Source: Owenia fusiformis
Taxonomy: Eukaryota; Annelida; Polychaeta; Sabellida; Oweniidae
Assembly: GCA_903813345.2 (NCBI GenBank)
Contig: CAIIXF020000012.1
Span: 20,660,184-20,724,183 of the forward strand
Direction: 5' to 3'
Length of the DNA stretch: 64,000 nucleotides
Made by a program: the position numbers and the translations under genes. Below the pieces are notes generated by a model. That model was not told the origin of the DNA, did not search any database, and worked only from the letters and a program-made list of their open reading frames with translations. Shown piece by piece: positions 1-64,000 of this stretch (position 1 is the first letter of the stretch; every line of letters starts with the position of its first letter).

Positions 1-511
1 AGTAAAATAGGTTAAAATGGCGGCCATTTTCCATTTTTTAAAATGGCCACCTTCTACCAAAAGTGTCTTTCGACAGTGTGCAATGTTTATAGTATTCACA
101 TACCAAATATGAACAAAATCGCTCCACTACTTTTCGAGTTACAGCAAAAATCGTAAAATAACGAGTAAAGGCCGCCATTTTTCAAGATGGCTGCCATATA
201 TGTGCTTCTTTAATATCTACATTTCTAGCTTTATTAATGTCCTATATAATTTTTTTACATCTAAAACATATTGTTATTACAGTTTTACATATTGCACCTA
301 AATTACTGTAAATTCGGCACTAAAATGGCCGCCATCTTAAAATGAGGGGCCATTTTGAAAATCGGCTTTCGAGCAGAACTTCTACCCCCATAGGGTATAT
401 GTGTACAAAATATGAACAAAACTGGACCAACGGTACTTGAGTTATTGCCCGGATGGACGTTTGGACGGACGGAGGCGTTCCCTATATCCCACCGAACTTC
501 GTTCGATGGGA
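1..511 (+). repeat. Pearl/HINE-like element, family A (left-truncated)
   Basis: Diverged ~149-bp units, each with a GCCGCCATTTT/AAAATGGC core and the phrase 'atgaacaaaatcgctccac', are followed by a short GGACGG tail and a terminal hairpin around 493-511 (CGAACTTCGTTCG flanked by complementary ATCCCACC/GATGGGAT). Core repeats plus tetranucleotide tail plus hairpin is the build of bivalve 'pearl' elements and other Helentron-derived non-autonomous elements. The left end lies outside the window. Related copies are at 23120-23360, 24731-24845, 26602-27610, 45617-46145 and 52743-53490. The family name is inference. Confidence 0.65.
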
Positions 512-939
512 TAAATATTGATGAAAACCAAAGATATGAATAGTAGAATGAATACAAGGTAGAATATGTCAAGATGTCACCACCTAGTTGCTCAAATCTG
601 AAACCTAAAGACGGTCCTGAAGTCAGATTTGAATTTCTGAGAACTTGTAGATGATGAAAAGACCTTTTTGATCTTTTTTGACCTTTAGAAGGTCATTGAA
701 GGTCAACTCTTAAGTCAGATTTGAACTTCTGAGAACTTGTAGCCTTATTTATTGTTAAAAATATTGTTTTCAGACTTTCATTTCAGCTAAATTATTTGAA
801 ATATCATATTCCTTATTGTATCAGGCGAGGTCCTCTTCTTTATCATTATATTCAATCTTATCCCTTATAGTTGAGGTCAAATCTGTAGAATAACACGTAT
901 ATATACTTATGATATTTTGCAAATGCGTGGAAAAAAGCA
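512..939. other. No gene seen; short duplicated phrase
   Basis: AT-rich sequence with no supportable gene. The phrase 'gtcagatttgaa' followed by 'ttctgagaacttgtag' occurs twice, near 622 and 714, suggesting a small diverged tandem duplication of about 93 bp. Confidence 0.5.
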
Positions 940-962
940 ATATCTGTGGAATACATAGAATA

Positions 963-1230
963 TTCCCGCCCCCCTCCTTGGTTGGGCCCAGAAAAAAAAT
1001 TGGGTGCAAACAAAATTTGGGCAAAAAAGGCCCAAAAAAGTGGGCCTTTTGATCATTACTGGGCTTTATTTTTTTAATTTCAGGCCAAATTTTGAAGAAA
1101 ATGGGCCTCAAAATTTCAAAATTTAGGCCCACTTTTCGGTTTTGGGGGCCCAAACTTATTTTACGCGCAAGCACGGAAGTTTTTTCCTCTGACCTGAAAT
1201 TTGGGCCCCCCTTTCCCAGATCTGCCCCTG
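963..1230. mobile_element. GGGCCC-rich MITE fragment
   Basis: Dense GGGCCC/GGGCCT motifs in an otherwise AT-rich sequence, ending in CCCAGATCTGCC. It matches 16712-17078 over most of its length, and that copy has both ends (GGCGGATCTGGG and CCCAGATCCACC). Here the left terminus is not clear. The open frames across it are by-products of the repeat. Confidence 0.6.
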
Positions 1231-1387
1231 AACACAAATGTGACGTGCATTGTTACATGATTGCTTACATGGTGATTTCATGACGTCACAAATATAGAAA
1301 TGATTAATGTTTTGGCTATAGTTCAAATCACAAAATAAAACTGAATGTTGTTTTGAAATGCTTTGTAAGATGAACTATTGGATGATT

Positions 1388-1905
1388 TTACCTCAACTAT
1401 GGGATAAATAGAACATCCTATGATTTTTTCGTGATATCATTTTAATCCACTCATTGATATCAATATCTGCACTCATACACTATGCTCACTCGTCCAGATG
1501 TCGATATCAACTCATGAATAAAAATGATATTACTCAGCATCATAGGATATCCTATACATATTTATTTTATCACAGATATTACATTTGTCCACTGATTTGA
1601 AAACTCCCGCCAATGTGACATGTATTGTTGTGATGATGGCGTCACGTGATATGAATGAATGTTGTTCACTGTGGTTGTTGTGAAATGTTTTATTATTGAA
1701 CTATGGGATAAATAGAACATCCTATGAATTTTCATGATATCATTTTAATCCACTCATTGATATCAATATTCTGCACTCATTCTCTACGCTCACTCGTCCA
1801 GATATTGATATCAACTCATGGATAAAACCTGGGAATACTAAACCATTCCAAGATAAAACTGATATCTCTCAAAATTATAGGATTTTCTATACATATTTCA
1901 TTCCA
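1388..1905. repeat. Two palindromic AGGATATCC-type units
   Basis: Two neighbouring hairpin units start 'tgggataaatagaacatcc', run through 'ttttaatccactcattgata', turn at 'ctcactcgtccagat' and return in complementary order to 'catagga'. Further copies are at 3966-4135 and, as a fragment in opposite orientation, 22905-23120. The structure is a foldback MITE; no target duplication is certain. Confidence 0.65.
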
Positions 1906-3080
1906 TGGAGTATAAGATAGGTCACTAAATAGAAGGCAATGTTGATTTCAAACATGTGATATTGATTTATTGATTTACATCGGAGTTGTTAACGAATGCA
2001 GTAAGACATGATGATTCCAAAATACATAATGCATAGAATACAAAGCCTCTTTGTTTACATTATTAGGGAACCATACCATCATGCACTCACTCACTCATTA
2101 AGCTACATACTCACTCATTCATTGAATGAGTCACCACATGCCATCACAACACTCAATCATACATGTGAAGGAACTTACTATCAAATCAACCCCTCTTTGA
2201 ACGAGGCACCCATGTGCTCATTCACCCATTTATTAAGCCACTAAATACTTACTCATTGATATATTCAAGAACATAACCACAATAAGACGAGTAGAAATAG
2301 CAAAAAACTGAAAACAAAATTTTGAGCACAAGACAGGAGAAACTATGGTGCATGTTAAGCTATGTTAGCCTAGCTTAATCATATAGCTTAGGCCCCTACA
2401 TGTTAATTGCCTGTTTAGCATTAATAAAAAGTTACAGGACTAGGATAAGAGGCCTTTTTCTTAAACTCTTTACCACTCGTTACCACCTAGTGAGATATTG
2501 AGAAAGGGTTTTACAAAAATGATACTGAACTCTTATCATAAATAAAAAACAGTAGCTACAACAAAAAGTCAGTCACATTACAATAGAGAGCTTCCCAATA
2601 TAAGTTATTTGGTCAACTTGTATGTAAACTTGTACTTCTAAATAAAAATACAAGGTGTTACATTACGAAGGCTTTTAGTAAAAAATCTCAAAATGTCAGA
2701 TGTAATATAATGTTCAAATGCAAAACATTTGTAACTTTAAAACTATATGTATCATCACATGTCTGAGATCTCTTGGTTTAAAATTAAATAGGAGTTCCTT
2801 TATGACAAACAATTTATAGTCTCATCTCAAACTGACTTTGAAGATGAACATACGAAACACCCTGTACAAATACTGGAGAGGGTTTAATATGCAACCAAAA
2901 CAGACTGGCTCCGGGAATTGCTAGCACAGATTGGCTTGATTAATGAATCAAAATGGTAGTCAAAGTGTTTGATTGGATACTTTAGTCTACTTTACATATT
3001 CAGCTTTGGTGGTGAACTTGTACTTGTACCCACTGGCACTTAGATATGGTCTTTGTGAGAAAATACATTGAGCCAAGTCA
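1906..3080. other. Intergenic, no gene seen
   Basis: Downstream flank of ERAL1. It contains loose ACTCACTCATT-type repeats around 2085-2240 and otherwise unremarkable AT-rich sequence. No domain-bearing frame on either strand. Confidence 0.5.
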
Positions 3081-3084
3081 GTTT

Positions 3085-3408
3085 CTTGATGCACTCATCC
3101 TTTATTAGGTGTCTTCATCCACCCAATATATGATTTGTGTCATGTCACATTTGAAACTGTTCATTAGTTCTTGTTTGGCTTCCAGAGCAAATTGTTGAGT
3201 TACTAATCATTTTTTAGGAGTCTTCAGCCTTGCTATCAATTTTAGTGTCATGTCACATTTGAAACTGTTCATTAGTTCTTGTTTGGCTTCCACAGCTAAT
3301 TGTTGAATTACTAATCATTTTTTAGGAGTCTTCAGCCTTGCTATCAATTTTAGTGTCATATCACATTTGAAACTATTCATTAGTTCTTGTTTTGCTTCCA
3401 TAGCAAGT
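3085..3408 (-). repeat. 108-bp x3 tandem repeat across ERAL1 stop and 3' UTR
   Basis: Three consecutive 108-bp units (3301-3408, 3193-3300, 3085-3192). The first in gene order encodes the end of the KH domain (AMEAKQELMNSF...LKTPKK) and the TGA stop. The second repeats the same 36 codons, TGA included, in the same frame and nearly identical in protein sequence. The third keeps the frame for about half its length, then diverges and ends at TAA TAA beside the poly(A) signal. Confidence 0.85.
3101..3106 (-). promoter_or_regulatory. ERAL1: Poly(A) signal of ERAL1
   Basis: AATAAA on the minus strand, about 210 nt past the stop codon and inside the last, most diverged 108-bp repeat unit. It is the first canonical hexamer noticed downstream of the stop, so mRNA cleavage is expected near 3075-3090. 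Confidence 0.55.
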
Positions 3409-3446
3409 TTTTGAATCATCCGGCCTGCCTTACCCACAACAAATGA
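3315..3446 (-). CDS. ERAL1: ERAL1 terminal coding exon: KH domain end
   Basis: Acceptor TTTTCAG precedes SFVVGKAGRM; 43 residues then TGA. GKAG is the GxxG loop of the Era-type KH domain that contacts rRNA, followed by the helix IQKLAMEAKQELMNSF and the strand KCDMTLKLIARLK. The family ends shortly after this strand, so this stop is at the expected place even though 36 in-frame codons of near-duplicate sequence follow it. Confidence 0.93.
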   Translation of the reverse strand, partial: SFVVGKAGRMIQKLAMEAKQELMNSFKCDMTLKLIARLKTPKK

Positions 3447-6400
3447 CTGAAAATACAAAAATACACTTTTAATCTTTTCACTTTGTAAAAGGATCCTTTA
3501 ATTGTGTTATTAAAAAAGTTTTAAAATTATAAAATTGCTGCACAAGTGCACTATGTAGACTATGTGCCACTAATTTAAAAACATTTGCTATTAAATATTT
3601 AGAACTAGTATATAGTTCAAAGGACTGGTATATGTGTGATTTAAATGAAAAATAAAAATCTATTGGAGGTGGCATATCATGTCAAGTCTGTTGAAAATGA
3701 ATATTTATTCCATAGTTAGCATAATATTCATAGGATAACATGTGGAAATAAAAATGGTATTTTTGTAATCAGTGGTAAAATATGATATTTTTGACAAATT
3801 TTCACTTAACCATAGCATACGGTTTTTTAGCCATGACATACGGCGCCGTATGCGATGGTTTATGGATTTTTGCTACTTCAGACTCAAAACGAGGCTAGGT
3901 ATCAACATCGCCGGATCGTTTGGAAAATTCGAATTAAATCACTTAATTTCCGACGATTCTGATAATGACTTTAACTATGGAATAAAAAGAACATCCTATG
4001 ATTTACTCGTGATATGATTTTAATCCACTCATGGATATTGATATCTGCACTCTCTCGCTACGCTCGTTCGTGCAGATATCATATCCATTCGTGGATAAAA
4101 ATCATATCACTCATAAATCATAGGATATCCTCTATGAATTCGATGGCTGAACTGTTACACTGAAAATGGTGAAAGTCATAACTAACCAGTGAGCTTGTAA
4201 AAGTTGGAGAGAGTGATGACTCACTACATGACGTTGCTTGTAACAGTTGGTGAGAGGCATGACTTACCACATGAAGTTGCTTGTAAAAGTTGGTGAGAGT
4301 CATGACTTACCACATGACTTTGCTTGCAACAGTTGGTGAGAGTCATGACTTACTACATGACGTTGTTTGTAAAAGTTGGTTAAAGTCATGACTTACCACA
4401 TGATGTTGCCTGTAACAGTTGGTGAGGGCCATGACGTACTACATGACATTGTTTGTAAATGTTGGTTAGAGTCATGACTTACCACATGATGTTGCCTGTA
4501 ACAGTTGGTGAGGGCCATGACGTACTACATGACATTGTTTGTAAAAGTTGGTTAGAGTCATGACTTACCACATGATGTTGCCTGTAACAGTTGGTGAGGG
4601 CCATGACGTACTACATGACATTGTTTGTAAATGTTGGTTAGAGTCATGACTTACCACATGATGTTGCCTGTAACAGTTGGTGAGGGCCATGACGTACTAC
4701 ATGACATTGTTTGTAAAAGTTGGTTAGAGTCATGACTTACCACATGATGTTGCCTGTAACAGTTGGTGAGAGTCATGACTTACCACATGACGTTGCTTGT
4801 AAAAGTTGGTGAGAGTCATGACTTACCACATGACGTTGCTTGTAAAAGTTGGTTAGAGTCATGACTTACCACATGACGTTGCTTGTAACAGTTGATATTC
4901 ATGATGGCTCTTAGCAACCCCTCTTCCATCTCCCACATCACTATCTCCTAAAGAAGAAATACCATATTCATTCAATGATACAATTATTGCTTAATCATGA
5001 TAACACATTTTCTAAAATACAACTACTTTGGTACAAGAAATATCTACATGTTCGACACTAAAATTGCTCAAAATCATATCTATGTTTAAGTGTTAAAATC
5101 CTCATTTTCTCAGAAATTGAGTCTCAACAAGTAGGTTCATGTGGGATAGTATTGGTAGAGTCCATTTTCAATAGTAAGAATAGGACATTGGGGTTCCTTT
5201 TAGAACTTTTTGTTGGGATTGTCCTGTTCCAAGACCAAAGTCATAAGGAGAGGCTGGACAGTATCAGGGAACTGTGACATCCCTAATATATAAAGTATCA
5301 ACAAAATTGATCTACTACTCTTCCAGTTATCGTAAGATGGCCACCTTCTAGACATATTTTTATAGGTCATTGTACTGTCAACAAAATTACTCTACTACTT
5401 TATATATGCATATCAAAGATATAAACAATATGAGACAAGACAGATAAGATGAACAAATGGACAAAAGAATGGCTTCTTTTATACTAGTTCTGGCCACATT
5501 ATACTGACCACATCTATACTGTAGGGTATCTCCTCTGGCAGATGGTCCATACATTTCTCCCAGACACACATCTTAGCTATTTCTGCAGGGTTTTGATCTG
5601 TCACCATTGAACTGTGGTAATGCCAGTTTCCTGGTGTAGCCACATTAAACATAAAATCCTGTAAAAGAATAAACAGTCTTTAATATAATGTATATGTACA
5701 AGAATAGGTAAAACATCGACTCCCACCAAACATAACATAGTTTATCAACTCACTCGTCATTTTGAACAAAACATGATAGAAAAAAACATGCTGATTGAAT
5801 TTACCAGCCATTTTGAGATTTCCGATGTCCCTAAGGCATCAGCATAATAAAATTTGAACCAAATCTTTTAATTGGTACAAGGTTGACCGTTTGGTATTTG
5901 GGTTATTTTTTCAAAAAATATGGTGGCCAGAGGTCATTTGCCCATAAGGCATAAGCCTATAAAATTTGAACCCAAACTGAACACCAGAATGAATTAACAG
6001 ATGGATGGACGACTCCTCTATATTCCTCCTGAACTTTGTTTGGCAGGATAATTAACACTATCAGTTATCACACGTTTCAGCATGTGATACGGGAAATATT
6101 CCACGAAAGGTAACACTGTATCATCCACGAAAGCGAAGCTTGAGTGGTGATACATCGTTACCCGAGTGGAATATTTCCTGTATCACATAAGCTGAAACGT
6201 GTGATGACGATTTTATCACATGTCAAGGAATTTTGAAGCATTTTGATTTGGTCAATTCAGTTATGATTGTGTTCAGTACCCTGTACTCCTGGTAACTATT
6301 ATAACTTTTGATTTCGCTTTGAAACAATATGACGTCATACCATTGTATTCGTACTTGTTTGTGAATCAGTATGACGTCATATTGTTTTCCTTAGCTAGCA

Positions 6401-9400
6401 GTGATATAATCAGTGACGTCACATCGTTGCTATTGACTAGTGATACAGCCCACCGTATCACATGAAAATCAGTCATGTGTCGTGTGATACGGAATATACA
6501 TCATCACAATTGACCAATCAAAATGCTTAGACACTCCTAATCATGTGATAAACACATATCTCAATTATTTCTGGCTGCATTAACACAGGCTGGTATCGAA
6601 AAATTTGTCCGCTGTGACGGAGCGTGCTATTTTGCATAGAATCTCTAGGAAATCCACACAATTTATTTTTTTACTCATATGTTTTACTATATCAAAGAAA
6701 ATTACTGACTCCATGCAATGGATATATCATTTGCGGGTAACTTTAAATTCTGTTTGGAGTCCAACAACGTTATGAGTAAAAGCTATTGAAAACGGCGTCG
6801 GAGTATCATACTCCAAAATGTACCATTTCTTTTATTTCTTTTTAATGGTACAATATAGCGACACGATAATATTTACATATGTTTTCAGCATAACTCTGAA
6901 GGTATTAATGAGATCTTTATGTATTGGGTATTTTTAATTTTTTTGATAAAAAATAATAATTAATTTTTTTGTCCGCTGTGACGGAGCAGTTTCAAATCTG
7001 AAATGCGTTAAGAATTTAGATTCATAATATATTTCTTTAGAGGAGCGAGCGTGTCAAATCTCTTTCGTAAAGTATTCTGAAAAATGAAACGTAATAAAAG
7101 TACACAATTCAAATTCTGAGATGTATATACGACCACTCTTTAAGCTTCTTTTCTCAGTTTGTACTGCAATCCAACTTATGATTGGTAACTCATGAAAATG
7201 ATAGTCAACTTCCATTTCAGTAAAGGGTATTTGCCTTTCGTAGTGCCCTTTGTGGATCCATCGGCCTGTCATTTTTTACGGTAACTTCATTATTTAAAGT
7301 AAAATGATTTGCTGAAGATGAAGCTAAATACATATAATGGTATGGACTGTGAATTGTTCTACCCTCTTTATTCGTTCCAAAAGGTAAGTTGAATGTATCT
7401 TGAAATACGAAAATGCAAAATTTGATTTTAAGATCGTTCTTTATTTGACTAAGAGTTATGGCTATCTGATGCAACTACAGTAAAATATGTGTACAGTGAA
7501 CACATATGGAGCCCAAAAATGTGTTCCCAGTTGGTATAGATGTTCACTCCATAGAGGCAATTTCATACAGAAGTCAGAGGAATATTTGATAAGAAGAGGT
7601 GGTCACTAGAGAAAGATATTCATTGATACAGGTTTTACAGTGCAGCACGTTTACAAAGACTTTTTTTTTATAATTTTAGTCTATGCAAAACGATGAATTT
7701 CATGAATTTCAAATAATTGCAAATTAAATCTGTATTGGGATCATCTTATATACAGTAATATAATATTATGTGGTAAAAGGTTATACATCTGTCGGCATGC
7801 ATGATGTCTGTGCGCTATTTCGAATAAGTAAATTCATATTAGCCCTATTTACACTACACGTGACATTTCAAGACGTCTAGGCGAAAACGTATTAGAAATA
7901 TTATGTTGAGTTTACATCATGTTGATTTCAGTACAAACCTCCGAAAAATACTAAGAGTGGTCGTTTTTATATCTCAGATTTACATTACCCCATATCTCCA
8001 AGAGGCTGCTCATCATTATTTAGGAAAGTGATTTGTGACGTTCTCTCTTCTAAGGGTACTTTTAAAAGATATAATTTGAATCTTAAATTCTTAACGTAGT
8101 TCACAGTTAAAACTGTAAACATTATTTTTTGTAAAAAATATCAAAAATACCCAATACATCAAGATATCATTAATACCTTCAGAGTTATGCTGAAAACATA
8201 TGTAAATATTATCGTGTCACTATATTGTACCATTAAAAAGAAATAAAACAAATGGTACATTTTGGAGTATGATACCCTGGCGCCGTTTTCAATAGCTTTT
8301 ACTCTTAGCGTTGTTGGACTTCAAACAAAAGTTAAAATTACCCGCAAATGATATACCCATTGCATGGAGTAAGAAATTTTCTTTGGTATAGCGAAACATA
8401 TGAGTAAAAAATAAATTGTGTTGGTTTCTTAGTGTTTCTATGCAAAATAGCACGCTCCGTCACAGCGGACAAATTTTTCGATACCAGCCTGTGATTAAAT
8501 ATTCAGATATACAGGGTGATCATTAAGTTCTGGGAATCGGTCTGCCATTTCAAGATTTCTCAACTATTTAAGTTTAAATTTTCAGCAGGTGTACATTGTA
8601 TAAATCTGAATTGACAGACAAGGTTTCATATACATATGGCTTCTACAGTTTATTTTATTGTAATTATAAAAAAAAGTAAAAGTGGTCCGCGGGTCAGAAA
8701 ATTTTGACTGATGTTAATCTGAAAATGTCCTACTAACTAAAACATATTCATCTTGCCTAGATAGTTGCATCAAACTACTTGTACTGGAGGCAGACAAGTA
8801 CTCTTGAAATCATTTATTCAAAAGTATTCTTCAGTGCTGAGAAGATAATATCTTATAATGGTTTCTATTAGCCTGGACGCACATGCATTGTTGACAAACC
8901 TTGTCCATAAAGACGTTTTACAGTCCTCCCTTTGGTAGCTCTTGAAGATTTGCCCAAGGCTTTGAAATCAGTCCCTTATCAGAATCACACCTATGGCCTC
9001 TCATATGATGCTCCCATACCCCAAATGTAGTGAAGCCTTATGGTGCTTCATCTGGCGAATAGTATATGGTGAATTTGGGGCATAAACAACTTGTGCGAAC
9101 CCTAATTCTTCAAGAATAGTATGACTTTTTTGAGGAGTGGGAAGGAGCAAAGTCATAATGGAAGATAAACTTCCCGCTATTTGGAGTCATGATTGTGACT
9201 TTGAGAGTATAACGAATAATAATAAAATAGAGCAAAGTTCACTCTAATATTACAATACAGATGTTACTTTAGAAACTAAAGTCAGAAATATTTGAAAACA
9301 TAAAAAATCACAGAAATATGTCCACCAAATTTAACCATACTTTTGGATCAAGTAAAATAAAAATGAATTCAAATTTTGCTTGACTCGCTATGCCATTTTA

Positions 9401-12400
9401 TATTTGTCACGTTGCTATAGTAACAATAATAATCCATTGTGACATCATATGACAATGAGACTGTTTTATTCAACCCAAAATTACATTCCTCATTTACCAT
9501 AAAAGGTCCATGTGCAGTATGGCAAGTGCTTTTAGATAGTTATATCTTCAACCATGAGTACTTTCTGGGCATAAATACAGTGGTTTTTATTAAAACAATA
9601 TGTTTTCTTTCAAGTGAAGTACCCATAAGGATAAAATTATCAATCAAACAATTCGATAAATTATTAATAGGGAACCCAGTCAACATTTTTTTTCAAAATG
9701 TTGAACCTATTTACTCAAAAGAGGATCATTTTCTGGTTCTTAATCTTATTGCATGAAAAGATTATTCAGCAAGGGTCTAAAACTTCTTCAAAAAAAGAAT
9801 GGTATTGAAAGTCTTGTTTTGAAGATATCAATTTTCGATGACCAAAATTATGCTGAAAACGATGGATAGCATGAGTTTTCCCTATTGGAAAATAACATGG
9901 GATATGTGGTTTTTAACTTTAACGCATTTCAATACACATCCCCTTTTCAGAAATTGTTAATAGAGTGTAGAAGAAACTTTCGATATGTTCAAATTGAGAA
10001 AAACAAGATCCTCTTTTTAGAAAATGAGCCTACCATTTTTAAAATAGTGCCAATGTGTGGTCCTAATCCATAATTTTTCAGAGAGTTGGATTGATATTTT
10101 ACTAGCATGGGAACTTCACTTGAAAGAAAATATATTGTTTAAATAAAAAAAACACTGTATTGATGGCCAGAAAAGTACCCATGGTGAAAGATATGACTGT
10201 CTAAAATCACTTGCCATACTGCACATGGACCTTTCAAGTGAATTTGTTGAAATAAATGAAATGACAGATAACAAATTCTAGAACTTAGTGATCACCTAGC
10301 CTTGCCCAAGTCGGTATTTTTTAATTATCTGATCTTGAATTATTACCGCCTTGTACAATCCAATGCATCATCAGGGGTATCGCAAAACCGTATTGATTGA
10401 CAGATCGCATGGACACGACGTGTGACTTCAGGCTGATTGACCAATGATGAGCATAATAATGAGCTAACGCTGCAGGGCCGTCGTTGATTGGTCAAATTTA
10501 CCGACATAAACATTGAGTCGGTTAAGCACGTGGCTTTCTCATTGGTACAAGGCAGTCATAATAGAAATCAAGATAAGTAAAACAGACCAACTTGGGCAAG
10601 GCTAGTGATCACCCTGTTTGATATATTATTAGTCATTGAAAAACAAACTAACCCTCAGCTCATCAACCCCCTCTCCTGTAGTTGAAGACACAATGAACAC
10701 TTTCTCAAACGTTCCCCAACCTCTTTTGTTCTTGATCAAATTATTGATTTCAGATTGTTTATTATGTTCTGTTATCCAATTAGAGTTCATCTCTTTGGAA
10801 ATTACTGCATTTCTAATCAATTTACGCTCCTCTTTGAAGCCTTTGGCACTTTGAGATTGCTCCAGAAATGGTCTTGTAGGATCATATTTTTTACTTTTGG
10901 GTAGTGGTTTGAAAGTTTGCTTATGTGAGGCTGTCTTTATTGACTGGTTGGTTTTGTTGTCATTTTGCAAGTTCCCTCTAAAGTCCATGTCATTTCTTGT
11001 GTTAACTTCATTTTGAGTTACCTCATCAATCGGTCCATGCAACTCAATTCTTTCATTTTGAGTTACCTCATCAATTGGTCCATGCAACTCAATTCTTTCA
11101 TTTTGAGTTACCTCATCAATTGGTCCATGCAACTCAATTCTTTCATTTTGAGTTACCTCATCAATTGGTCCATGCAACTCAATTCTTTCATTTTGAGTTA
11201 CCTCATCAATCGGTCCATGTAGCTCAATTCTTTCATTTTGAGTTACCTCATCAATCGGTCCATGTAACTCAATTCTTTCATTTTGAGTTACCTCATCAAT
11301 TGGTCCATGCAACTCAATTCTTTCATTTTTACATGTATATCCCATAATATTGACATCAGTCCTTGAAGAATCCTCAGATTCCTTATTCTTCAGATCATTA
11401 TTATTTTTCTGTTTATTTCCACTTTCTAATGATTCAAGCTCATGTTTTAAATCTTTAATGAATTTATATGGGTCCTCCTTTGATTTGTGCTTCAGTTCTG
11501 ATGGTGTCAGAATGGTGGTGCTGTCTCGATGACCATCTACAACACCCTCTGTTAGCAGTCGTACTATCTCCAAGAGCATGTGTTTAGATTTTAGTATATC
11601 TACCTGTAACCAGAAATAAACAGAAAAACAGAATTTACAGATAGGGAAACCAGTCATTTAGACATTTTTTGAGAGATTCTACAGTCATAATATGAGTATA
11701 TACATTTTGTCAGTTAAAGACAGTTTTTACAGTCATGTATACATTCTTTTTCCAATAAGAGGCAGGTTCTACAGTCATGCATACATGTACTGTAGATTTG
11801 GTTAGTTAGACGCTATTTAATTAGGCGATTTTGCCATTTTTGGCATATTGGTGGCTATTTAATTTGACGGACACTAAGGCTTGGGCATTGCTCTAATTAT
11901 ACACTTAGTCTTACTGGAACAAAATACAAACTGTTATTCCTTCAATTCAACAATTAACTACATAGCAATATATATGAGTATATTGTATATGTATATCTTG
12001 CAATAATCACTGAAGCAATTCCCCGGGAAATGCTCAATTATATCGATGTTCGTTCAGTGTACTTTTATTTCAAAATGTGGCTGAACTGTACAGGTTAAAA
12101 CCCATGTCTAATTTCTCTGCAAATTAGACTGTTTTTAACCAAAATACCAAGCGGTTTGAAGTCTTTTTAGAGCTAAGAAGTTAAGTACAAGCATTTCTTC
12201 AGCTATAAGGACATTGTGTATCATTCTGAAGCAAAACAGGCTGACGATTTCAAACTTTTATTTTTCTGTCAATTTTTGGTGATAAATTTTGTTTGAAACA
12301 AAATGACCTTCCCTGACATTTCCTGGCGATCCTTCTAAACTTGTGGTGAAGATGTTAATTGGTTTTTTTTCCCAAAATTCAAGCAGGCGCTAAATTAACC

Positions 12401-15400
12401 GGAGGTAGGATTAAGTCACTTAAGCCCTGTATACACTATGAATAAATTTTCAATCGTTTCAATTGTTTCAATCCTTTCAATCAGCTCAATCGTTTCAATG
12501 CTTGCATCATTTACTACGTTTCAATGCTTGCATCATTTCGAGCATATCAATTGATTTGCCTTTGAAATGAATGTAAAGTTGAAAGTTTGCGCCTGTTTTG
12601 CCGTTTCAAGCATTTCAGTCTAATGACCAATTCATAAGGAAATGGGCAAACGATTGAAAAGGAAAACGAACATGCACGTTTTTCCTTTCAAGGATTACGC
12701 CGAGCTTTTTCAAACATTTCAATCAATTCAATTGATATGCTGCTTGCGCCTGTTTCGCCGTTTCAAGCATTTCAATCAATTCGCATAAGGTGTTTTTTCA
12801 CATTCTCTTTCATATCAACCATTTCAAGCAATTCGGCCTTTTCATCCCCGTTTCAAGAATTTCACCTGCCAGTGTATACACCCCTTTAGCAGAGTCGCAT
12901 TGAGAAACATGAAAACAAGCTTCAAACTGACCTTGTTTATAATGAGAACTGTTCGTTTATCTGGGTACATATAGAGGGCTCTAAGGATCTCCTTATTCAA
13001 ATGGGTATTTGTCCATTTGTTACTAGCATCTACCAATACACCTACTGTAAAATATAATAATTTATTTGAAAACAAAGTTATTAATTCTGCACAATATGGT
13101 TTGGCAACAACAAAAACCACTGACACTTTGAAACTTGTATTAGAATCATATTAAAACTGTACAAGTTTTACTTTATAGTCTTCATCTGTCCATTTTATGT
13201 TCCATGTGGTCATCTGAGCCAATACACAATAACAAACAAGCAAACAAACAAACAAACAAAAAAACAAATGAATATTTATATTACACATAATACATATATA
13301 TTCCTCTAGCGTAAATAGTATTCAATAAATGTGCCTTAGAAAATTCAATCTTGGACGTAACAACAATTTTCCTCTTTGGTTTGTGTTGTTTCTTTCAATT
13401 AGCTCAGTGTAAGTTATAAACATTACAGATGAGGGTGGGTCCGCTAGGATATTAGAATTTGATGGTGATTTTAGCTCTCAATTACACTATGAATTGAAGC
13501 TAATGTTGCCATGTATTTTTCTACTTAAACAATTTTTTAATTGAGAAATAATATGTTATGCATCCTTTAACAAGAAATCATGATGATTTTAAAGAATGTG
13601 TTTTCTCGCAAGACTCATTGATAATGTTTGTATCTTTGTTATGATGAGCCCTACCAATATCAGCTTCCCCAATAGATGATGCAGGGTCAACGACACACTG
13701 GCGGTCAAGGTTATATCTTTTGCCCTCAGATTTCTTCACAACTCCAGGTGTATCCAAGAGAATCTAAACAAAAAAGGAAATTCCTGTAAATACTAGTAAT
13801 CTAATATAAGCATTGTAGCATTTTTTGAAAACTCTGCACCCACCTGAAAACCCATTTGCAACAACTTTAATATTTTGTCAGTTTTTAATGAAATTGTTTT
13901 AGCCACTAGAAGCACTGTCTGCTTATATATTCTAGATATGTTTGCTTTGTGTTTGTGATAGTGATTGCTTTCTATTAAGTGCCTTTTTGAATACTATTGC
14001 ACAAAACGTCATTGCTATTACTATTGCCATATCCCTATCACATAGCAATAGGGGAACTTATTAATGATCCGAAACAAAATCTTCTGGAACAAATTTTTTT
14101 TTATGAACTCATTTACAGTAGCAAAGTAAATTGTGCTGATGAAAATATAGACCTTTCCTTAATGATAATGATATCAAATCACTAAACGAAGAACAAAAAA
14201 TAGAACTGTGGGTACTGGGCTCACATGGTGTTGCTCAAAAGTGAATGATGGCTAAAGTGAAAGAAAATAAAAAAACGGATATAATTTTTTGCCAATATTT
14301 ACAATGCAGGACACTTGAAATCATTTGTAAAGCTAGGAAATGGGCCAAAGGTGAATTTTGCGAGAAAATAATAGTGGCCATTTTGAAAATAGGCAAGCTT
14401 TTGAAGCAGGAGTCACAGTTTTTTTTCTTTATTGATGTTGAACAAAAAGAATTTAAAACGGGAATCCTATCTACAGAGGATTTAAGAAGAGCCAAGTGTT
14501 GACAGACAGAGGTTTTAAAACTTGCCACTACTTTGGACTGACTGAGAGACAGATGGACAAATCAATTTTAATAGGCTAAGCAAATGGGCTCATAAAAGGC
14601 CCAAACATCCCAAAAATTGCAACAGTTTTTAAATTAGTCTTATATTATGTATTGATATCAGTTGAAAAACATATCAAAAGTATAGAAAAATGTATGCAGT
14701 GGACAAATATGAAATTTCACTTCCTAGGTACCCCCTACAGCCCTACCCCAAAATTGAGTATTGGTAGGAAACAATTTTTTCTTCCCAAATGGAATACTTT
14801 AGTCAAGTATTCAAGCTTTATTATGATAGATAACATATTCACAAATAATTAAAATATTATTTTAATCATTTTTGAGACCAGTAATTGGTCATTTGACCCC
14901 AAAGTATAACAAAATAGGCACAAAACAGGCATGTTATCACATATCTATTTAGATATTTTAGGATCAGTTTGTCAGAAAAACATGAAAAAAATCATGGTGT
15001 TACATATTCATATGAACTTCATATTTGGAGAGTGTCAGAATTCTAACGTGTATACTTAGGAAGAAAAAAATTACTTCATTTTCATCGTTTTGCCCCACCC
15101 ACTATAGGGGAGACTGTAGTTTTTATGACTAACTCCCACAATGCATCACATTTGTGTTAGAGTTGACATCTAAATCGTTTATATAGGCTTGTCATCATCT
15201 AAAATACAAGTTTTGTGAAGGTTTATACCTTATTAGTATGAAAAATAGGAATTATTAGTTGCACTAGGTGAAATGTTAAGGTGACCTCACTTTTATTTGA
15301 TGAATAATTACAAATCACCACTTTGATATTAGGGTATTAGGGTATTTGATAACTGCTATACTAGGCTTATCTAAATAAATAATGTAAGTTGTAGTTTCTG

Positions 15401-18400
15401 TGCAATTTAATATTGTTTAAATTAAAATTATTAATTACAATCCGCAATTACAAAATTTGCATATATTTAAATCCATCAGATAAATAAATCATCACATAGG
15501 AGTACATTACTATGGAACTATCAATTGGATGTATAATGCTGTAGAAACTAATTTATGGTTATTAAACGGAATTTAAACTGATAGAGCACATTTAAATCTC
15601 AGATATCTGGGGAGTCTTTCATTAATATAATTTCAGTGCGTAGGAATGATGGTAATTCTGTCTGTCAGGTTGGAAAACATTGAGTGTGCATGTGCTACAT
15701 TCAGAATCGGATGCAGATATTGTGATTGTGAAAACTGTAATCCAAAGTGTCCAAACCTCAAATACAGTTCTCATACAGATCTCCTTGTGTACACAAACTT
15801 CAACATTTTCCTCAAACCTGAACCAAAAGCAGTAACCCAAGAAACAAAATGTTGGAATATAAATGAAATAAGATTGTCTTTTGTTTATCTTTTCTGGGGT
15901 GTGACACCGCATTCTGGTTATACCTGGCATAGACAAGAAGCTATCATTGAGGCAGATAAAAAAGATAGAGTTCTTGAGAAAACAAGCGGTTGTTTTTAAA
16001 TTACCAAATGGGTCGTTTCGGTAACAAAATGTCTAAACGTCGAAGGTACGATTTTTCTTTTTTCTTTTTTTCACGCGTTATAGGCAGAATCCCCACGATG
16101 TTTTTTCTTACCATCGTGATCGTGTATCAGTATCATATGTTTTAGAAAATGTACATGTTTGCGCAAAAATAGCTCAGAAGACAACAGAATTGTTGATTTA
16201 ATTCCTTATACTAAGTTACATAAACGATTTGGGTCAAAAGTGCAGATCTTAACTGTTTATCGAAATACCGTTTATGTAAATAAAGTGAGGAATTAAATCG
16301 ATGATTCTGTTGTCTTCTGAACTATTTGTTCGCAAATATGTACATTTTTTAAACACATAATACTGATACAATTTTGTGATAACAATGTTGTGGAAATTCT
16401 GCCTACAACGTGTGAAATAAGGAAAAAAGAAAAATCATACCTTCGATGTTCCGACATTTTGTTACAACGTAATTAAGTGGAAACCAGTGAAATGCAAGCA
16501 ACTCTGTCATTGCAGAGGAACATGCTCTTTTGTCAATTTAAGGTGGAAAAACGGTGAAACCCTAACTGAACTTAGGCTTCAAAAATTCTATTAAAAGAGA
16601 ACAGCAAGATCTGAATTATTGCAGCCCCGTGTTCTTCCTCCAATTTCTGATATTTGTGCAAATACCTCCATTACTGATTATGAAAATAATGGTGACTAAA
16701 TAATGAACACTGGCGGATCTGGGGGCCGCGCCCCCCCCCTTGGGTTACCCTTTGCATTCGTTTGACTTCACTCCTTAAAAGAGAGCTTCGTCTTCGTCTG
16801 TAGTTTAACTAGACTCTGCACGCAGGGTACCCTTGGGTGGGCCCAGAAAAAAATAGGGCCTGAAAAAGGCCTTAAGGCCCCGAAAAGTGGGCCTTTTTGG
16901 TCATTAGTGGGCCTTTTAAGGCCTTATTTTTTAATTACAGGCCACATTTGAAGATAATGGGCCTCAATGTTTCAAAATTTAGGGTTTTAGGGGCCCAAAT
17001 TTTTTTTCCCGCGCAAGCCCAGATGTTTTTTTCTCAGACCTGAAATTTGCCCCCCCCTTGTTGGTTCCCAGATCCACCCTTAATGAAGTTTGGTGATAGA
17101 CAAGTTTGTAACTGATTGTTGCCATATATGACGGTTAAGATTACAAAATTAAGGCAGCTTTTTGACAATGAACATAACGTAATCGAACCATGCCCTGTAT
17201 AAAGACCCCGATAAAGACCAGGGATTTACTTTGTGTTACACTAGTTAACTCAGTAGGATTTATTAACGTAGAAACCTTTTCCTCATTAATTATTGAATTT
17301 CATCTTGAAATCCAATTCTTCAGTTGAACTTCTTCATTTCATTTCTCAATATCACTGTGTGGTTAAGAACACCTTAGTCAAAAGTAACAATTTTTCCTTA
17401 ATACAGGGCGAGCCAAAAAGGTAACCCAAACAAATCTTAATAACTCAGTCCAGTCATCCTGCATGAGTTGAGTCTTGGTCAATGTATTATCAATCTACCC
17501 AATCTCAGTGGTCTATCTCTAGTGGTCACGATTTTATGGCCATTTTATACCATGCCATGAAATATGGGTGTCATGCCTGGAGGCCAACTTGAACGTATCG
17601 TGCGTAGTTGTTCAAATCAAGAGCATAAAAATTTTGTGTTATGGCTCTCATCTTCATTCTTATCTCTTGTTTTAATGTTTCAAGTGTTGCTAGTATAGAA
17701 GAAAGGTCCACAGATAAAAAAAACTTGACTTGGCATTGATGTCCAGTCAGTTAGGCACATTTCGATATTTTGAGCACAGTTTGTAAATGGCCATAAAATC
17801 GTGACTATTAAGGATAGATCAATGACACTAAGCAGAATGAAAGAACATTGAACAAGGTAATTGTGCCAAATATGATGTCAAACCCATGCTGAATGACTGG
17901 GTTATTAACAAACATTTGGTTGGGTTACCTTTTTTGGCTCATACTGTATTAATAAACTGATGACAGGGACAGGGATATTTAACATTTTGTTGCCTTTTCA
18001 AGGATATTTTTAGACCACTGATTCTACTTAATTTCTAACAAATCGTTCTCTGTTCTACCAGAAAAGGTATATTATATATCAAATTGAATTTAAAGGGAAA
18101 AACATTTGATAATTTAGCAGTTATCAACTAAAAGTAGGGCTTCCCCTATATTTCACCTGGCATTTGCTGTTTTTTTTTACTTTTTTTACACAATTCTTTC
18201 CTGAAAACATCAAAAAACTGATTTCAGGACAAAATAAGCCTTTACAAATAATTTAGTTGTGCTATTGAGTTCAAATATGACATATCTTTGAAGTAATTAA
18301 TCAAAAGTAAGGTCACCCCAAAAGTGGGTGTGGTAAAATATTGAAATTTCAAATATTATTTTCACCCTTAATATTCACTTAATGACCCTGATACTTATCA

Positions 18401-21400
18401 AATACAATGGTCAGGTGTACAATAACCTCCTTGATTTTTTTCATGCAATTCAGATAAATTGATACAGAAATAGATACATTGTTAAATTAAATACGGGCTA
18501 TTTGATGGCCTATTTTCGGATAATTGGGGCTAGAAATGCCAATTTTTGCACTCAAATAGTTGGTTAACAATTTTTAGTTGCTCTTATGTCAGTAAACTAT
18601 CATAATATTACTCGTTTAGTTGACAAGAGCATTCTATTTTGAAATAAAAAAATATTTACAATCCCATACTCAAATTTGGAGGGGGGTACCTAGAATGTGA
18701 CATTTCACATTTGTCCACTGCATATATTTTTCTATATTTTTGATATGTTTTTCAACTGGTATCAATATACAATATAAGCCTAATTTAAAAACTGTTGCAA
18801 TTTTTGGGATGTTAAACTTCCATTTGCCTAGCCTATAAGTAAAATGGCTGAAAATAAAAAAACGGATTTAATTTTGCCAATTATTATGTAACAAAACTAT
18901 TTCATACAACTACTCTCTACAGCGACATGGCTTTTTACAATGCATATATCTTTTATTGACTTTGAAACATGTCAGTTTCTCCGACATACACCCCCAAAAT
19001 GCAATCTGATTTTCGACGCCGTTTCGGTGCCGTTTCGGTGCCGTTTCGGCACCAAATGGACTAACTAGTCCGGTAGCAAATTTTGGTGTCGAAAGGTTTC
19101 GGTGCCGGAAGGGTGTCGAAACAGTGCCGGAACGGTGCCGAATTGTTTCGATGGCGAAACGGCGTCGAATTATATTGGCTGTGTATGGGTCACTATACAG
19201 TATTTTACATGTTTTTTTGTCTACAGTATATAATACAGTCATCAGTTATATGTAAAATTATGAAAATAGTTACACCAAATATGTTATTAACATAATGGTA
19301 CCATAGACTTACAAAAATTGCTACATATTATGGTACAAAATAGATGGATGTTAAACACAGGAAAATACAATAGGCTTACATACATACTATGCTACAAACT
19401 AGTTAAATGTCCTTATTTTGTCACAGTCTTAGAGGAATCTGGCAAGATCTTTTAGAATTGTAATTTTGCTGTTCATCATTTCTTTTATTAAAATGTTGGG
19501 GGGTACATTACTGATTTAGATTTCTTGGGCTAGTGTTTTGAAAAATATTGATCTTTGGCTTGAATAGGCAGGGCAGTAAAAAAAAATTAAATGCAATTCC
19601 AATTCATCTTCAATTTGGTTCATGTTACTTGCATGTACGCAGATGACACGTTTATCTCCCTAGATGGAACTCCCTCTTCCATGAGACAATGTATGCATAT
19701 TTTTGATATTTTTCATGAAACATCAGGGTTAAAACTTAATAAAGAAAAAACATCAGCAATATGGTTAAGAAGTAAACACAACTCAAAAAAATTTTGTGAA
19801 GACATTCCACTCATATGGGAATCTAAGTTTAGGTTACTCAGGTTAAATATAACATCAGATCTTCGAAATATTTAATCCATTAATTTTAAAAACAAAATTC
19901 AGGAAATGCAAACTGTAATAAGTAGATATAAAAAAAGAAACTTGTCTATACTAGGAAAGATAACAGTTCTTAAATCCTTTGTTTTGCCTTAAGTAGTACA
20001 TTTATTTCTAGTCTTGCCCTAATTGTCGTGTGTAAATCATAAGAGAATAAAACAACTGTTTACTTCATTTATATGGAATTCTGCAGTAGCAAAAGTAAGC
20101 TTCTCACAATTAGTTCAAAATGTTGAAGTTGGAGGTTTGAGATTGTTTGAACCAACGCTGTTTGAACAATCCCTCAAACTTACATGGATCCAAAAACTTC
20201 TTAGAGATGGCTCTTGGCAAGAAACTGCCTTAAAAATTATCAATGTATAATCAAGAAATGAGCTTTTTAGGTATGATTCAAAATCACTTCAAAAATTGAG
20301 GAAAAAATTAAAAATAATTTTTGGAGAGATTTTGTTCATTTTCTACGAATTTACACAGAAAAGAAAGAAAAAGAAGCCGAACATAATACTCAAATGAGAG
20401 CTCAACAAGCCATGTGTACTACATTGGGGGGGGGGGGGGGGGGGAAATGTTCAATATATATTACAAAATACAAAGGTTAACAATGAAGTGATTGTACTAC
20501 AAGATGTATTTCAAAATTCAAAAAGACTTCTAACACTATTAGAATTCAATGACAAATTCCACACTAATATTAAAAACACTATTCCAAAATCTTGGCTAAG
20601 AGATGTCATGGATAATAATCAGAATATCACTGATTATGAAAGAAACAAAGCACATATCAAAGCGTTTCTTACTCAGTCAAAGATATGTAAATATAAATTG
20701 GGAATTTGTTCAGAACCAAGAAAAGAATTCAAAATATATAGAAGGATGGAATAAAGATCTAAATTTGTCACTCAATCAAAATGATAGGAAGGAGATAAAT
20801 AGATTTAACAAACTGAGTAACTATGAACCAAAGTTATCATCTTTCACTTACAAAGTCCTTCATACTTTTTAGCAACTAATACATACTTAAAAATGTGTGA
20901 ACTCATGTGTGGTCAAACAATTGCATTTTTTGTAAAGCAAATCCTGAAACGATTTTCCATCTTCTGTATGTATGTACTATTGTAAGTGCTTTATTAGATG
21001 ACATTAAACAATGGCTCCCTTTAGAGCTCACATTGCTATGTACTAAACAAAATGTATTGATAGGACCTGAGAGTATAAATGAAAAAACAATCATCCTAAA
21101 TAATGTGCTATGTATTTTTAAAAGGTATGTTTATTTTGTGCATATATTCTATGCTAAAACCAACACTTAAAGGTTTTATAAGTAATGTGAAGGAACATTT
21201 TATTATGGACAAACCAGTTGGCAGAGGTGATGAGCGGAAAATCATGGAAGCAAAATTAAACAAATGAAACTGATGATTTTTCCCTTAAATAAAAAAAATT
21301 GCCAAAGGTATAAAATTCTTAAACACTAACATGTAACCAATACTGTATTGTAATTGTTTTTTTGCAATTGCTTTAAAATGTTTTTCTTCTCTGAAATAAA

Positions 21401-24400
21401 AAAAATAAAATAAATAAATTGCAATTCTTTGTGAATAAGGCCTCAATACGTATAGACAAAGAAATCTTTTGGAAAAAGGTCCCTGGATTAAAAACGCAAA
21501 TTCACAAAGCAAAGAAAATTTACAATGGAGTGTCTTGACATTAAATCCTTTTATACAATGTCTCACTTTCAACTAATTGAGCCCCTTTATAGACTTCTAC
21601 CTTAATGAACATCTGAAAGCAATATTTGTTCAACAATGGACAGCAGTGTTTTGTCTTTGAATCTGCAGCCAAGATGTACCAGGAATGGATGGATAATGCT
21701 ATGAAATACAAAGTTCTGGATAATATTAGTAATATGAGAATTTCAAATAAATTGTCATAGTATTAATCCTTATGGAGTGCTGAAGTAATACGGGGAGGAA
21801 AGAGTTTTACAACACAATTGTGACTTCAGTGTCAAGACAGTTGCAGGATATATTTTCATAAAGTCATTCAACAATCTTGTAGCAATTTCATCTCACAAAA
21901 GGAAATCTATTGAAATTATAGCATTTTTATCCTTTCTTCCTGGACACCCTGAATGTACAGTATCTGCTTATATACAAGTATATCCAAGAATTGAGAGGAA
22001 TTCGTAAGCTCTTCAACTTTTTTTCAATCCAATTACTCAATCTGTATTTGAAATATGTAAACCATTGATGTTGTCATGAATAAATACATTTCACAAAAAA
22101 ACTTCCTCACCAATTGTGTGTTACCCTCTGTCAAAACTGCCTTTGTCTTGTTTCTCGTTGTATGAACTTTGGCAGACACTGCTGACACCTGGTGAAAGTA
22201 ATGTAAGAGGTTCATTGAAAACCAATAACATACAGGCGTGTACTGAGGTTCTAGGTACATAACATGTCAGAATACTGTAAGGTGTACCTAGGGATCATAA
22301 CAGATATTTTTGTATCTTTTCTGCTGTAGCCTAGCTCAGTCATACACTGTATCTATCCCTGTCCCGCTCTATAACATGGGGAATATAAAATTTTGGAGGC
22401 TTAGAAGATAAAATGTACCTAGTGTTAGATACAGGGTCTATCCCTCTGGAAATATGTGCATCTCCCTCCCTCCCTTGCAGCAACATATATATGTATTAAT
22501 CATTTAAATTTTGAAGGAAATCCTGGGAAATAATTATTCTTATTCAGTTCACTTCTTGAAACTTGTAAATATACAAACATGAGACTTGTTCTGTCCCGGC
22601 TAAGTTATATTTCATATTTATGTTTTTTAACTTGTTTGCATTTTCATGTTTTTGCCTGAGATATACATACTCTCCATCCCATAAGTTTGTTAGTCAGTGT
22701 TGATTTGCCAGCATTAGGGGCCCCAATGATGGCAACGCTCAGGACTCTTGCATCTGGAGGTTGGTCTGGATGTAGAAGTGCTTGTCTCCACTGTTCATCT
22801 AAATATACAGTACACATGTTATAATAAATGTCACATGTGGGTTTTCCCATATGCATTCTGAGTATTTTATGTGAAGAATAAAAAACATTTGATAAAGCAT
22901 GTAGTATATAGAGGATATTCTATGATTTATGAGTGATATGATTTTTATCCACAAATGGATATGATATCTGCAGGAGTGAGCGTAGCGAGTATGTCATGGC
23001 TTAAAAATCGTATGCTATGGTTAAGTGAAAATTTGTCAAAAATATCATATTTTACCACTGATTACAAAAATACCGTTTTTATTTTGATATGTTATCCTAT
23101 GAATATCATGCTAACTATGGAATAAATGTAGTTATTTAATAGCAAAAATCATAAAATAGCACACATAAAAATGAACAACATTTTCAAAATGGTTGATCAC
23201 TAGCCAAATTGTCATCAGAAAGTGTAACATGCTTCTAAGTAGGCACATATAAAATTTCAAAATTGCACACATACCACACACATATATATGAGAATGGTGG
23301 CCGCCTACTAGCTAAAGTGTCATAAGACAGAGTGCCATGCTTATGAGTATTCACATATCAAAGGATAGGTATAGATATGGGGATCTGAATTAAACAATGT
23401 TTACCATTTATTGAAAACATTCTGTAAAAAACATGGTCCTTTATGTAATGTTGACTGATTGACAACAATTTAATGCGAAAAATATTTAGATATATTTAAT
23501 ATGACTGTTTTTGTTAACATTTTTTAGTGCAATTGTTTTTTGTTCCTTTCTACCAATTCTTGAGAATGAAATAAAATGTCTCTCTGAACCTTGTTGGAAC
23601 AAATAGCATATACAACATTTTCTTAGACCTCTCAATACTATAATTATACAAAGGAAATTTTGGTTGATTTAACAGAAAGTATGCAAAAAATTTAAACAAA
23701 ACCCCCTAAAATAGATAAAAATGAAGATAAACCTTTTATTTCATGAACAAGATACTTTTTTAAAATCAACCAAACTTTCCTTTGTACAATTACAATATTG
23801 AGAGACCTAAACACATTTTGTTATGTCGTTTTGTTCCAATGAGGTTCGGATATATGTTTCATTTCATATACATATGATACCAAGAACAAAATAAGTGTCT
23901 GATGTGTTTTCTTAAACAATATAGAGAAAAGTATATATATATATTTTTCAAATTATAATGTTATCATTCAAAAGACTGGTTTAAAGATTCTCGCAATCTT
24001 TATCCAATCAGCGTTTGCGAGTGTGTCGGCTCACGTATAAAAGGCGAATCCAACTCAAATCCATGCAAGGGTGTATGAGGTACTCGAGGAAAGGGCTCGT
24101 GAAATCTGAATTTATATGCACATGGTCAATGTTTACACATGTTTGGAGTTATTGAAGAAAATGTGATATGGGTGTGGTTCCGAATTTGAAGTCATTGCTG
24201 GAAAATATGATTTTAATACGTGAAATTATATCTATAAATATAGCACTAAAAATAACAGTACACATAAAGTACATGTATGATTGTGTTCAGAAATGTTTGA
24301 AACCCTTACGGAAAATTCTGTCTGCATTTTGTCACCATTGCTCTTTCTCATGTTTCTTCCCGCATTCTAGTGCTGTTTGAATGAATATATTAATTAATGT

Positions 24401-27400
24401 ATTTCTAACTAAAACATATCACTTTTTTTTTATAAACCACAAACATTTAGATCATAAAAAAATTATTCAATACTTGAGTGAGCACGATATGCAAGGGTTA
24501 CTAAGTTGACACAGTAAATGACCACTGATATTGTGTTAGGCCATGCACTTTCATAGTGAAGTGACTAATTGGTTTATGTTTACGTTTTAATGTGTTTTGG
24601 GTTCCTTGTTACAGCAAGGGGGGCCAGTAAAGTAGACTAATATGTTTGCATGGCAAATTTTGATCGAATATGTGAGACACTTTAAGAGAATGTGTGTTCA
24701 AAAAGTTCACCATATCGATACCACTCCTTTGTACAAATGAGAAAAGTAGAATAACATGCATAAAAATGGTGGCCATTTTGAACCTACTACCCAAATTGGC
24801 ATTAGATAGTGTGCCAAGCATGTGGCATTCACATATTGAATACAAATGCGTAGCCAGGGGGGGGGGGTGCGATGGATGCGATCGTACCCCCCCCCCCCCA
24901 TAACCAATAAACAGATAACCATGACATAGAAGAAAAGCTTTTAAATGCTTTTTATTTGAAGCTTCTAGCTCAATTTTAAAGGAAGTTGCATCAATTTTTG
25001 TACAATTCAAGATATTACCCTTAGAAAAAACAACAATTTTTTCCGAAATTCAATGGTTTCATTGCATTTCATGTCACCATCATTTCAACCTTGAAGATCA
25101 AAGGAAAAATCATTATTTCAACCATTAAAAAAACCATTGCGCAACCATTACTTCACCCAATCTTTTCAACCCTTTTTACATAAAGTTGCAATGGTTTCGC
25201 AACCATTTTTGAGAAACCATTGCAAAACAATTACAACAATTACCCATTGAAATAAGCAGTTACAATTGATTGCAACCATTGATGGGGAACTGCAACTATT
25301 GCAACCATTAATCCTCAAAATGAACACTCATGGGCAGACCCGTGGCCAGTTTTTGCACTTTTGAAAAATTTCCAAGGGGATTACATTTGATAAGCATGGC
25401 ATACACATGTATATAAAAATGAAATAATTTTTGGCCAGGGCGAACCCCCCCTTCTCCCCTAACACCCCTGTCTACGAGCCTGGAGGACAATGATAAGTTT
25501 TAAATGGTATCGGAAGTAAAGATGCTAAAAATAGCTCAGTTCACTTCTACATAACACATGATTTTCATATCGGAAATACTAGCACTTTCTCAATTAATCA
25601 TTAGAGCCCTCTGATCTGGAATGCAGTACCCAGGCCTGTCAACTGTCCCGCAATTTGCGTATTTGTCACGCATTTGCTGAAGAATTTGAAGTCACGCCAA
25701 TTATTTTTGCGTGACAAAAAATGTCACGCAAATACGCATTTTACCTGGTAATTGTCAAGCAAAAATATTTCTGTAGAAAAATTTTCTAAAAAAGATCGTC
25801 TACACATCAAAAATACGAACGCCGGAAAAAAAGTACGCATTCCGTTCGGACTTTTCACGCGAATTACGTATATGTCACGCATTCCGTTCGAAATTTTTCG
25901 TAGGGGAGGTGTTCAACATTTCCAAGTCACTCATGTTAGGTGTTCCCAAGTTGACAGGCCTGAGTACCCGATGACATTAGAATCTGATTCAAAAACATTT
26001 AAGGCGCATTTCAAATCCAATCTCTTCAAGCAATTATATTTAGCTTCATTGCTTCAAGTCAAATATACTTCATTATGTCTCTTTATTTCCCATTTTGCTA
26101 GCATCTTTAGACAAATCATGTATGAATCAATTGTTACTACATGCATGTACATAATTATGAGTCTAATCTGTTAGTATGATATTATTAGTATGTTTTAAGT
26201 TAATATGTCTGTAGTCTGCAGTCTATCACAATATTCTCTTATTAAAAAAATTCTTTTTGGACTTTGTGTGTCTCGGATCTTGTTCTCAATGACAAATCTG
26301 ACGCCCGGGTCTGACGTTACTTCCAGAACAACAAAAAACATTCATTTATTTGTATATATCATTTAATCTAATCCCTAGGATTTTAAACACTTGTCTCTAT
26401 GACCCCGCCAATCACTAATCAGGTATAGCTTTTAAGGAAAATGAAAAATGCGGAAATCTTGTTAGAAAATAAAGATTCTTTTTTGTTTCAATTCAAATTT
26501 GCTGGCTTATTTTCATTAATAAAATTGTAGAAATACAAGTTAAAATTTTACATTATTGAATTCAGATAAGGTACCAAGACAGAGCAGACAAAGCATAGGG
26601 AATCCCATTGAACAGAAATGGCTGGCATTTTACAAACAAAATATATACTAGCAAATATCGTAAAATAACACCCATAAGAAAGGCCACCATTTTCAAAATG
26701 GTTGCTCACTAGCCAAGTTGTCATCTGAAGAAGTAATATGCTTTTAAGTAGCCACATTTAAAATTTAAAAAAAAATTGCCTACACATACACGTACTGTAG
26801 ATGCTGGCCATTTTTTAAAATGGCCCCCTACTACCCAAAATGTCATAAGAGTAAGACAGTATGCAATTCTTACGAGTATTCACATATCAAATATGAACAA
26901 AATCGCTCTATTACTCTTTGAATTATAATAAAAAATGTAAAATAACATACATAAAAATGGTGGCTATTTTTCAAAATGGCTGACTACTCCCTAAAGTTTT
27001 ATTAGACAATGTGCCATGCTTAAAGTATTCACATATCAAATATGAACAAAATCGCTCTCATACTTTTGGAGTTATAGTAAAAAATGTAGAAATGACAGCC
27101 TTTTTTTAAAATGGCAACCTACTACTAAATATGAACAGAATCGCTCCACTACTTTTCAAGTTATAGTAAAAAATGTAAAAAATGGTGGCCATTTTTCAAA
27201 ATGGCCGCCTACTACCCAAAGTGTCATTAGACAGTGTGCCATGCTTATAGTATTCACATAAAAATATGAACAAAATTGCTCTACTACCTTTTATGTTAAA
27301 TACACGTAAAAATGGCCGCCTACTACCAAAAATGTCATTAGACATTGTGCCATGCTTAAAGTATTCACATACCAAATATGAACAGAATAGCTCCACTACT

Positions 27401-30400
27401 TTTCAAGTTACAGCAAAAATCGTAAAAAGACGTGCAAAGGCACGCAGCCAAGATGGCTGCCATGTATTTCTTCTGTATTTACATTTCTAGCTGAATCAAT
27501 GTCCTATATAACTTTTTTACATTTAAAAAATATTGCTATTACAGTTTTATATGCAGTAGCTAAATTACTGTAAAATCGGCACTAAAATGGCCACCATTTT
27601 TAAATGAGCAGCAATTTTTCCACATTATATATAAAAGCAGGTTCCTCAGGCTTGTGACTAGGCATAGGTGGGTTTAACGTTTTAGGCCATGGAAACACTC
27701 CCCTTCCCTGCATGGATTTAATAAATAAGACATAACTGGGTCCCTGAACTATATTAACAAGTCTATATGAACGCTTCAGTGTACGGTATATTTTTATAGT
27801 TAACATTTTTCATTTGTTTTCCATTTTTTAGTTAACATTTTATTTATTTCATTTTTTATTTTTATTTATATATTTATACAATTTACTCAGTATTTTAAAC
27901 TATTTAAAAAGTCATAACCTGTTAGGGTATGGGATTGATGGACTATTTAGATTATACACCATGTGTATGAACCGGAAAATATTTGTATAGTTTAGGGTCA
28001 TTTTCGGACCACTTACCAAAATACTCCAACTCAGCCACATCAATGTTGGTACACAAAGTCAATAATAAGCGAAAGTGCAAACCACAAAGGGAATTAAGCA
28101 TACAAAGAGGAAAAAGAGGAAAAGCAAGTAGAGCATTAAAAGTGCAAACTATCTAGTCACTCCAAACCACCAACACCAGGGAAATAAAGTATGAGAAGGG
28201 TCTCTCTGATCGTGTAGTTGAACATTCAGAGGAAATGAAAAAATTTTAGGAAGGAATGTATGGAATGTTTCATAATTCGTATTTTACTATATGTATTCGT
28301 AAATTGAACTTCTGTACTTGTTAAATGCACATTGTTTGCCTTTTCTGATCGTATTCGTGAATTGCACTTTTATATTCGTTTTTCATTGGTTTATTAAGAT
28401 CACTTGATCATTCTCAACGGGACATGGTCAACCCATGGTCAAAGTCATCGCCCCCTCCCCCACACATGTCATGTCATGTGACCTTTGCCTCGAGACTTGC
28501 AATTTATATTCGTTAATTCACATTTGTATTCGTAAACTCACATTTATATTCGTAAAGTTTCATTTTATCATTTGCTAATGTACGAATATTCCTTTGCTTT
28601 CTGCAACAATTCATGGGTAATATGCAAGATTATTATTGGTAAAAAATACATCTCTTTGATAAAATAACAGGCAATTTTGGGGAAATTTACGAATTGTAAG
28701 CTGTAGTTGGCGAATAATAAATTGTTAGTTACAAATATTTCTAGTCCTTACAAACATAAAAAGCTCCCGAATTTAGTATCTGTTTGTTTATTTGATACAT
28801 CATATTTGTATTTGTAATTTGGGAATTATATTTGTAAATGTTACATTAATATTCGTATGAGGGAATTTATTCCAAACGAATAATGAAGCAGTTATGACGC
28901 TATAGGAATGTACATCTAAAAGATAACATAAAAATGTAATATTCATATTAAGTATTTAGACTGTTTAAAATACTGATATATCCCCGTTTCGTTATTGTGA
29001 TGGCACGATGCCCATGTCAAGCAGCGTGCCTACTAGGCACGCAGTTTGAAACTCTGACAAACTGCGCGCATATTTCAAAATGTGAGACGGGGAGGACACG
29101 ACTCCCAAAAAAGAGCCAAAATACGAAAAATACAAGGTTAGTCTCGTTCTAAAGATAGTACCATTCTGTGAAGATGAACTTAATTTACTCATAGTACTCA
29201 ATGTTTTTCCCGATGTAAACCTAGTTATCTCAATATAAGAGTCTTAAGTAACTTCTGTGTTCAAAATTTACAGTGTAAAGTTATATCTATGTCTTTTTAT
29301 CGTCATTTGCCGTTTATTCAGCCATTGTGTCTGTGTATGCTAGAATATATAGGATCACTCCATCTGATTAAATCAGCAAAGTTTGTGTTTTAGTTTTTAG
29401 TTTTTATGGTTTCTTTATTTTACTTTACAAAATTATCTACAAATGACAGGGCCGAGGCTGAAATCAGCATTATTGGCCCTGTTAATACAAAGTTTATTCA
29501 AATTTACAAAATGGCAACAAAATGACTACCAACATATATGTATGCATGGCAGGAATGTGTTAAAACTATATAATATCAATGCATTCACACAAAAAGGATG
29601 TAAAATGCTTCAATATTGAAGAATTGCATGTTATGCTAACTCCATCTCTGCCATACATTAAGATATTCAGCTTTTGCTCTATAGAGCATTCTGTAAAGAA
29701 AATGTTCATTTCTGGCATGTTCCTGAGTTCCCCCCAAAGTTTCTCTCTTATAACATTCAACAGAGGGCATTTGAAGATTAGATGCTTTGTAGTTTGTTGT
29801 TTAAAACCACAGATGCATTTGGGACTGTCAATACCTTGAAAATTATGTTGAAAAAGATGACCAGTAAAAATGAAATCACATCTTGTTCTATTCAGTAAAA
29901 TTTCATCTTTTCTTGTAAGATCCAGGTTTGTGGTTGTTAAATGCTTCATTGTCCCTGAATATTTACGTAAATTGGTTTTGAAAGTGACTCTTGATGGTGC
30001 ACTTTTTAGATAATTTGGAATGGCTTCCCATTCTCTTATGGCATTTATTATTGGTGACTTTTGTGAACGTGCAGTTAACTTTGGAATTGTGTATTCTCTT
30101 GATTTTCTTAAGTTAATATTATGTTGCTTATTTTGATAACTATCAAAAATTTTTTGGACATAAGTTGGGACCAATTTCTGTCTAACATCATACATTAAAC
30201 GTAAACGTTTCTCCTTTCTCCGCTCAGACAGGGTATTCCAATTTAGACATTTCAAAACCTTTACAGTAGATGTTCCATGAATGCAGCCACTTACTAATAA
30301 TGCTGCCCTATAATGAACTTGGTCTAGTTTCATAATATTATACTTGGTAGATTTTTCAAATAATATACTTCCATACTCTAAGTTTGGGAGAATAAATGAT

Positions 30401-33400
30401 AGATACATCTTCTCTAGGTGTTTAGCTCGAATCTTGGTCTTAAGAACTTTCAATGGATTTAACATTATATTACATGCTTTTATGATATCCTGTAAATGGG
30501 CTTCAACATTCAAATGCTCATCTAGAATGACTCCTAAGTGTTTATGAGTTCTGGTTCTATTAATGACCTCATTTCCTAGGTAGAGAGGAGGGTATAAGAG
30601 ATTGCACCTCCTTGAGCCTTTAAAAATCATATCTTGACTTTTAGAAGGTTTAAATTTAAGCTTCCATTTCTGTGACCATTCCCATAAATTATTTAAGTCA
30701 GCTTGTAAATGCTGGTTCTGTTCAATGATATTAGCTTTCCTATTAAATGGCATAAAGATTGAACTATCATCTGCATAAAGGTAAAGTTGACTATGATTTA
30801 TGACTTCATGAAGGTCATTTATATATAACAGGAAGCAAAACGGCCCAATTATGGATCCCTGCGGCACGGAACTATTTATGAAGTATTCATTTGAGATTGC
30901 TGATAATTCTCCATTAGCTTTAACTTGAAGTCTACGATTGAAAAGATACGACTGCAAAAGTTGAGTTATAGTATCTGAAAAGCCATATGATTTAAGTTTT
31001 TTTATCAAAAGGAAATGCGGAACGGAATCAAACGCAGAATCTATATCAAGAAACACTCCTCTGACAACATGATTTTTGTCAATGTACGTAATTGTCAATA
31101 AGATCAACAATCGTTAACAGTTGTTTTTCCGTACTATGTCCTGGAAGAAAACCAGACTGATTTTGATACATTAAATTGTTGTCTTTAACATATTTAAACA
31201 TGTTATTATAAATAATACGTTCTAGCAATTTAGAAACATTACTTAACAAGGTAACTGGTCTATAATTTTTTGAATCACCCTTTGATCCTTTGTTTTTATA
31301 TAAATGTACTACAGTTCCCAATTTCCAACAGGTGGGAAAAACTTGTTTGTCAATTATTATCTTAAATAAATCAAAAAGAGGTTGATCAATACTATCACAG
31401 CACATTTTTAACATTTTATTTTAAATGCCATCTGGCCCCCCTTGTGTTGAGACATCAAGACTTTGAATAAGTTTATTTATGTCTCCCTTAGTGAATTCAA
31501 TTTTATCAAAAATCATGTCAGTTTTCAAAGGTATTTCTGGTGATTGAGTTTCATCATAGTCATGATGGAATTTAGATAAAAATTGATTAAGCAAAAAGTT
31601 TGCATTTTCTGAGCTGTTTTCAGCCACAATACCATTGTCAAAAGAGAGAAATGGTATGTCAGAACAGAATTTTTTCCCAAGTAACTTTTTAATGGCAATC
31701 CAGTAAAATTTGTTATTAGATGTATGTGTTTCTAAATTATTGCAAACAGAATCTTGATAAGATTTCTTGGCTTTCTCAATAACCTCCTTAACAACAGACT
31801 CTTGTTTTTTGTATTGATCATAAATTACTGAATTTTTTTCAACCTTAAATTTCCTGTATAACTTGTCCCGTTTGTTTATTGAGCTTTTGACTTCCCGTGT
31901 CAACCATGGCAAATCTTTAGAACGGATTATTTTAACTTTATTCGGAATATGAGTATTAAATATTGATAAAATTGCCCTAGTAAAATTATCAACCATCTCA
32001 TTAATATCTGAACAAGATATGATTTGTTCCCAGTCGTACTGTGAAATTGCTCTATTCAAGTGAAAAACATTACAATCGCTATACTGCCAGATTATTCTTT
32101 CTGAAGTTAATTTTTCATTATGCCTACATATGCTCAATTTGCCTAAAGCAACAATGATCTGACCCAATTGGTGGTTTAACAGATGCTTCAAGTACATATC
32201 CAGGTGAATCACAGAAAAATAAATCTATGCATGAGCGGCTATTTCGAACACACCTAGTTGGCTCATCGATCAATTGTGAATAAGAATGTTGTACTGAAAT
32301 ATCATACAATTTATTACCTTCGACCGAATTAACATCATCTACCCACCAATTTTTGCTTCGTGCGTTAAAGTCCCCTGTAAACATCACCAGGTCAATTTTT
32401 TGGGAGTTTGACACTTTTTAAGATTTTCACTCAAGCAATTTAGATAATGTTCACGCGTTATAGGATTCTGAGAAGGTGAGCGGTAAAAAGTACCAAATAA
32501 AATATTTTTCTGTTCAATACGAGCTTCAATCCAGAGACAATTTGTATCATTAGCATTTAAGTCATCCCGAACTTTAAATTTAATGGAATCTTTGACATAA
32601 ATTATGATACCACGCCCAGATTTGTTATAAAGAGAGTCGTTTAATATATGAAAACCATCTATGTTATATTTTGAAATGTCTAAATCAATACCTGTCTCAC
32701 AAAGGCCAGCAATAGATATATTTTCTCTCTTAATAAATAGCTTTAAATTTTCGAATCGAATACCATTGTCAGCAGATAAACTATTTATATTTGTAAACAT
32801 TATATTCACATTCTCAAGCTGACTAAATGGACCTGGGTTAGGTTTGACATCAAAAGCCACCAATAGCAAACTCTTAAGTACATCTTGCTAAAATGCAAGA
32901 TTTATATATAATGAACTTCAAGGAATAAGTAGCAAACAGCCCACAGAGAATGCAAAAACACTAAAGGATCTTGGATTAAGCTTGTGCTTGAAAGATGAGA
33001 CAATAATTTTGATAATAATGCAAGGTATTGAAAGAATAGTTGCTACAAATAGCAAAAAGAAGGTTAAAACAAAATCCCAATGCCTGTATAATAATATGTA
33101 ATGAATCAATAATAAAAGTTGAATTCCAAGCAAAATATCTTCAATTCGTATATTGACTTGTGTAATACTATACAATAAGTTGATTAATATCCCAATAAAA
33201 GATAATCTTCCTTTCTTTGATTGAGAGTGAGAAATCCCATGATTGTTAAATGCACCTATTCTTCCCCTCCATAAAGCTATTTCAATGCACATCGAAAGTG
33301 TCAATGGTGGAACCCCAGAAACATGCCTTAGTGAACAGAACTTTCATACAGGTATAAAAAGCAAAACTCCTTTGCCAAGCAAAATATATAATTTCAGTCC

Positions 33401-36400
33401 AAAAATTGAGACTAAATGATAAATAAAACTCAGATATCATATAATTAACAATTGGATTTTAATCAACAATAACGATAAAGTATAGTCACAATCTCAAACA
33501 TTATGGCTAAACATGAAAACACTCAAAGTATTTGCTATTTTTTGTGCAAATTAGCACAAAAAGCCCTTCACACATTTTGATTAAATTGAGTTATATTCAA
33601 AGATACTACCCAGTATCAACTTTCAAAAAGTCAAATCTAGTCTGTGTTAAACTCTGTATCAAAACCAAATAATATAGTAAAAATGAAAACATAACCAGTG
33701 AAACCTATCTAGTGTGAACACATTTGTAAACAACATGCAATGAGGAAGAAACAGCCTCAATAACACATTTGAATCCTGATGAGGGCTACTTAATACATAA
33801 TGCACTGATGCACTCAGACTAACATTACTAAGCAACGTGTAAATGTGTAAATTGAAAAAAACATAAATGAAATTCCCATTGGATTTTCTTACAAAGCTGT
33901 TCACATACACAGGTTTCACTGTAGTCTGTTCAATGTTTTGCATGACTCAACCTGATTGGTCAGTATCTCAAACTGTCTACCTTTACTCACGTCGAGAGCT
34001 ACCATGTTAGATTTTGAAAGTATAGCTCTCCATCGTGAGGATCTCCCAGCTGAAGAATTGTAACATCTTAATTTGATCAGCGCCAGTCAACGGCTTGCTG
34101 TTTGTCTCAAACTGTAGCCTACATATGGGCTCATATGTGTCTACTTTCCCCGTGCATGTAGGATCACGGATGTGCTTCTATGGCGATCAGGAGTTCTAAT
34201 CGTTTTTTGTTCGATACCCATTTCCAATATGGCGGTTAAACGGAAATACTATCGACGCATGCGCAACTTGGGAAACGTCAAGCCGCCATATTGAATATAC
34301 CTGGCCAAAACTTTTGACACGACCAATAAAATGAAGTCCTGATCGATACATAGGGCAGTGAGACGTTCTATAGTTGAGCTCAATGAAAGATGGCGATGTA
34401 GGATACATTTTCAGGTATATAATGTGCAACATGAGTCAGCTGAATTCCCTGAAATTTTCTTTGAAGTCAGGATCCTTAAGCTGTTGATCCTAGCGATAGA
34501 GAGCTATACTTTCAAAATCTAAGTAGCTCTCGACGGGAGTAAGTCTACCTAAATTGATCTGTATTAGGTGATTTTAGCCACTCTGGAAGTTCTCTGAAAA
34601 AGTTCACTGTTCAAAACATTGTATGATTCAATGTAAACACAATGGAAACTGTAAAGTGGGCTGGGCTATATAGTCTAATAGTTTAAAATTCAGCCAATCA
34701 CAGTATGCGCCTGGGTTAGTAGGAACAGAACACTACATGTGTTGTTTGGATAACATGACCCAAAGCACATATTTGTAAAACCCTTGCAAATAAGATTTTG
34801 TCCAAATCAAAAAGCAATTTTCGCACAATGCACTAAAGCCAGTTCATATTGATTATATCCTGTATGTATATGTAGGTATATGTAGATATATATCCTGTTT
34901 GTTACAGTAGATATCAGAGCTGTCAAGTGTCCTGCGAATGGCGGGATTATCCCGCGAATTCGATAAAAATTAGGCTAATTCGCGTGTCCCGCAATGTCCC
35001 GCGAAGTCCCGCAAATGTGGCTTTCGACCTCCGCGAATTTCCGAAATTGTTGCAATCCCCTATATGGTGATTATCTTATCCTATATAAGAAGCTAAGTTT
35101 TTGCACTTTTGAGGAATAAAGTTTACCTAATTTTAAGGACCTAGCATGCTGTTGTTTGGTATCAAAATAAAGAGGAAGGGTTCAACTTTCATTTTAATTA
35201 CGACAATAGGGATGTAGGTCACAAATAGTTTCAACGTTAGCCTTTTTTAAACTATCCATGTGGCCTTCATCTCAGAACTGAGCAAATGTTAGCAAACGCG
35301 AGTTACAATAAATGGACGCTGATATCTAGAAAGGGTTTGTAGAAAAAACCGGGTACCGGGTAGTAAATCCTCCATGCTGGGTTCAAACTTGGTACCCGGT
35401 ACCCGGTCAAAAAACGGGTACCCAAAAAACGAAAAATACGAATATACGAGTATAACATAATTAGATTATCAGAAAACGTGTAAGATTTGTTTTGAATTTA
35501 CAAAAATGTATGTAACATCCTTCAAAATTGAGCTAGAAGCTTCAAATAAAAAGCATATTTTAAGGCTCTTTTCTTCCTCTATCGTCATGACCATATTTTC
35601 ATTGGTTATGTTCACGTACCAACATACGAACTATTGAAAATAGAGTAAAATTGATTTGTCTTGTTATTCAAATCGTCTTACAATGCCATTGGCGTAGCCA
35701 GGAGAGGGTATGATGGTGCGATCGCACCCCCTCCCCCTTCATTACCAATGGAAATATGACCATGATGATAGAGGAAGAAAAGAGGCTTACAATGCTTTTT
35801 ATTTGAAGCTTCTAGCTCAATTTTGAAGGAAGTTACATTTTTGTAAATTCAAAACAAATCTTACACGTTTTCTAATGATCTAATTATGTTGTATATTCGT
35901 ATATTTCGTTCTTTGGGTACCCGGTTTTTTCGACCGGGTACCAAGTTTGAACCCAGCATGGAGGATTTACTACCCGGTACCCGTTTTTTTCTACAAACCC
36001 TATCTAGAAAAGTAACCTCATTCCCTATAATTTGATGTAGATTAATCGAACCCCTATATCATGGGCTTTCAATTGAAAGCCCATGCCTACAGTATGGTAG
36101 TAGTTGGTCACGACGCCAGAAGCAGAGAAGTGCAAAGTATTGTTCCAAATTTTTGAATTTTGTGTTAGATTACGATACTCACACCTGAAGCATGGTTTTT
36201 GTTTTTGATAAATTACAATAAAGTTTAATAATATTTCTATGCGTATTTTGTGAAATTATGTTGACGTTTATTTAAGTTACAATGTAACGGTGCATTATAT
36301 TTGATTAATCAGTATCTGAAAGTTTGATTCAAGTACTTTGACACGCGCTTTTACATTAGTCCAAATCACGCAAATCCCTTGAATGTCCCTGCAAATTTAG

Positions 36401-39400
36401 GTAGATGTCCCGCGAAATCCCGCAAATTTAGGGCACTTTTTCTAGAAAATCTGTCCCTCTATGAAGTTTTTGCTGGTAAACCTGTTAACTGTCCCGCAAT
36501 TAGGGTGTTTGTCCCTCGAATGGTCCCGCGAAATCCCGCGAATTTTATAAAAAAAAATTGGCCTATAAGCGCAATCACGCAAACCCCTTAAATGTCCCGC
36601 GAAATCCCGCGAATTTAGTAGATGTCCCGCAAAATCCCGCGAATTTTTGGCACTGGGTCTAAAAAATCTGTCCCGCGAGAAAATCTTTGGGGGTTGACAG
36701 TACTGAGATATAATACCATGTCCAGAATGTTATTTGAATCCACAACCTCACTGAAAATATGATCTCATTATGTAGAACCCTTGGAACCCTTACAAAAAAA
36801 TAAACATCAACAAAGTTTGTGTTCAGATCATCAGTACATCAGTACTGAAAGAAGTCATTAAGCTTCATTGAATAAATTGACTCCAATGGAATCAGTGATC
36901 TTGAATTCTTTAACCCTACCGTCTTTGTTCTTAGCAAAGATCTTGCCATTAGAAGACCAAGTTTGTTGAACTTCCTCATTTTGTTTCAAGTCGTACATAA
37001 GTTTTCTGTTGAGAGGACTAAGATCCTCGTAAACCACAACTCCTGACTGCTTCAAACGTTTCTTGTTGCGAATAATTTCTTCCTTCTTTGGTCGGAATTT
37101 CAGTTTAGCGATAATGGGGCGTGGCTTGTTTCCTGTAGAGCGTCCCACTCTGTGACTAACCTCAATGTCATCAGGCACTAGGGAAATTTGCGTTTTTGCT
37201 GACAATGTGGTAGATATAAGTTGAGAACAATTCTCATTTTGGGTCTCGGGAATACCCAGAACGCGAATTGTATTCTTGCGACTGTATTGTGCATTATGGT
37301 TACAGCTATCTAACAAAGTTTGTGTTCAAAACGATAATACGCCATAAACGTGATTTAAACATTTTTCTTGTCAAACTGCGCGCCTATATTCACATGTATT
37401 TCCAAAACTGCGTGCCTAATATTTCCAAACTGCTTGCCCATCCAAGCTTGTTTTGTATTATTAGAAAACATAAGCGCCATACAAGGCACATATGTGTCTA
37501 ATAGTAGAACCCCCTGATTGATACACTATGAGAGTTCATTCACCAAGATGGTGATCTGAAAATAAAAGTTTTTTCGTTCCCAACTTAATTGTCACTTCTA
37601 TTATACATTTTGACTTTCAATATGAAAATCTCATAAAATCTGACGATAAAGCAAAATTTCCAAAGCTACATGAAAAACACCTACACGTGCCTCTGTAGAA
37701 ATTCCAATGATAATATGTAGTTTTAATAGTGTATGCGCACAGTTTGTAATTTCTGGCTAAAATAGGCGCGCAGTTTGTGATTTATTTCTTTTTAATCTCC
37801 TGATTATCTGTATTATCTCGAAATATTTTGAATAATACATGATGAAAGTGTAAGGAATTAAATATAAAACAAGTCTTTTATGTATTTGTCATTTATGTTT
37901 AAAGTGCTAGATCGATTAAGTATAAATTCCCGTTAAATCAGTGACGAAAATGCCATTAATCTGCTTATGTTTTAAAACATAGATTCATTTGCACATAGTT
38001 TTTGCTAGTATTTGCAAGATTTGTATATTCGCCACAGAATGAACGCACTGAACAAGAAAACAATGCAGGATAAATGTATTTAAATTACGTTTCAAAATAC
38101 AGACTCCAACTTAAATGATGCAATGTTCTTAGGCACGCAGTTTGTGATCGAAACAAACTGCGCGCCTAAGTAGGCGCGCAGCTTGACATGGGCACCGTGG
38201 ATGGGGCTTTATGTATATTAGGATCTATTATAATCCTCACCATTTTTCCAATTTTTTTTGTATTTCTAGTTCTGTATTATAGTTGGACAATCATCACAAG
38301 GGCAAGCCCTAAACTATAATAGTTTTATTAGTTTTTAAATTTATAACTTGTTAAGCTTGATTATTTAACTTGGTTTATTTCTTCTGTTCAAGAAGCTTCT
38401 GTCATTTAAATTAGTTTCCCAATACCCATATCCAGGTATTTTTCCAGGACTGCATAAGTACATATTTAGTCAAACCATACTTGTTATACAGTCATTCATG
38501 TTTATTGAGAACTCTCTTTCCACAGCTTAAAAGTCTAGTTTTATCAAAGCCCTGGTTCAGTAATTTGCTTGCTAAAATTGAAATTCTGTCATTTGTATCT
38601 TCTAGAATTGAGCATTATAGCTCTAGCTATTCGTAAAAGTTGCGCATCAAACACACCATATGCTTGTCACGAAGGAATATTACAGATAAATCGGGATAAG
38701 AGACTATTCTAAAATTGAATTTGTCTCTTTTATCAAAATGTTTTGGAGCGCATAAGTTGTTACAAATCTCAATTTGCAAATCTAAAAAAGTTGTTGAAAC
38801 ATCAAATTCATTTTCTTTTTTTAGCTCTTTTGGATATATATATTTCTTTCCAATTCTTTTCAATCATGCCATCGTTGTTAATAGCACACAGGTTATCAAT
38901 GAATCTAAAGGTCTTGTTATATTTCAAGGCGTCACTGTATTTAGTTGTTGTTAGAGTATGAATCCAGCGAAATTCATAAAAATATAAATACAAGTTAGCC
39001 ATAAATGGAGCTGGGTCTGTACCCATAGGAATACCTATTTTTGGATGGATGGACGGAGGCGTTCCCTATATCAAAAAATGCATATTGGCACCTAGTATGA
39101 CTTCAAGTTCATGCTCATAGGCATAATGCCATTCTAGTAAAAGGAAATACATGTATCATCTGTTCAAGTGTCTAAGACATTTCCCTTCGAGTCATTATGA
39201 TTTTATAACATGGGCTCTATGGGAATTGACCCAACAAGTTCTTTGAATTTAAGTTGACTAACAAACTTTAAGACAACATCTCGTATTTCGAATATCTATG
39301 AATACTAAATGATTAAAATCAAAATCATTTATACTTGCATCTAATCTATTGCTAAGCAGAGGCTTTTTATGTCTCTGTGCTAAGCAAGAATATTTCAAGA

Positions 39401-42400
39401 GCAAGGCTTTTGGGGTAGATTCCAAATAGATTCTAACAAAAAAGTCAATCTATTCAGTTCAAGTTGCTTTGATGTCTGTCTTTGAATATTAGTCACTTCA
39501 GTCATCCAGATACGCTTTCACTCAAGTATGGATTTTACTGTATTGTACATCTAATGATGGGTTCATGTACTTAAAATTTAGAAATTCTGCTTCCCTATCT
39601 GATTACTGAAGGTATCTCTTCTGTATTCATTAACACTGATATTGATCAAGTTGGTTGCTGATCTTGAGTTTAATCAAATAGTAATTAACATTTTTCAATT
39701 TGTAAATGATAATGAAATAAAAAAACAGTCAATTTGGCTCTTGCCTAATCAAAAGCATGAATACAAGAATGTTGATGTTTCAAAAATCATGTTTTGATTA
39801 CATTTTCAGTTTAATCTACTTAATTGTAGTAATAAGACTTCTTTGATACTGAAGAAGCAGTTCTTTCGGCACTAGCTTATAATTAATCCAAATCATAAAC
39901 AATAGGCAGGAAATACATTCTTTGATGTTTCATAATATGTGGGTATCTTTAGTCAGAAACATTTTTTCATTGAGACAGGAGAAAAATAGCAAAATTCCAC
40001 AGAATGTAGTATTGTTTAATAAAACTGAATGAATCAAGAAGAAAGGAGTGGTATCGATATGGAGAACTGAATTCAACAATGTTTTTCTCTTAAACAAAGC
40101 AATAACACAGATGCGAGTAAGTAGTTACCAGTTTCACCACCAGGTGGCTCGTTCGGGTCAGATAGCATGGCGGGTATAGTAGAAAGTTCCCTTTAACTTA
40201 AATTACATCTGTTTTAGTGGTTCAATTTTCATATAACCCCTATGTATCTAATTGATATGTAAATTAGAATATGTCCAGTAAAAGAAAATGTTATCTGTCC
40301 AATACAAGAAAAGATATTTCACTTTTTTGTGATTTTGTAACATGGGGTCTATGGGGAAGCAACCCAAACTAGAAGTCACATTTTCAAAAAAAATTAAATT
40401 TTCAAAAAAAATTAAATTTTCAAAATTGATAAACAATTTTCGAAACCATATTTCTAGATGAACTTTTACATGTAGATTTCAAATACGACATCACTTTGAC
40501 TGAATTTTGAATATTTGATGACGTAAATCAAGATTATTTCTACTCGCATTTAGTTTATTGAAAATATTCTGTAAAAAAACATGTTATTTTATATAATGTT
40601 GACTGATTGACAACAATTTAATGCGAAAATTATTTAGAAATACTGTTTTTGTTAACATTTTTTGTTTTTTTTTAGTGCAATTGCTTTTGCTCCTCTCTAC
40701 CAATTCCTGAGAATGAAATAAAATGTCTTTCCGAACCTTGTTGGAACAAAATAGCATATACAACATGTTTTTAAACCTCTCAATATTATAGTATTACAAA
40801 GGAATTTTTGGTTGATTTTAAAAAAGTATTCAAAAAATTAAAACAAAATCCCCCAATATACGAGGGTATATCATAAAGTTCTCATAATATCTCTCTAATT
40901 TTTTTATTTTTCAATATATTCTGATGAATTTTTCACAGAATGTGTAGTATACAATGCTGCATTAATCTATCAAAACATATTTGGTATAACAGAAATATTA
41001 TTTAAGAAATGGTTGCTATAGTAACTGGAAATCAAGGCACCCGGGGCAAATAAAAAATCGTGCAAGAATAGCCCCAACTTACCATGTTTAAATGCATGAA
41101 AAGTTATCAAATAAGCTATGAAACATATTAAACACCATGTATTTTTGACTGTTTTGAACTATTATGATGATCATGTGAATTTTGTGATCTCATAATGGAT
41201 GATTGTAATGCTTCATTAGAAGTGATGTTAGACACGACAACTGTTTTGTCAAATATTCCAAGGAAAGTCGATTTTCTACTTTAGTTCATCTTAAATAAAT
41301 AATAGACCACATATAGGGTGTAATTTTGTTGATATCTTTGCAACATATTTGTTTTAGATCATCTTTAGTATGAGCAAAGGATTTTTCGAACTAAACTAAA
41401 CTTTTTATCAGTATGAATATTATTTTTCTGATGATCCCTGCATCTATGCATTATCTAACTCAGTCATTTCTGATCATTAAGCTTTGATTATCAGAGTGTG
41501 GTATCACATCTAATGAAGCATGTAAGCATCCCCTATGACATCACACAATTCACATGATCAATTTATTTTATAGTAAAAGCATTTAACAACATATTCAAGA
41601 TAACATTTTAATGTGTTTGATAATTTACGAGAGTTTATTATGTATGTAAACAAGGTTAATAAAGCTCATTATATCTCAATTATTTTTATTTGCCCCGGGT
41701 GCCTTGATTTCCGGTTACTATGGCAACCATTACTTATCTAATATTTCTGTTACACCAAATATTTCTTGATAGATTAATACAGTATTCTATACTGCAGATT
41801 CTATGAAAATTTCATGAGAATATGTTGAAAAATAAAATAATTAGAGAGATATTATGAGAACTTTATGATATACCCTCGTAGATAATAATAATAATAAAAA
41901 TCAAGATAAACCTTTTATTTCATTAACATTAAATGCTTTTTTAAAATCAACCAAAATTTCCTTTGTACAATTACATGTTGTGTTTATGTCGTTTTGTTCC
42001 AATAAGGTTCGGAAAGATGTTTCATTTCACTCTGGAAACGTGATACCAAGAACAAAACAAGTGTTTGATGTGTTTTCTAAAACAATATAGATGAAAGTAT
42101 ATATATTTATTTCAAACTATATTGTTACCATTCAAAAGATGACCATTAAATTGACGATGTTTTAAATTTCTAGATTTTTTTATGACTGGTTTAAGAGAAA
42201 TGTGTGTTCAAAAGGTTCTCCATATCGATACCACTCCTTTCCAAATAAACTGCAAGAATGACCAGGGCCAAAAATGAATACACTTGATTCTCTTCAATAA
42301 AATAGAAATAATATCTCTATGAACATGAACTTGAAGTCATATTCAGTGCCAAAAATGAATAAACCTTATTCTCTCAGAAATAATATGCCAATAACCACGA

Positions 42401-45400
42401 ACTACCGTATTTTGAAACATAATCATGCATTCAATTCATTTGTATGTTTTTCATGTTTTAAATTGTCTCATTCTTTAACTAAATAATTTCCACAATATGG
42501 TTGAAAATAGTTGCAACCATTTGGTAAAATGCAACTTTTAAAAACAATCAGTGGTTTGTAATGGTTGAAAATGATTCCATAATTTCAATGATATGCAACC
42601 AAAGTTTTCAACCATATGGTATGCCTGGGTCACATAGCCGCCGGGCGCTGGCCGATGAGTAGTCATCGGCCGATTTCTAAATCGACCGGGCGCTGGTGAC
42701 TTTTCACCGATGTCTTGATCTAATCGTGAGTATGGTCACATTAGATCAGGCATCGTACAGCGCCCGCAATCAATTGAATCTGAAAGACATCGCACGGGTA
42801 TCGCACGGGTATCGCAAGGCTATCTGCCGATGGCCGTACGGCACCCGCCAGGACATCGGTCGATCTACAGGCCTCTAGATTTATACAAAATTCTTGTATG
42901 ACCCGGTATGCCTGTTCCACATGGCGTGAATGCAAGATTTGAAAATGAAATACTTCGATAGACAGGACTTCCAGGATAATAATGTTTCTATGCAATAAAA
43001 ATCAGAAAGATCCTCTTTTGAGTAAATAGGTTCAATATTTAGAAAAAATGCTGACATGGGGTCCCTATTTATAGTTTTTCAAATTGTTTGATTGATATTT
43101 TTACTATATTATGGGTACTTCAATTGAAAGAAAACATATTGTTTTAATAAAAACACTGTATTTATGCCCAGAAAGTACTCATGGTGAAAGATATGACCGT
43201 GTAAAATCACTTGCCATACTGCAGGTGGTCTTTTCATCAAAGTGAACCCTGACCTTAATTCATTTTTAGATCTTTCATATAAACAAATACTATGTCTACC
43301 TGTCCATCCGATGCTATTAGAAAAATTCCATATTTCTGCATCTTTCTTTTGACTGTTCTCGTAAAGAGAATTTGTTTGGTCATAAAATATGGCCTATCTT
43401 CAAAGAAATTGGCGATTTTTCTTCTATTTCAAGTGGAGTACCCTCTTCCCTAGACACATCTAAATCTTCATCATCCACCAGCTCACTAGCATTGTTATTG
43501 TCTTTTTCCACCTGTCTTCCCAAGGCCTTCCTGATATATGGCCCATTGGCCTTATCCCCTCTATCCTTAGCCTTTGGCATATTAACTGTAATTGAGACAG
43601 TGAACTTTCGTATTAAAATTGTGACCCTTGAAAATACTGTTCTCACAAAAACATTCAGAAGGTTTTTAGAATAAATGATTTGTAATGGTATATACATGAG
43701 TGAATATACGCATAGATATGTATCACTCTATATCTATTCATTGTGTATGACAGACATACACGATTAATGTCAATATAAGAAAGACTAGATCAACCCACCC
43801 ACCCAGCCATTCAAATGTGTGTCATTGTTTTACAGTAAGCCTAATCGTTCCATTTATGTTTTATAAAAAATCTCCGACAGTGTGTAGTAATTATAATTCC
43901 TTACCTCATTATTTCTAAAACCTTTATATCACTTTATAAGTAATCATTATTAGATTTATCAAACAAATCAGCACGCAAAATACCATGATGACCGTGCGAT
44001 GCCACCGGGCGCCGTAAGATAATCGTACGATGATCGGAACGGGACACGGCCAGGTAGGTACCGATGAGTTTGGTTGAGAAAAAATCGCCTAGACAATGGC
44101 AACTTTTATCTCCGCGATAAAACTCTGCCGGCGCCCGTACGATGTCTAAAAATCGGCTGATGAGTGGCGATCATCGCCCGGCGCCCGTACGATGCCCGGG
44201 CTCGCCGGCCGATTTTGAACAAAATACTCATCGGCCGGGCGCCGTAGTGAAAATCGGAGCTTATGTGACCAAGGCATTAATGATTGAAAAATTGGTTGGA
44301 AACAATTTCAAATGGTTGCAGTTATGGTTACGCAATGGTTTTTAATGGTTATGCAATGGTTTTTAACGGTTGAAATTCTGAAAAATGGTTGTTTTTTCTA
44401 AGGGAAATCCTAATTTTTGGGCTTGATTATGCCGCATCCCCTGACTGAAAACTGAGATTTTTTGGCGTTCGCACCCCTCTGGCTACACTCCTGGAATATG
44501 AACAAAATTGCTCCAACAATTTTTGAGTTATTGTAAAAAAAAATGTAAAATGACACTACTTCCCAAATTGTCATTAGACAGTGTGCCATTGTTATGAGTA
44601 TTCACATATCAAATATGAACAAAATCGCTCCACTACTTTCCGAGTTGTTGTAAAGAACATAAAATAATACATGTAAAATGGTAGTCTTTTTTAAAATGAA
44701 CTAAGTGTAATTAGACAGTGTGCCATGTTTAAAGTATTCACACATCAAATATAAACTAGAAAAACAGCAATCCACGGAGTAGCAAATCCCACCAAACAAA
44801 ACATATTATGCTTATTATAGCTAGTGTATAGCTTATAGCTTCTTTGCGATAGAAGCATGAAATTTGGCACAAAGTCAGTTTATACCATTATGAACTAGGC
44901 ATCATCATATCAAATTTGAACCAAATCCGTTCACTGGTATATGAATTCTCAAAGATTACGTTTTTTACGAATATGGGCCGCCATCTTGAAATTCAGCCGC
45001 CATCTTGAAAATAGTTTCTTGAACAGAGCTACTGTGTCCCTAGGCATAATCATATAAAATTTCAACCAAATCTGTTCACTGGTATTTGAGTTATCAAAGA
45101 TTACGTTTTTAACAAAAAATTGCCGCCATTTTAAAATTAAGCGGCAATCTTGAAAATGTTTTGTCGAACATAGCTACTGCGTCCCTAAGCATCATCATAT
45201 AAAATTTGAACCAAATCCGTTCACTGGTATTTGAGTTATCAAAGATGACATATTTTTACGAAAAATGGCCGCCATTTTGAAAATAAGCGGCCATCTTGAA
45301 AATCTCTTTTTGTGCGAAACTCCTTTGTCCCTAGGCATCAGCATATTATATTTGAACCAAATCCGTCAACTTGTATTTGAGTAATCAACGATTACATTTT

Positions 45401-46503
45401 TTACGAAAAATGGTGGCCATTTTGAATTGAGCGGCCATATTGAAAATTGCTTCTTGAGCAGAGGTCCTACACTCATAAGGCATAAGCCTATAAAATTTGA
45501 ACCAAATCCGTCAACTGGTATTGGAGTTATCGCCCAGACACACGGACGAACGAACGGACGGAAGGACCAACGGATGGCTTCTCTATATCCCCCTCGAACT
45601 TCGTTCGGTGGGATAACAAAATGGCTTGTCTACTTTTTAACTTATAGCAAAAAACGTAAAATAACACATGTTAAAATGATGGCCATTATTCAAAATTGCC
45701 ACCTGCTACCAAGTGTCATTAGACAGTGTACATGCTTATAGTATTCACACTACTTTTCAAGTTACAGCAAAAATAGTATAAAATAGTGTGTTAAAGGCTA
45801 CCATTGTTCAAGATGGCTGTCATGTGTTTCTCAAATATCTACATTTGAAGCTTTATTAATGTCCTATGTATAACTAATAATTACATTTAAGACATTTTGC
45901 TATTACAGTTTTATATATTGTACCTAAATTACTGTAAAATCAGCACTAAAATGGCCACCATTTTTAAACGATGAGCCATTTTGAAAATCAGCTTTCGGGC
46001 AGCACTTCGATTCTGATAGGGTATATGAGTACAAGATATGAACAAAATTAGGCCAATGGTATTTGAGTTGTCGCCCGTACAAATGAATGGACATATGGAC
46101 GGAGGAGTTCCTTATATCCCTCTGAACTTTGTTTGATGGAATAATAAATGTATAGTTACATGTTATAATACATATTTGACCCCAGCTATGGGATAAGCTT
46201 GAATACTTCTATCCATAGCATCAGTACAATACTCACTAGAATTCAAACTATATATGTATCATTCTTTTCCTTTTCTCTCTTCAATTAAAATATGTGTCTC
46301 ATGGATTTGGCACCTACCTTGAGTAAGCCCAATAGCTTTCACAGGTTGCTCATTATTTTCTATCTCTCCTTCATTGCCAACATCTTTCATATGTTGATGA
46401 AATGTTTGGGCATGTGACTGTCTGCGTACATCATTTTCTTGATTCAGAGTGGTGCTACACAAAAATGCTCTTTGTCCATTTTGCAATGAGACATTTTGCT
46501 CAG
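3315..46503 (-). CDS. ERAL1: Mitochondrial Era-like GTPase ERAL1, nine exons, 5' end missing
   Basis: ERAL1 is a mitochondrial-matrix GTPase that binds 12S rRNA with a C-terminal KH domain and chaperones assembly of the small mitoribosomal subunit. The joined exons 46503-46318, 22798-22671, 22188-22111, 13763-13655, 13044-12932, 11603-10653, 5658-5509, 4947-4870 and 3446-3315 give 640 codons plus stop. All introns are GT-AG and every phase matches. Visible motifs in order: G1 GAPNAGKST, G2 VHTTR, G3 DTPG, G4 NKVD (split NK/VD by an intron), a G5-like VSSTT, 'TPGNWHYHS', and KH loop VVGKAGRM. It is much longer than the human protein (about 437 residues), mainly through an insertion between G4 and G5 with a seven-fold 15-residue repeat. 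The start codon and presequence exon lie upstream of 46503 and were not identified. The family call is firm; exact borders are read by eye. Confidence 0.92.
3690..4135. repeat. AGGATATCC palindromic element in ERAL1 intron 8
   Basis: Contains a 'catagttagcataatattca' module and a large hairpin (3966-4135) whose arms read from 'aacatcctatgattt' to its complement. The first module recurs inverted at 22930-23115. It belongs to the same family as 1388-1905. Confidence 0.6.
4192..4875 (-). repeat. 43-bp minisatellite built from an ERAL1 exon-intron junction
   Basis: About 16 head-to-tail 43-bp units. On the minus strand each carries a copy of the last ~21 nt of the adjoining exon (ACAAGCAACGTCATGTG) plus the start of the intron (GTAAGTCATGACTC). 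Eleven units keep GTAAGT, four have GTACGT and one has GTGAGT; the last GTAAGT is the real donor. The middle of the array has an 86-bp higher-order period of two alternating unit types. It lies entirely in intron 8 apart from the few exon bases of the founder copy. Confidence 0.9.
4870..4947 (-). CDS. ERAL1: ERAL1 exon: linker and first KH strand
   Basis: Twenty-six codons, phase 0 at both ends, reading EIVMWEMEEGLLRAIMNI then NCYKQRHV. It matches the ERAL1 stretch 'VWEE...L...' between the GTPase domain and the KH GxxG loop. Acceptor TTCTTTAG, donor GTG|GTAAGT. The donor-proximal 21 nt are the founder of the 43-bp minisatellite that follows. Confidence 0.88.
5509..5658 (-). CDS. ERAL1: ERAL1 exon: post-GTPase region
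   Basis: Fifty codons, phase 0 at both ends, reading DFMFNVATPGNWHYHSS through MDHLPEEIPYSIDV. It aligns without gaps to the conserved ERAL1/Era segment 'PGPWEYHS...[28 protein letters not shown]' that links the G domain to the KH domain. Acceptor CTTTTACAG, donor GTG|GTCAGT. Confidence 0.93.
5712..6053 (+). repeat. Short pearl/HINE-like element, family C
   Basis: Begins near CTCCCACCAAACATAAC and contains two diverged units with 'aaaatttgaaccaaatc' and 'gccataaggcataagcctat'. It ends in a short GGATGGACG tail and a degraded GAACTTTGTTTGGCAGGATAA hairpin. It is the same family as 44786-45616. It lies in the ERAL1 intron just upstream of the 5509-5658 exon. Confidence 0.6.
6062..6545. repeat. 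Foldback MITE with ATCACACGTTTCAG hairpin
   Basis: 6062-6215 is a long imperfect palindrome: ATCACACGTTTCAGCATGTG runs to GGAATATTTCC and returns to CTGAAACGTGTGAT. The remainder to 6545 repeats TGTGATACGG/GTGATA motifs and TGACGTCA-like sites. No certain target duplication. Confidence 0.6.
6584..8493. mobile_element. 1.9-kb foldback DNA element, ~560-bp TIRs, 5-bp TSD
   Basis: The outer ~470 bp (6584-7060 against 8025-8493) are inverted copies starting CACAGGCTGGTATCGAAAAA. Homology continues inward to 'gaccactctt' near 7130 and 7950. ATTAA flanks both ends (6579-6583 and 8494-8498). The phrase GTCCGCTGTGACGGAGC occurs three times: once in each outer arm and once more at 6971. No transposase is seen in the centre, so it is non-autonomous; superfamily unassigned. 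Confidence 0.85.
8800..9195 (-). pseudogene. Mariner transposase relic
   Basis: Minus-strand frames, interrupted by stops and shifts, give YDFAPSHSSKK followed in another frame by ILEELGFAQVVYAPNSPY. They resemble the mariner signature 'HDNAPxHxxxxT..FLEELG...PHPPYSPDLAPCDF' around the second catalytic aspartate. The first aspartate region and an intact DD34D triad are not readable. A dead copy; the assignment rests on this short motif plus the CAGGGTG termini. Confidence 0.6.
9490..10250. repeat. Inverted-repeat arms inside the mariner relic
   Basis: 9500-9690 and 10075-10245 are inverted copies ('aaggtccatgtgcagtatgg', 'ctttcaagtgaagt'). A third, solo arm lies at 43010-43240. It is therefore an independent foldback family, either nested in or captured by the mariner relic. 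Open frames in it have no recognisable domain. Confidence 0.65.
10297..10604. mobile_element. 308-bp MITE with 9-bp TSD
   Basis: TIRs TAGCCTTGCCCAAGT and its complement, flanked by identical GTGATCACC (10288-10296 and 10605-10613). A 9-bp duplication is typical of Mutator-like elements. It interrupts the right TIR of the mariner relic exactly, so it is the younger insertion. Confidence 0.85.
10653..11603 (-). CDS. ERAL1: ERAL1 large exon: G4 to G5 with repeat insertion
   Basis: 317 codons, phase 0 at both ends. It opens VDILKSKHMLLEIVRLLTEGVVDG, completing NKVD and matching the ERAL1 helix 'VDCLKQK...LLELT..LTEGVVNGK'. It closes GWGTFEKVFIVSSTTGEGVDELR, matching 'GWPHFKEIFMLSAL...DVKTLK' with the G5-like SST. 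Between these, where vertebrate ERAL1 has only a short variable stretch, lie roughly 270 residues of charged, low-complexity sequence rich in K, N, E and S, including seven identical 15-residue repeats. Donor AGG|GTTAGT. The insertion is probably disordered (inference). No stop or frame break is seen, so it appears translated. Confidence 0.9.
11013..11327 (-). repeat. Seven in-frame 45-bp repeats (NERIELHGPIDEVTQ)
   Basis: Seven perfect tandem copies of NERIELHGPIDEVTQ at the protein level. The DNA copies differ only at the Leu codon (TTG, CTA, TTA) and the Pro codon (CCA, CCG), all silent. Open frames on the plus strand here are only reflections of the repeat. Confidence 0.95.
11604..12424. 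other. ERAL1 intron sequence, nothing recognised
   Basis: AT-rich intron with a small repeat 'gttctacagtcat' around 11678-11778. No gene, TIR or array that I can support. Confidence 0.5.
12425..12890. repeat. TTTCAATC-rich MITE-like repeat
   Basis: Dense ATCGTTTCAAT / AATTGATT phrases between short inverted ends containing GTATACACT (about 12431 and 12873). Similar phrase-rich elements with CAACCATT occur at 25010-25330, 42490-42615, 44270-44405 and 59155-59560. No target duplication confirmed. Confidence 0.5.
12932..13044 (-). CDS. ERAL1: ERAL1 exon: core up to G4
   Basis: Enters in phase 1 (completing V) and leaves in phase 0 after NK. Reads GVLVDASNKWTNTHLNKEIL then RALYMYPDKRTVLIINK, matching the family's 'VVVLVDVSDKW...LL..L....PSVLVMNK'. 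It supplies the first half of the G4 guanine-specificity motif NKVD. Acceptor TTTTACAG, donor AAG|GTCAGT. Confidence 0.94.
13224..13270. repeat. (CAAA)n simple repeat
   Basis: CAAA/CAAG tetranucleotide run in the 610-bp ERAL1 intron. The rest of that intron (13045-13654) shows nothing else. Confidence 0.8.
13655..13763 (-). CDS. ERAL1: ERAL1 exon: G3
   Basis: Thirty-six codons plus one base. Reads ILLDTPGVVKKSEGKRYNLD then RQCVVDPASSIGEADI. DTPG is the G3 motif that contacts the gamma-phosphate/Mg2+ in Era-type GTPases; 'SIGEAD' matches the 'SMESAD' that leads into the next strand. Acceptor TTTGTTTAG, donor TTG|GTAGGG. Confidence 0.95.
13764..14571. other. ERAL1 intron 3 start, nothing recognised
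   Basis: AT-rich. The stretch 14246-14302 ('gaaaataaaaaaacggat') recurs as a direct repeat at 18844-18890, just beyond the large inverted-repeat element. Open frames on both strands show no domain. Confidence 0.5.
15646..15999 (+). CDS. Unrecognised Cys-rich open frame
   Basis: 117 codons with a Cys-rich start (CACATFRIGCRYCDCENCNPKC) and no family I recognise. It lies inside the 14572-18835 element, has an overlapping open frame on the other strand, and no supporting splice or promoter signals. It may be chance or a decayed element-borne frame. Confidence 0.15.
   Translation: MMVILSVRLENIECACATFRIGCRYCDCENCNPKCPNLKYSSHTDLLVYTNFNIFLKPEPKAVTQETKCWNINEIRLSFVYLFWGVTPHSGYTWHRQEAIIEADKKDRVLEKTSGCF
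16015..16475. repeat. Foldback element, ~205-bp arms
   Basis: Near-continuous palindrome with outer ends GTAACAAAATGTC and GACATTTTGTTAC and arms running through 'cacgcgttataggcagaat' and 'gaagacaacagaat' to a short central loop near 16250. No coding content and no clear target duplication. Confidence 0.8.
16712..17078. mobile_element. GGGCCC-rich MITE, both ends present
   Basis: TIRs GGCGGATCTGGG and CCCAGATCCACC enclose GGGCCC/GGCCTT-rich sequence homologous to 963-1230. Homopolymer C runs lie next to both ends. Confidence 0.7.
17404..17946. mobile_element. Mariner-type MITE, TA target site
   Basis: TIRs CAGGGCGAGCCAAAAAGGTA and TACCTTTTTTGGCTCATACTG, flanked by TA at 17402-17403 and 17947-17948. 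543 bp, no transposase; inverted homology extends about 50 bp. Confidence 0.85.
19005..19175. repeat. GC-rich minisatellite, CGGTGCCGAAA units
   Basis: Repeated TTTCGGTGCCG / CGGAACGGTGCCGAA phrases in both orientations in an AT-rich intron. Overlapping open frames on both strands are by-products. Confidence 0.7.
19585..21280 (+). pseudogene. L1/Tx1-type LINE reverse transcriptase, 5'-truncated and dead
   Basis: Successive broken frames read in order: CMYADDTFISL (RT motif C, YADD), FHETSGLKLNKEKTSAIWL, then after stops LFTSFIWNSAVAKVSFSQLV and VGGLRLFEPTLFEQSLKL, then SNYEPKLSSFTYKVLH, and finally CIFCKANPETIFHLLYVC, a C-terminal zinc-knuckle-like motif. This order is typical of L1/Tx1-clade ORF2 C-termini. 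Many stops and shifts plus a 19-base G run (20426-20444) show it cannot be active. It lies antisense in an ERAL1 intron. Confidence 0.85.
20426..20444 (+). repeat. 19-base poly-G tract
   Basis: Uninterrupted G run inside the dead LINE. Its length may be affected by sequencing or assembly error. Confidence 0.8.
21281..22110. other. ERAL1 intron, nothing recognised
   Basis: AT-rich sequence after the LINE 3' end. No domain-bearing frame, array or convincing TIR. Confidence 0.5.
22111..22188 (-). CDS. ERAL1: ERAL1 exon: G2 (switch I)
   Basis: Twenty-six codons, phase 0 at both ends, reading VSAVSAKVHTTR then NKTKAVLTEGNTQL. VHTTR is the G2/effector motif of Era proteins and 'VLTEGNTQ' matches the strand before DTPG. 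Acceptor TTTCACCAG. The donor TTG|GTGAGG was preferred over an earlier GTAACA because it keeps the frame into ILLDTPG. Confidence 0.94.
22671..22798 (-). CDS. ERAL1: ERAL1 exon: G1 (P-loop)
   Basis: Two bases completing D, then 42 codons ending in phase 0. Reads EQWRQALLHPDQPPDARVLS then VAIIGAPNAGKSTLTNKLMGWR. GAPNAGKST is the P-loop in its characteristic Era form; 'HPDQP..RVL' is also conserved in ERAL1. Acceptor TATATTTAG, donor AGA|GTATGT. Confidence 0.96.
22905..23120. repeat. Inverted copy of the 3690-3860 palindromic family
   Basis: Carries 'gaggatattctatgattt', 'tttttatccacaaatgg' and the 'accatagcatac' module in the orientation opposite to 3690-4135. Confidence 0.65.
23361..24730. 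mobile_element. TIR element (GGTATCGATATGG ends), copy 1
   Basis: Ends read like GGTAT(A/C)GATATGG and complementary CCATATCGATACCACTCCTTT. Interior sequence matches 40042-42240 ('atgttgactgattgacaaca', 'aggttcgg'). Relative to that copy it carries an extra ~695-bp block (23990-24684) and lacks the mariner MITE present there. Confidence 0.75.
23990..24684 (+). other. Extra block in TIR element with promoter-like start
   Basis: Absent from the paralogous element, where 'actggttta' joins directly to 'agagaaatgtg'. Short TTTAA-like sequence occurs at both borders. It begins with a CCAATCA box (24004) and a TATAAAAG box (24036) at ordinary spacing for an RNA polymerase II promoter. No long reading frame follows; the 70-codon frame at 24168 has no recognised family. 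Confidence 0.45.
24846..25010. repeat. GTAGCCAGG / CCCCC repeat fragment
   Basis: G and C homopolymers around 'gtgcgat..gcgatcg' followed by 'tttatttgaagcttctagct'. The same modules form the centre and right arm of the foldback element at 35332-36001, so this is a partial relative. Confidence 0.6.
25011..25330. repeat. CAACCATT-rich repeat
   Basis: Begins CCCTTAGAAAAAACAAC and consists of many CAACCATT / CAATGGTT phrases. The complementary end (GTTGTTTTTTCTAAGGG) closes the related repeat at 44270-44405. Confidence 0.55.
25570..26060 (+). pseudogene. LINE C-terminal relic interrupted by a MITE
   Basis: When the MITE at 25631-25962 is skipped, the plus strand reads IIRALWSGMQYPMTLESD then SKTFKAHFKSNLFKQLY. 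This resembles the 'R.LWN.LP....S..TFK..LK..LF' end of Jockey/CR1-group ORF2 proteins. Short and degenerate, so tentative. The longer open frame crossing the MITE is an artefact. Confidence 0.4.
25631..25962. mobile_element. hAT-like MITE, 6-bp TSD, copy 1
   Basis: TIRs CAGGCCTGTCAACT and AGTTGACAGGCCTG, flanked by AGTACC at 25625-25630 and 25963-25968. Interior is rich in TGTCACGCA / ACGCATT. CAG-type ends fit hAT; a 6-bp duplication is shorter than the usual eight. The right arm recurs at 55197. Confidence 0.8.
26170..26601. other. Intron, nothing recognised
   Basis: AT-rich sequence after the LINE relic, no supportable feature. Confidence 0.5.
26602..27610 (+). repeat. Pearl/HINE-like element, family A
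   Basis: Starts with ATCCCATTGAAC, the complement of the terminal hairpin half seen in other copies, followed by about six units of roughly 149 bp ('gtgtcattagacagtgtgcc', 'aaaatggccgcctactacc'). The tetranucleotide tail and 3' hairpin are missing, so the right end is truncated. Confidence 0.7.
27611..29003. repeat. AT-rich region with dispersed TATTCGTAAA phrases
   Basis: No gene. Between about 28260 and 28870 the phrase (T)ATTCGTAAATT or its complement recurs many times with irregular spacing, suggesting a decayed repeat family. Confidence 0.5.
29389..32881 (-). pseudogene. CR1/Jockey-group LINE ORF2 (endonuclease-RT), inactivated
   Basis: Read through breaks, the minus strand encodes a nearly complete ORF2. 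The APE endonuclease (32869-32124) has TNINSLS near the start, GLCETG, FYRSPS, GDFNAR and SDH. The reverse transcriptase (31414-29566) has YRPVTLLS, FLDIDSAFD (motif A), SVPQGSIIGP (motif B) and YADD (motif C), then a C-terminal CICG...H...C zinc-like region. Frames shift near 32400, 32150 and 31095, and an in-frame TAA follows GGPDGI near 31421. Catalytic motifs are intact despite these breaks, suggesting recent inactivation. N-terminally a 2A-like DVKPNPGP is present, with no ATG in frame upstream. The 3' end near 29389 follows an AAAAACT-rich tail. Confidence 0.9.
32812..32866 (-). other. 2A-like motif at the LINE ORF2 N-terminus
   Basis: SLLLVAFDVKPNPGP: a hydrophobic run followed by DVxxNPGP. 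The ribosome-skipping 2A consensus is D(V/I)ExNPGP, and 2A-like sequences are known from non-LTR elements of sea urchin, lancelet and molluscs. Here the usual glutamate is lysine, so activity is uncertain. Confidence 0.6.
32918..33304 (-). CDS. Hydrophobic open frame upstream of the LINE ORF2
   Basis: 128 codons, with about three to four membrane-length hydrophobic stretches (IGILINLLYSI, ILLGIQLLLLIHYILL, FVLTFFLLFVATIL, FSVFAFSVGCLLLI). It ends 36 bp before the frame carrying the 2A-like motif and reads in the same direction. It could be the LINE's 5' region or a chance AT-rich frame. No family recognised. Confidence 0.3.
   Translation of the reverse strand: MTLSMCIEIALWRGRIGAFNNHGISHSQSKKGRLSFIGILINLLYSITQVNIRIEDILLGIQLLLLIHYILLYRHWDFVLTFFLLFVATILSIPCIIIKIIVSSFKHKLNPRSFSVFAFSVGCLLLIP
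33305..33969. other. Nothing recognised
   Basis: AT-rich sequence upstream of the LINE, possibly its 5' untranslated region. No supportable feature. Confidence 0.45.
33970..34560. mobile_element. Inverted-repeat MITE with NRF1-like and YY1-like sites
   Basis: Arms 33980-34060 and 34478-34556 are inverted copies ('gattttgaaagtatagctct', 'gtcgagagctac'). The loop contains CGCATGCGCA (34256, NRF1-like) and AATATGGCGG / CCGCCATATT (34227, 34282, YY1-like). No target duplication identified and no coding frame recognised. Confidence 0.6.
34915..36705. mobile_element. hAT-like element, 6-bp TSD, copy 2
   Basis: Ends CAGAGCTGTCAAG and complementary TTGACAGTACTG, flanked by AGATAT at 34909-34914 and 36706-36711. 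Interior is dominated by TCCCGCGAAATCCCGCGAATTT phrases at both ends (34935-35040, 36395-36690). It is split internally by the foldback element 35332-36001. No transposase seen. Confidence 0.75.
35332..36001. mobile_element. 670-bp foldback element with GGTACC-rich arms, 8-bp TSD
   Basis: Inverted arms of ~260-290 bp start AGGGTTTGTAGAAAAAACC and run through GGGTACCGGGTAG and 'ggatttactacccggtaccc'. ATCTAGAA flanks both ends exactly (35324-35331, 36002-36009). An 8-bp duplication fits hAT. The centre holds the GTAGCCAGG/GCGATCGC module also seen at 24846. Confidence 0.88.
36826..37311 (-). pseudogene. LINE ORF1 fragment flanked by a 17-bp TSD
   Basis: Open frame to a stop at 36858: YSRKNTIRVLGIPETQNENC, then DDIEVSHRVG, RPIIAKLKF, IIRNKKRLKQSGVVVYEDLS. 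This is the conserved core of LINE ORF1 proteins (RRM-like plus C-terminal domain; 'YSRRNNIRI.G.PE...HRVG...RPIIVKF...ED'). Identical AACAAAGTTTGTGTTCA borders it at 36809-36825 and 37312-37328, the signature of target-primed reverse transcription. After the stop comes a short tail with GTACTGAT twice. The insertion is 5'-truncated and carries ORF1 only. Confidence 0.85.
37329..38192. repeat. Right half of the Transib-like element
   Basis: AT-rich, with several CAAACTGCGCGCCTA / AGGCGCGCAGTTTG motifs in both orientations (37373, 37400, 37768, 38130-38180). These match the left terminus at 29015-29070. No coding frame. Confidence 0.6.
38205..38559. other. Nothing recognised
   Basis: AT-rich intron sequence, possibly the downstream part of the adjoining Penelope fragment. 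Confidence 0.4.
38560..39030 (-). pseudogene. Penelope-like element reverse transcriptase fragment
   Basis: Reads IPMGTDPAPFMANLYLYFYE then KTFRFIDNLCAINNDG, PKELKKENEFDV, TTFLDLQIEI, FDKRDKFNFRIVSYPD. These are the successive conserved blocks of Penelope-like RTs. One frameshift lies in the AT run near 38840. The catalytic block normally reads R(F/Y)IDDLC, but here the second Asp is Asn, so the enzyme is dead. The N-terminal RT part and the GIY-YIG endonuclease are absent. A fragment of a pearl family A tail (GGACGGAGGCGTTCC) abuts it at 39047-39068. Confidence 0.85.
39069..40041. other. Intron, nothing recognised
   Basis: AT-rich, no supportable gene or array. Confidence 0.45.
40042..42240. 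mobile_element. TIR element (GGTATCGATATGG ends), copy 2, with nested MITE
   Basis: Ends AAAGGAGTGGTATCGATATG and complementary CATATCGATACCACTCCTTT. Homologous to copy 1 at 23361-24730. It carries two extra blocks: 40104-40550, with ATGCGAGTA / TACTCGCAT ends, and the mariner MITE 40861-41878. No transposase recognised. Confidence 0.8.
40861..41878. mobile_element. Mariner-type MITE with ~200-bp TIRs, TA TSD
   Basis: TIRs CGAGGGTATATCATAAAGTT and complement, extending about 200 bp to the CCCGGGGCAAATAA block. TA flanks both ends (40859-40860, 41879-41880). The matching position in copy 1 (near 23715, 'ccccctaaaatagataaaa') is uninterrupted, confirming an insertion. Confidence 0.9.
42241..42617. 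other. CAACCATT-type repeat and unassigned sequence
   Basis: 42490-42615 is rich in GGTTGAAAAT / CAACCATT phrases, as at 25011 and 59155. The rest shows nothing. Confidence 0.45.
42627..42904. mobile_element. GC-rich MITE, 9-bp TSD
   Basis: Short ends GGGTCACATA and complementary TGTATGACCC, flanked by GGTATGCCT at 42618-42626 and 42905-42913. A 9-bp duplication suggests a Mutator-like family. The interior is strikingly GC-rich (CCGGGCGC, CATCGGCCGAT, repeated ATCGCACGGGT) compared with its surroundings. A second, partial copy lies at 43985-44262. Confidence 0.75.
43010..43240. repeat. Solo arm of the 9490-10250 foldback family
   Basis: Shares 'ggtacttcaattgaaagaaa', 'catggtgaaagatatgac' and 'aaatcacttgccatactgca' with the right arm at 10075-10245. 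Confidence 0.75.
43382..43578 (-). CDS. Unassigned open frame starting MPKAKDRGDK
   Basis: From the first internal ATG it reads MPKAKDRGDKANGPYIRKAL, then an acidic stretch (ELVDDEDLDVSREEGTP) to a stop; the open frame extends upstream to 43697. A basic-then-acidic start of this kind is common at the N-terminus of LINE ORF1 proteins, and the frame lies in a transposon-rich intron, so an ORF1 fragment is my best guess. The known ERAL1 exons join correctly without it. Confidence 0.25.
43985..44262. mobile_element. Second copy of the GC-rich MITE
   Basis: Same CGGGCGCC, CATCGGCCG and GCCCGTACGATG vocabulary as 42627-42904, ending TTATGTGACC (complement GGTCACATAA). The left terminus is not clear. 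Confidence 0.6.
44270..44405. repeat. CAACCATT-type repeat end
   Basis: AATGGTTG-rich, ending GTTGTTTTTTCTAAGGG, the complement of the start of 25011-25330. Confidence 0.55.
44490..45616 (+). repeat. Pearl/HINE-like elements, family A fragment plus family C
   Basis: 44490-44760 is family A. Family C begins near 44786 with ATCCCACCAAACAAAAC and has about five ~145-bp units ('aaatttgaaccaaatccgtt', 'ccgccatcttgaaaat'). A GGACGAACGAACGGACGG tail and the hairpin CGAACTTCGTTCGGTGGGATAA follow at 45594-45615. The 5' CCCACC and 3' GGTGGG form subterminal inverted repeats as in Helentron-derived elements. Confidence 0.7.
45617..46145 (+). repeat. Pearl/HINE-like element, family A
   Basis: Family A units, a short GGACATATGGACGG tail and a decayed hairpin (CTGAACTTTGTTTGATGG) ending near 46145. 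Confidence 0.65.
46318..46503 (-). CDS. ERAL1: ERAL1 exon: region before the P-loop
   Basis: Two bases, 61 codons and one base, so phase 1 on entry and exit. The last base G joins AT of the 22671-22798 exon to give IGLTQ-D-EQWRQALLHP, where vertebrate ERAL1 has 'NRDEQDVLLVHHPD'. Acceptor ACTTTTTCAG, donor CAAG|GTAGGT. The residues are polar and unconserved, as expected upstream of the G domain. The following intron is about 23.5 kb. An earlier exon must end with one base before CT; none was identified. Confidence 0.72.
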
Positions 46504-46621
46504 CTGAAAAAGTTGTAAAGGATATAATTAGAGGAACATTTGCTGCTTTTGTAAGTGAAATGGTGATATTTTGTTATTTCCAGTTATTCAGGAGAACTGA
46601 GAAGCAGGTTGTTGATATTAT

Positions 46622-49314
46622 TCACGCGGTAGTATCTCTTCGGGACGTATCGAAACCACTCCGTCCCAAAAAAACGTTAATTTGAATTTAAAACCTAACC
46701 CAGTGTTTGAATATCAAGGATTGTGAGTCTCACACTTCACTGTTTTCTTCAAACTTGTTCCGTACAAAGCTTCACAGAAATACCTTTCAGTCGATACATT
46801 GTTTTCGTGTACAAAGTACCTCGTTTTAGCGGCGTTTTGGTCCCCAGCTGCGAGATAAAGCAAATTTTCATAACTTTCAACTGTAAGTCAAGTTATCTCG
46901 CCTGTCTTTTACCTATTCTCGCTCATAATTTCAGAATGGACTCCCATTACAACCTTCCATCGCTACGTTTTGATTTTTGGGCATCAAACGTAGCAGTTTC
47001 TAAATCATCCACACATCTCTTAAAATTTGACTAATACGTCCCGTCACCTTCCACTACGCCCCGCCGAGTCTATGACTACAAACGTGGAGTTGTATTCTAA
47101 AACATTTTGTTCATCGTTGTGTAATTTTACATAGGTTTGCCTTGGTCGATTCTTAACACCAGTCTTAAGTTTAGCATACATACGGAGTATAACTATAACT
47201 GATTGCATGAAATTGATAATTTAAATGTTTGTGAAGATGTTGCTTTTTAACTTTAATTATATGTAATTGTCCTGTATTTGATTTTGTGAGGAAACCAAGT
47301 GTCTGGTTTGAAACACAATAAAATCTGGAATCTTGTTTTGCTAATGTTCAACATAAATAATTTATAAATTATCGGCCGAGGGCAGATTAGAGCGGATCAA
47401 TCAATGATGTACAAAAAGTAACATGTAAAAGAAAAAACGCTATACTACTGTGATGACTATTGCTCTCAACAGAAAGCTTCAATTTTCATTGCATCATATT
47501 TATTTATTTACCTGTATTTAAACAGAGTGGTTTTAAACATATGCAGTTACTACTTAAATGATAATAACACTATTTGCTTAATTCTATGAAGAATGTTTTT
47601 ATAGTTTTTAATATTCTATCGTCCAGCGTATTCTCTCCGAATTATTGATCTGGCTATGAATTTTATGCACTAAACATAAACATGTAATACGTATCAGAAT
47701 GATACTATACAATATTATATCACAAAGAACATTTTGTCATGACTATACATATTTTCTAAGTTCATCATCATGCCACAGTGTAAATGTACTGTATGACATC
47801 CAAGGCAAAGTACTAACAAAGCCGGTGTGAAAGGTGTGATGAATTTTTGAAAATCGACATTCCCATGTAAACCCATGAGAATTGATATGTTTGTCGCATG
47901 TCATACGACAGAATATCCATCAATCTGAGTACTAGCAAAAAGTACAAGTTAGGTACAGTAGACAGCTGAATTTGCTATCTTTATTTAACAAAAAGTTGAT
48001 ACGTTTCTTCAGGTTCAACAAAGTTATAGGTTAGGGTTGTCCAAATCTGCAAAATTTTCCAAAAATCTGTCATCTGATAGATTCTAGTTACAAATTGACT
48101 CTTGGTACAAATATTTCCACTCTAGACCCCTGGGAAATTTTGCCACGCGTCTCACTTGAAGTTTTGGTAATTTTGACAAATATGCCTTTTTCATAAATGG
48201 TTTATAACTCAAAATTAAACTGTTGTATTTCAGGAATATGTATTTTTTCTTCATCATGTATGATTTTCAATAACCCTACAGGCACCACTTTTTTTAGCTA
48301 AATCCATAGGGAAACTTTGCCACGCTTAATTTCAAAATAACGGAGATGTTATCAAAATTGAGCAATATTGGCACAAAACGAATGCATCATCATACAACAC
48401 TAATTGGTATATTAAAACAACATCTACTGACTTGGTCTGATAATGTAATATAAAGATTTTAACTGTTGTGTGTCAACCTTTCTTCTGTATGATTCCATTG
48501 GATTACATTATGAAACGTGTACCATATAAAATGATACATGTTTCTAACGTTATGCTGAAAATAATATAATTGACACCACCCATCCTTTCGCATTTTAACA
48601 TTTTTTCAAGGATAGGGCACTTTAAACGTTTCTTAAAATATTTTCAATTGTTCAGTAATTAAAATCTTTATATTGCAATATCGGGAAATCTAAATTTTAG
48701 GGAGATTTTGGACCACCCTATTATAGGTATATTGAAAATGGACAAGAATGGGTAAATCTTAAAACACAATCCGATTGGTATTTAGAATCGACAATGGCAA
48801 CCTACAAACGGACACATCGATGGACAAATTGTTTTAGAATGCAACTCTACGTGTATAGTGATAGACTTGGCGGGGCGTAGTGGAAGATGACGGGACGTAT
48901 TGGTCAAATTTGAAGAGATGTGTTGATGATTTAGAAACTGCTGCGTTTGATGCCCAAAAATCAAAACGTAGCGATGGAAGGTTGTAATGGGAGTCCATTC
49001 TGAAATTATGGGCGAGAATGGGTAAAAGACTGGCGAGATAACTTGACTTACAGTTGAAAGTTATGAAAATTTGCTTTATCTCACAGCTGGGGACCAAAAA
49101 CGCCGCTAAAACGAGGTACTTTGTACACGAAAACAATGTATCGACTGAAAGGTATTTCTGTGAAGCTTTGTACGGAACAAGTTTGAAGAAAAACGGTGGA
49201 GTGTGAGACTCACAATCCTTGATTTTCAAACACTGGGGTAGGTTTTTAATTCAAATTAACGGTTTTTCGGGACGGAGTGGTTTCGATACGTCCCGAAGAG
49301 ATACTACCGCGTGA
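46622..49314. mobile_element. 2.7-kb DNA element with ~510-bp TIRs, TTAT TSD
   Basis: Ends TCACGCGGTAGTATCTC and complement. The arms (46622-47130, 48800-49314) are inverted copies throughout, with TTAT at 46618-46621 and 49315-49318. Each arm holds an open frame, 103 and 131 codons, sharing SCEIKQIFITFNCKSSYLA and LPILAHNFRMDSHYNLPS. The 1.7-kb centre has no frame or transposase signature. Confidence 0.8.
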
Positions 49315-49851
49315 TTATAGGGATCTTGAAAATCCCCTCTAATGTTTGAGTGCTGTCCATTTGATTGACAGAATGATCTCTCTGTTTGTGTGTTGAGCTT
49401 GTCTAATGGAGGACACTCACAGCCATATACAGATGTAATAGAATATTGGGATTGTCCTTCCCTAGTCAGATACCACTTTATGTAAACAATTAGACAAAAT
49501 ATAAAAGGGAGGATATTCCCATGCTATTCATCACGGGGGAAAGTCTTCCCACCTATATACAACCTACCACCGAGCAAAGACCCGGAGATGTCTGAAAATG
49601 TAGGAAATAAATTAATAAACTCCTGTTTATATATTGAATTTCTCCATATGAGAAATAGATAAAACACAGAATTGTTTGTAACAGATATAGTTGTCGTTCG
49701 AGGCACTCATGTTTGCAGAATAATGATATTTAATTATTAATAATATTTAATATAAAATCGCTAAATTGAACTTCTAGATATTAGAATGATGTTTTACATC
49801 TTAAATAAGTAAGAACCATGGTTGTATTTTTTTGGGCTGTATTTTTTTTGT
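49315..49851. other. Nothing recognised
   Basis: AT-rich, no supportable feature. Confidence 0.45.
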
Positions 49852-50450
49852 AAACAAGACTCTGGGACGATACAAAGAGGCAACAAGGTCAAGGAAACAA
49901 ACTAAGAACTTTTAGAACCTATAAACATGACATAAAAACAGAAAGATATGTTACATCAATGCTTTCTATTTCTCAAAGAAAGTCATTTGCTTCTATAAGA
50001 TGTGGTGTAGCACCAATCAGAATAGAAACTGGTCGTTATGAAAGGCTGCCAGTTGATGAAAGGGTGTGTCCTTTATGTTATAATGCAATTGAAAATGAAA
50101 GACATGTAATTTTGAACTGGTCTCGTTATGAAGACATCCGTTTAGACTTGTATGCAAACGTTTCTACTATTGTAACTGGTTTCATGAACTTAGATGAAGA
50201 GAGTAAATTTCAGTGTTTAATGTCTAATGACAGAATTTGTCTCTTCACTGCAAAAGCCTGTGACCGGATGCTTAAACGACGGGAACATTTTACCTACAAA
50301 ACATGATTTATATGTTTTTACAAAAGTGTCTTATAGGCCCATAGGGGGCCTGGGGTGATTTTAACAGTGTACTATTGTTTTATATATGTAATTGTATTTT
50401 AACTCATGACACTATAATAAAATTAAAATAAATAAAATAAAGTAAATTTA
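49852..50450 (+). pseudogene. LINE 3' fragment (ORF2 C-terminus and tail)
   Basis: Continuous frame LRTFRTYKHDIKTERYVT, then SIRCGVAPIRIETGRYERLP, VCPLCYNAIENERHVIL and YEDIR, to a stop at 50304. This is the post-RT C-terminal block with CPxC...H zinc-like motif common in animal retrotransposon proteins. It is followed by an AATAAA-rich tail to about 50450. 5'-truncated. Confidence 0.75.
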
Positions 50451-50568
50451 CTCCATTTGATTCAAAGATACAATAGGTGCAAATATGTTTCACTGCCATA
50501 CGTTGAATATCATTGATATCACCTGATATGACTCCCTAAAGTTTTATTAGACAATGTGCCATGCTTAA

Positions 50569-52742
50569 CCTTTAGCAGATCACCGGCGACCGCGTCCGCC
50601 CATTCAAAATTACCGCCAGAATCCACCGGCGGATCCGGACGACACAAATCTAACTTTTGAAAACTTTACTTTTTCCCGCCATTCTTATGATCCAATTAGA
50701 TTGCCCGATTTATTCAGTCCTTAGTAGGTGACTTCCTGTTGACCTAGAAATGGCGATGTCAGTGTTTAAGTCGTTTTTAGTGAACAAATCATACACAAGA
50801 ACACAAATGTGTACAAAATGTCCCCACCAAGTGGCGATCCCGTGAAATGGTTATCCTGAAAATGAGTAGACAAGACCAACACAATTTGAGGACGGAAAAT
50901 CCAAAGTGGCCACCTTAAAATTTACCCAGAATGCCAAAAATTTAGTCAGTTCTAGATTTTAATACTAAGAACCACCCCTGAAAATTTGAAATTGATCCCT
51001 CACACAGTTAACCAGAAAACATGTAAACAAGACTTTACAGACAAGATTTCAGGATGGAAAATCCAAAATGGCTGCCTTGACATTTACCAAGAATGTCAAA
51101 AAACTAATCTGTTTGTAGATTTTCATACTAAGAATCATCCCTGAAAATATGAAATTGATCTACCAAATGGTTCACCTGAAAACGGGTAGACAAGACTTTA
51201 CAGACAAGATTTTAGGACAGAAAATCCAAAATGGCTGCCTTAACATTTACGCAGAATGCAAAAAAAGTAATCAGATGTAGATTTTCATACAAAGAATCAT
51301 CCCTGAAATTTTGAAATTGATCTATCAAACCGTTCACCTAAAAACGCGTAGACAAGACTTAACAGACAAGATTTTAAGACGGAAAATCCAAAATGGCTGC
51401 CTTGACATTTACCCAGAATGCAAAAAAACTAATCTGTTCTAGATTTTCATACTAAGAATCATTCCTGAAAATTTGAAATTGATCTACCAAACAGTTCACC
51501 TGAAAACGAGTAGACAAGACTTTACAGACAAGATTTTAGGACGGAAAATCCAAAATGGCTGCCTTGACATTTACCCAGAATGCCAAAAAACTAATGAGAT
51601 CTAGATTTTTATACTAAGAATCATCCCTGAAACTTTGAAATTGATCCACCAAACGGTTCACCTGAAAACGCGCAGACAAGACTTCACAGACAAGATTTTA
51701 GGACCGAAAAATCCAAAATGGCCGACAATAAAAAAGTCCTTATGAGTTTTTGCTGATTTCTTTTTACAAAATTATCACATATAACTACTATTAACAATAA
51801 AGTAGGCTTTTACAGCAAAGTACATCTGAAATTATTTATAAAGCTACTAAATAGTTAAAGTATGAAAACTCAAAAACACCATTCAATATGATACAAAGTA
51901 TTATCGCGCGCTAACTTTTCTTAAGACATTCAAAATGGCTGACATGACTGAGCTAGGAGGTCCAAAACCTAATCAGATCTAGAATGAAGTGAGCTGAACA
52001 AGATGTTAAAGTTTTAAAAGCAACTGTGAAGCAGTTTTTCTTAAAGTTTGCAGACAAGGATTTTAGCATTTGACTTCAAAATGGCCGACAGGAAGTAGGT
52101 TTCGAGTTAAATTTTTTTCATCCACATCTATAGGCACTCATAAGTTATTCCTGAAAATTAGAAGGTGATACCTGTAGCGGTTTTGGAGAAAACTGCCGGA
52201 CGTACGGACGGACAGACAGACAACCAGACAGACAGACAGACGGACGGATGGACGGACGCGCCTAGGACGACAATATGGCCCCACACTATGTGGTGGGGAC
52301 ATAAAAATGACGGCCAAATACGATCACAACGAAAATGTGGAGGAAATGGATTGCGATTTCGAGCTCTTTAGGCTCTTGGAAGCCGATAATGGTCATCGAA
52401 ACTAGAACCTAGAATATTTTCTGAACTGAAAACAAGAACATTCGATCACTGCAAATTCAGTTTTGGATTCTGACCAGACGTTGAATCTCCCGAGGGGCGA
52501 AACGGCGGATTCTGGAGGAGTATTCATGGTATATTTATGCCCAGTCGAGTTTATGTACGAAAAAAATTCATGAGAACATTTTTCTCATGAGCCACGCTAG
52601 TGTATCTTCCCTTTGTGAAAATTTTATCGAGATTCATTCAGTAGTAATTGAGATATTAATTATTTAGTCCAGGCATATCATTTTTGAAAAATAAGTCAGA
52701 TGCGTGGGATATATTTGCTGAAATAAGTCAGAGTGCAGAAGG
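50569..52742. mobile_element. TTAA-flanked element carrying a pearl-like array
   Basis: CCTTTAGCAG and complementary TGCAGAAGG ends lie exactly between TTAA at 50565-50568 and 52743-52746. A family A unit is interrupted at this point: 'gtgccatgc' before, 'agtattcacatatc' after. A TTAA target is typical of piggyBac and Kolobok. No transposase; most of the interior is the family B element. Confidence 0.75.
50793..52306 (+). repeat. Pearl/HINE-like element, family B, copy 1
   Basis: Begins at GTACAAAATGTCCCCACC. It has about five units of ~168 bp ('caaaatggctgccttgacat', 'tctagattttcatactaaga') and then a GGACGGACAGACAGACA tail. The end is a hairpin GCCCCACACTATGTGGTGGGGAC. 5' TCCCCACC and 3' GGTGGGGA form the subterminal inverted repeat. 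The motif AAAATGGC is present in every unit. Confidence 0.75.
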
Positions 52743-53490
52743 TTAAAGTATTCACATATCAATTATGAACAAAATCGCTCCACTACTTTTCAAGTTATAG
52801 TAAAATACGTTAAAATGGCGGCCATTTTTCAAAATTGTTTTCAAAATGGCCACCTTTTACCAAAAGTGTCATAGGACAGTGTGCCATGCTTATAGTACTC
52901 ACATACCAAATATGAACAAAATCGCTCCACTACTTTCAAGTTATAGTGAATGTTAAAATGGCGTCCATTTTTCAAAAAATTTTCCAAAATGGCCGCCTTC
53001 TACCAAAAGAGTCATAGGACAGTGTGCCATGCTTATAGTATTCACATACCAAATATGAACAAAATCGCTCCACTACTTTTTGAGTTACAGCAAAAATCGT
53101 AAAATGACGAGTAAAGGCCGCCATTTTTCAAGATGGCTGCCATGTGCTTCTTTAATATCTACATTTGTAGCATTATTAACGTCCTTTATAATTTTTTTAC
53201 ATTTAAAACATATTGCTATTACAGTTTTACATATTGCACCTAAATTACTGTAAAATCGTCACAAAAATGGCCGCCATTTTGAAATGAGCGACCATTTTGA
53301 AAATCGGCTTTGGAGCAGAACTTCTTACCTCATAGGGTATATGTGTACAAAATATGAACAAAAACTGGCAAACTGTATTTGAGTTATTGCCCAGATGGAC
53401 GGACAGACGGACGGACGGACAGACGTACGGACGGACGGACGGACGGAGGCGTTCCTTATATCCCTCCGAACTTCGTTCGATGGGATAATG
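52743..53490 (+). repeat. Pearl/HINE-like element, family A, with intact tail
   Basis: About three ~149-bp units, one longer unit, then (GGAC)n at 53396-53450 and the hairpin CGAACTTCGTTCGATGGGATAA at 53468-53489. It is the best-preserved family A end in the window. Its 5' part lies at 50520-50568, before the TTAA element. Confidence 0.75.
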
Positions 53491-53656
53491 AAAGACCCGA
53501 TTATACCACGAGTACGATTCTATAGGACCCGATGCTACCACCTGAGTCATGGTCAAGTTTTCGACCATGATGTCATTGCATTTGATGGTTTCTTGACCAT
53601 GATATCATTGCATTTGATGGTTTCTGACCATGAAATACTGCGAAACGGCAGAATAG

Positions 53657-53815
53657 CATCAAGAAAAAGAAATATCAAAGCAGATTTGTCAAAAATTCAA
53701 TAAAGGTGAATGTAGATTTGGTGAAAACTGCTACAGAATCCACAAATGTAAATCATGCGGTTCAAAATACCCCAGCTTTAAATGCACAAGTGTTAAAGCC
53801 TCATCTTCCACTTAA
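53657..53815 (+). pseudogene. Gag-like zinc-finger fragment
   Basis: Short frame reading ISKQICQKFNKGECRFGENC then YRIHKCKSCGSKYPSFKC. The C-x5-C-x3-H ... C-x2-C ... C spacing, starting 'IC.KFN.G.C.FG..C...H.C..CG', resembles the zinc-finger block of DIRS/Ngaro-type retroelement gag proteins. A stop follows soon and no other retroelement part is near. The family B element at 53845 follows. Confidence 0.5.
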
Positions 53816-53844
53816 CGCCCAAGTACTCGAGGATGGATTACAAC

Positions 53845-55577
53845 AAGAACACAAATGTGTACAAAATGTCCCCACCTATTGGTGATCCCGTCAAATGGTT
53901 ATCCTGAAAATGAGTAGACAATTGACTTTACCGACACAGTTTGAGGCTGGAAAATCCAAAATGGCCACCTTAAAATTAACCCAGTCAGTTCTAGATTTTC
54001 ATACAAAGAACCAACCCTGAAATTGATCCGTCACACAGTTAACCAGAAAACATGTAAACAAGGCTTTACAGACAAGATTTTAGGATGGAAAATCCAAAAT
54101 GGCTGCCTTGACATTTACCCAGAATGTCCAAAAACTAATCTGTTCTAGATTTTCATACTAAGAATCATCCCTGAAAATTTGAAATTGATCTACCAAACGG
54201 TTCACCTGGAAATGCATAGACAAGACTTTACAGACAAGATTTTAGGATGGAAAATCCAAAATGGGACAGCATCTTTTCCAATCAATCAAGGTTGGGCCAT
54301 GCAGCTGAAGGTAAGCCATACAACTGAAGGTAAGCCATACAACCAAATTTTGCCGATTCAATCTGACGGAGAATGCCGAGCCCCTATTTTTGACCAATTA
54401 GAGACGTCCTCTTCACATTCGTGGTACCCTCGGCCAACTTCGTTTGCAAAGAAAAGCTTCGGCAATCTTCGGCATTTTCCGGCTTTTCTTGAGGTATCTT
54501 CGGTTGCTTGCCAAAAGTCGACACCCAATCCAAAATGGCTGCCTTGACATTTACCCAGAATGCCAAAAAACTAATCTGTTCAAGATTTTCATACTAAGAA
54601 TCATCCCTGAAAATTTGAAATTGATCTACCAAACGGTTCACCTAAAACCGCGTAGACAAGACTTTACGAGCAAGATTTTAAGACAAAAAATCCAAAATGG
54701 CTGCCTTGACATTTACCCAGAATGCCAAAAAACTAATCAGATCTAGATTTTCATACTAAGAATCAACCCTGGAAATTTGAAATTGATCTATAAAACAGTT
54801 CACCTGGAAATGTGTAGTCAAGACTTTACAGACAAGATTTTAGGACGGAAAATCCAAAATGGCTGCCTTGACATTTACCCAGAATGCCCAAAAACATATC
54901 AGATCTAGATTGTCATACTTAGAATAATCCCTGAAAATTTGAAATTGATCTACCAAAAGGTTCACCTGAAAACGAGTAGACAAGACTTTACAGACAAGAT
55001 TTCAAGACGGAAAAATCCAAAATGGCCGACAATAAAAAAGTGATCATGATTTTTTGCTGATTTCATTTTACAAAATTATCACATATAACTACTGTTAACA
55101 ATAACACAGGCTTTTACAACAAAGTACACCTGGATTATTTTAAAGCTACAAAATAGTTAAAGTATGAAAACTCAAAAACACCATTCAATATGCAGGGCTG
55201 TCAACTTGGGACCACCTAATATGAGTGACTTACAAATGTTGGACACCTAAGTCCAAATCTGAACACTTTTGTCCAAATTTTGCACACCTTTGGCCAACTT
55301 TTAAACACCTTTGGCCAAAGTTTGAGCACCTTTGCCAAACTTTGATCACCTCAAAGATTGCAGACAAGGATTTTAGCTTCAAAATGGCCGACAGGAAGTA
55401 GGTATCGAATTTTTTTTCATCCACATCTGTATGTACTCATAAGTTATCCCTGAAAATTTGAAGGCGATATCTGTAGCGGTTTTAGAGAAAACTGCCGGAT
55501 GTATGGACAGACAGACAGACAGACAGACGCGCCTAGGCCGACAATATAGCCCCACACTTTGTGGTGGGGACATAAAA
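53845..55577 (+). repeat. Pearl/HINE-like element, family B, copy 2
   Basis: Same start (GTACAAAATGTCCCCACC), about six ~168-bp units, a short GACAGACAGACA tail and end hairpin CCCCACACTTTGTGGTGGGG. Two disturbances relative to copy 1: an unrelated ~270-bp segment at 54265-54530 (CTTCGGC-rich) and a hAT-like MITE fragment at 55197-55345. Confidence 0.75.
55197..55345. mobile_element. hAT-like MITE fragment, copy 3
   Basis: Starts CAGGGCTGTCAACTTGGGAC and 'cacctaatatgagtgactta', matching the inverted right arm of 25631-25962. The other end is missing and some family B sequence is lost with it. Several CACCTTTGGCCAA phrases follow. Confidence 0.6.
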
Positions 55578-55658
55578 ACCACCCCGACAATGTTGACCTT
55601 ATTTTGAAAAAGAGGACTGTGAATTTCTGTTTCTGTGCAAAATTAGGTTGCAATATAA

Positions 55659-56238
55659 CCCTACTATCACACCAAACTAGTTCTCACTACGTTCTCGAAA
55701 ACGGGCTTTAACTGTGCACGAACAGATTTGACATACTAAGAACCAACTAAGAACCATTTGGGATCTGTTTACAAACTTCATGAAACTACTAGAATGAGTT
55801 AGTCCTCCAGAACTTAGAGCATGCTCAAAATTTTCTGGTGATCGTCAAAACATTGCCAAATCGGTTTTAAACTGTGTGCGAACTGAATAAACGTAGCTAC
55901 AACGTTCTACGGTCTGTTTACGAACTTCATGGACTTTCCCGGACGGGGAATGTGATTTAGAATTTTGAATCGATTCAAAATTCGATGGCGACCATGCCGT
56001 TCTGTAATCAGGTCATGATGACCTTCTAGACTAAGGGACGGTTTATACTACGTTGCACACCGACGTAGTGCGACCTGAACGAACTGCGAATGAGATGGAC
56101 GTATTGAAGACTGTTTATGAACGAAGTAGCTAATTATTTTAGACATATATCCCGATCGCAGCCAGATTGAGCCAGTTTAACGACATTTTCGTAGGACTGG
56201 CAAGAACGGGTAAGAACTAGTTTGGTGTGATAGGGGGG
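55659..56238. mobile_element. 580-bp MITE, TAA flanks
   Basis: TIRs CCCTACTATCACACCAAACT and complementary AGTTTGGTGTGATAGGGGGG, with TAA on both sides (55656-55658, 56239-56241). A 3-bp TAA site fits PIF/Harbinger. No coding frame. Confidence 0.7.
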
Positions 56239-56262
56239 TAAGTTATCAGTAATCTGATATAC

Positions 56263-56782
56263 TGTACGCCCGGTATTATTCGCGAGCTTTAATTTCGCGA
56301 ATTTTGCGAAAACACGGTTTCGCGGCTATTAAATTTCGCGAATTTCACAAGTTTGAAATTCATTATTCTCGGAATTCTCAAGTTAAATTACTAGTAGATG
56401 TACAGTAATTGCACTCAGTACCTGATGTCATAGTTGGATCAGATTTACAATAACTGGGATCTTTATCATGTTATCTTTTGCAATTTGCACTTCATTTGCA
56501 ATGATGTCATCGATATCATTATTGGGCCTACTGGAGGTACTGGGCCGAATCAGCCAACGTAAAATGAACATTACTGAAGTCCTGAAGATCGTTGATATCC
56601 AATTATCGCCCAATAACACTAGACGAAACGTTTACACAAAATGAAATGCACCAGAGCCCCGGGTAATAACAAATTCCCGGGGATTTAATTGGCAATTTCG
56701 CGACGATAATTTTTCGCGAATTTAACACCATCGCGAAAAGCGCGAAAGTTAATCGCACGCGAATAATACCGGGCGTACAGTA
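56263..56782. mobile_element. CGCGAA-rich MITE, TA flanks
   Basis: TIRs TACTGTACGCCCGGTATTAT and complement, inner arms rich in TTCGCG/CGCGAA. TA lies immediately outside both ends. The minus-strand frame in its centre (MFILRWLIRPSTSSRP) looks like a mitochondrial presequence but lies inside the MITE; see rejected items. Confidence 0.75.
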
Positions 56783-57635
56783 TAGGAAAATCGGATTGAA
56801 TTCCTAGTTTTTTGTAGAATTTTGGTCTCTCTCTGTAAGAAGTGCTGAAATAATTGCTTTGTGATGTTTATAATATATTCAACACAAATAGATCACGGGT
56901 AGTATCCAAAGCCCCCATGATTTCAAAGTTGCGAGCAAGTTCCCGCTGAAATCGCGAGCATAGTCCTGTTTATTTTCATCACTTTGGAAAATGGACCAAA
57001 AGGGTGAAAATACTTATTACTGTTCTTCCATACTCCAGCAATACTTTAAAAACAGATACATTTGACAAACAATGACATAAAAAATGATTCTTCTTCACTG
57101 GCATTGAAAAGAGGGGCGTCAACATGCACGTTTGCATAATTTACTGTTCATATATTACTTTTATCGTTAAAATAAAGGCAATAAATATGATTTACAAACT
57201 CCATTATACATATTGGATCAAAATGGTCTGTATTGATAAGTAACTGTGCAATTACGCCTGCCATGGGGGTCAAAATACATCATTAAAGATGTTTCAGTGG
57301 CCCCGCTGAAAACATGAGGAGGTCCCGCTGAAAACATGAGGAGGTCTCGCTTCGATCGCGAGGAAAACTTCATTATTATTCCATGAAGATATTGAGTTTC
57401 TTTATATGAACGTACGAGAACGTGCCAATAACGTATTAATACTTATAACATATCAATGGCAACATCGCAACTATTTCTTCTGCAACTTCAGGCAGTTTGA
57501 TCCATCTGTCAGCGTCGTCATAAAATAAAATTCTTAAATGTGTAAACAGACTTTGTACATTTGTACAGTTAAATGTAAATTCTATATAATTCTATGTTCC
57601 AAGGAATTTCTGAGGACACATATATTTCATTGGCT

Positions 57636-57975
57636 TGTTTGTTCTTCTGACCGCGTGCGTTCGTCCGACCGTTCATTCGTTCGTGCATGCGTTAGTCCGA
57701 CCGTCCGTTCGTGTTTGCGTTTGTTCGACCTTCCGTTCGTTCGTTGGTGCATTTGTTCGAAATTCATTCGCTCGGGCATGCGTTCGTCTGACTGTTTGTT
57801 CGTTCGTGCATTCGTGCGATAGTCAAATCGTCCATTCGTGCGATCGTCAAACCATCCGTTCGTGACAGCGCCCGTCCGACTGTCCAATCGTTCATTCGTG
57901 CGTTTGTTTGTCCCACCGTCCGTTCGGGCGTTCGTCCGTCCGATCGTTAACGCGTGCGTGCGTTCGTCCGACCAT
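57636..57975. repeat. CGTTCGTCCGACCGTT minisatellite
   Basis: About 340 bp of imperfect CGTTCGT / CCGACCGT / GTGCGTTCGT units. The long open frames on both strands (runs of R, T, N, D or S, V, R) are products of the repeat, not genes. Confidence 0.85.
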
Positions 57976-58149
57976 CCATTGTATATTTTGAAATATACAA
58001 AAGTTAGGATAAATATAAACGTTTCTATTTTTATATAAACTGTTTCAATATGGTCATTTGATTGCTTATTTTTTAAATTCAAAGTAGTCACAAACATTAC
58101 TGTTTTGACTGTACACATTAATATTCTCATAGGTTTAGGCAAATCAAAA

Positions 58150-58240
58150 TGCTTGAACAGCCAATTAAAACAGTTGAACAGCTAATTAAAACGGTTGAAC
58201 AGCTAATTAAAACGGTTGAATGTCTAATTAAAATGCTTGA
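58150..58240. repeat. 21-bp tandem repeat
   Basis: About four copies of AACAGCTAATTAAAACGGTTG with small changes. Confidence 0.85.
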
Positions 58241-59154
58241 CCAGAAATAGGGTTCATAGTCCTTGTTTCAGTTATATTTATTTTCAGCTTGTGTTATACT
58301 ATATATTTATTTATATTCTCAATTTCAAAAAAATAAAGTAGATTTTCGTTTTTTGTTCATGGATTAAGTTATTGTTCTTTGGCAAATTATTTATCAAGTT
58401 CTGTGTATGGAATAATTAAATTACATAGGATACTTCCTTTATAGCAGACTCAAATCAATTTGAGAGTCTCTCTGTAATAAGGTTTGTTTTGCCATGCCAA
58501 ATTATTTTTGTTTTGTTTATGGATTAATGGATTAATAAAGTTTCTTCAGATATATCCTTCAAAGTAGACCTTAATCAAACTAGAGAGACTGAGTCTTACT
58601 GTAATCGGAGTTTTTTAAGTTATGCTTATCGACTTAATTATTTAAAACACATCCCGTAATGTCTGATTGCATTTTTTCTATCAAATCAAAAAAATCAAAT
58701 CAATAAACAGATTATTTTCTAATTGAAGGATTTCTTCCTTCTAGACACATCTTCCTTCCTTTATAATTGTGATGATTACAAGGTGAAGTATAAGTGTCTG
58801 AATTTGTAAAATTCAAGACTTGACCCAATCAAAATTATTACAAATGTTTTTGCAATAACTTTAAAAGTAGTGGAGGGATTTTGTAAAAATGATAGTCATG
58901 GCAGCGACGGGATTTGCTATGCCTAAGCATTGCTGTAATCTAGATAATATACATGTGAGTGAGACAATCATCATCCTTCAAGGTTAGATGGAAATTGGTT
59001 CAACATTTTTTCATTCACAAGACAAGTTTACTAAACTATTTCAATACTTTTAATATCTTTTTGATCAAAGCATTTAAATTCTGACATGTATGCATGAAAT
59101 ACATACATGTGAAATACATATTTGAAAGAGCAATATAATTATTTCATGTTGTAT
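58241..59154. other. Nothing recognised
   Basis: AT-rich interior of the 3.1-kb element; no supportable feature. Confidence 0.45.
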
Positions 59155-59560
59155 TGAGATAATATTGCCATAGTTTTAAAGGGTTGCATTTGATTGAAAC
59201 GGTTGCAAGAAATGCAATCAAAATTGTCAAGCGTTTACAATGGTTACATATGATTGAAACATTTTCAATGAGTTTACAACCAAAATTGTAATGGTTGCAT
59301 CGTAACGGTTGGCATGGTTGCATAAATGATCGGATCAATGATTGTGCAATGATTGTTCAACGGTTTAAATTCGGACTTTCAAGGTTGAATTTTGGTTACA
59401 TATGATTGAAACATTTTCAATGAGTTTACAACCAAAATTGTAATGGTTGCATCGTAACGGTTGGCATGGTTGCATAAATGATCGGATCAATGATTGTGCA
59501 ATGATTGTTCAACGGTCAAAATTCGGACTTTCAAGGTTGTATTTTTTATAAGGGATTCTT
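59155..59560. repeat. CAACCATT-type repeat with 152-bp duplication
   Basis: 59241-59392 is nearly repeated from 59393 ('tgattgaaacattttcaatg', 'aaatgatcggatcaatgatt'). The same phrase family as 25011 and 44270. Confidence 0.75.
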
Positions 59561-60129
59561 AGACAGGTATAGATAGTAGCATTAATCACACAATCAGATC
59601 CCCAATCTGTACATTTCATGTTTGATGATAAACACGGGAATATACACATGAAGTGTCACCCGTTTACTGTACATTTGATGTTGAAATATATATGAATAAA
59701 TAAATAAAAAAAATAAATACATAACGTATAGAATTATATAGATAAAGATTCAAGATGATACTTTTCTCTCTTCAATTGTCAAATAAAGAACAACAGAACA
59801 ACCGCTCGTGATACTTTTTTCCATCAGTTGACTTTTTATTCTCAATACCATGTAATCATTGTGGAAAATTAAAAAGAAAACGTTTTGTACATCATACAAT
59901 TCAAGTAAACAAAAGACAACCCATCACTTTTTTATTCCTCGCGATTTCAGCGGGAACTTGCTCGCGACTTTGAAATCATAGCGGGGCTTTGGATACTACC
60001 GGTGTAGATGGCAATACTACAGTGTCATAATATCTGGGCTGGTTAATATTCGGAACTTATGTTTTATACTCATAGTTTATTCATTCAGGATTATATGGCA
60101 TTGTTACTTGCAAACACTTGAGTAGTATT

Positions 60130-61304
60130 GTCACACTACCCTACCTCGATCGAGCATGCGCGAATGTTTTGGCTTTCAACCACGTCGCTTTTGAGTATAT
60201 CGACTGCTTAGTCAAAATAATACGTTAATACGTTTGGTGCTCGGAGTGAGTCAATATTGCTTTTCGCTACACTTCAGTGGAGCAATAGTGAAGTCCATGT
60301 TCCAAGTTATATGATAGTTGAAGAAAGAATGTAAATAATATCGTTTAAAATTTTAAAATATTTGATATGTCATAGTACACGGTACACAGTTGCAAAAGTT
60401 GATCAATACAGGGTACGAGGAATGTAAATTGTTCAATAGTACAGGGAGCGAGAAAGTAAGCTGATTATACAGACATACTATGTCCCGACCTCATGTACAT
60501 TTACGTTGCAAACAGTGAAAATAATGCTAAAAAGGCCACCTGTTGATGCTTTGAGGTGTCATCAATTGTTATTTAATCCAAATAAAGTAAACACTATTTT
60601 GTAGATTTAGACACAGGCTTTCAGGTCGTATGCATTTTAGTCATTAAATTAACAAGAACGCTAGATTATATGTTTTACTAAGGTATCAAACTGAAATAAA
60701 ATAACGAAATTAAATATTAACACCTTAATGATAAATAACTATCCACTATCAGTATTAATGACTATCTGCTACTCAGAAGAATTAAAGTTGCCTGAACTAC
60801 ATGTACATGTGAAGAATCTTTCTATAGAACCTCTTGAATGTCTAATTCACTACCGTCCTCAAAAACCGATCATTCAAAATGTTTTGTTCAAATTCACAAA
60901 AATACAGTTGACTAACATACTAGAAAACGTATCCACCTATAACACGATGACACGCAGTTTAAATAACAGTTAACTGTTTTTTTGTTACTTATCAATGTAA
61001 CATTTTCGAAGGGAAACTTACATGCTCCCTGTACGTTGACAGATTTACTGAAATGTATCGTGTATTGCATTCGTGTTTTGCTTCACTGCGCCCACTATTA
61101 TCTATCTCTGCCTATAGTGGTTTTTTGCCAACAATATTCTACACACTGCTTGATGAATCAATTCTATGTCTGGTAGAACACTAGAAATAAATGTAAAATG
61201 TATTTTACGTTCATAAATATGGAATTAAACCCACGTCCTCCATTTGCAACTAAGCTGTATCCTGTTTCCCTTTTAAACGTGGTCACGTGGTAGGGTAGTG
61301 TGAT
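60130..61304. mobile_element. 1.2-kb inverted-repeat-ended segment
   Basis: TCACACTACCCTACC at the left and complementary GGTAGGGTAGTGTGA at the right. No target duplication or transposase. The open frames at 60728-60973 and 60982-61176 show no recognised family. Confidence 0.5.
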
Positions 61305-62289
61305 TACATGTATATCGAACAGCATTTATATAGAAGGTATAAGAAAATGTTTGAAGGATTCATGCCACTTCACATTGCTTGACATTAGTCATATAAATCC
61401 GACCGTCGTATGCTGTTATTTGTTGTTAATTTTTCTTATTTGGATATTTATTTTTTCTTATTTTCTTGCATATGAGGGTCGTACACACTAGCCGCTTCTA
61501 TATTGCAGGAAATGCTTTCCTGGCCTGTCTACCCGACCAAATTCACACAAATGATAAAGTAATTTCTATGCTTCAGGGTTCGAAATTAGCGTTGCGGAAG
61601 TAACGATTCGTTCCTTTATTTTCTCAAATCGTTACCTAGCAACATCCCCAAGTAACGAAAACAGTTTCCTGACTTTTTTGAAATTTTTTTCTTTGGCACT
61701 TTTCGTCCTCCTTTACTTCAGCTTTTAGGCTATAACTTCTCAAAACATAAGATAAAGTGTTTACTTACCAAACAGATTCTTATTTTTCTAAAATAAAGTC
61801 TTAAAAACCGGCAATTTTCAGGTAAAATCACCGTATTATTAACTAACTTCCTGTTCTCAGATTATAGTGTGAGAGAGGGAGACATCTATTGAGCAATAAC
61901 AATATAGCACAACATGACAAACCATGCAAACTAGAGAATGTCAATCAGGATTAGAAGCGACTTATCGCCCTTGTAATTTAGCAGTGGGACAGTTTGTTGT
62001 ATGTTTGGGCATAAATGCGCCTTTTAGGCCTAATTTTTCAGGATATTTTCAAAATTTCGGGTCAGATTTGGGGTTAAGGGGCCAATTTTGGTAAATGAGG
62101 CTAGGCTACTCACACTACTGATAGGCTACCAGTATACAAAAGTTGTTGCATCCAAGGCATGCAAAAGACTTATCGTCCATTGTTCCTGTAATATAAGGAG
62201 TGTTTGGGGAGAAGATGCAAATATTTGAAAGTAGATCTTAATGTCTCTGGACTATATGTAGCTGAAGCCTGCAGGGGAGACAGTCCAAT
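61305..62289. other. Nothing recognised
   Basis: No supportable gene; 61570-61690 has repeated 'gtaacga' phrases. AT-rich. Confidence 0.45.
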
Positions 62290-63475
62290 CCATTAATTCT
62301 GAACTTCTGATTTCATGAATCTCAATAAATATGACAAAACAAGACTATATTTATACCATTTTGGGCACGCATTCAGGCCCGTAGCCAGGGGGGGTTCGCA
62401 GGGTTCGGGCGAACCCCCCCCCTGGCCAAAAATTCTTTCAAAATCATGCAGTTTTTCACCATTTTGAGCACTTCTCAAGTGATTTTAGCCAAATTTGGGC
62501 CAAAATTGTCAAATGTGAACCCCCCCTGGAAATCTTTGAAAACTGAACCCCCCCCCTTGGCAAATCCTGGCTACGGGCCTGGCATTTGAGATGCATTATT
62601 GCATATCGTGAGAGTTATATCAAGGTGAGATATAGTTGCCCCTGGGATGTCAGATTCGGAAGCTAAAATGAAAATTTCAATTCAAATATATAATCTTCTT
62701 ATTAGTATAATATTATGACAAAGCCAGAGTACATACACCATTTTGAGTACATTTGAGATACATATGCTCCATATTTTGGAAGTTATTAAGGTGAGATATG
62801 GTCACTCCTGGGACGTCAGAAACCAAAATGAGAATTAATATTTTTAAAAATGTGCAATCATTTTCCTACATCTTATTAGTAATATTATGACAAGACAAGA
62901 CTATACACCATTTTGAGTACATTTGAGATACATATGTTACATATTTTGGAAGTTATTAAGGTGAGATATGGTCAGTGGTCATCCCTGGAACGTCGGAAAC
63001 TAAAATGAAAATTAATATTTTTAAAATGTACAATCATTTCTCTACATCTTATTAGTAATATTATGACAAGGCAAGACTATATACACCATTTTGAGCATAT
63101 TTGAGATACAAATGCTCCATATTTTGGAAGTTATTAAGGTGAGATATGGTCAACCCTGGAATTTCTGAAGCCAAAATGAGAATTAATATTTTTTAAATTG
63201 TACAATCATTTTTCTACTTCTTATTAGTAATATTATGACAAAGCAAGAGTACATACACCATTTTGAGCACATTTGAGGTACAAATGCTCCATATTTTGGA
63301 AGTTATTAAGGTGAGATATGGTCACCCCTGGAACGTCAGATGCCAAAATGAGAATTAATATTTTTTAAAATGTACAATCATTTTTTACTTCTTATTAGTA
63401 ATATTATGACAAAGCAAGAGTACATACACCATTTTGAGTACATTTGAGATACATATGCTCCATATTTTGGAAGTT
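62290..63475. repeat. ~172-bp satellite, five to six units
   Basis: Units recur at 170-178-bp spacing ('ccattttgag' at 62738, 62908, 63086, 63258, 63429), each with 'aaggtgagatatggtca' and 'ttattagtaatattatgaca'. The first unit is split by the MITE 62374-62581. One more unit start lies at the window's right edge (63977). Confidence 0.85.
62374..62581. mobile_element. 208-bp MITE, CAGGCCCGTAGCCAGG ends
   Basis: Inverted ends CAGGCCCGTAGCCAGG / CCTGGCTACGGGCCTG with GGTTCG and C homopolymer inner parts. GCATT flanks both sides (62369-62373, 62582-62586). Neighbouring satellite units show the uninterrupted target, confirming insertion. Confidence 0.85.
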
Positions 63476-63618
63476 AAACCTGCTCATCGCTCCAAAACGC
63501 AATATGTTGACATATATTGTTTTTACATTTTCAAGCTCTAATATAAAGTTTATGTAAATAAAAATTGTTTTTTTCTGCGTAATACCAAAGAACAATCATT
63601 TAGTTAAAAAAATAAAAA

Positions 63619-63689
63619 GGCTAGTGCGGGATTCGAACCCGGGCCTCCCGCGTGCTCAGCGAGGATTCTACCCGCTACACCACCGTATT
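63619..63689 (-). tRNA. tRNA-Gly-like sequence, probably pseudogene
   Basis: Minus strand carries a D-arm/A-box (GGTGGTGTAGCGGGTAGAAT), an anticodon stem CTCGC/GCGGG and a perfect B-box GGTTCGAATCC. The body is closest to eukaryotic tRNA-Gly(GCC). The anticodon loop reads TGAGCAC: formal anticodon AGC (Ala), with G instead of U at position 33. The acceptor strands (AATACGG / ACTAGCC) barely pair. It may be a decayed tRNA gene or a SINE head. Confidence 0.6.
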
Positions 63690-64000
63690 ATTATGAAAGG
63701 AGGAAATAATTAAACGCTACTTATTTTGAATGCTATGATTCGGAAGTGACGTCACGTTCTTCATTTAGAAACCTTTCCCAAATCATATCGCCGGCACCGA
63801 TCGAAGCAAATTCAATGAAAAATCTTTGAAATGACACATTTATCGTAAGTATTTCTACACAAGATTTGCCCCATTTGTTCATCATTCTATAATCTTTCAT
63901 TAAGCTCAAAATGATAAAGTTCACCCCCGAAACAACCCAAGATTGCGTTTCGGAGCGTAGTCCAGCTTTAATCATGTGAGATATGGTCACCCCTATCCTG
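63690..64000. other. Right edge, nothing recognised
   Basis: No supportable gene; the minus-strand frame 63733-63990 has no recognised family. A satellite unit starts again near 63977. Confidence 0.45.

Follow-up and report, generated by a model that had tools for sequence, protein, structure and literature searches.

Does a run of copied 5' splice sites at the head of an intron act on the gene that carries it, or is it a by-product that is removed whenever the intron is spliced? This question is raised by the ERAL1 gene of Owenia fusiformis, where a 43-bp minisatellite begins inside the penultimate exon and continues into the last intron. The gene lies in a stretch of 64,000 nucleotides, hereafter the window, whose positions are used throughout, and searches were extended to the whole assembly (498 Mb, 525 contigs).

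Gene model and structure of the array

Eight exons were joined into an open frame of 578 amino acids plus stop (Table 1). The model starts at an arbitrary first exon edge rather than at a traced 5' end of the gene. The frame carries a MMR_HSR1 match (Pfam, E 5.8e-20) followed by a KH_2 match (Pfam, E 1.9e-4, 21.6 bits, slightly below the cut-off of 22), which is the order of GTPase and KH domains expected of mitochondrial Era. Its top match among solved structures is 'GTPase Era, mitochondrial' (8csp/8csq/9h52, E 7.8e-75), and the alignment to 8csp, the GTPase Era chain of which we take to be human, covers both the GTPase and the KH region. The name ERAL1, given to the gene in a first-pass annotation, is thus confirmed. 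A search of the assembly with the last 69 residues gave three matches (4 candidates, 4 scored), all at the ERAL1 locus, and no second copy of the locus turned up in the assembly.

Table 1. Features of the ERAL1 locus and its splice-donor array, in window coordinates.
Feature	Position	Strand	Remarks
ERAL1 gene model, 8 exons	3315-22796	-	first exon edge arbitrary; from joined frame and protein matches
Exons 1-4 of traced model	22796-22671, 22188-22111, 13763-13655, 13044-12932	-	
Exons 5-8 of traced model	11603-10653, 5658-5509, 4947-4870, 3446-3315	-	
Penultimate exon, 78 nt, EIVMWEMEEGLLRAIMNINCYKQRHV	4870-4947	-	region aligned to mitochondrial Era 8csp
True donor of penultimate exon, GTG/GTAAGT	GT at 4869-4868	-	
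Last exon	3315-3446	-	VGKAG loop and stop codon; preceded by acceptor TTTTCAG, whose last base is 3447
Unit 1, probable founder	4852-4894	-	25 nt exon (4894-4870) and 18 nt intron
Units 2-16, full-length intronic copies	4207-4851	-	10 GTAAGT, 4 GTACGT, 1 GTGAGT
Unit 17, degenerate	4169-4206	-	lacks 5 nt; GTTAGT at 4186 resembles a donor
Units 4-7 and 8-11, a pair of identical blocks of 172 bp	4422-4765	-	172/172 identical; probably a recent block duplication in the array

TRF places the array at 4193-4894 with period 43 (16.3 copies, 82% matches, score 977) and at 4195-4894 with period 86 (8.1 copies, 93%, score 1092). Read on the minus strand, it starts 25 nt inside the penultimate exon and otherwise extends into the last intron, and 16 full 43-bp units follow each other without indels, in register from 4894 to 4207. 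The repeat unit is therefore the end of an ERAL1 exon plus the start of its intron, as first proposed, and its exon half encodes NCYKQRHV, within the region aligned to the KH part of mitochondrial Era. About 16 copies had been placed downstream of the true donor; the array and its coordinates stand, but the downstream copies are 15 full units and one degenerate unit rather than 16 full ones. The degenerate unit 17 is identical at 34 of 38 aligned bases, with 5 deleted, and none of 2000 mononucleotide shuffles scored as high. When the assembly was searched with the exon and units 1-16, only the ERAL1 array was returned (1 candidate, 1 scored, very common words being skipped).

Ten distinct sequences are present among the 16 full units. 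Units 4-5 differ from units 6-7 at a single position (85/86 bp identical), and this, together with the identity of units 4-7 and 8-11, suggests that the array has recently grown by blocks. The 172/172 bp identity also makes copy-number variation of the array plausible.

Other repeats are found at the locus. A 45-bp coding minisatellite with about seven in-frame copies of NERIELHGPIDEVTQ (97% matches, 11007-11329, minus strand) lies between the GTPase and KH regions. A 108-bp repeat is present at 3137-3416 (minus strand, 2.6 copies, 94%), in which the last ~100 nt of the coding sequence and the stop recur downstream into the presumed 3' UTR. Together with the array, these two repeats account for 450 of the 1737 coding nucleotides of ERAL1. 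Directly after the array, at about 3990-4140 (minus strand), there is a long foldback repeat, and a similar stretch is seen by eye near 22920-23130. A 221-nt stretch of the foldback beyond the array folds at -90.9 kcal/mol, and the repeat resembles elements of the foldback or MITE type. A dispersed element carrying the array itself was considered and rejected. With the array and its flanks (window 5000-4100) as query, 40 of 690 candidates were scored and 42 matches obtained; one is the ERAL1 locus and the other 41 fall in query positions 851-901, so that with this scoring it is the foldback edge (window 4150-4100) that matches at least 41 other places. As most candidates were unscored, the narrower query of exon and units 1-16 was run as well, with the single-locus result given above.

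Predicted donor strength and products of decoy use

GTAAGT is found in 11 of the 16 full units, the number given in the first-pass annotation, but this count includes the true donor, leaving 10 of the 15 full downstream units. GTACGT replaces it in units 5, 7, 9 and 11, and GTGAGT in unit 16. The description of a ladder of consensus 5' splice sites spaced 43 bp apart is upheld. Over the 19,482-bp gene span, 11 of the 14 minus-strand GTAAGT motifs are concentrated in the 663 bp from 4869 to 4207, true donor included.

Predicted U1 pairing is -8.7 kcal/mol in ten units (the true donor and nine decoys), and weaker in units 13 and 16 (-5.2 and -5.3), unit 17 (-4.8) and units 5, 7, 9 and 11 (-1.1). 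The true donor of the array is predicted to be the strongest of the seven donors in the traced model, the other six ranging from -2.8 to -8.6 kcal/mol. Strength alone cannot single it out, however, because ten units share identical predicted pairing; nine decoys are predicted to be just as strong, which makes some use of them plausible. A hairpin presenting each donor was rejected as a feature: unit 1 is predicted to fold so that its donor occupies the loop above a stem of 6 bp, and 63 of 200 shuffles are as good (z -0.50). Folding of the exon with units 1-16 (741 nt) was also rejected (z -1.11, 2/20 shuffles as good).

Products were computed for donors 2-16, that is, for all 15 full-unit decoys, with the donor of unit 17 left out. 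Every one of them loses the remainder of the KH domain, including those that add multiples of 129 nt, since an in-frame TGA in unit 2 ends translation for decoys from donor 3 onward and thus truncates even where a multiple of 3 nt is added. The predicted proteins continue from RHV with 17 or 19 foreign residues and reach 552 or 554 amino acids, compared with 578. Translation through a retained last intron ends at the same unit-2 TGA. Decoy use had been expected usually to shift the frame before the KH domain. Truncation is predicted in 15/15 cases rather than usually, and the array-bearing intron is inside the domain, not before it: it interrupts the KH_2 match (residues 502-576) immediately before VGKAG, a KH loop of GXXG type.

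With donor 2 the stop falls in the last exon, and with donor 3 it falls 32 nt before the last junction. Donors 4-16 (13/15 decoys) place it 75-591 nt before the last junction. Nonsense-mediated decay (NMD) usually acts on stops more than 50-55 nt upstream of the last junction, and by this rule 13/15 decoy transcripts would be NMD targets.

Decoy acceptors were considered as well. An AG is present at the tested exon-half site in 11 of 16 units (TTACAG, TTACAAG or TTGCAAG), the other five having TTACAAA. The 17 nt upstream of the AG contain 9 pyrimidines in unit 1 and 11-13 in the other ten units, and the seven true acceptors have 10-13. As the decoy AG sites thus resemble true acceptors in pyrimidine count, microexons using them may arise within the array.

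Genomic background and precedents

Twenty pieces of 10 kb at round coordinates on 10 contigs, all retained (GC 35%), served as the background sample. Tandem arrays, defined by a period of 10-250 and a copy number of 3 or more, cover 17,408 of the 200,000 sampled bases (8.7%, 40 arrays). Two pieces, L013 and L014, hold 9,579 of these bases, and without them coverage is 7,829 of 180,000. In a genome this rich in tandem arrays, some would be expected to cross exon borders. Donor ladders are uncommon, though not confined to ERAL1: tandem rows of period 20 or longer, whatever their copy number, that have at least 3 GTAAGT on one strand were found in 1 of the 20 pieces (L013) and, within the window, only in the ERAL1 array. 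The ladder in L013 (G000:C2:10000000-10009999) is a 145-bp satellite that occupies ~6 kb of the 10 kb, with 3-6 GTAAGT per array. A period-145-bp array is also present at window 44895-45531.

Within the ERAL1 array, the donor columns (-3 to +6) show no extra conservation (3/9 variable, versus 13/34 elsewhere; Fisher p = 1), although this is a weak test as the units share recent ancestry and are not independent. Since the donor columns are as variable as the remaining columns, there is no sign of selection keeping the donors.

Comparable repeats are described in the literature. In amphioxus, mirages are minisatellite-like copies of exon-intron borders, 10-72 bp in Adh3 and 150-160 bp in globins (PMC3087553). 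The genes concerned are Adh3, the globins BflGb6 and BflGb9, and troponin C, with similar repeats in PGBD5 (PMC3087553, PMC3902484). Many mirage copies retain AG/GT, and one globin has 6 versus 3 units in two haplotypes (PMC3087553). The data presented suggest undisturbed regular splicing (PMC3087553; also PMC3902484), and the authors allow that the copies could act as cryptic sites (PMC3087553). The ERAL1 array resembles mirages in that its tandem unit spans an exon-intron boundary, splice signals are found in many but not all copies, and the original boundary is intact. It differs in the gene affected and in its layout, since its 16-17 copies sit at a 5' border and are organised into higher-order repeats of 86 and 172 bp.

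The 37-bp repeats of human F7 intron 7 are a second precedent. Splicing there is reported to rely on the most upstream donor alone under normal conditions (PMC6627357, citing Borensztajn et al. 2006); when this donor is mutated at +5, the exon is skipped and cryptic donors further downstream come into use (PMC6627357). In F7 and ERAL1 alike, the true 5' splice site lies inside the first of a series of highly homologous short repeats (37 and 43 bp, respectively), with homologous donors downstream. In contrast to the ERAL1 array, represented here by one locus sequence, variable repeat number and tested donor choice are reported for F7 (PMC6627357). A search of PMC3778950 for the F7 repeats led to passages on another gene. 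Intron gain from tandem duplication also involves tandem copies with splice signals, in that case of coding sequence (PMC4974935); unlike these, the ERAL1 array is within one intron, and no new intron is evident. A scanning model of splice-site choice is cited in PMC2423196. Oriented scanning was reported for mammals and may not hold in the host of this array. Titles and abstract openings returned by a literature search contained no ERAL1 splice array, a statement that applies to those parts of the records only.

Passenger or control device

The array is most likely a passenger: a new control device is less probable than a harmless tandem repeat. We assign a probability of about 0.8 to a neutral boundary minisatellite whose decoys are by-products and in which donor 1 is used almost always, the array being spliced out as part of the intron. 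It would have begun when a 43-bp segment spanning the ERAL1 exon-intron border was duplicated in tandem. The exon copy, unit 1, is most simply the founder, because the exonic part of the repeat codes for KH-region sequence that aligns with mitochondrial Era 8csp. Expansion would then have proceeded into the intron, later in 86- and 172-bp blocks, and presumably only intron-ward growth survives, as growth toward the exon would break the protein. Donors would have been copied along as by-products of expansion, and the spliceosome would take donor 1 almost always through a 5'-to-3' preference, as reported for the F7 intron-7 repeats. With donor 1 in use, the array would be excised with the intron. 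Rare decoy use would produce a KH-truncated, mostly NMD-sensitive transcript, at small cost and without a programmed switch.

This passenger reading is consistent with units that start in an exon aligned to mitochondrial Era, with 172/172 bp blocks as left by ordinary turnover, with donor columns that are no more conserved than others, and with the non-productive outcome of all 15 computed decoys. Tandem arrays are common in the genome, and two more repeats in ERAL1 touch exons. Amphioxus mirages are reported to splice regularly and F7 to use its most upstream donor (PMC3087553, PMC3902484, PMC6627357). On the other hand, nine decoys equal the true donor in predicted U1 pairing and the amphioxus authors allow cryptic use (PMC3087553), while 5'-to-3' scanning is a mammalian observation and the shared recent ancestry of the units weakens the conservation test.

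The first-pass annotation suggested that such arrays could tune ERAL1 output. Some transcripts would then use donors 2-16, leading to NMD or a KH-less protein, with copy number setting the fraction. The nine of 15 decoys that equal the true donor's predicted U1 energy agree with this, as do the 13/15 whose stop lies 75 nt or more before the last junction, far enough for NMD under the 50-55 nt rule. However, tuning finds no positive support here and appears unlikely: the donor columns lack excess conservation (a weak test with related units), 4/15 decoys have the weak GTACGT, probably a single change that spread as the blocks were duplicated, all 15 products are KH-truncated, and the published analogues reportedly show regular splicing or use of the first donor (PMC3087553, PMC3902484, PMC6627357). 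We likewise see little chance that a copy-number-variable ladder would serve as a rheostat of ERAL1, a mitochondrial ribosome-assembly factor, via array-bound U1 or decoy cutting with NMD, unit number differing between individuals.

Very unlikely is a role as a U1 snRNP landing pad, with uncut decoys guarding the last intron from premature polyadenylation or strengthening definition of the 78-nt exon. Ten predicted U1 sites of equal strength, true donor included, do stand at the intron head, and the intron contains one AATAAA and three ATTAAA downstream of the array and none in 4869-4160, but A-T-rich sequence often yields such hexamers, and there is no selection signal in what is a weak test. 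We give very little weight to an assembly error in which the number of exact 172-bp blocks came out too high or too low: identical blocks (units 4-7 = 8-11) are hard to assemble, but miscounting of one unit should not yield 10 distinct sequences among 16 units and a diverged last unit, although the count alone may be off.

As a passenger, the ERAL1 array is one more boundary-spanning minisatellite in a known class. Nine downstream donors share the predicted U1 pairing of the true donor, and all 15 computed decoys are predicted to be non-productive, so the locus offers a naturally occurring system for studying how 5' splice sites are chosen. If donor 1 alone is used, a 5'-to-3' preference would be supported in one more organism; otherwise, the array would be a measurable splicing rheostat.
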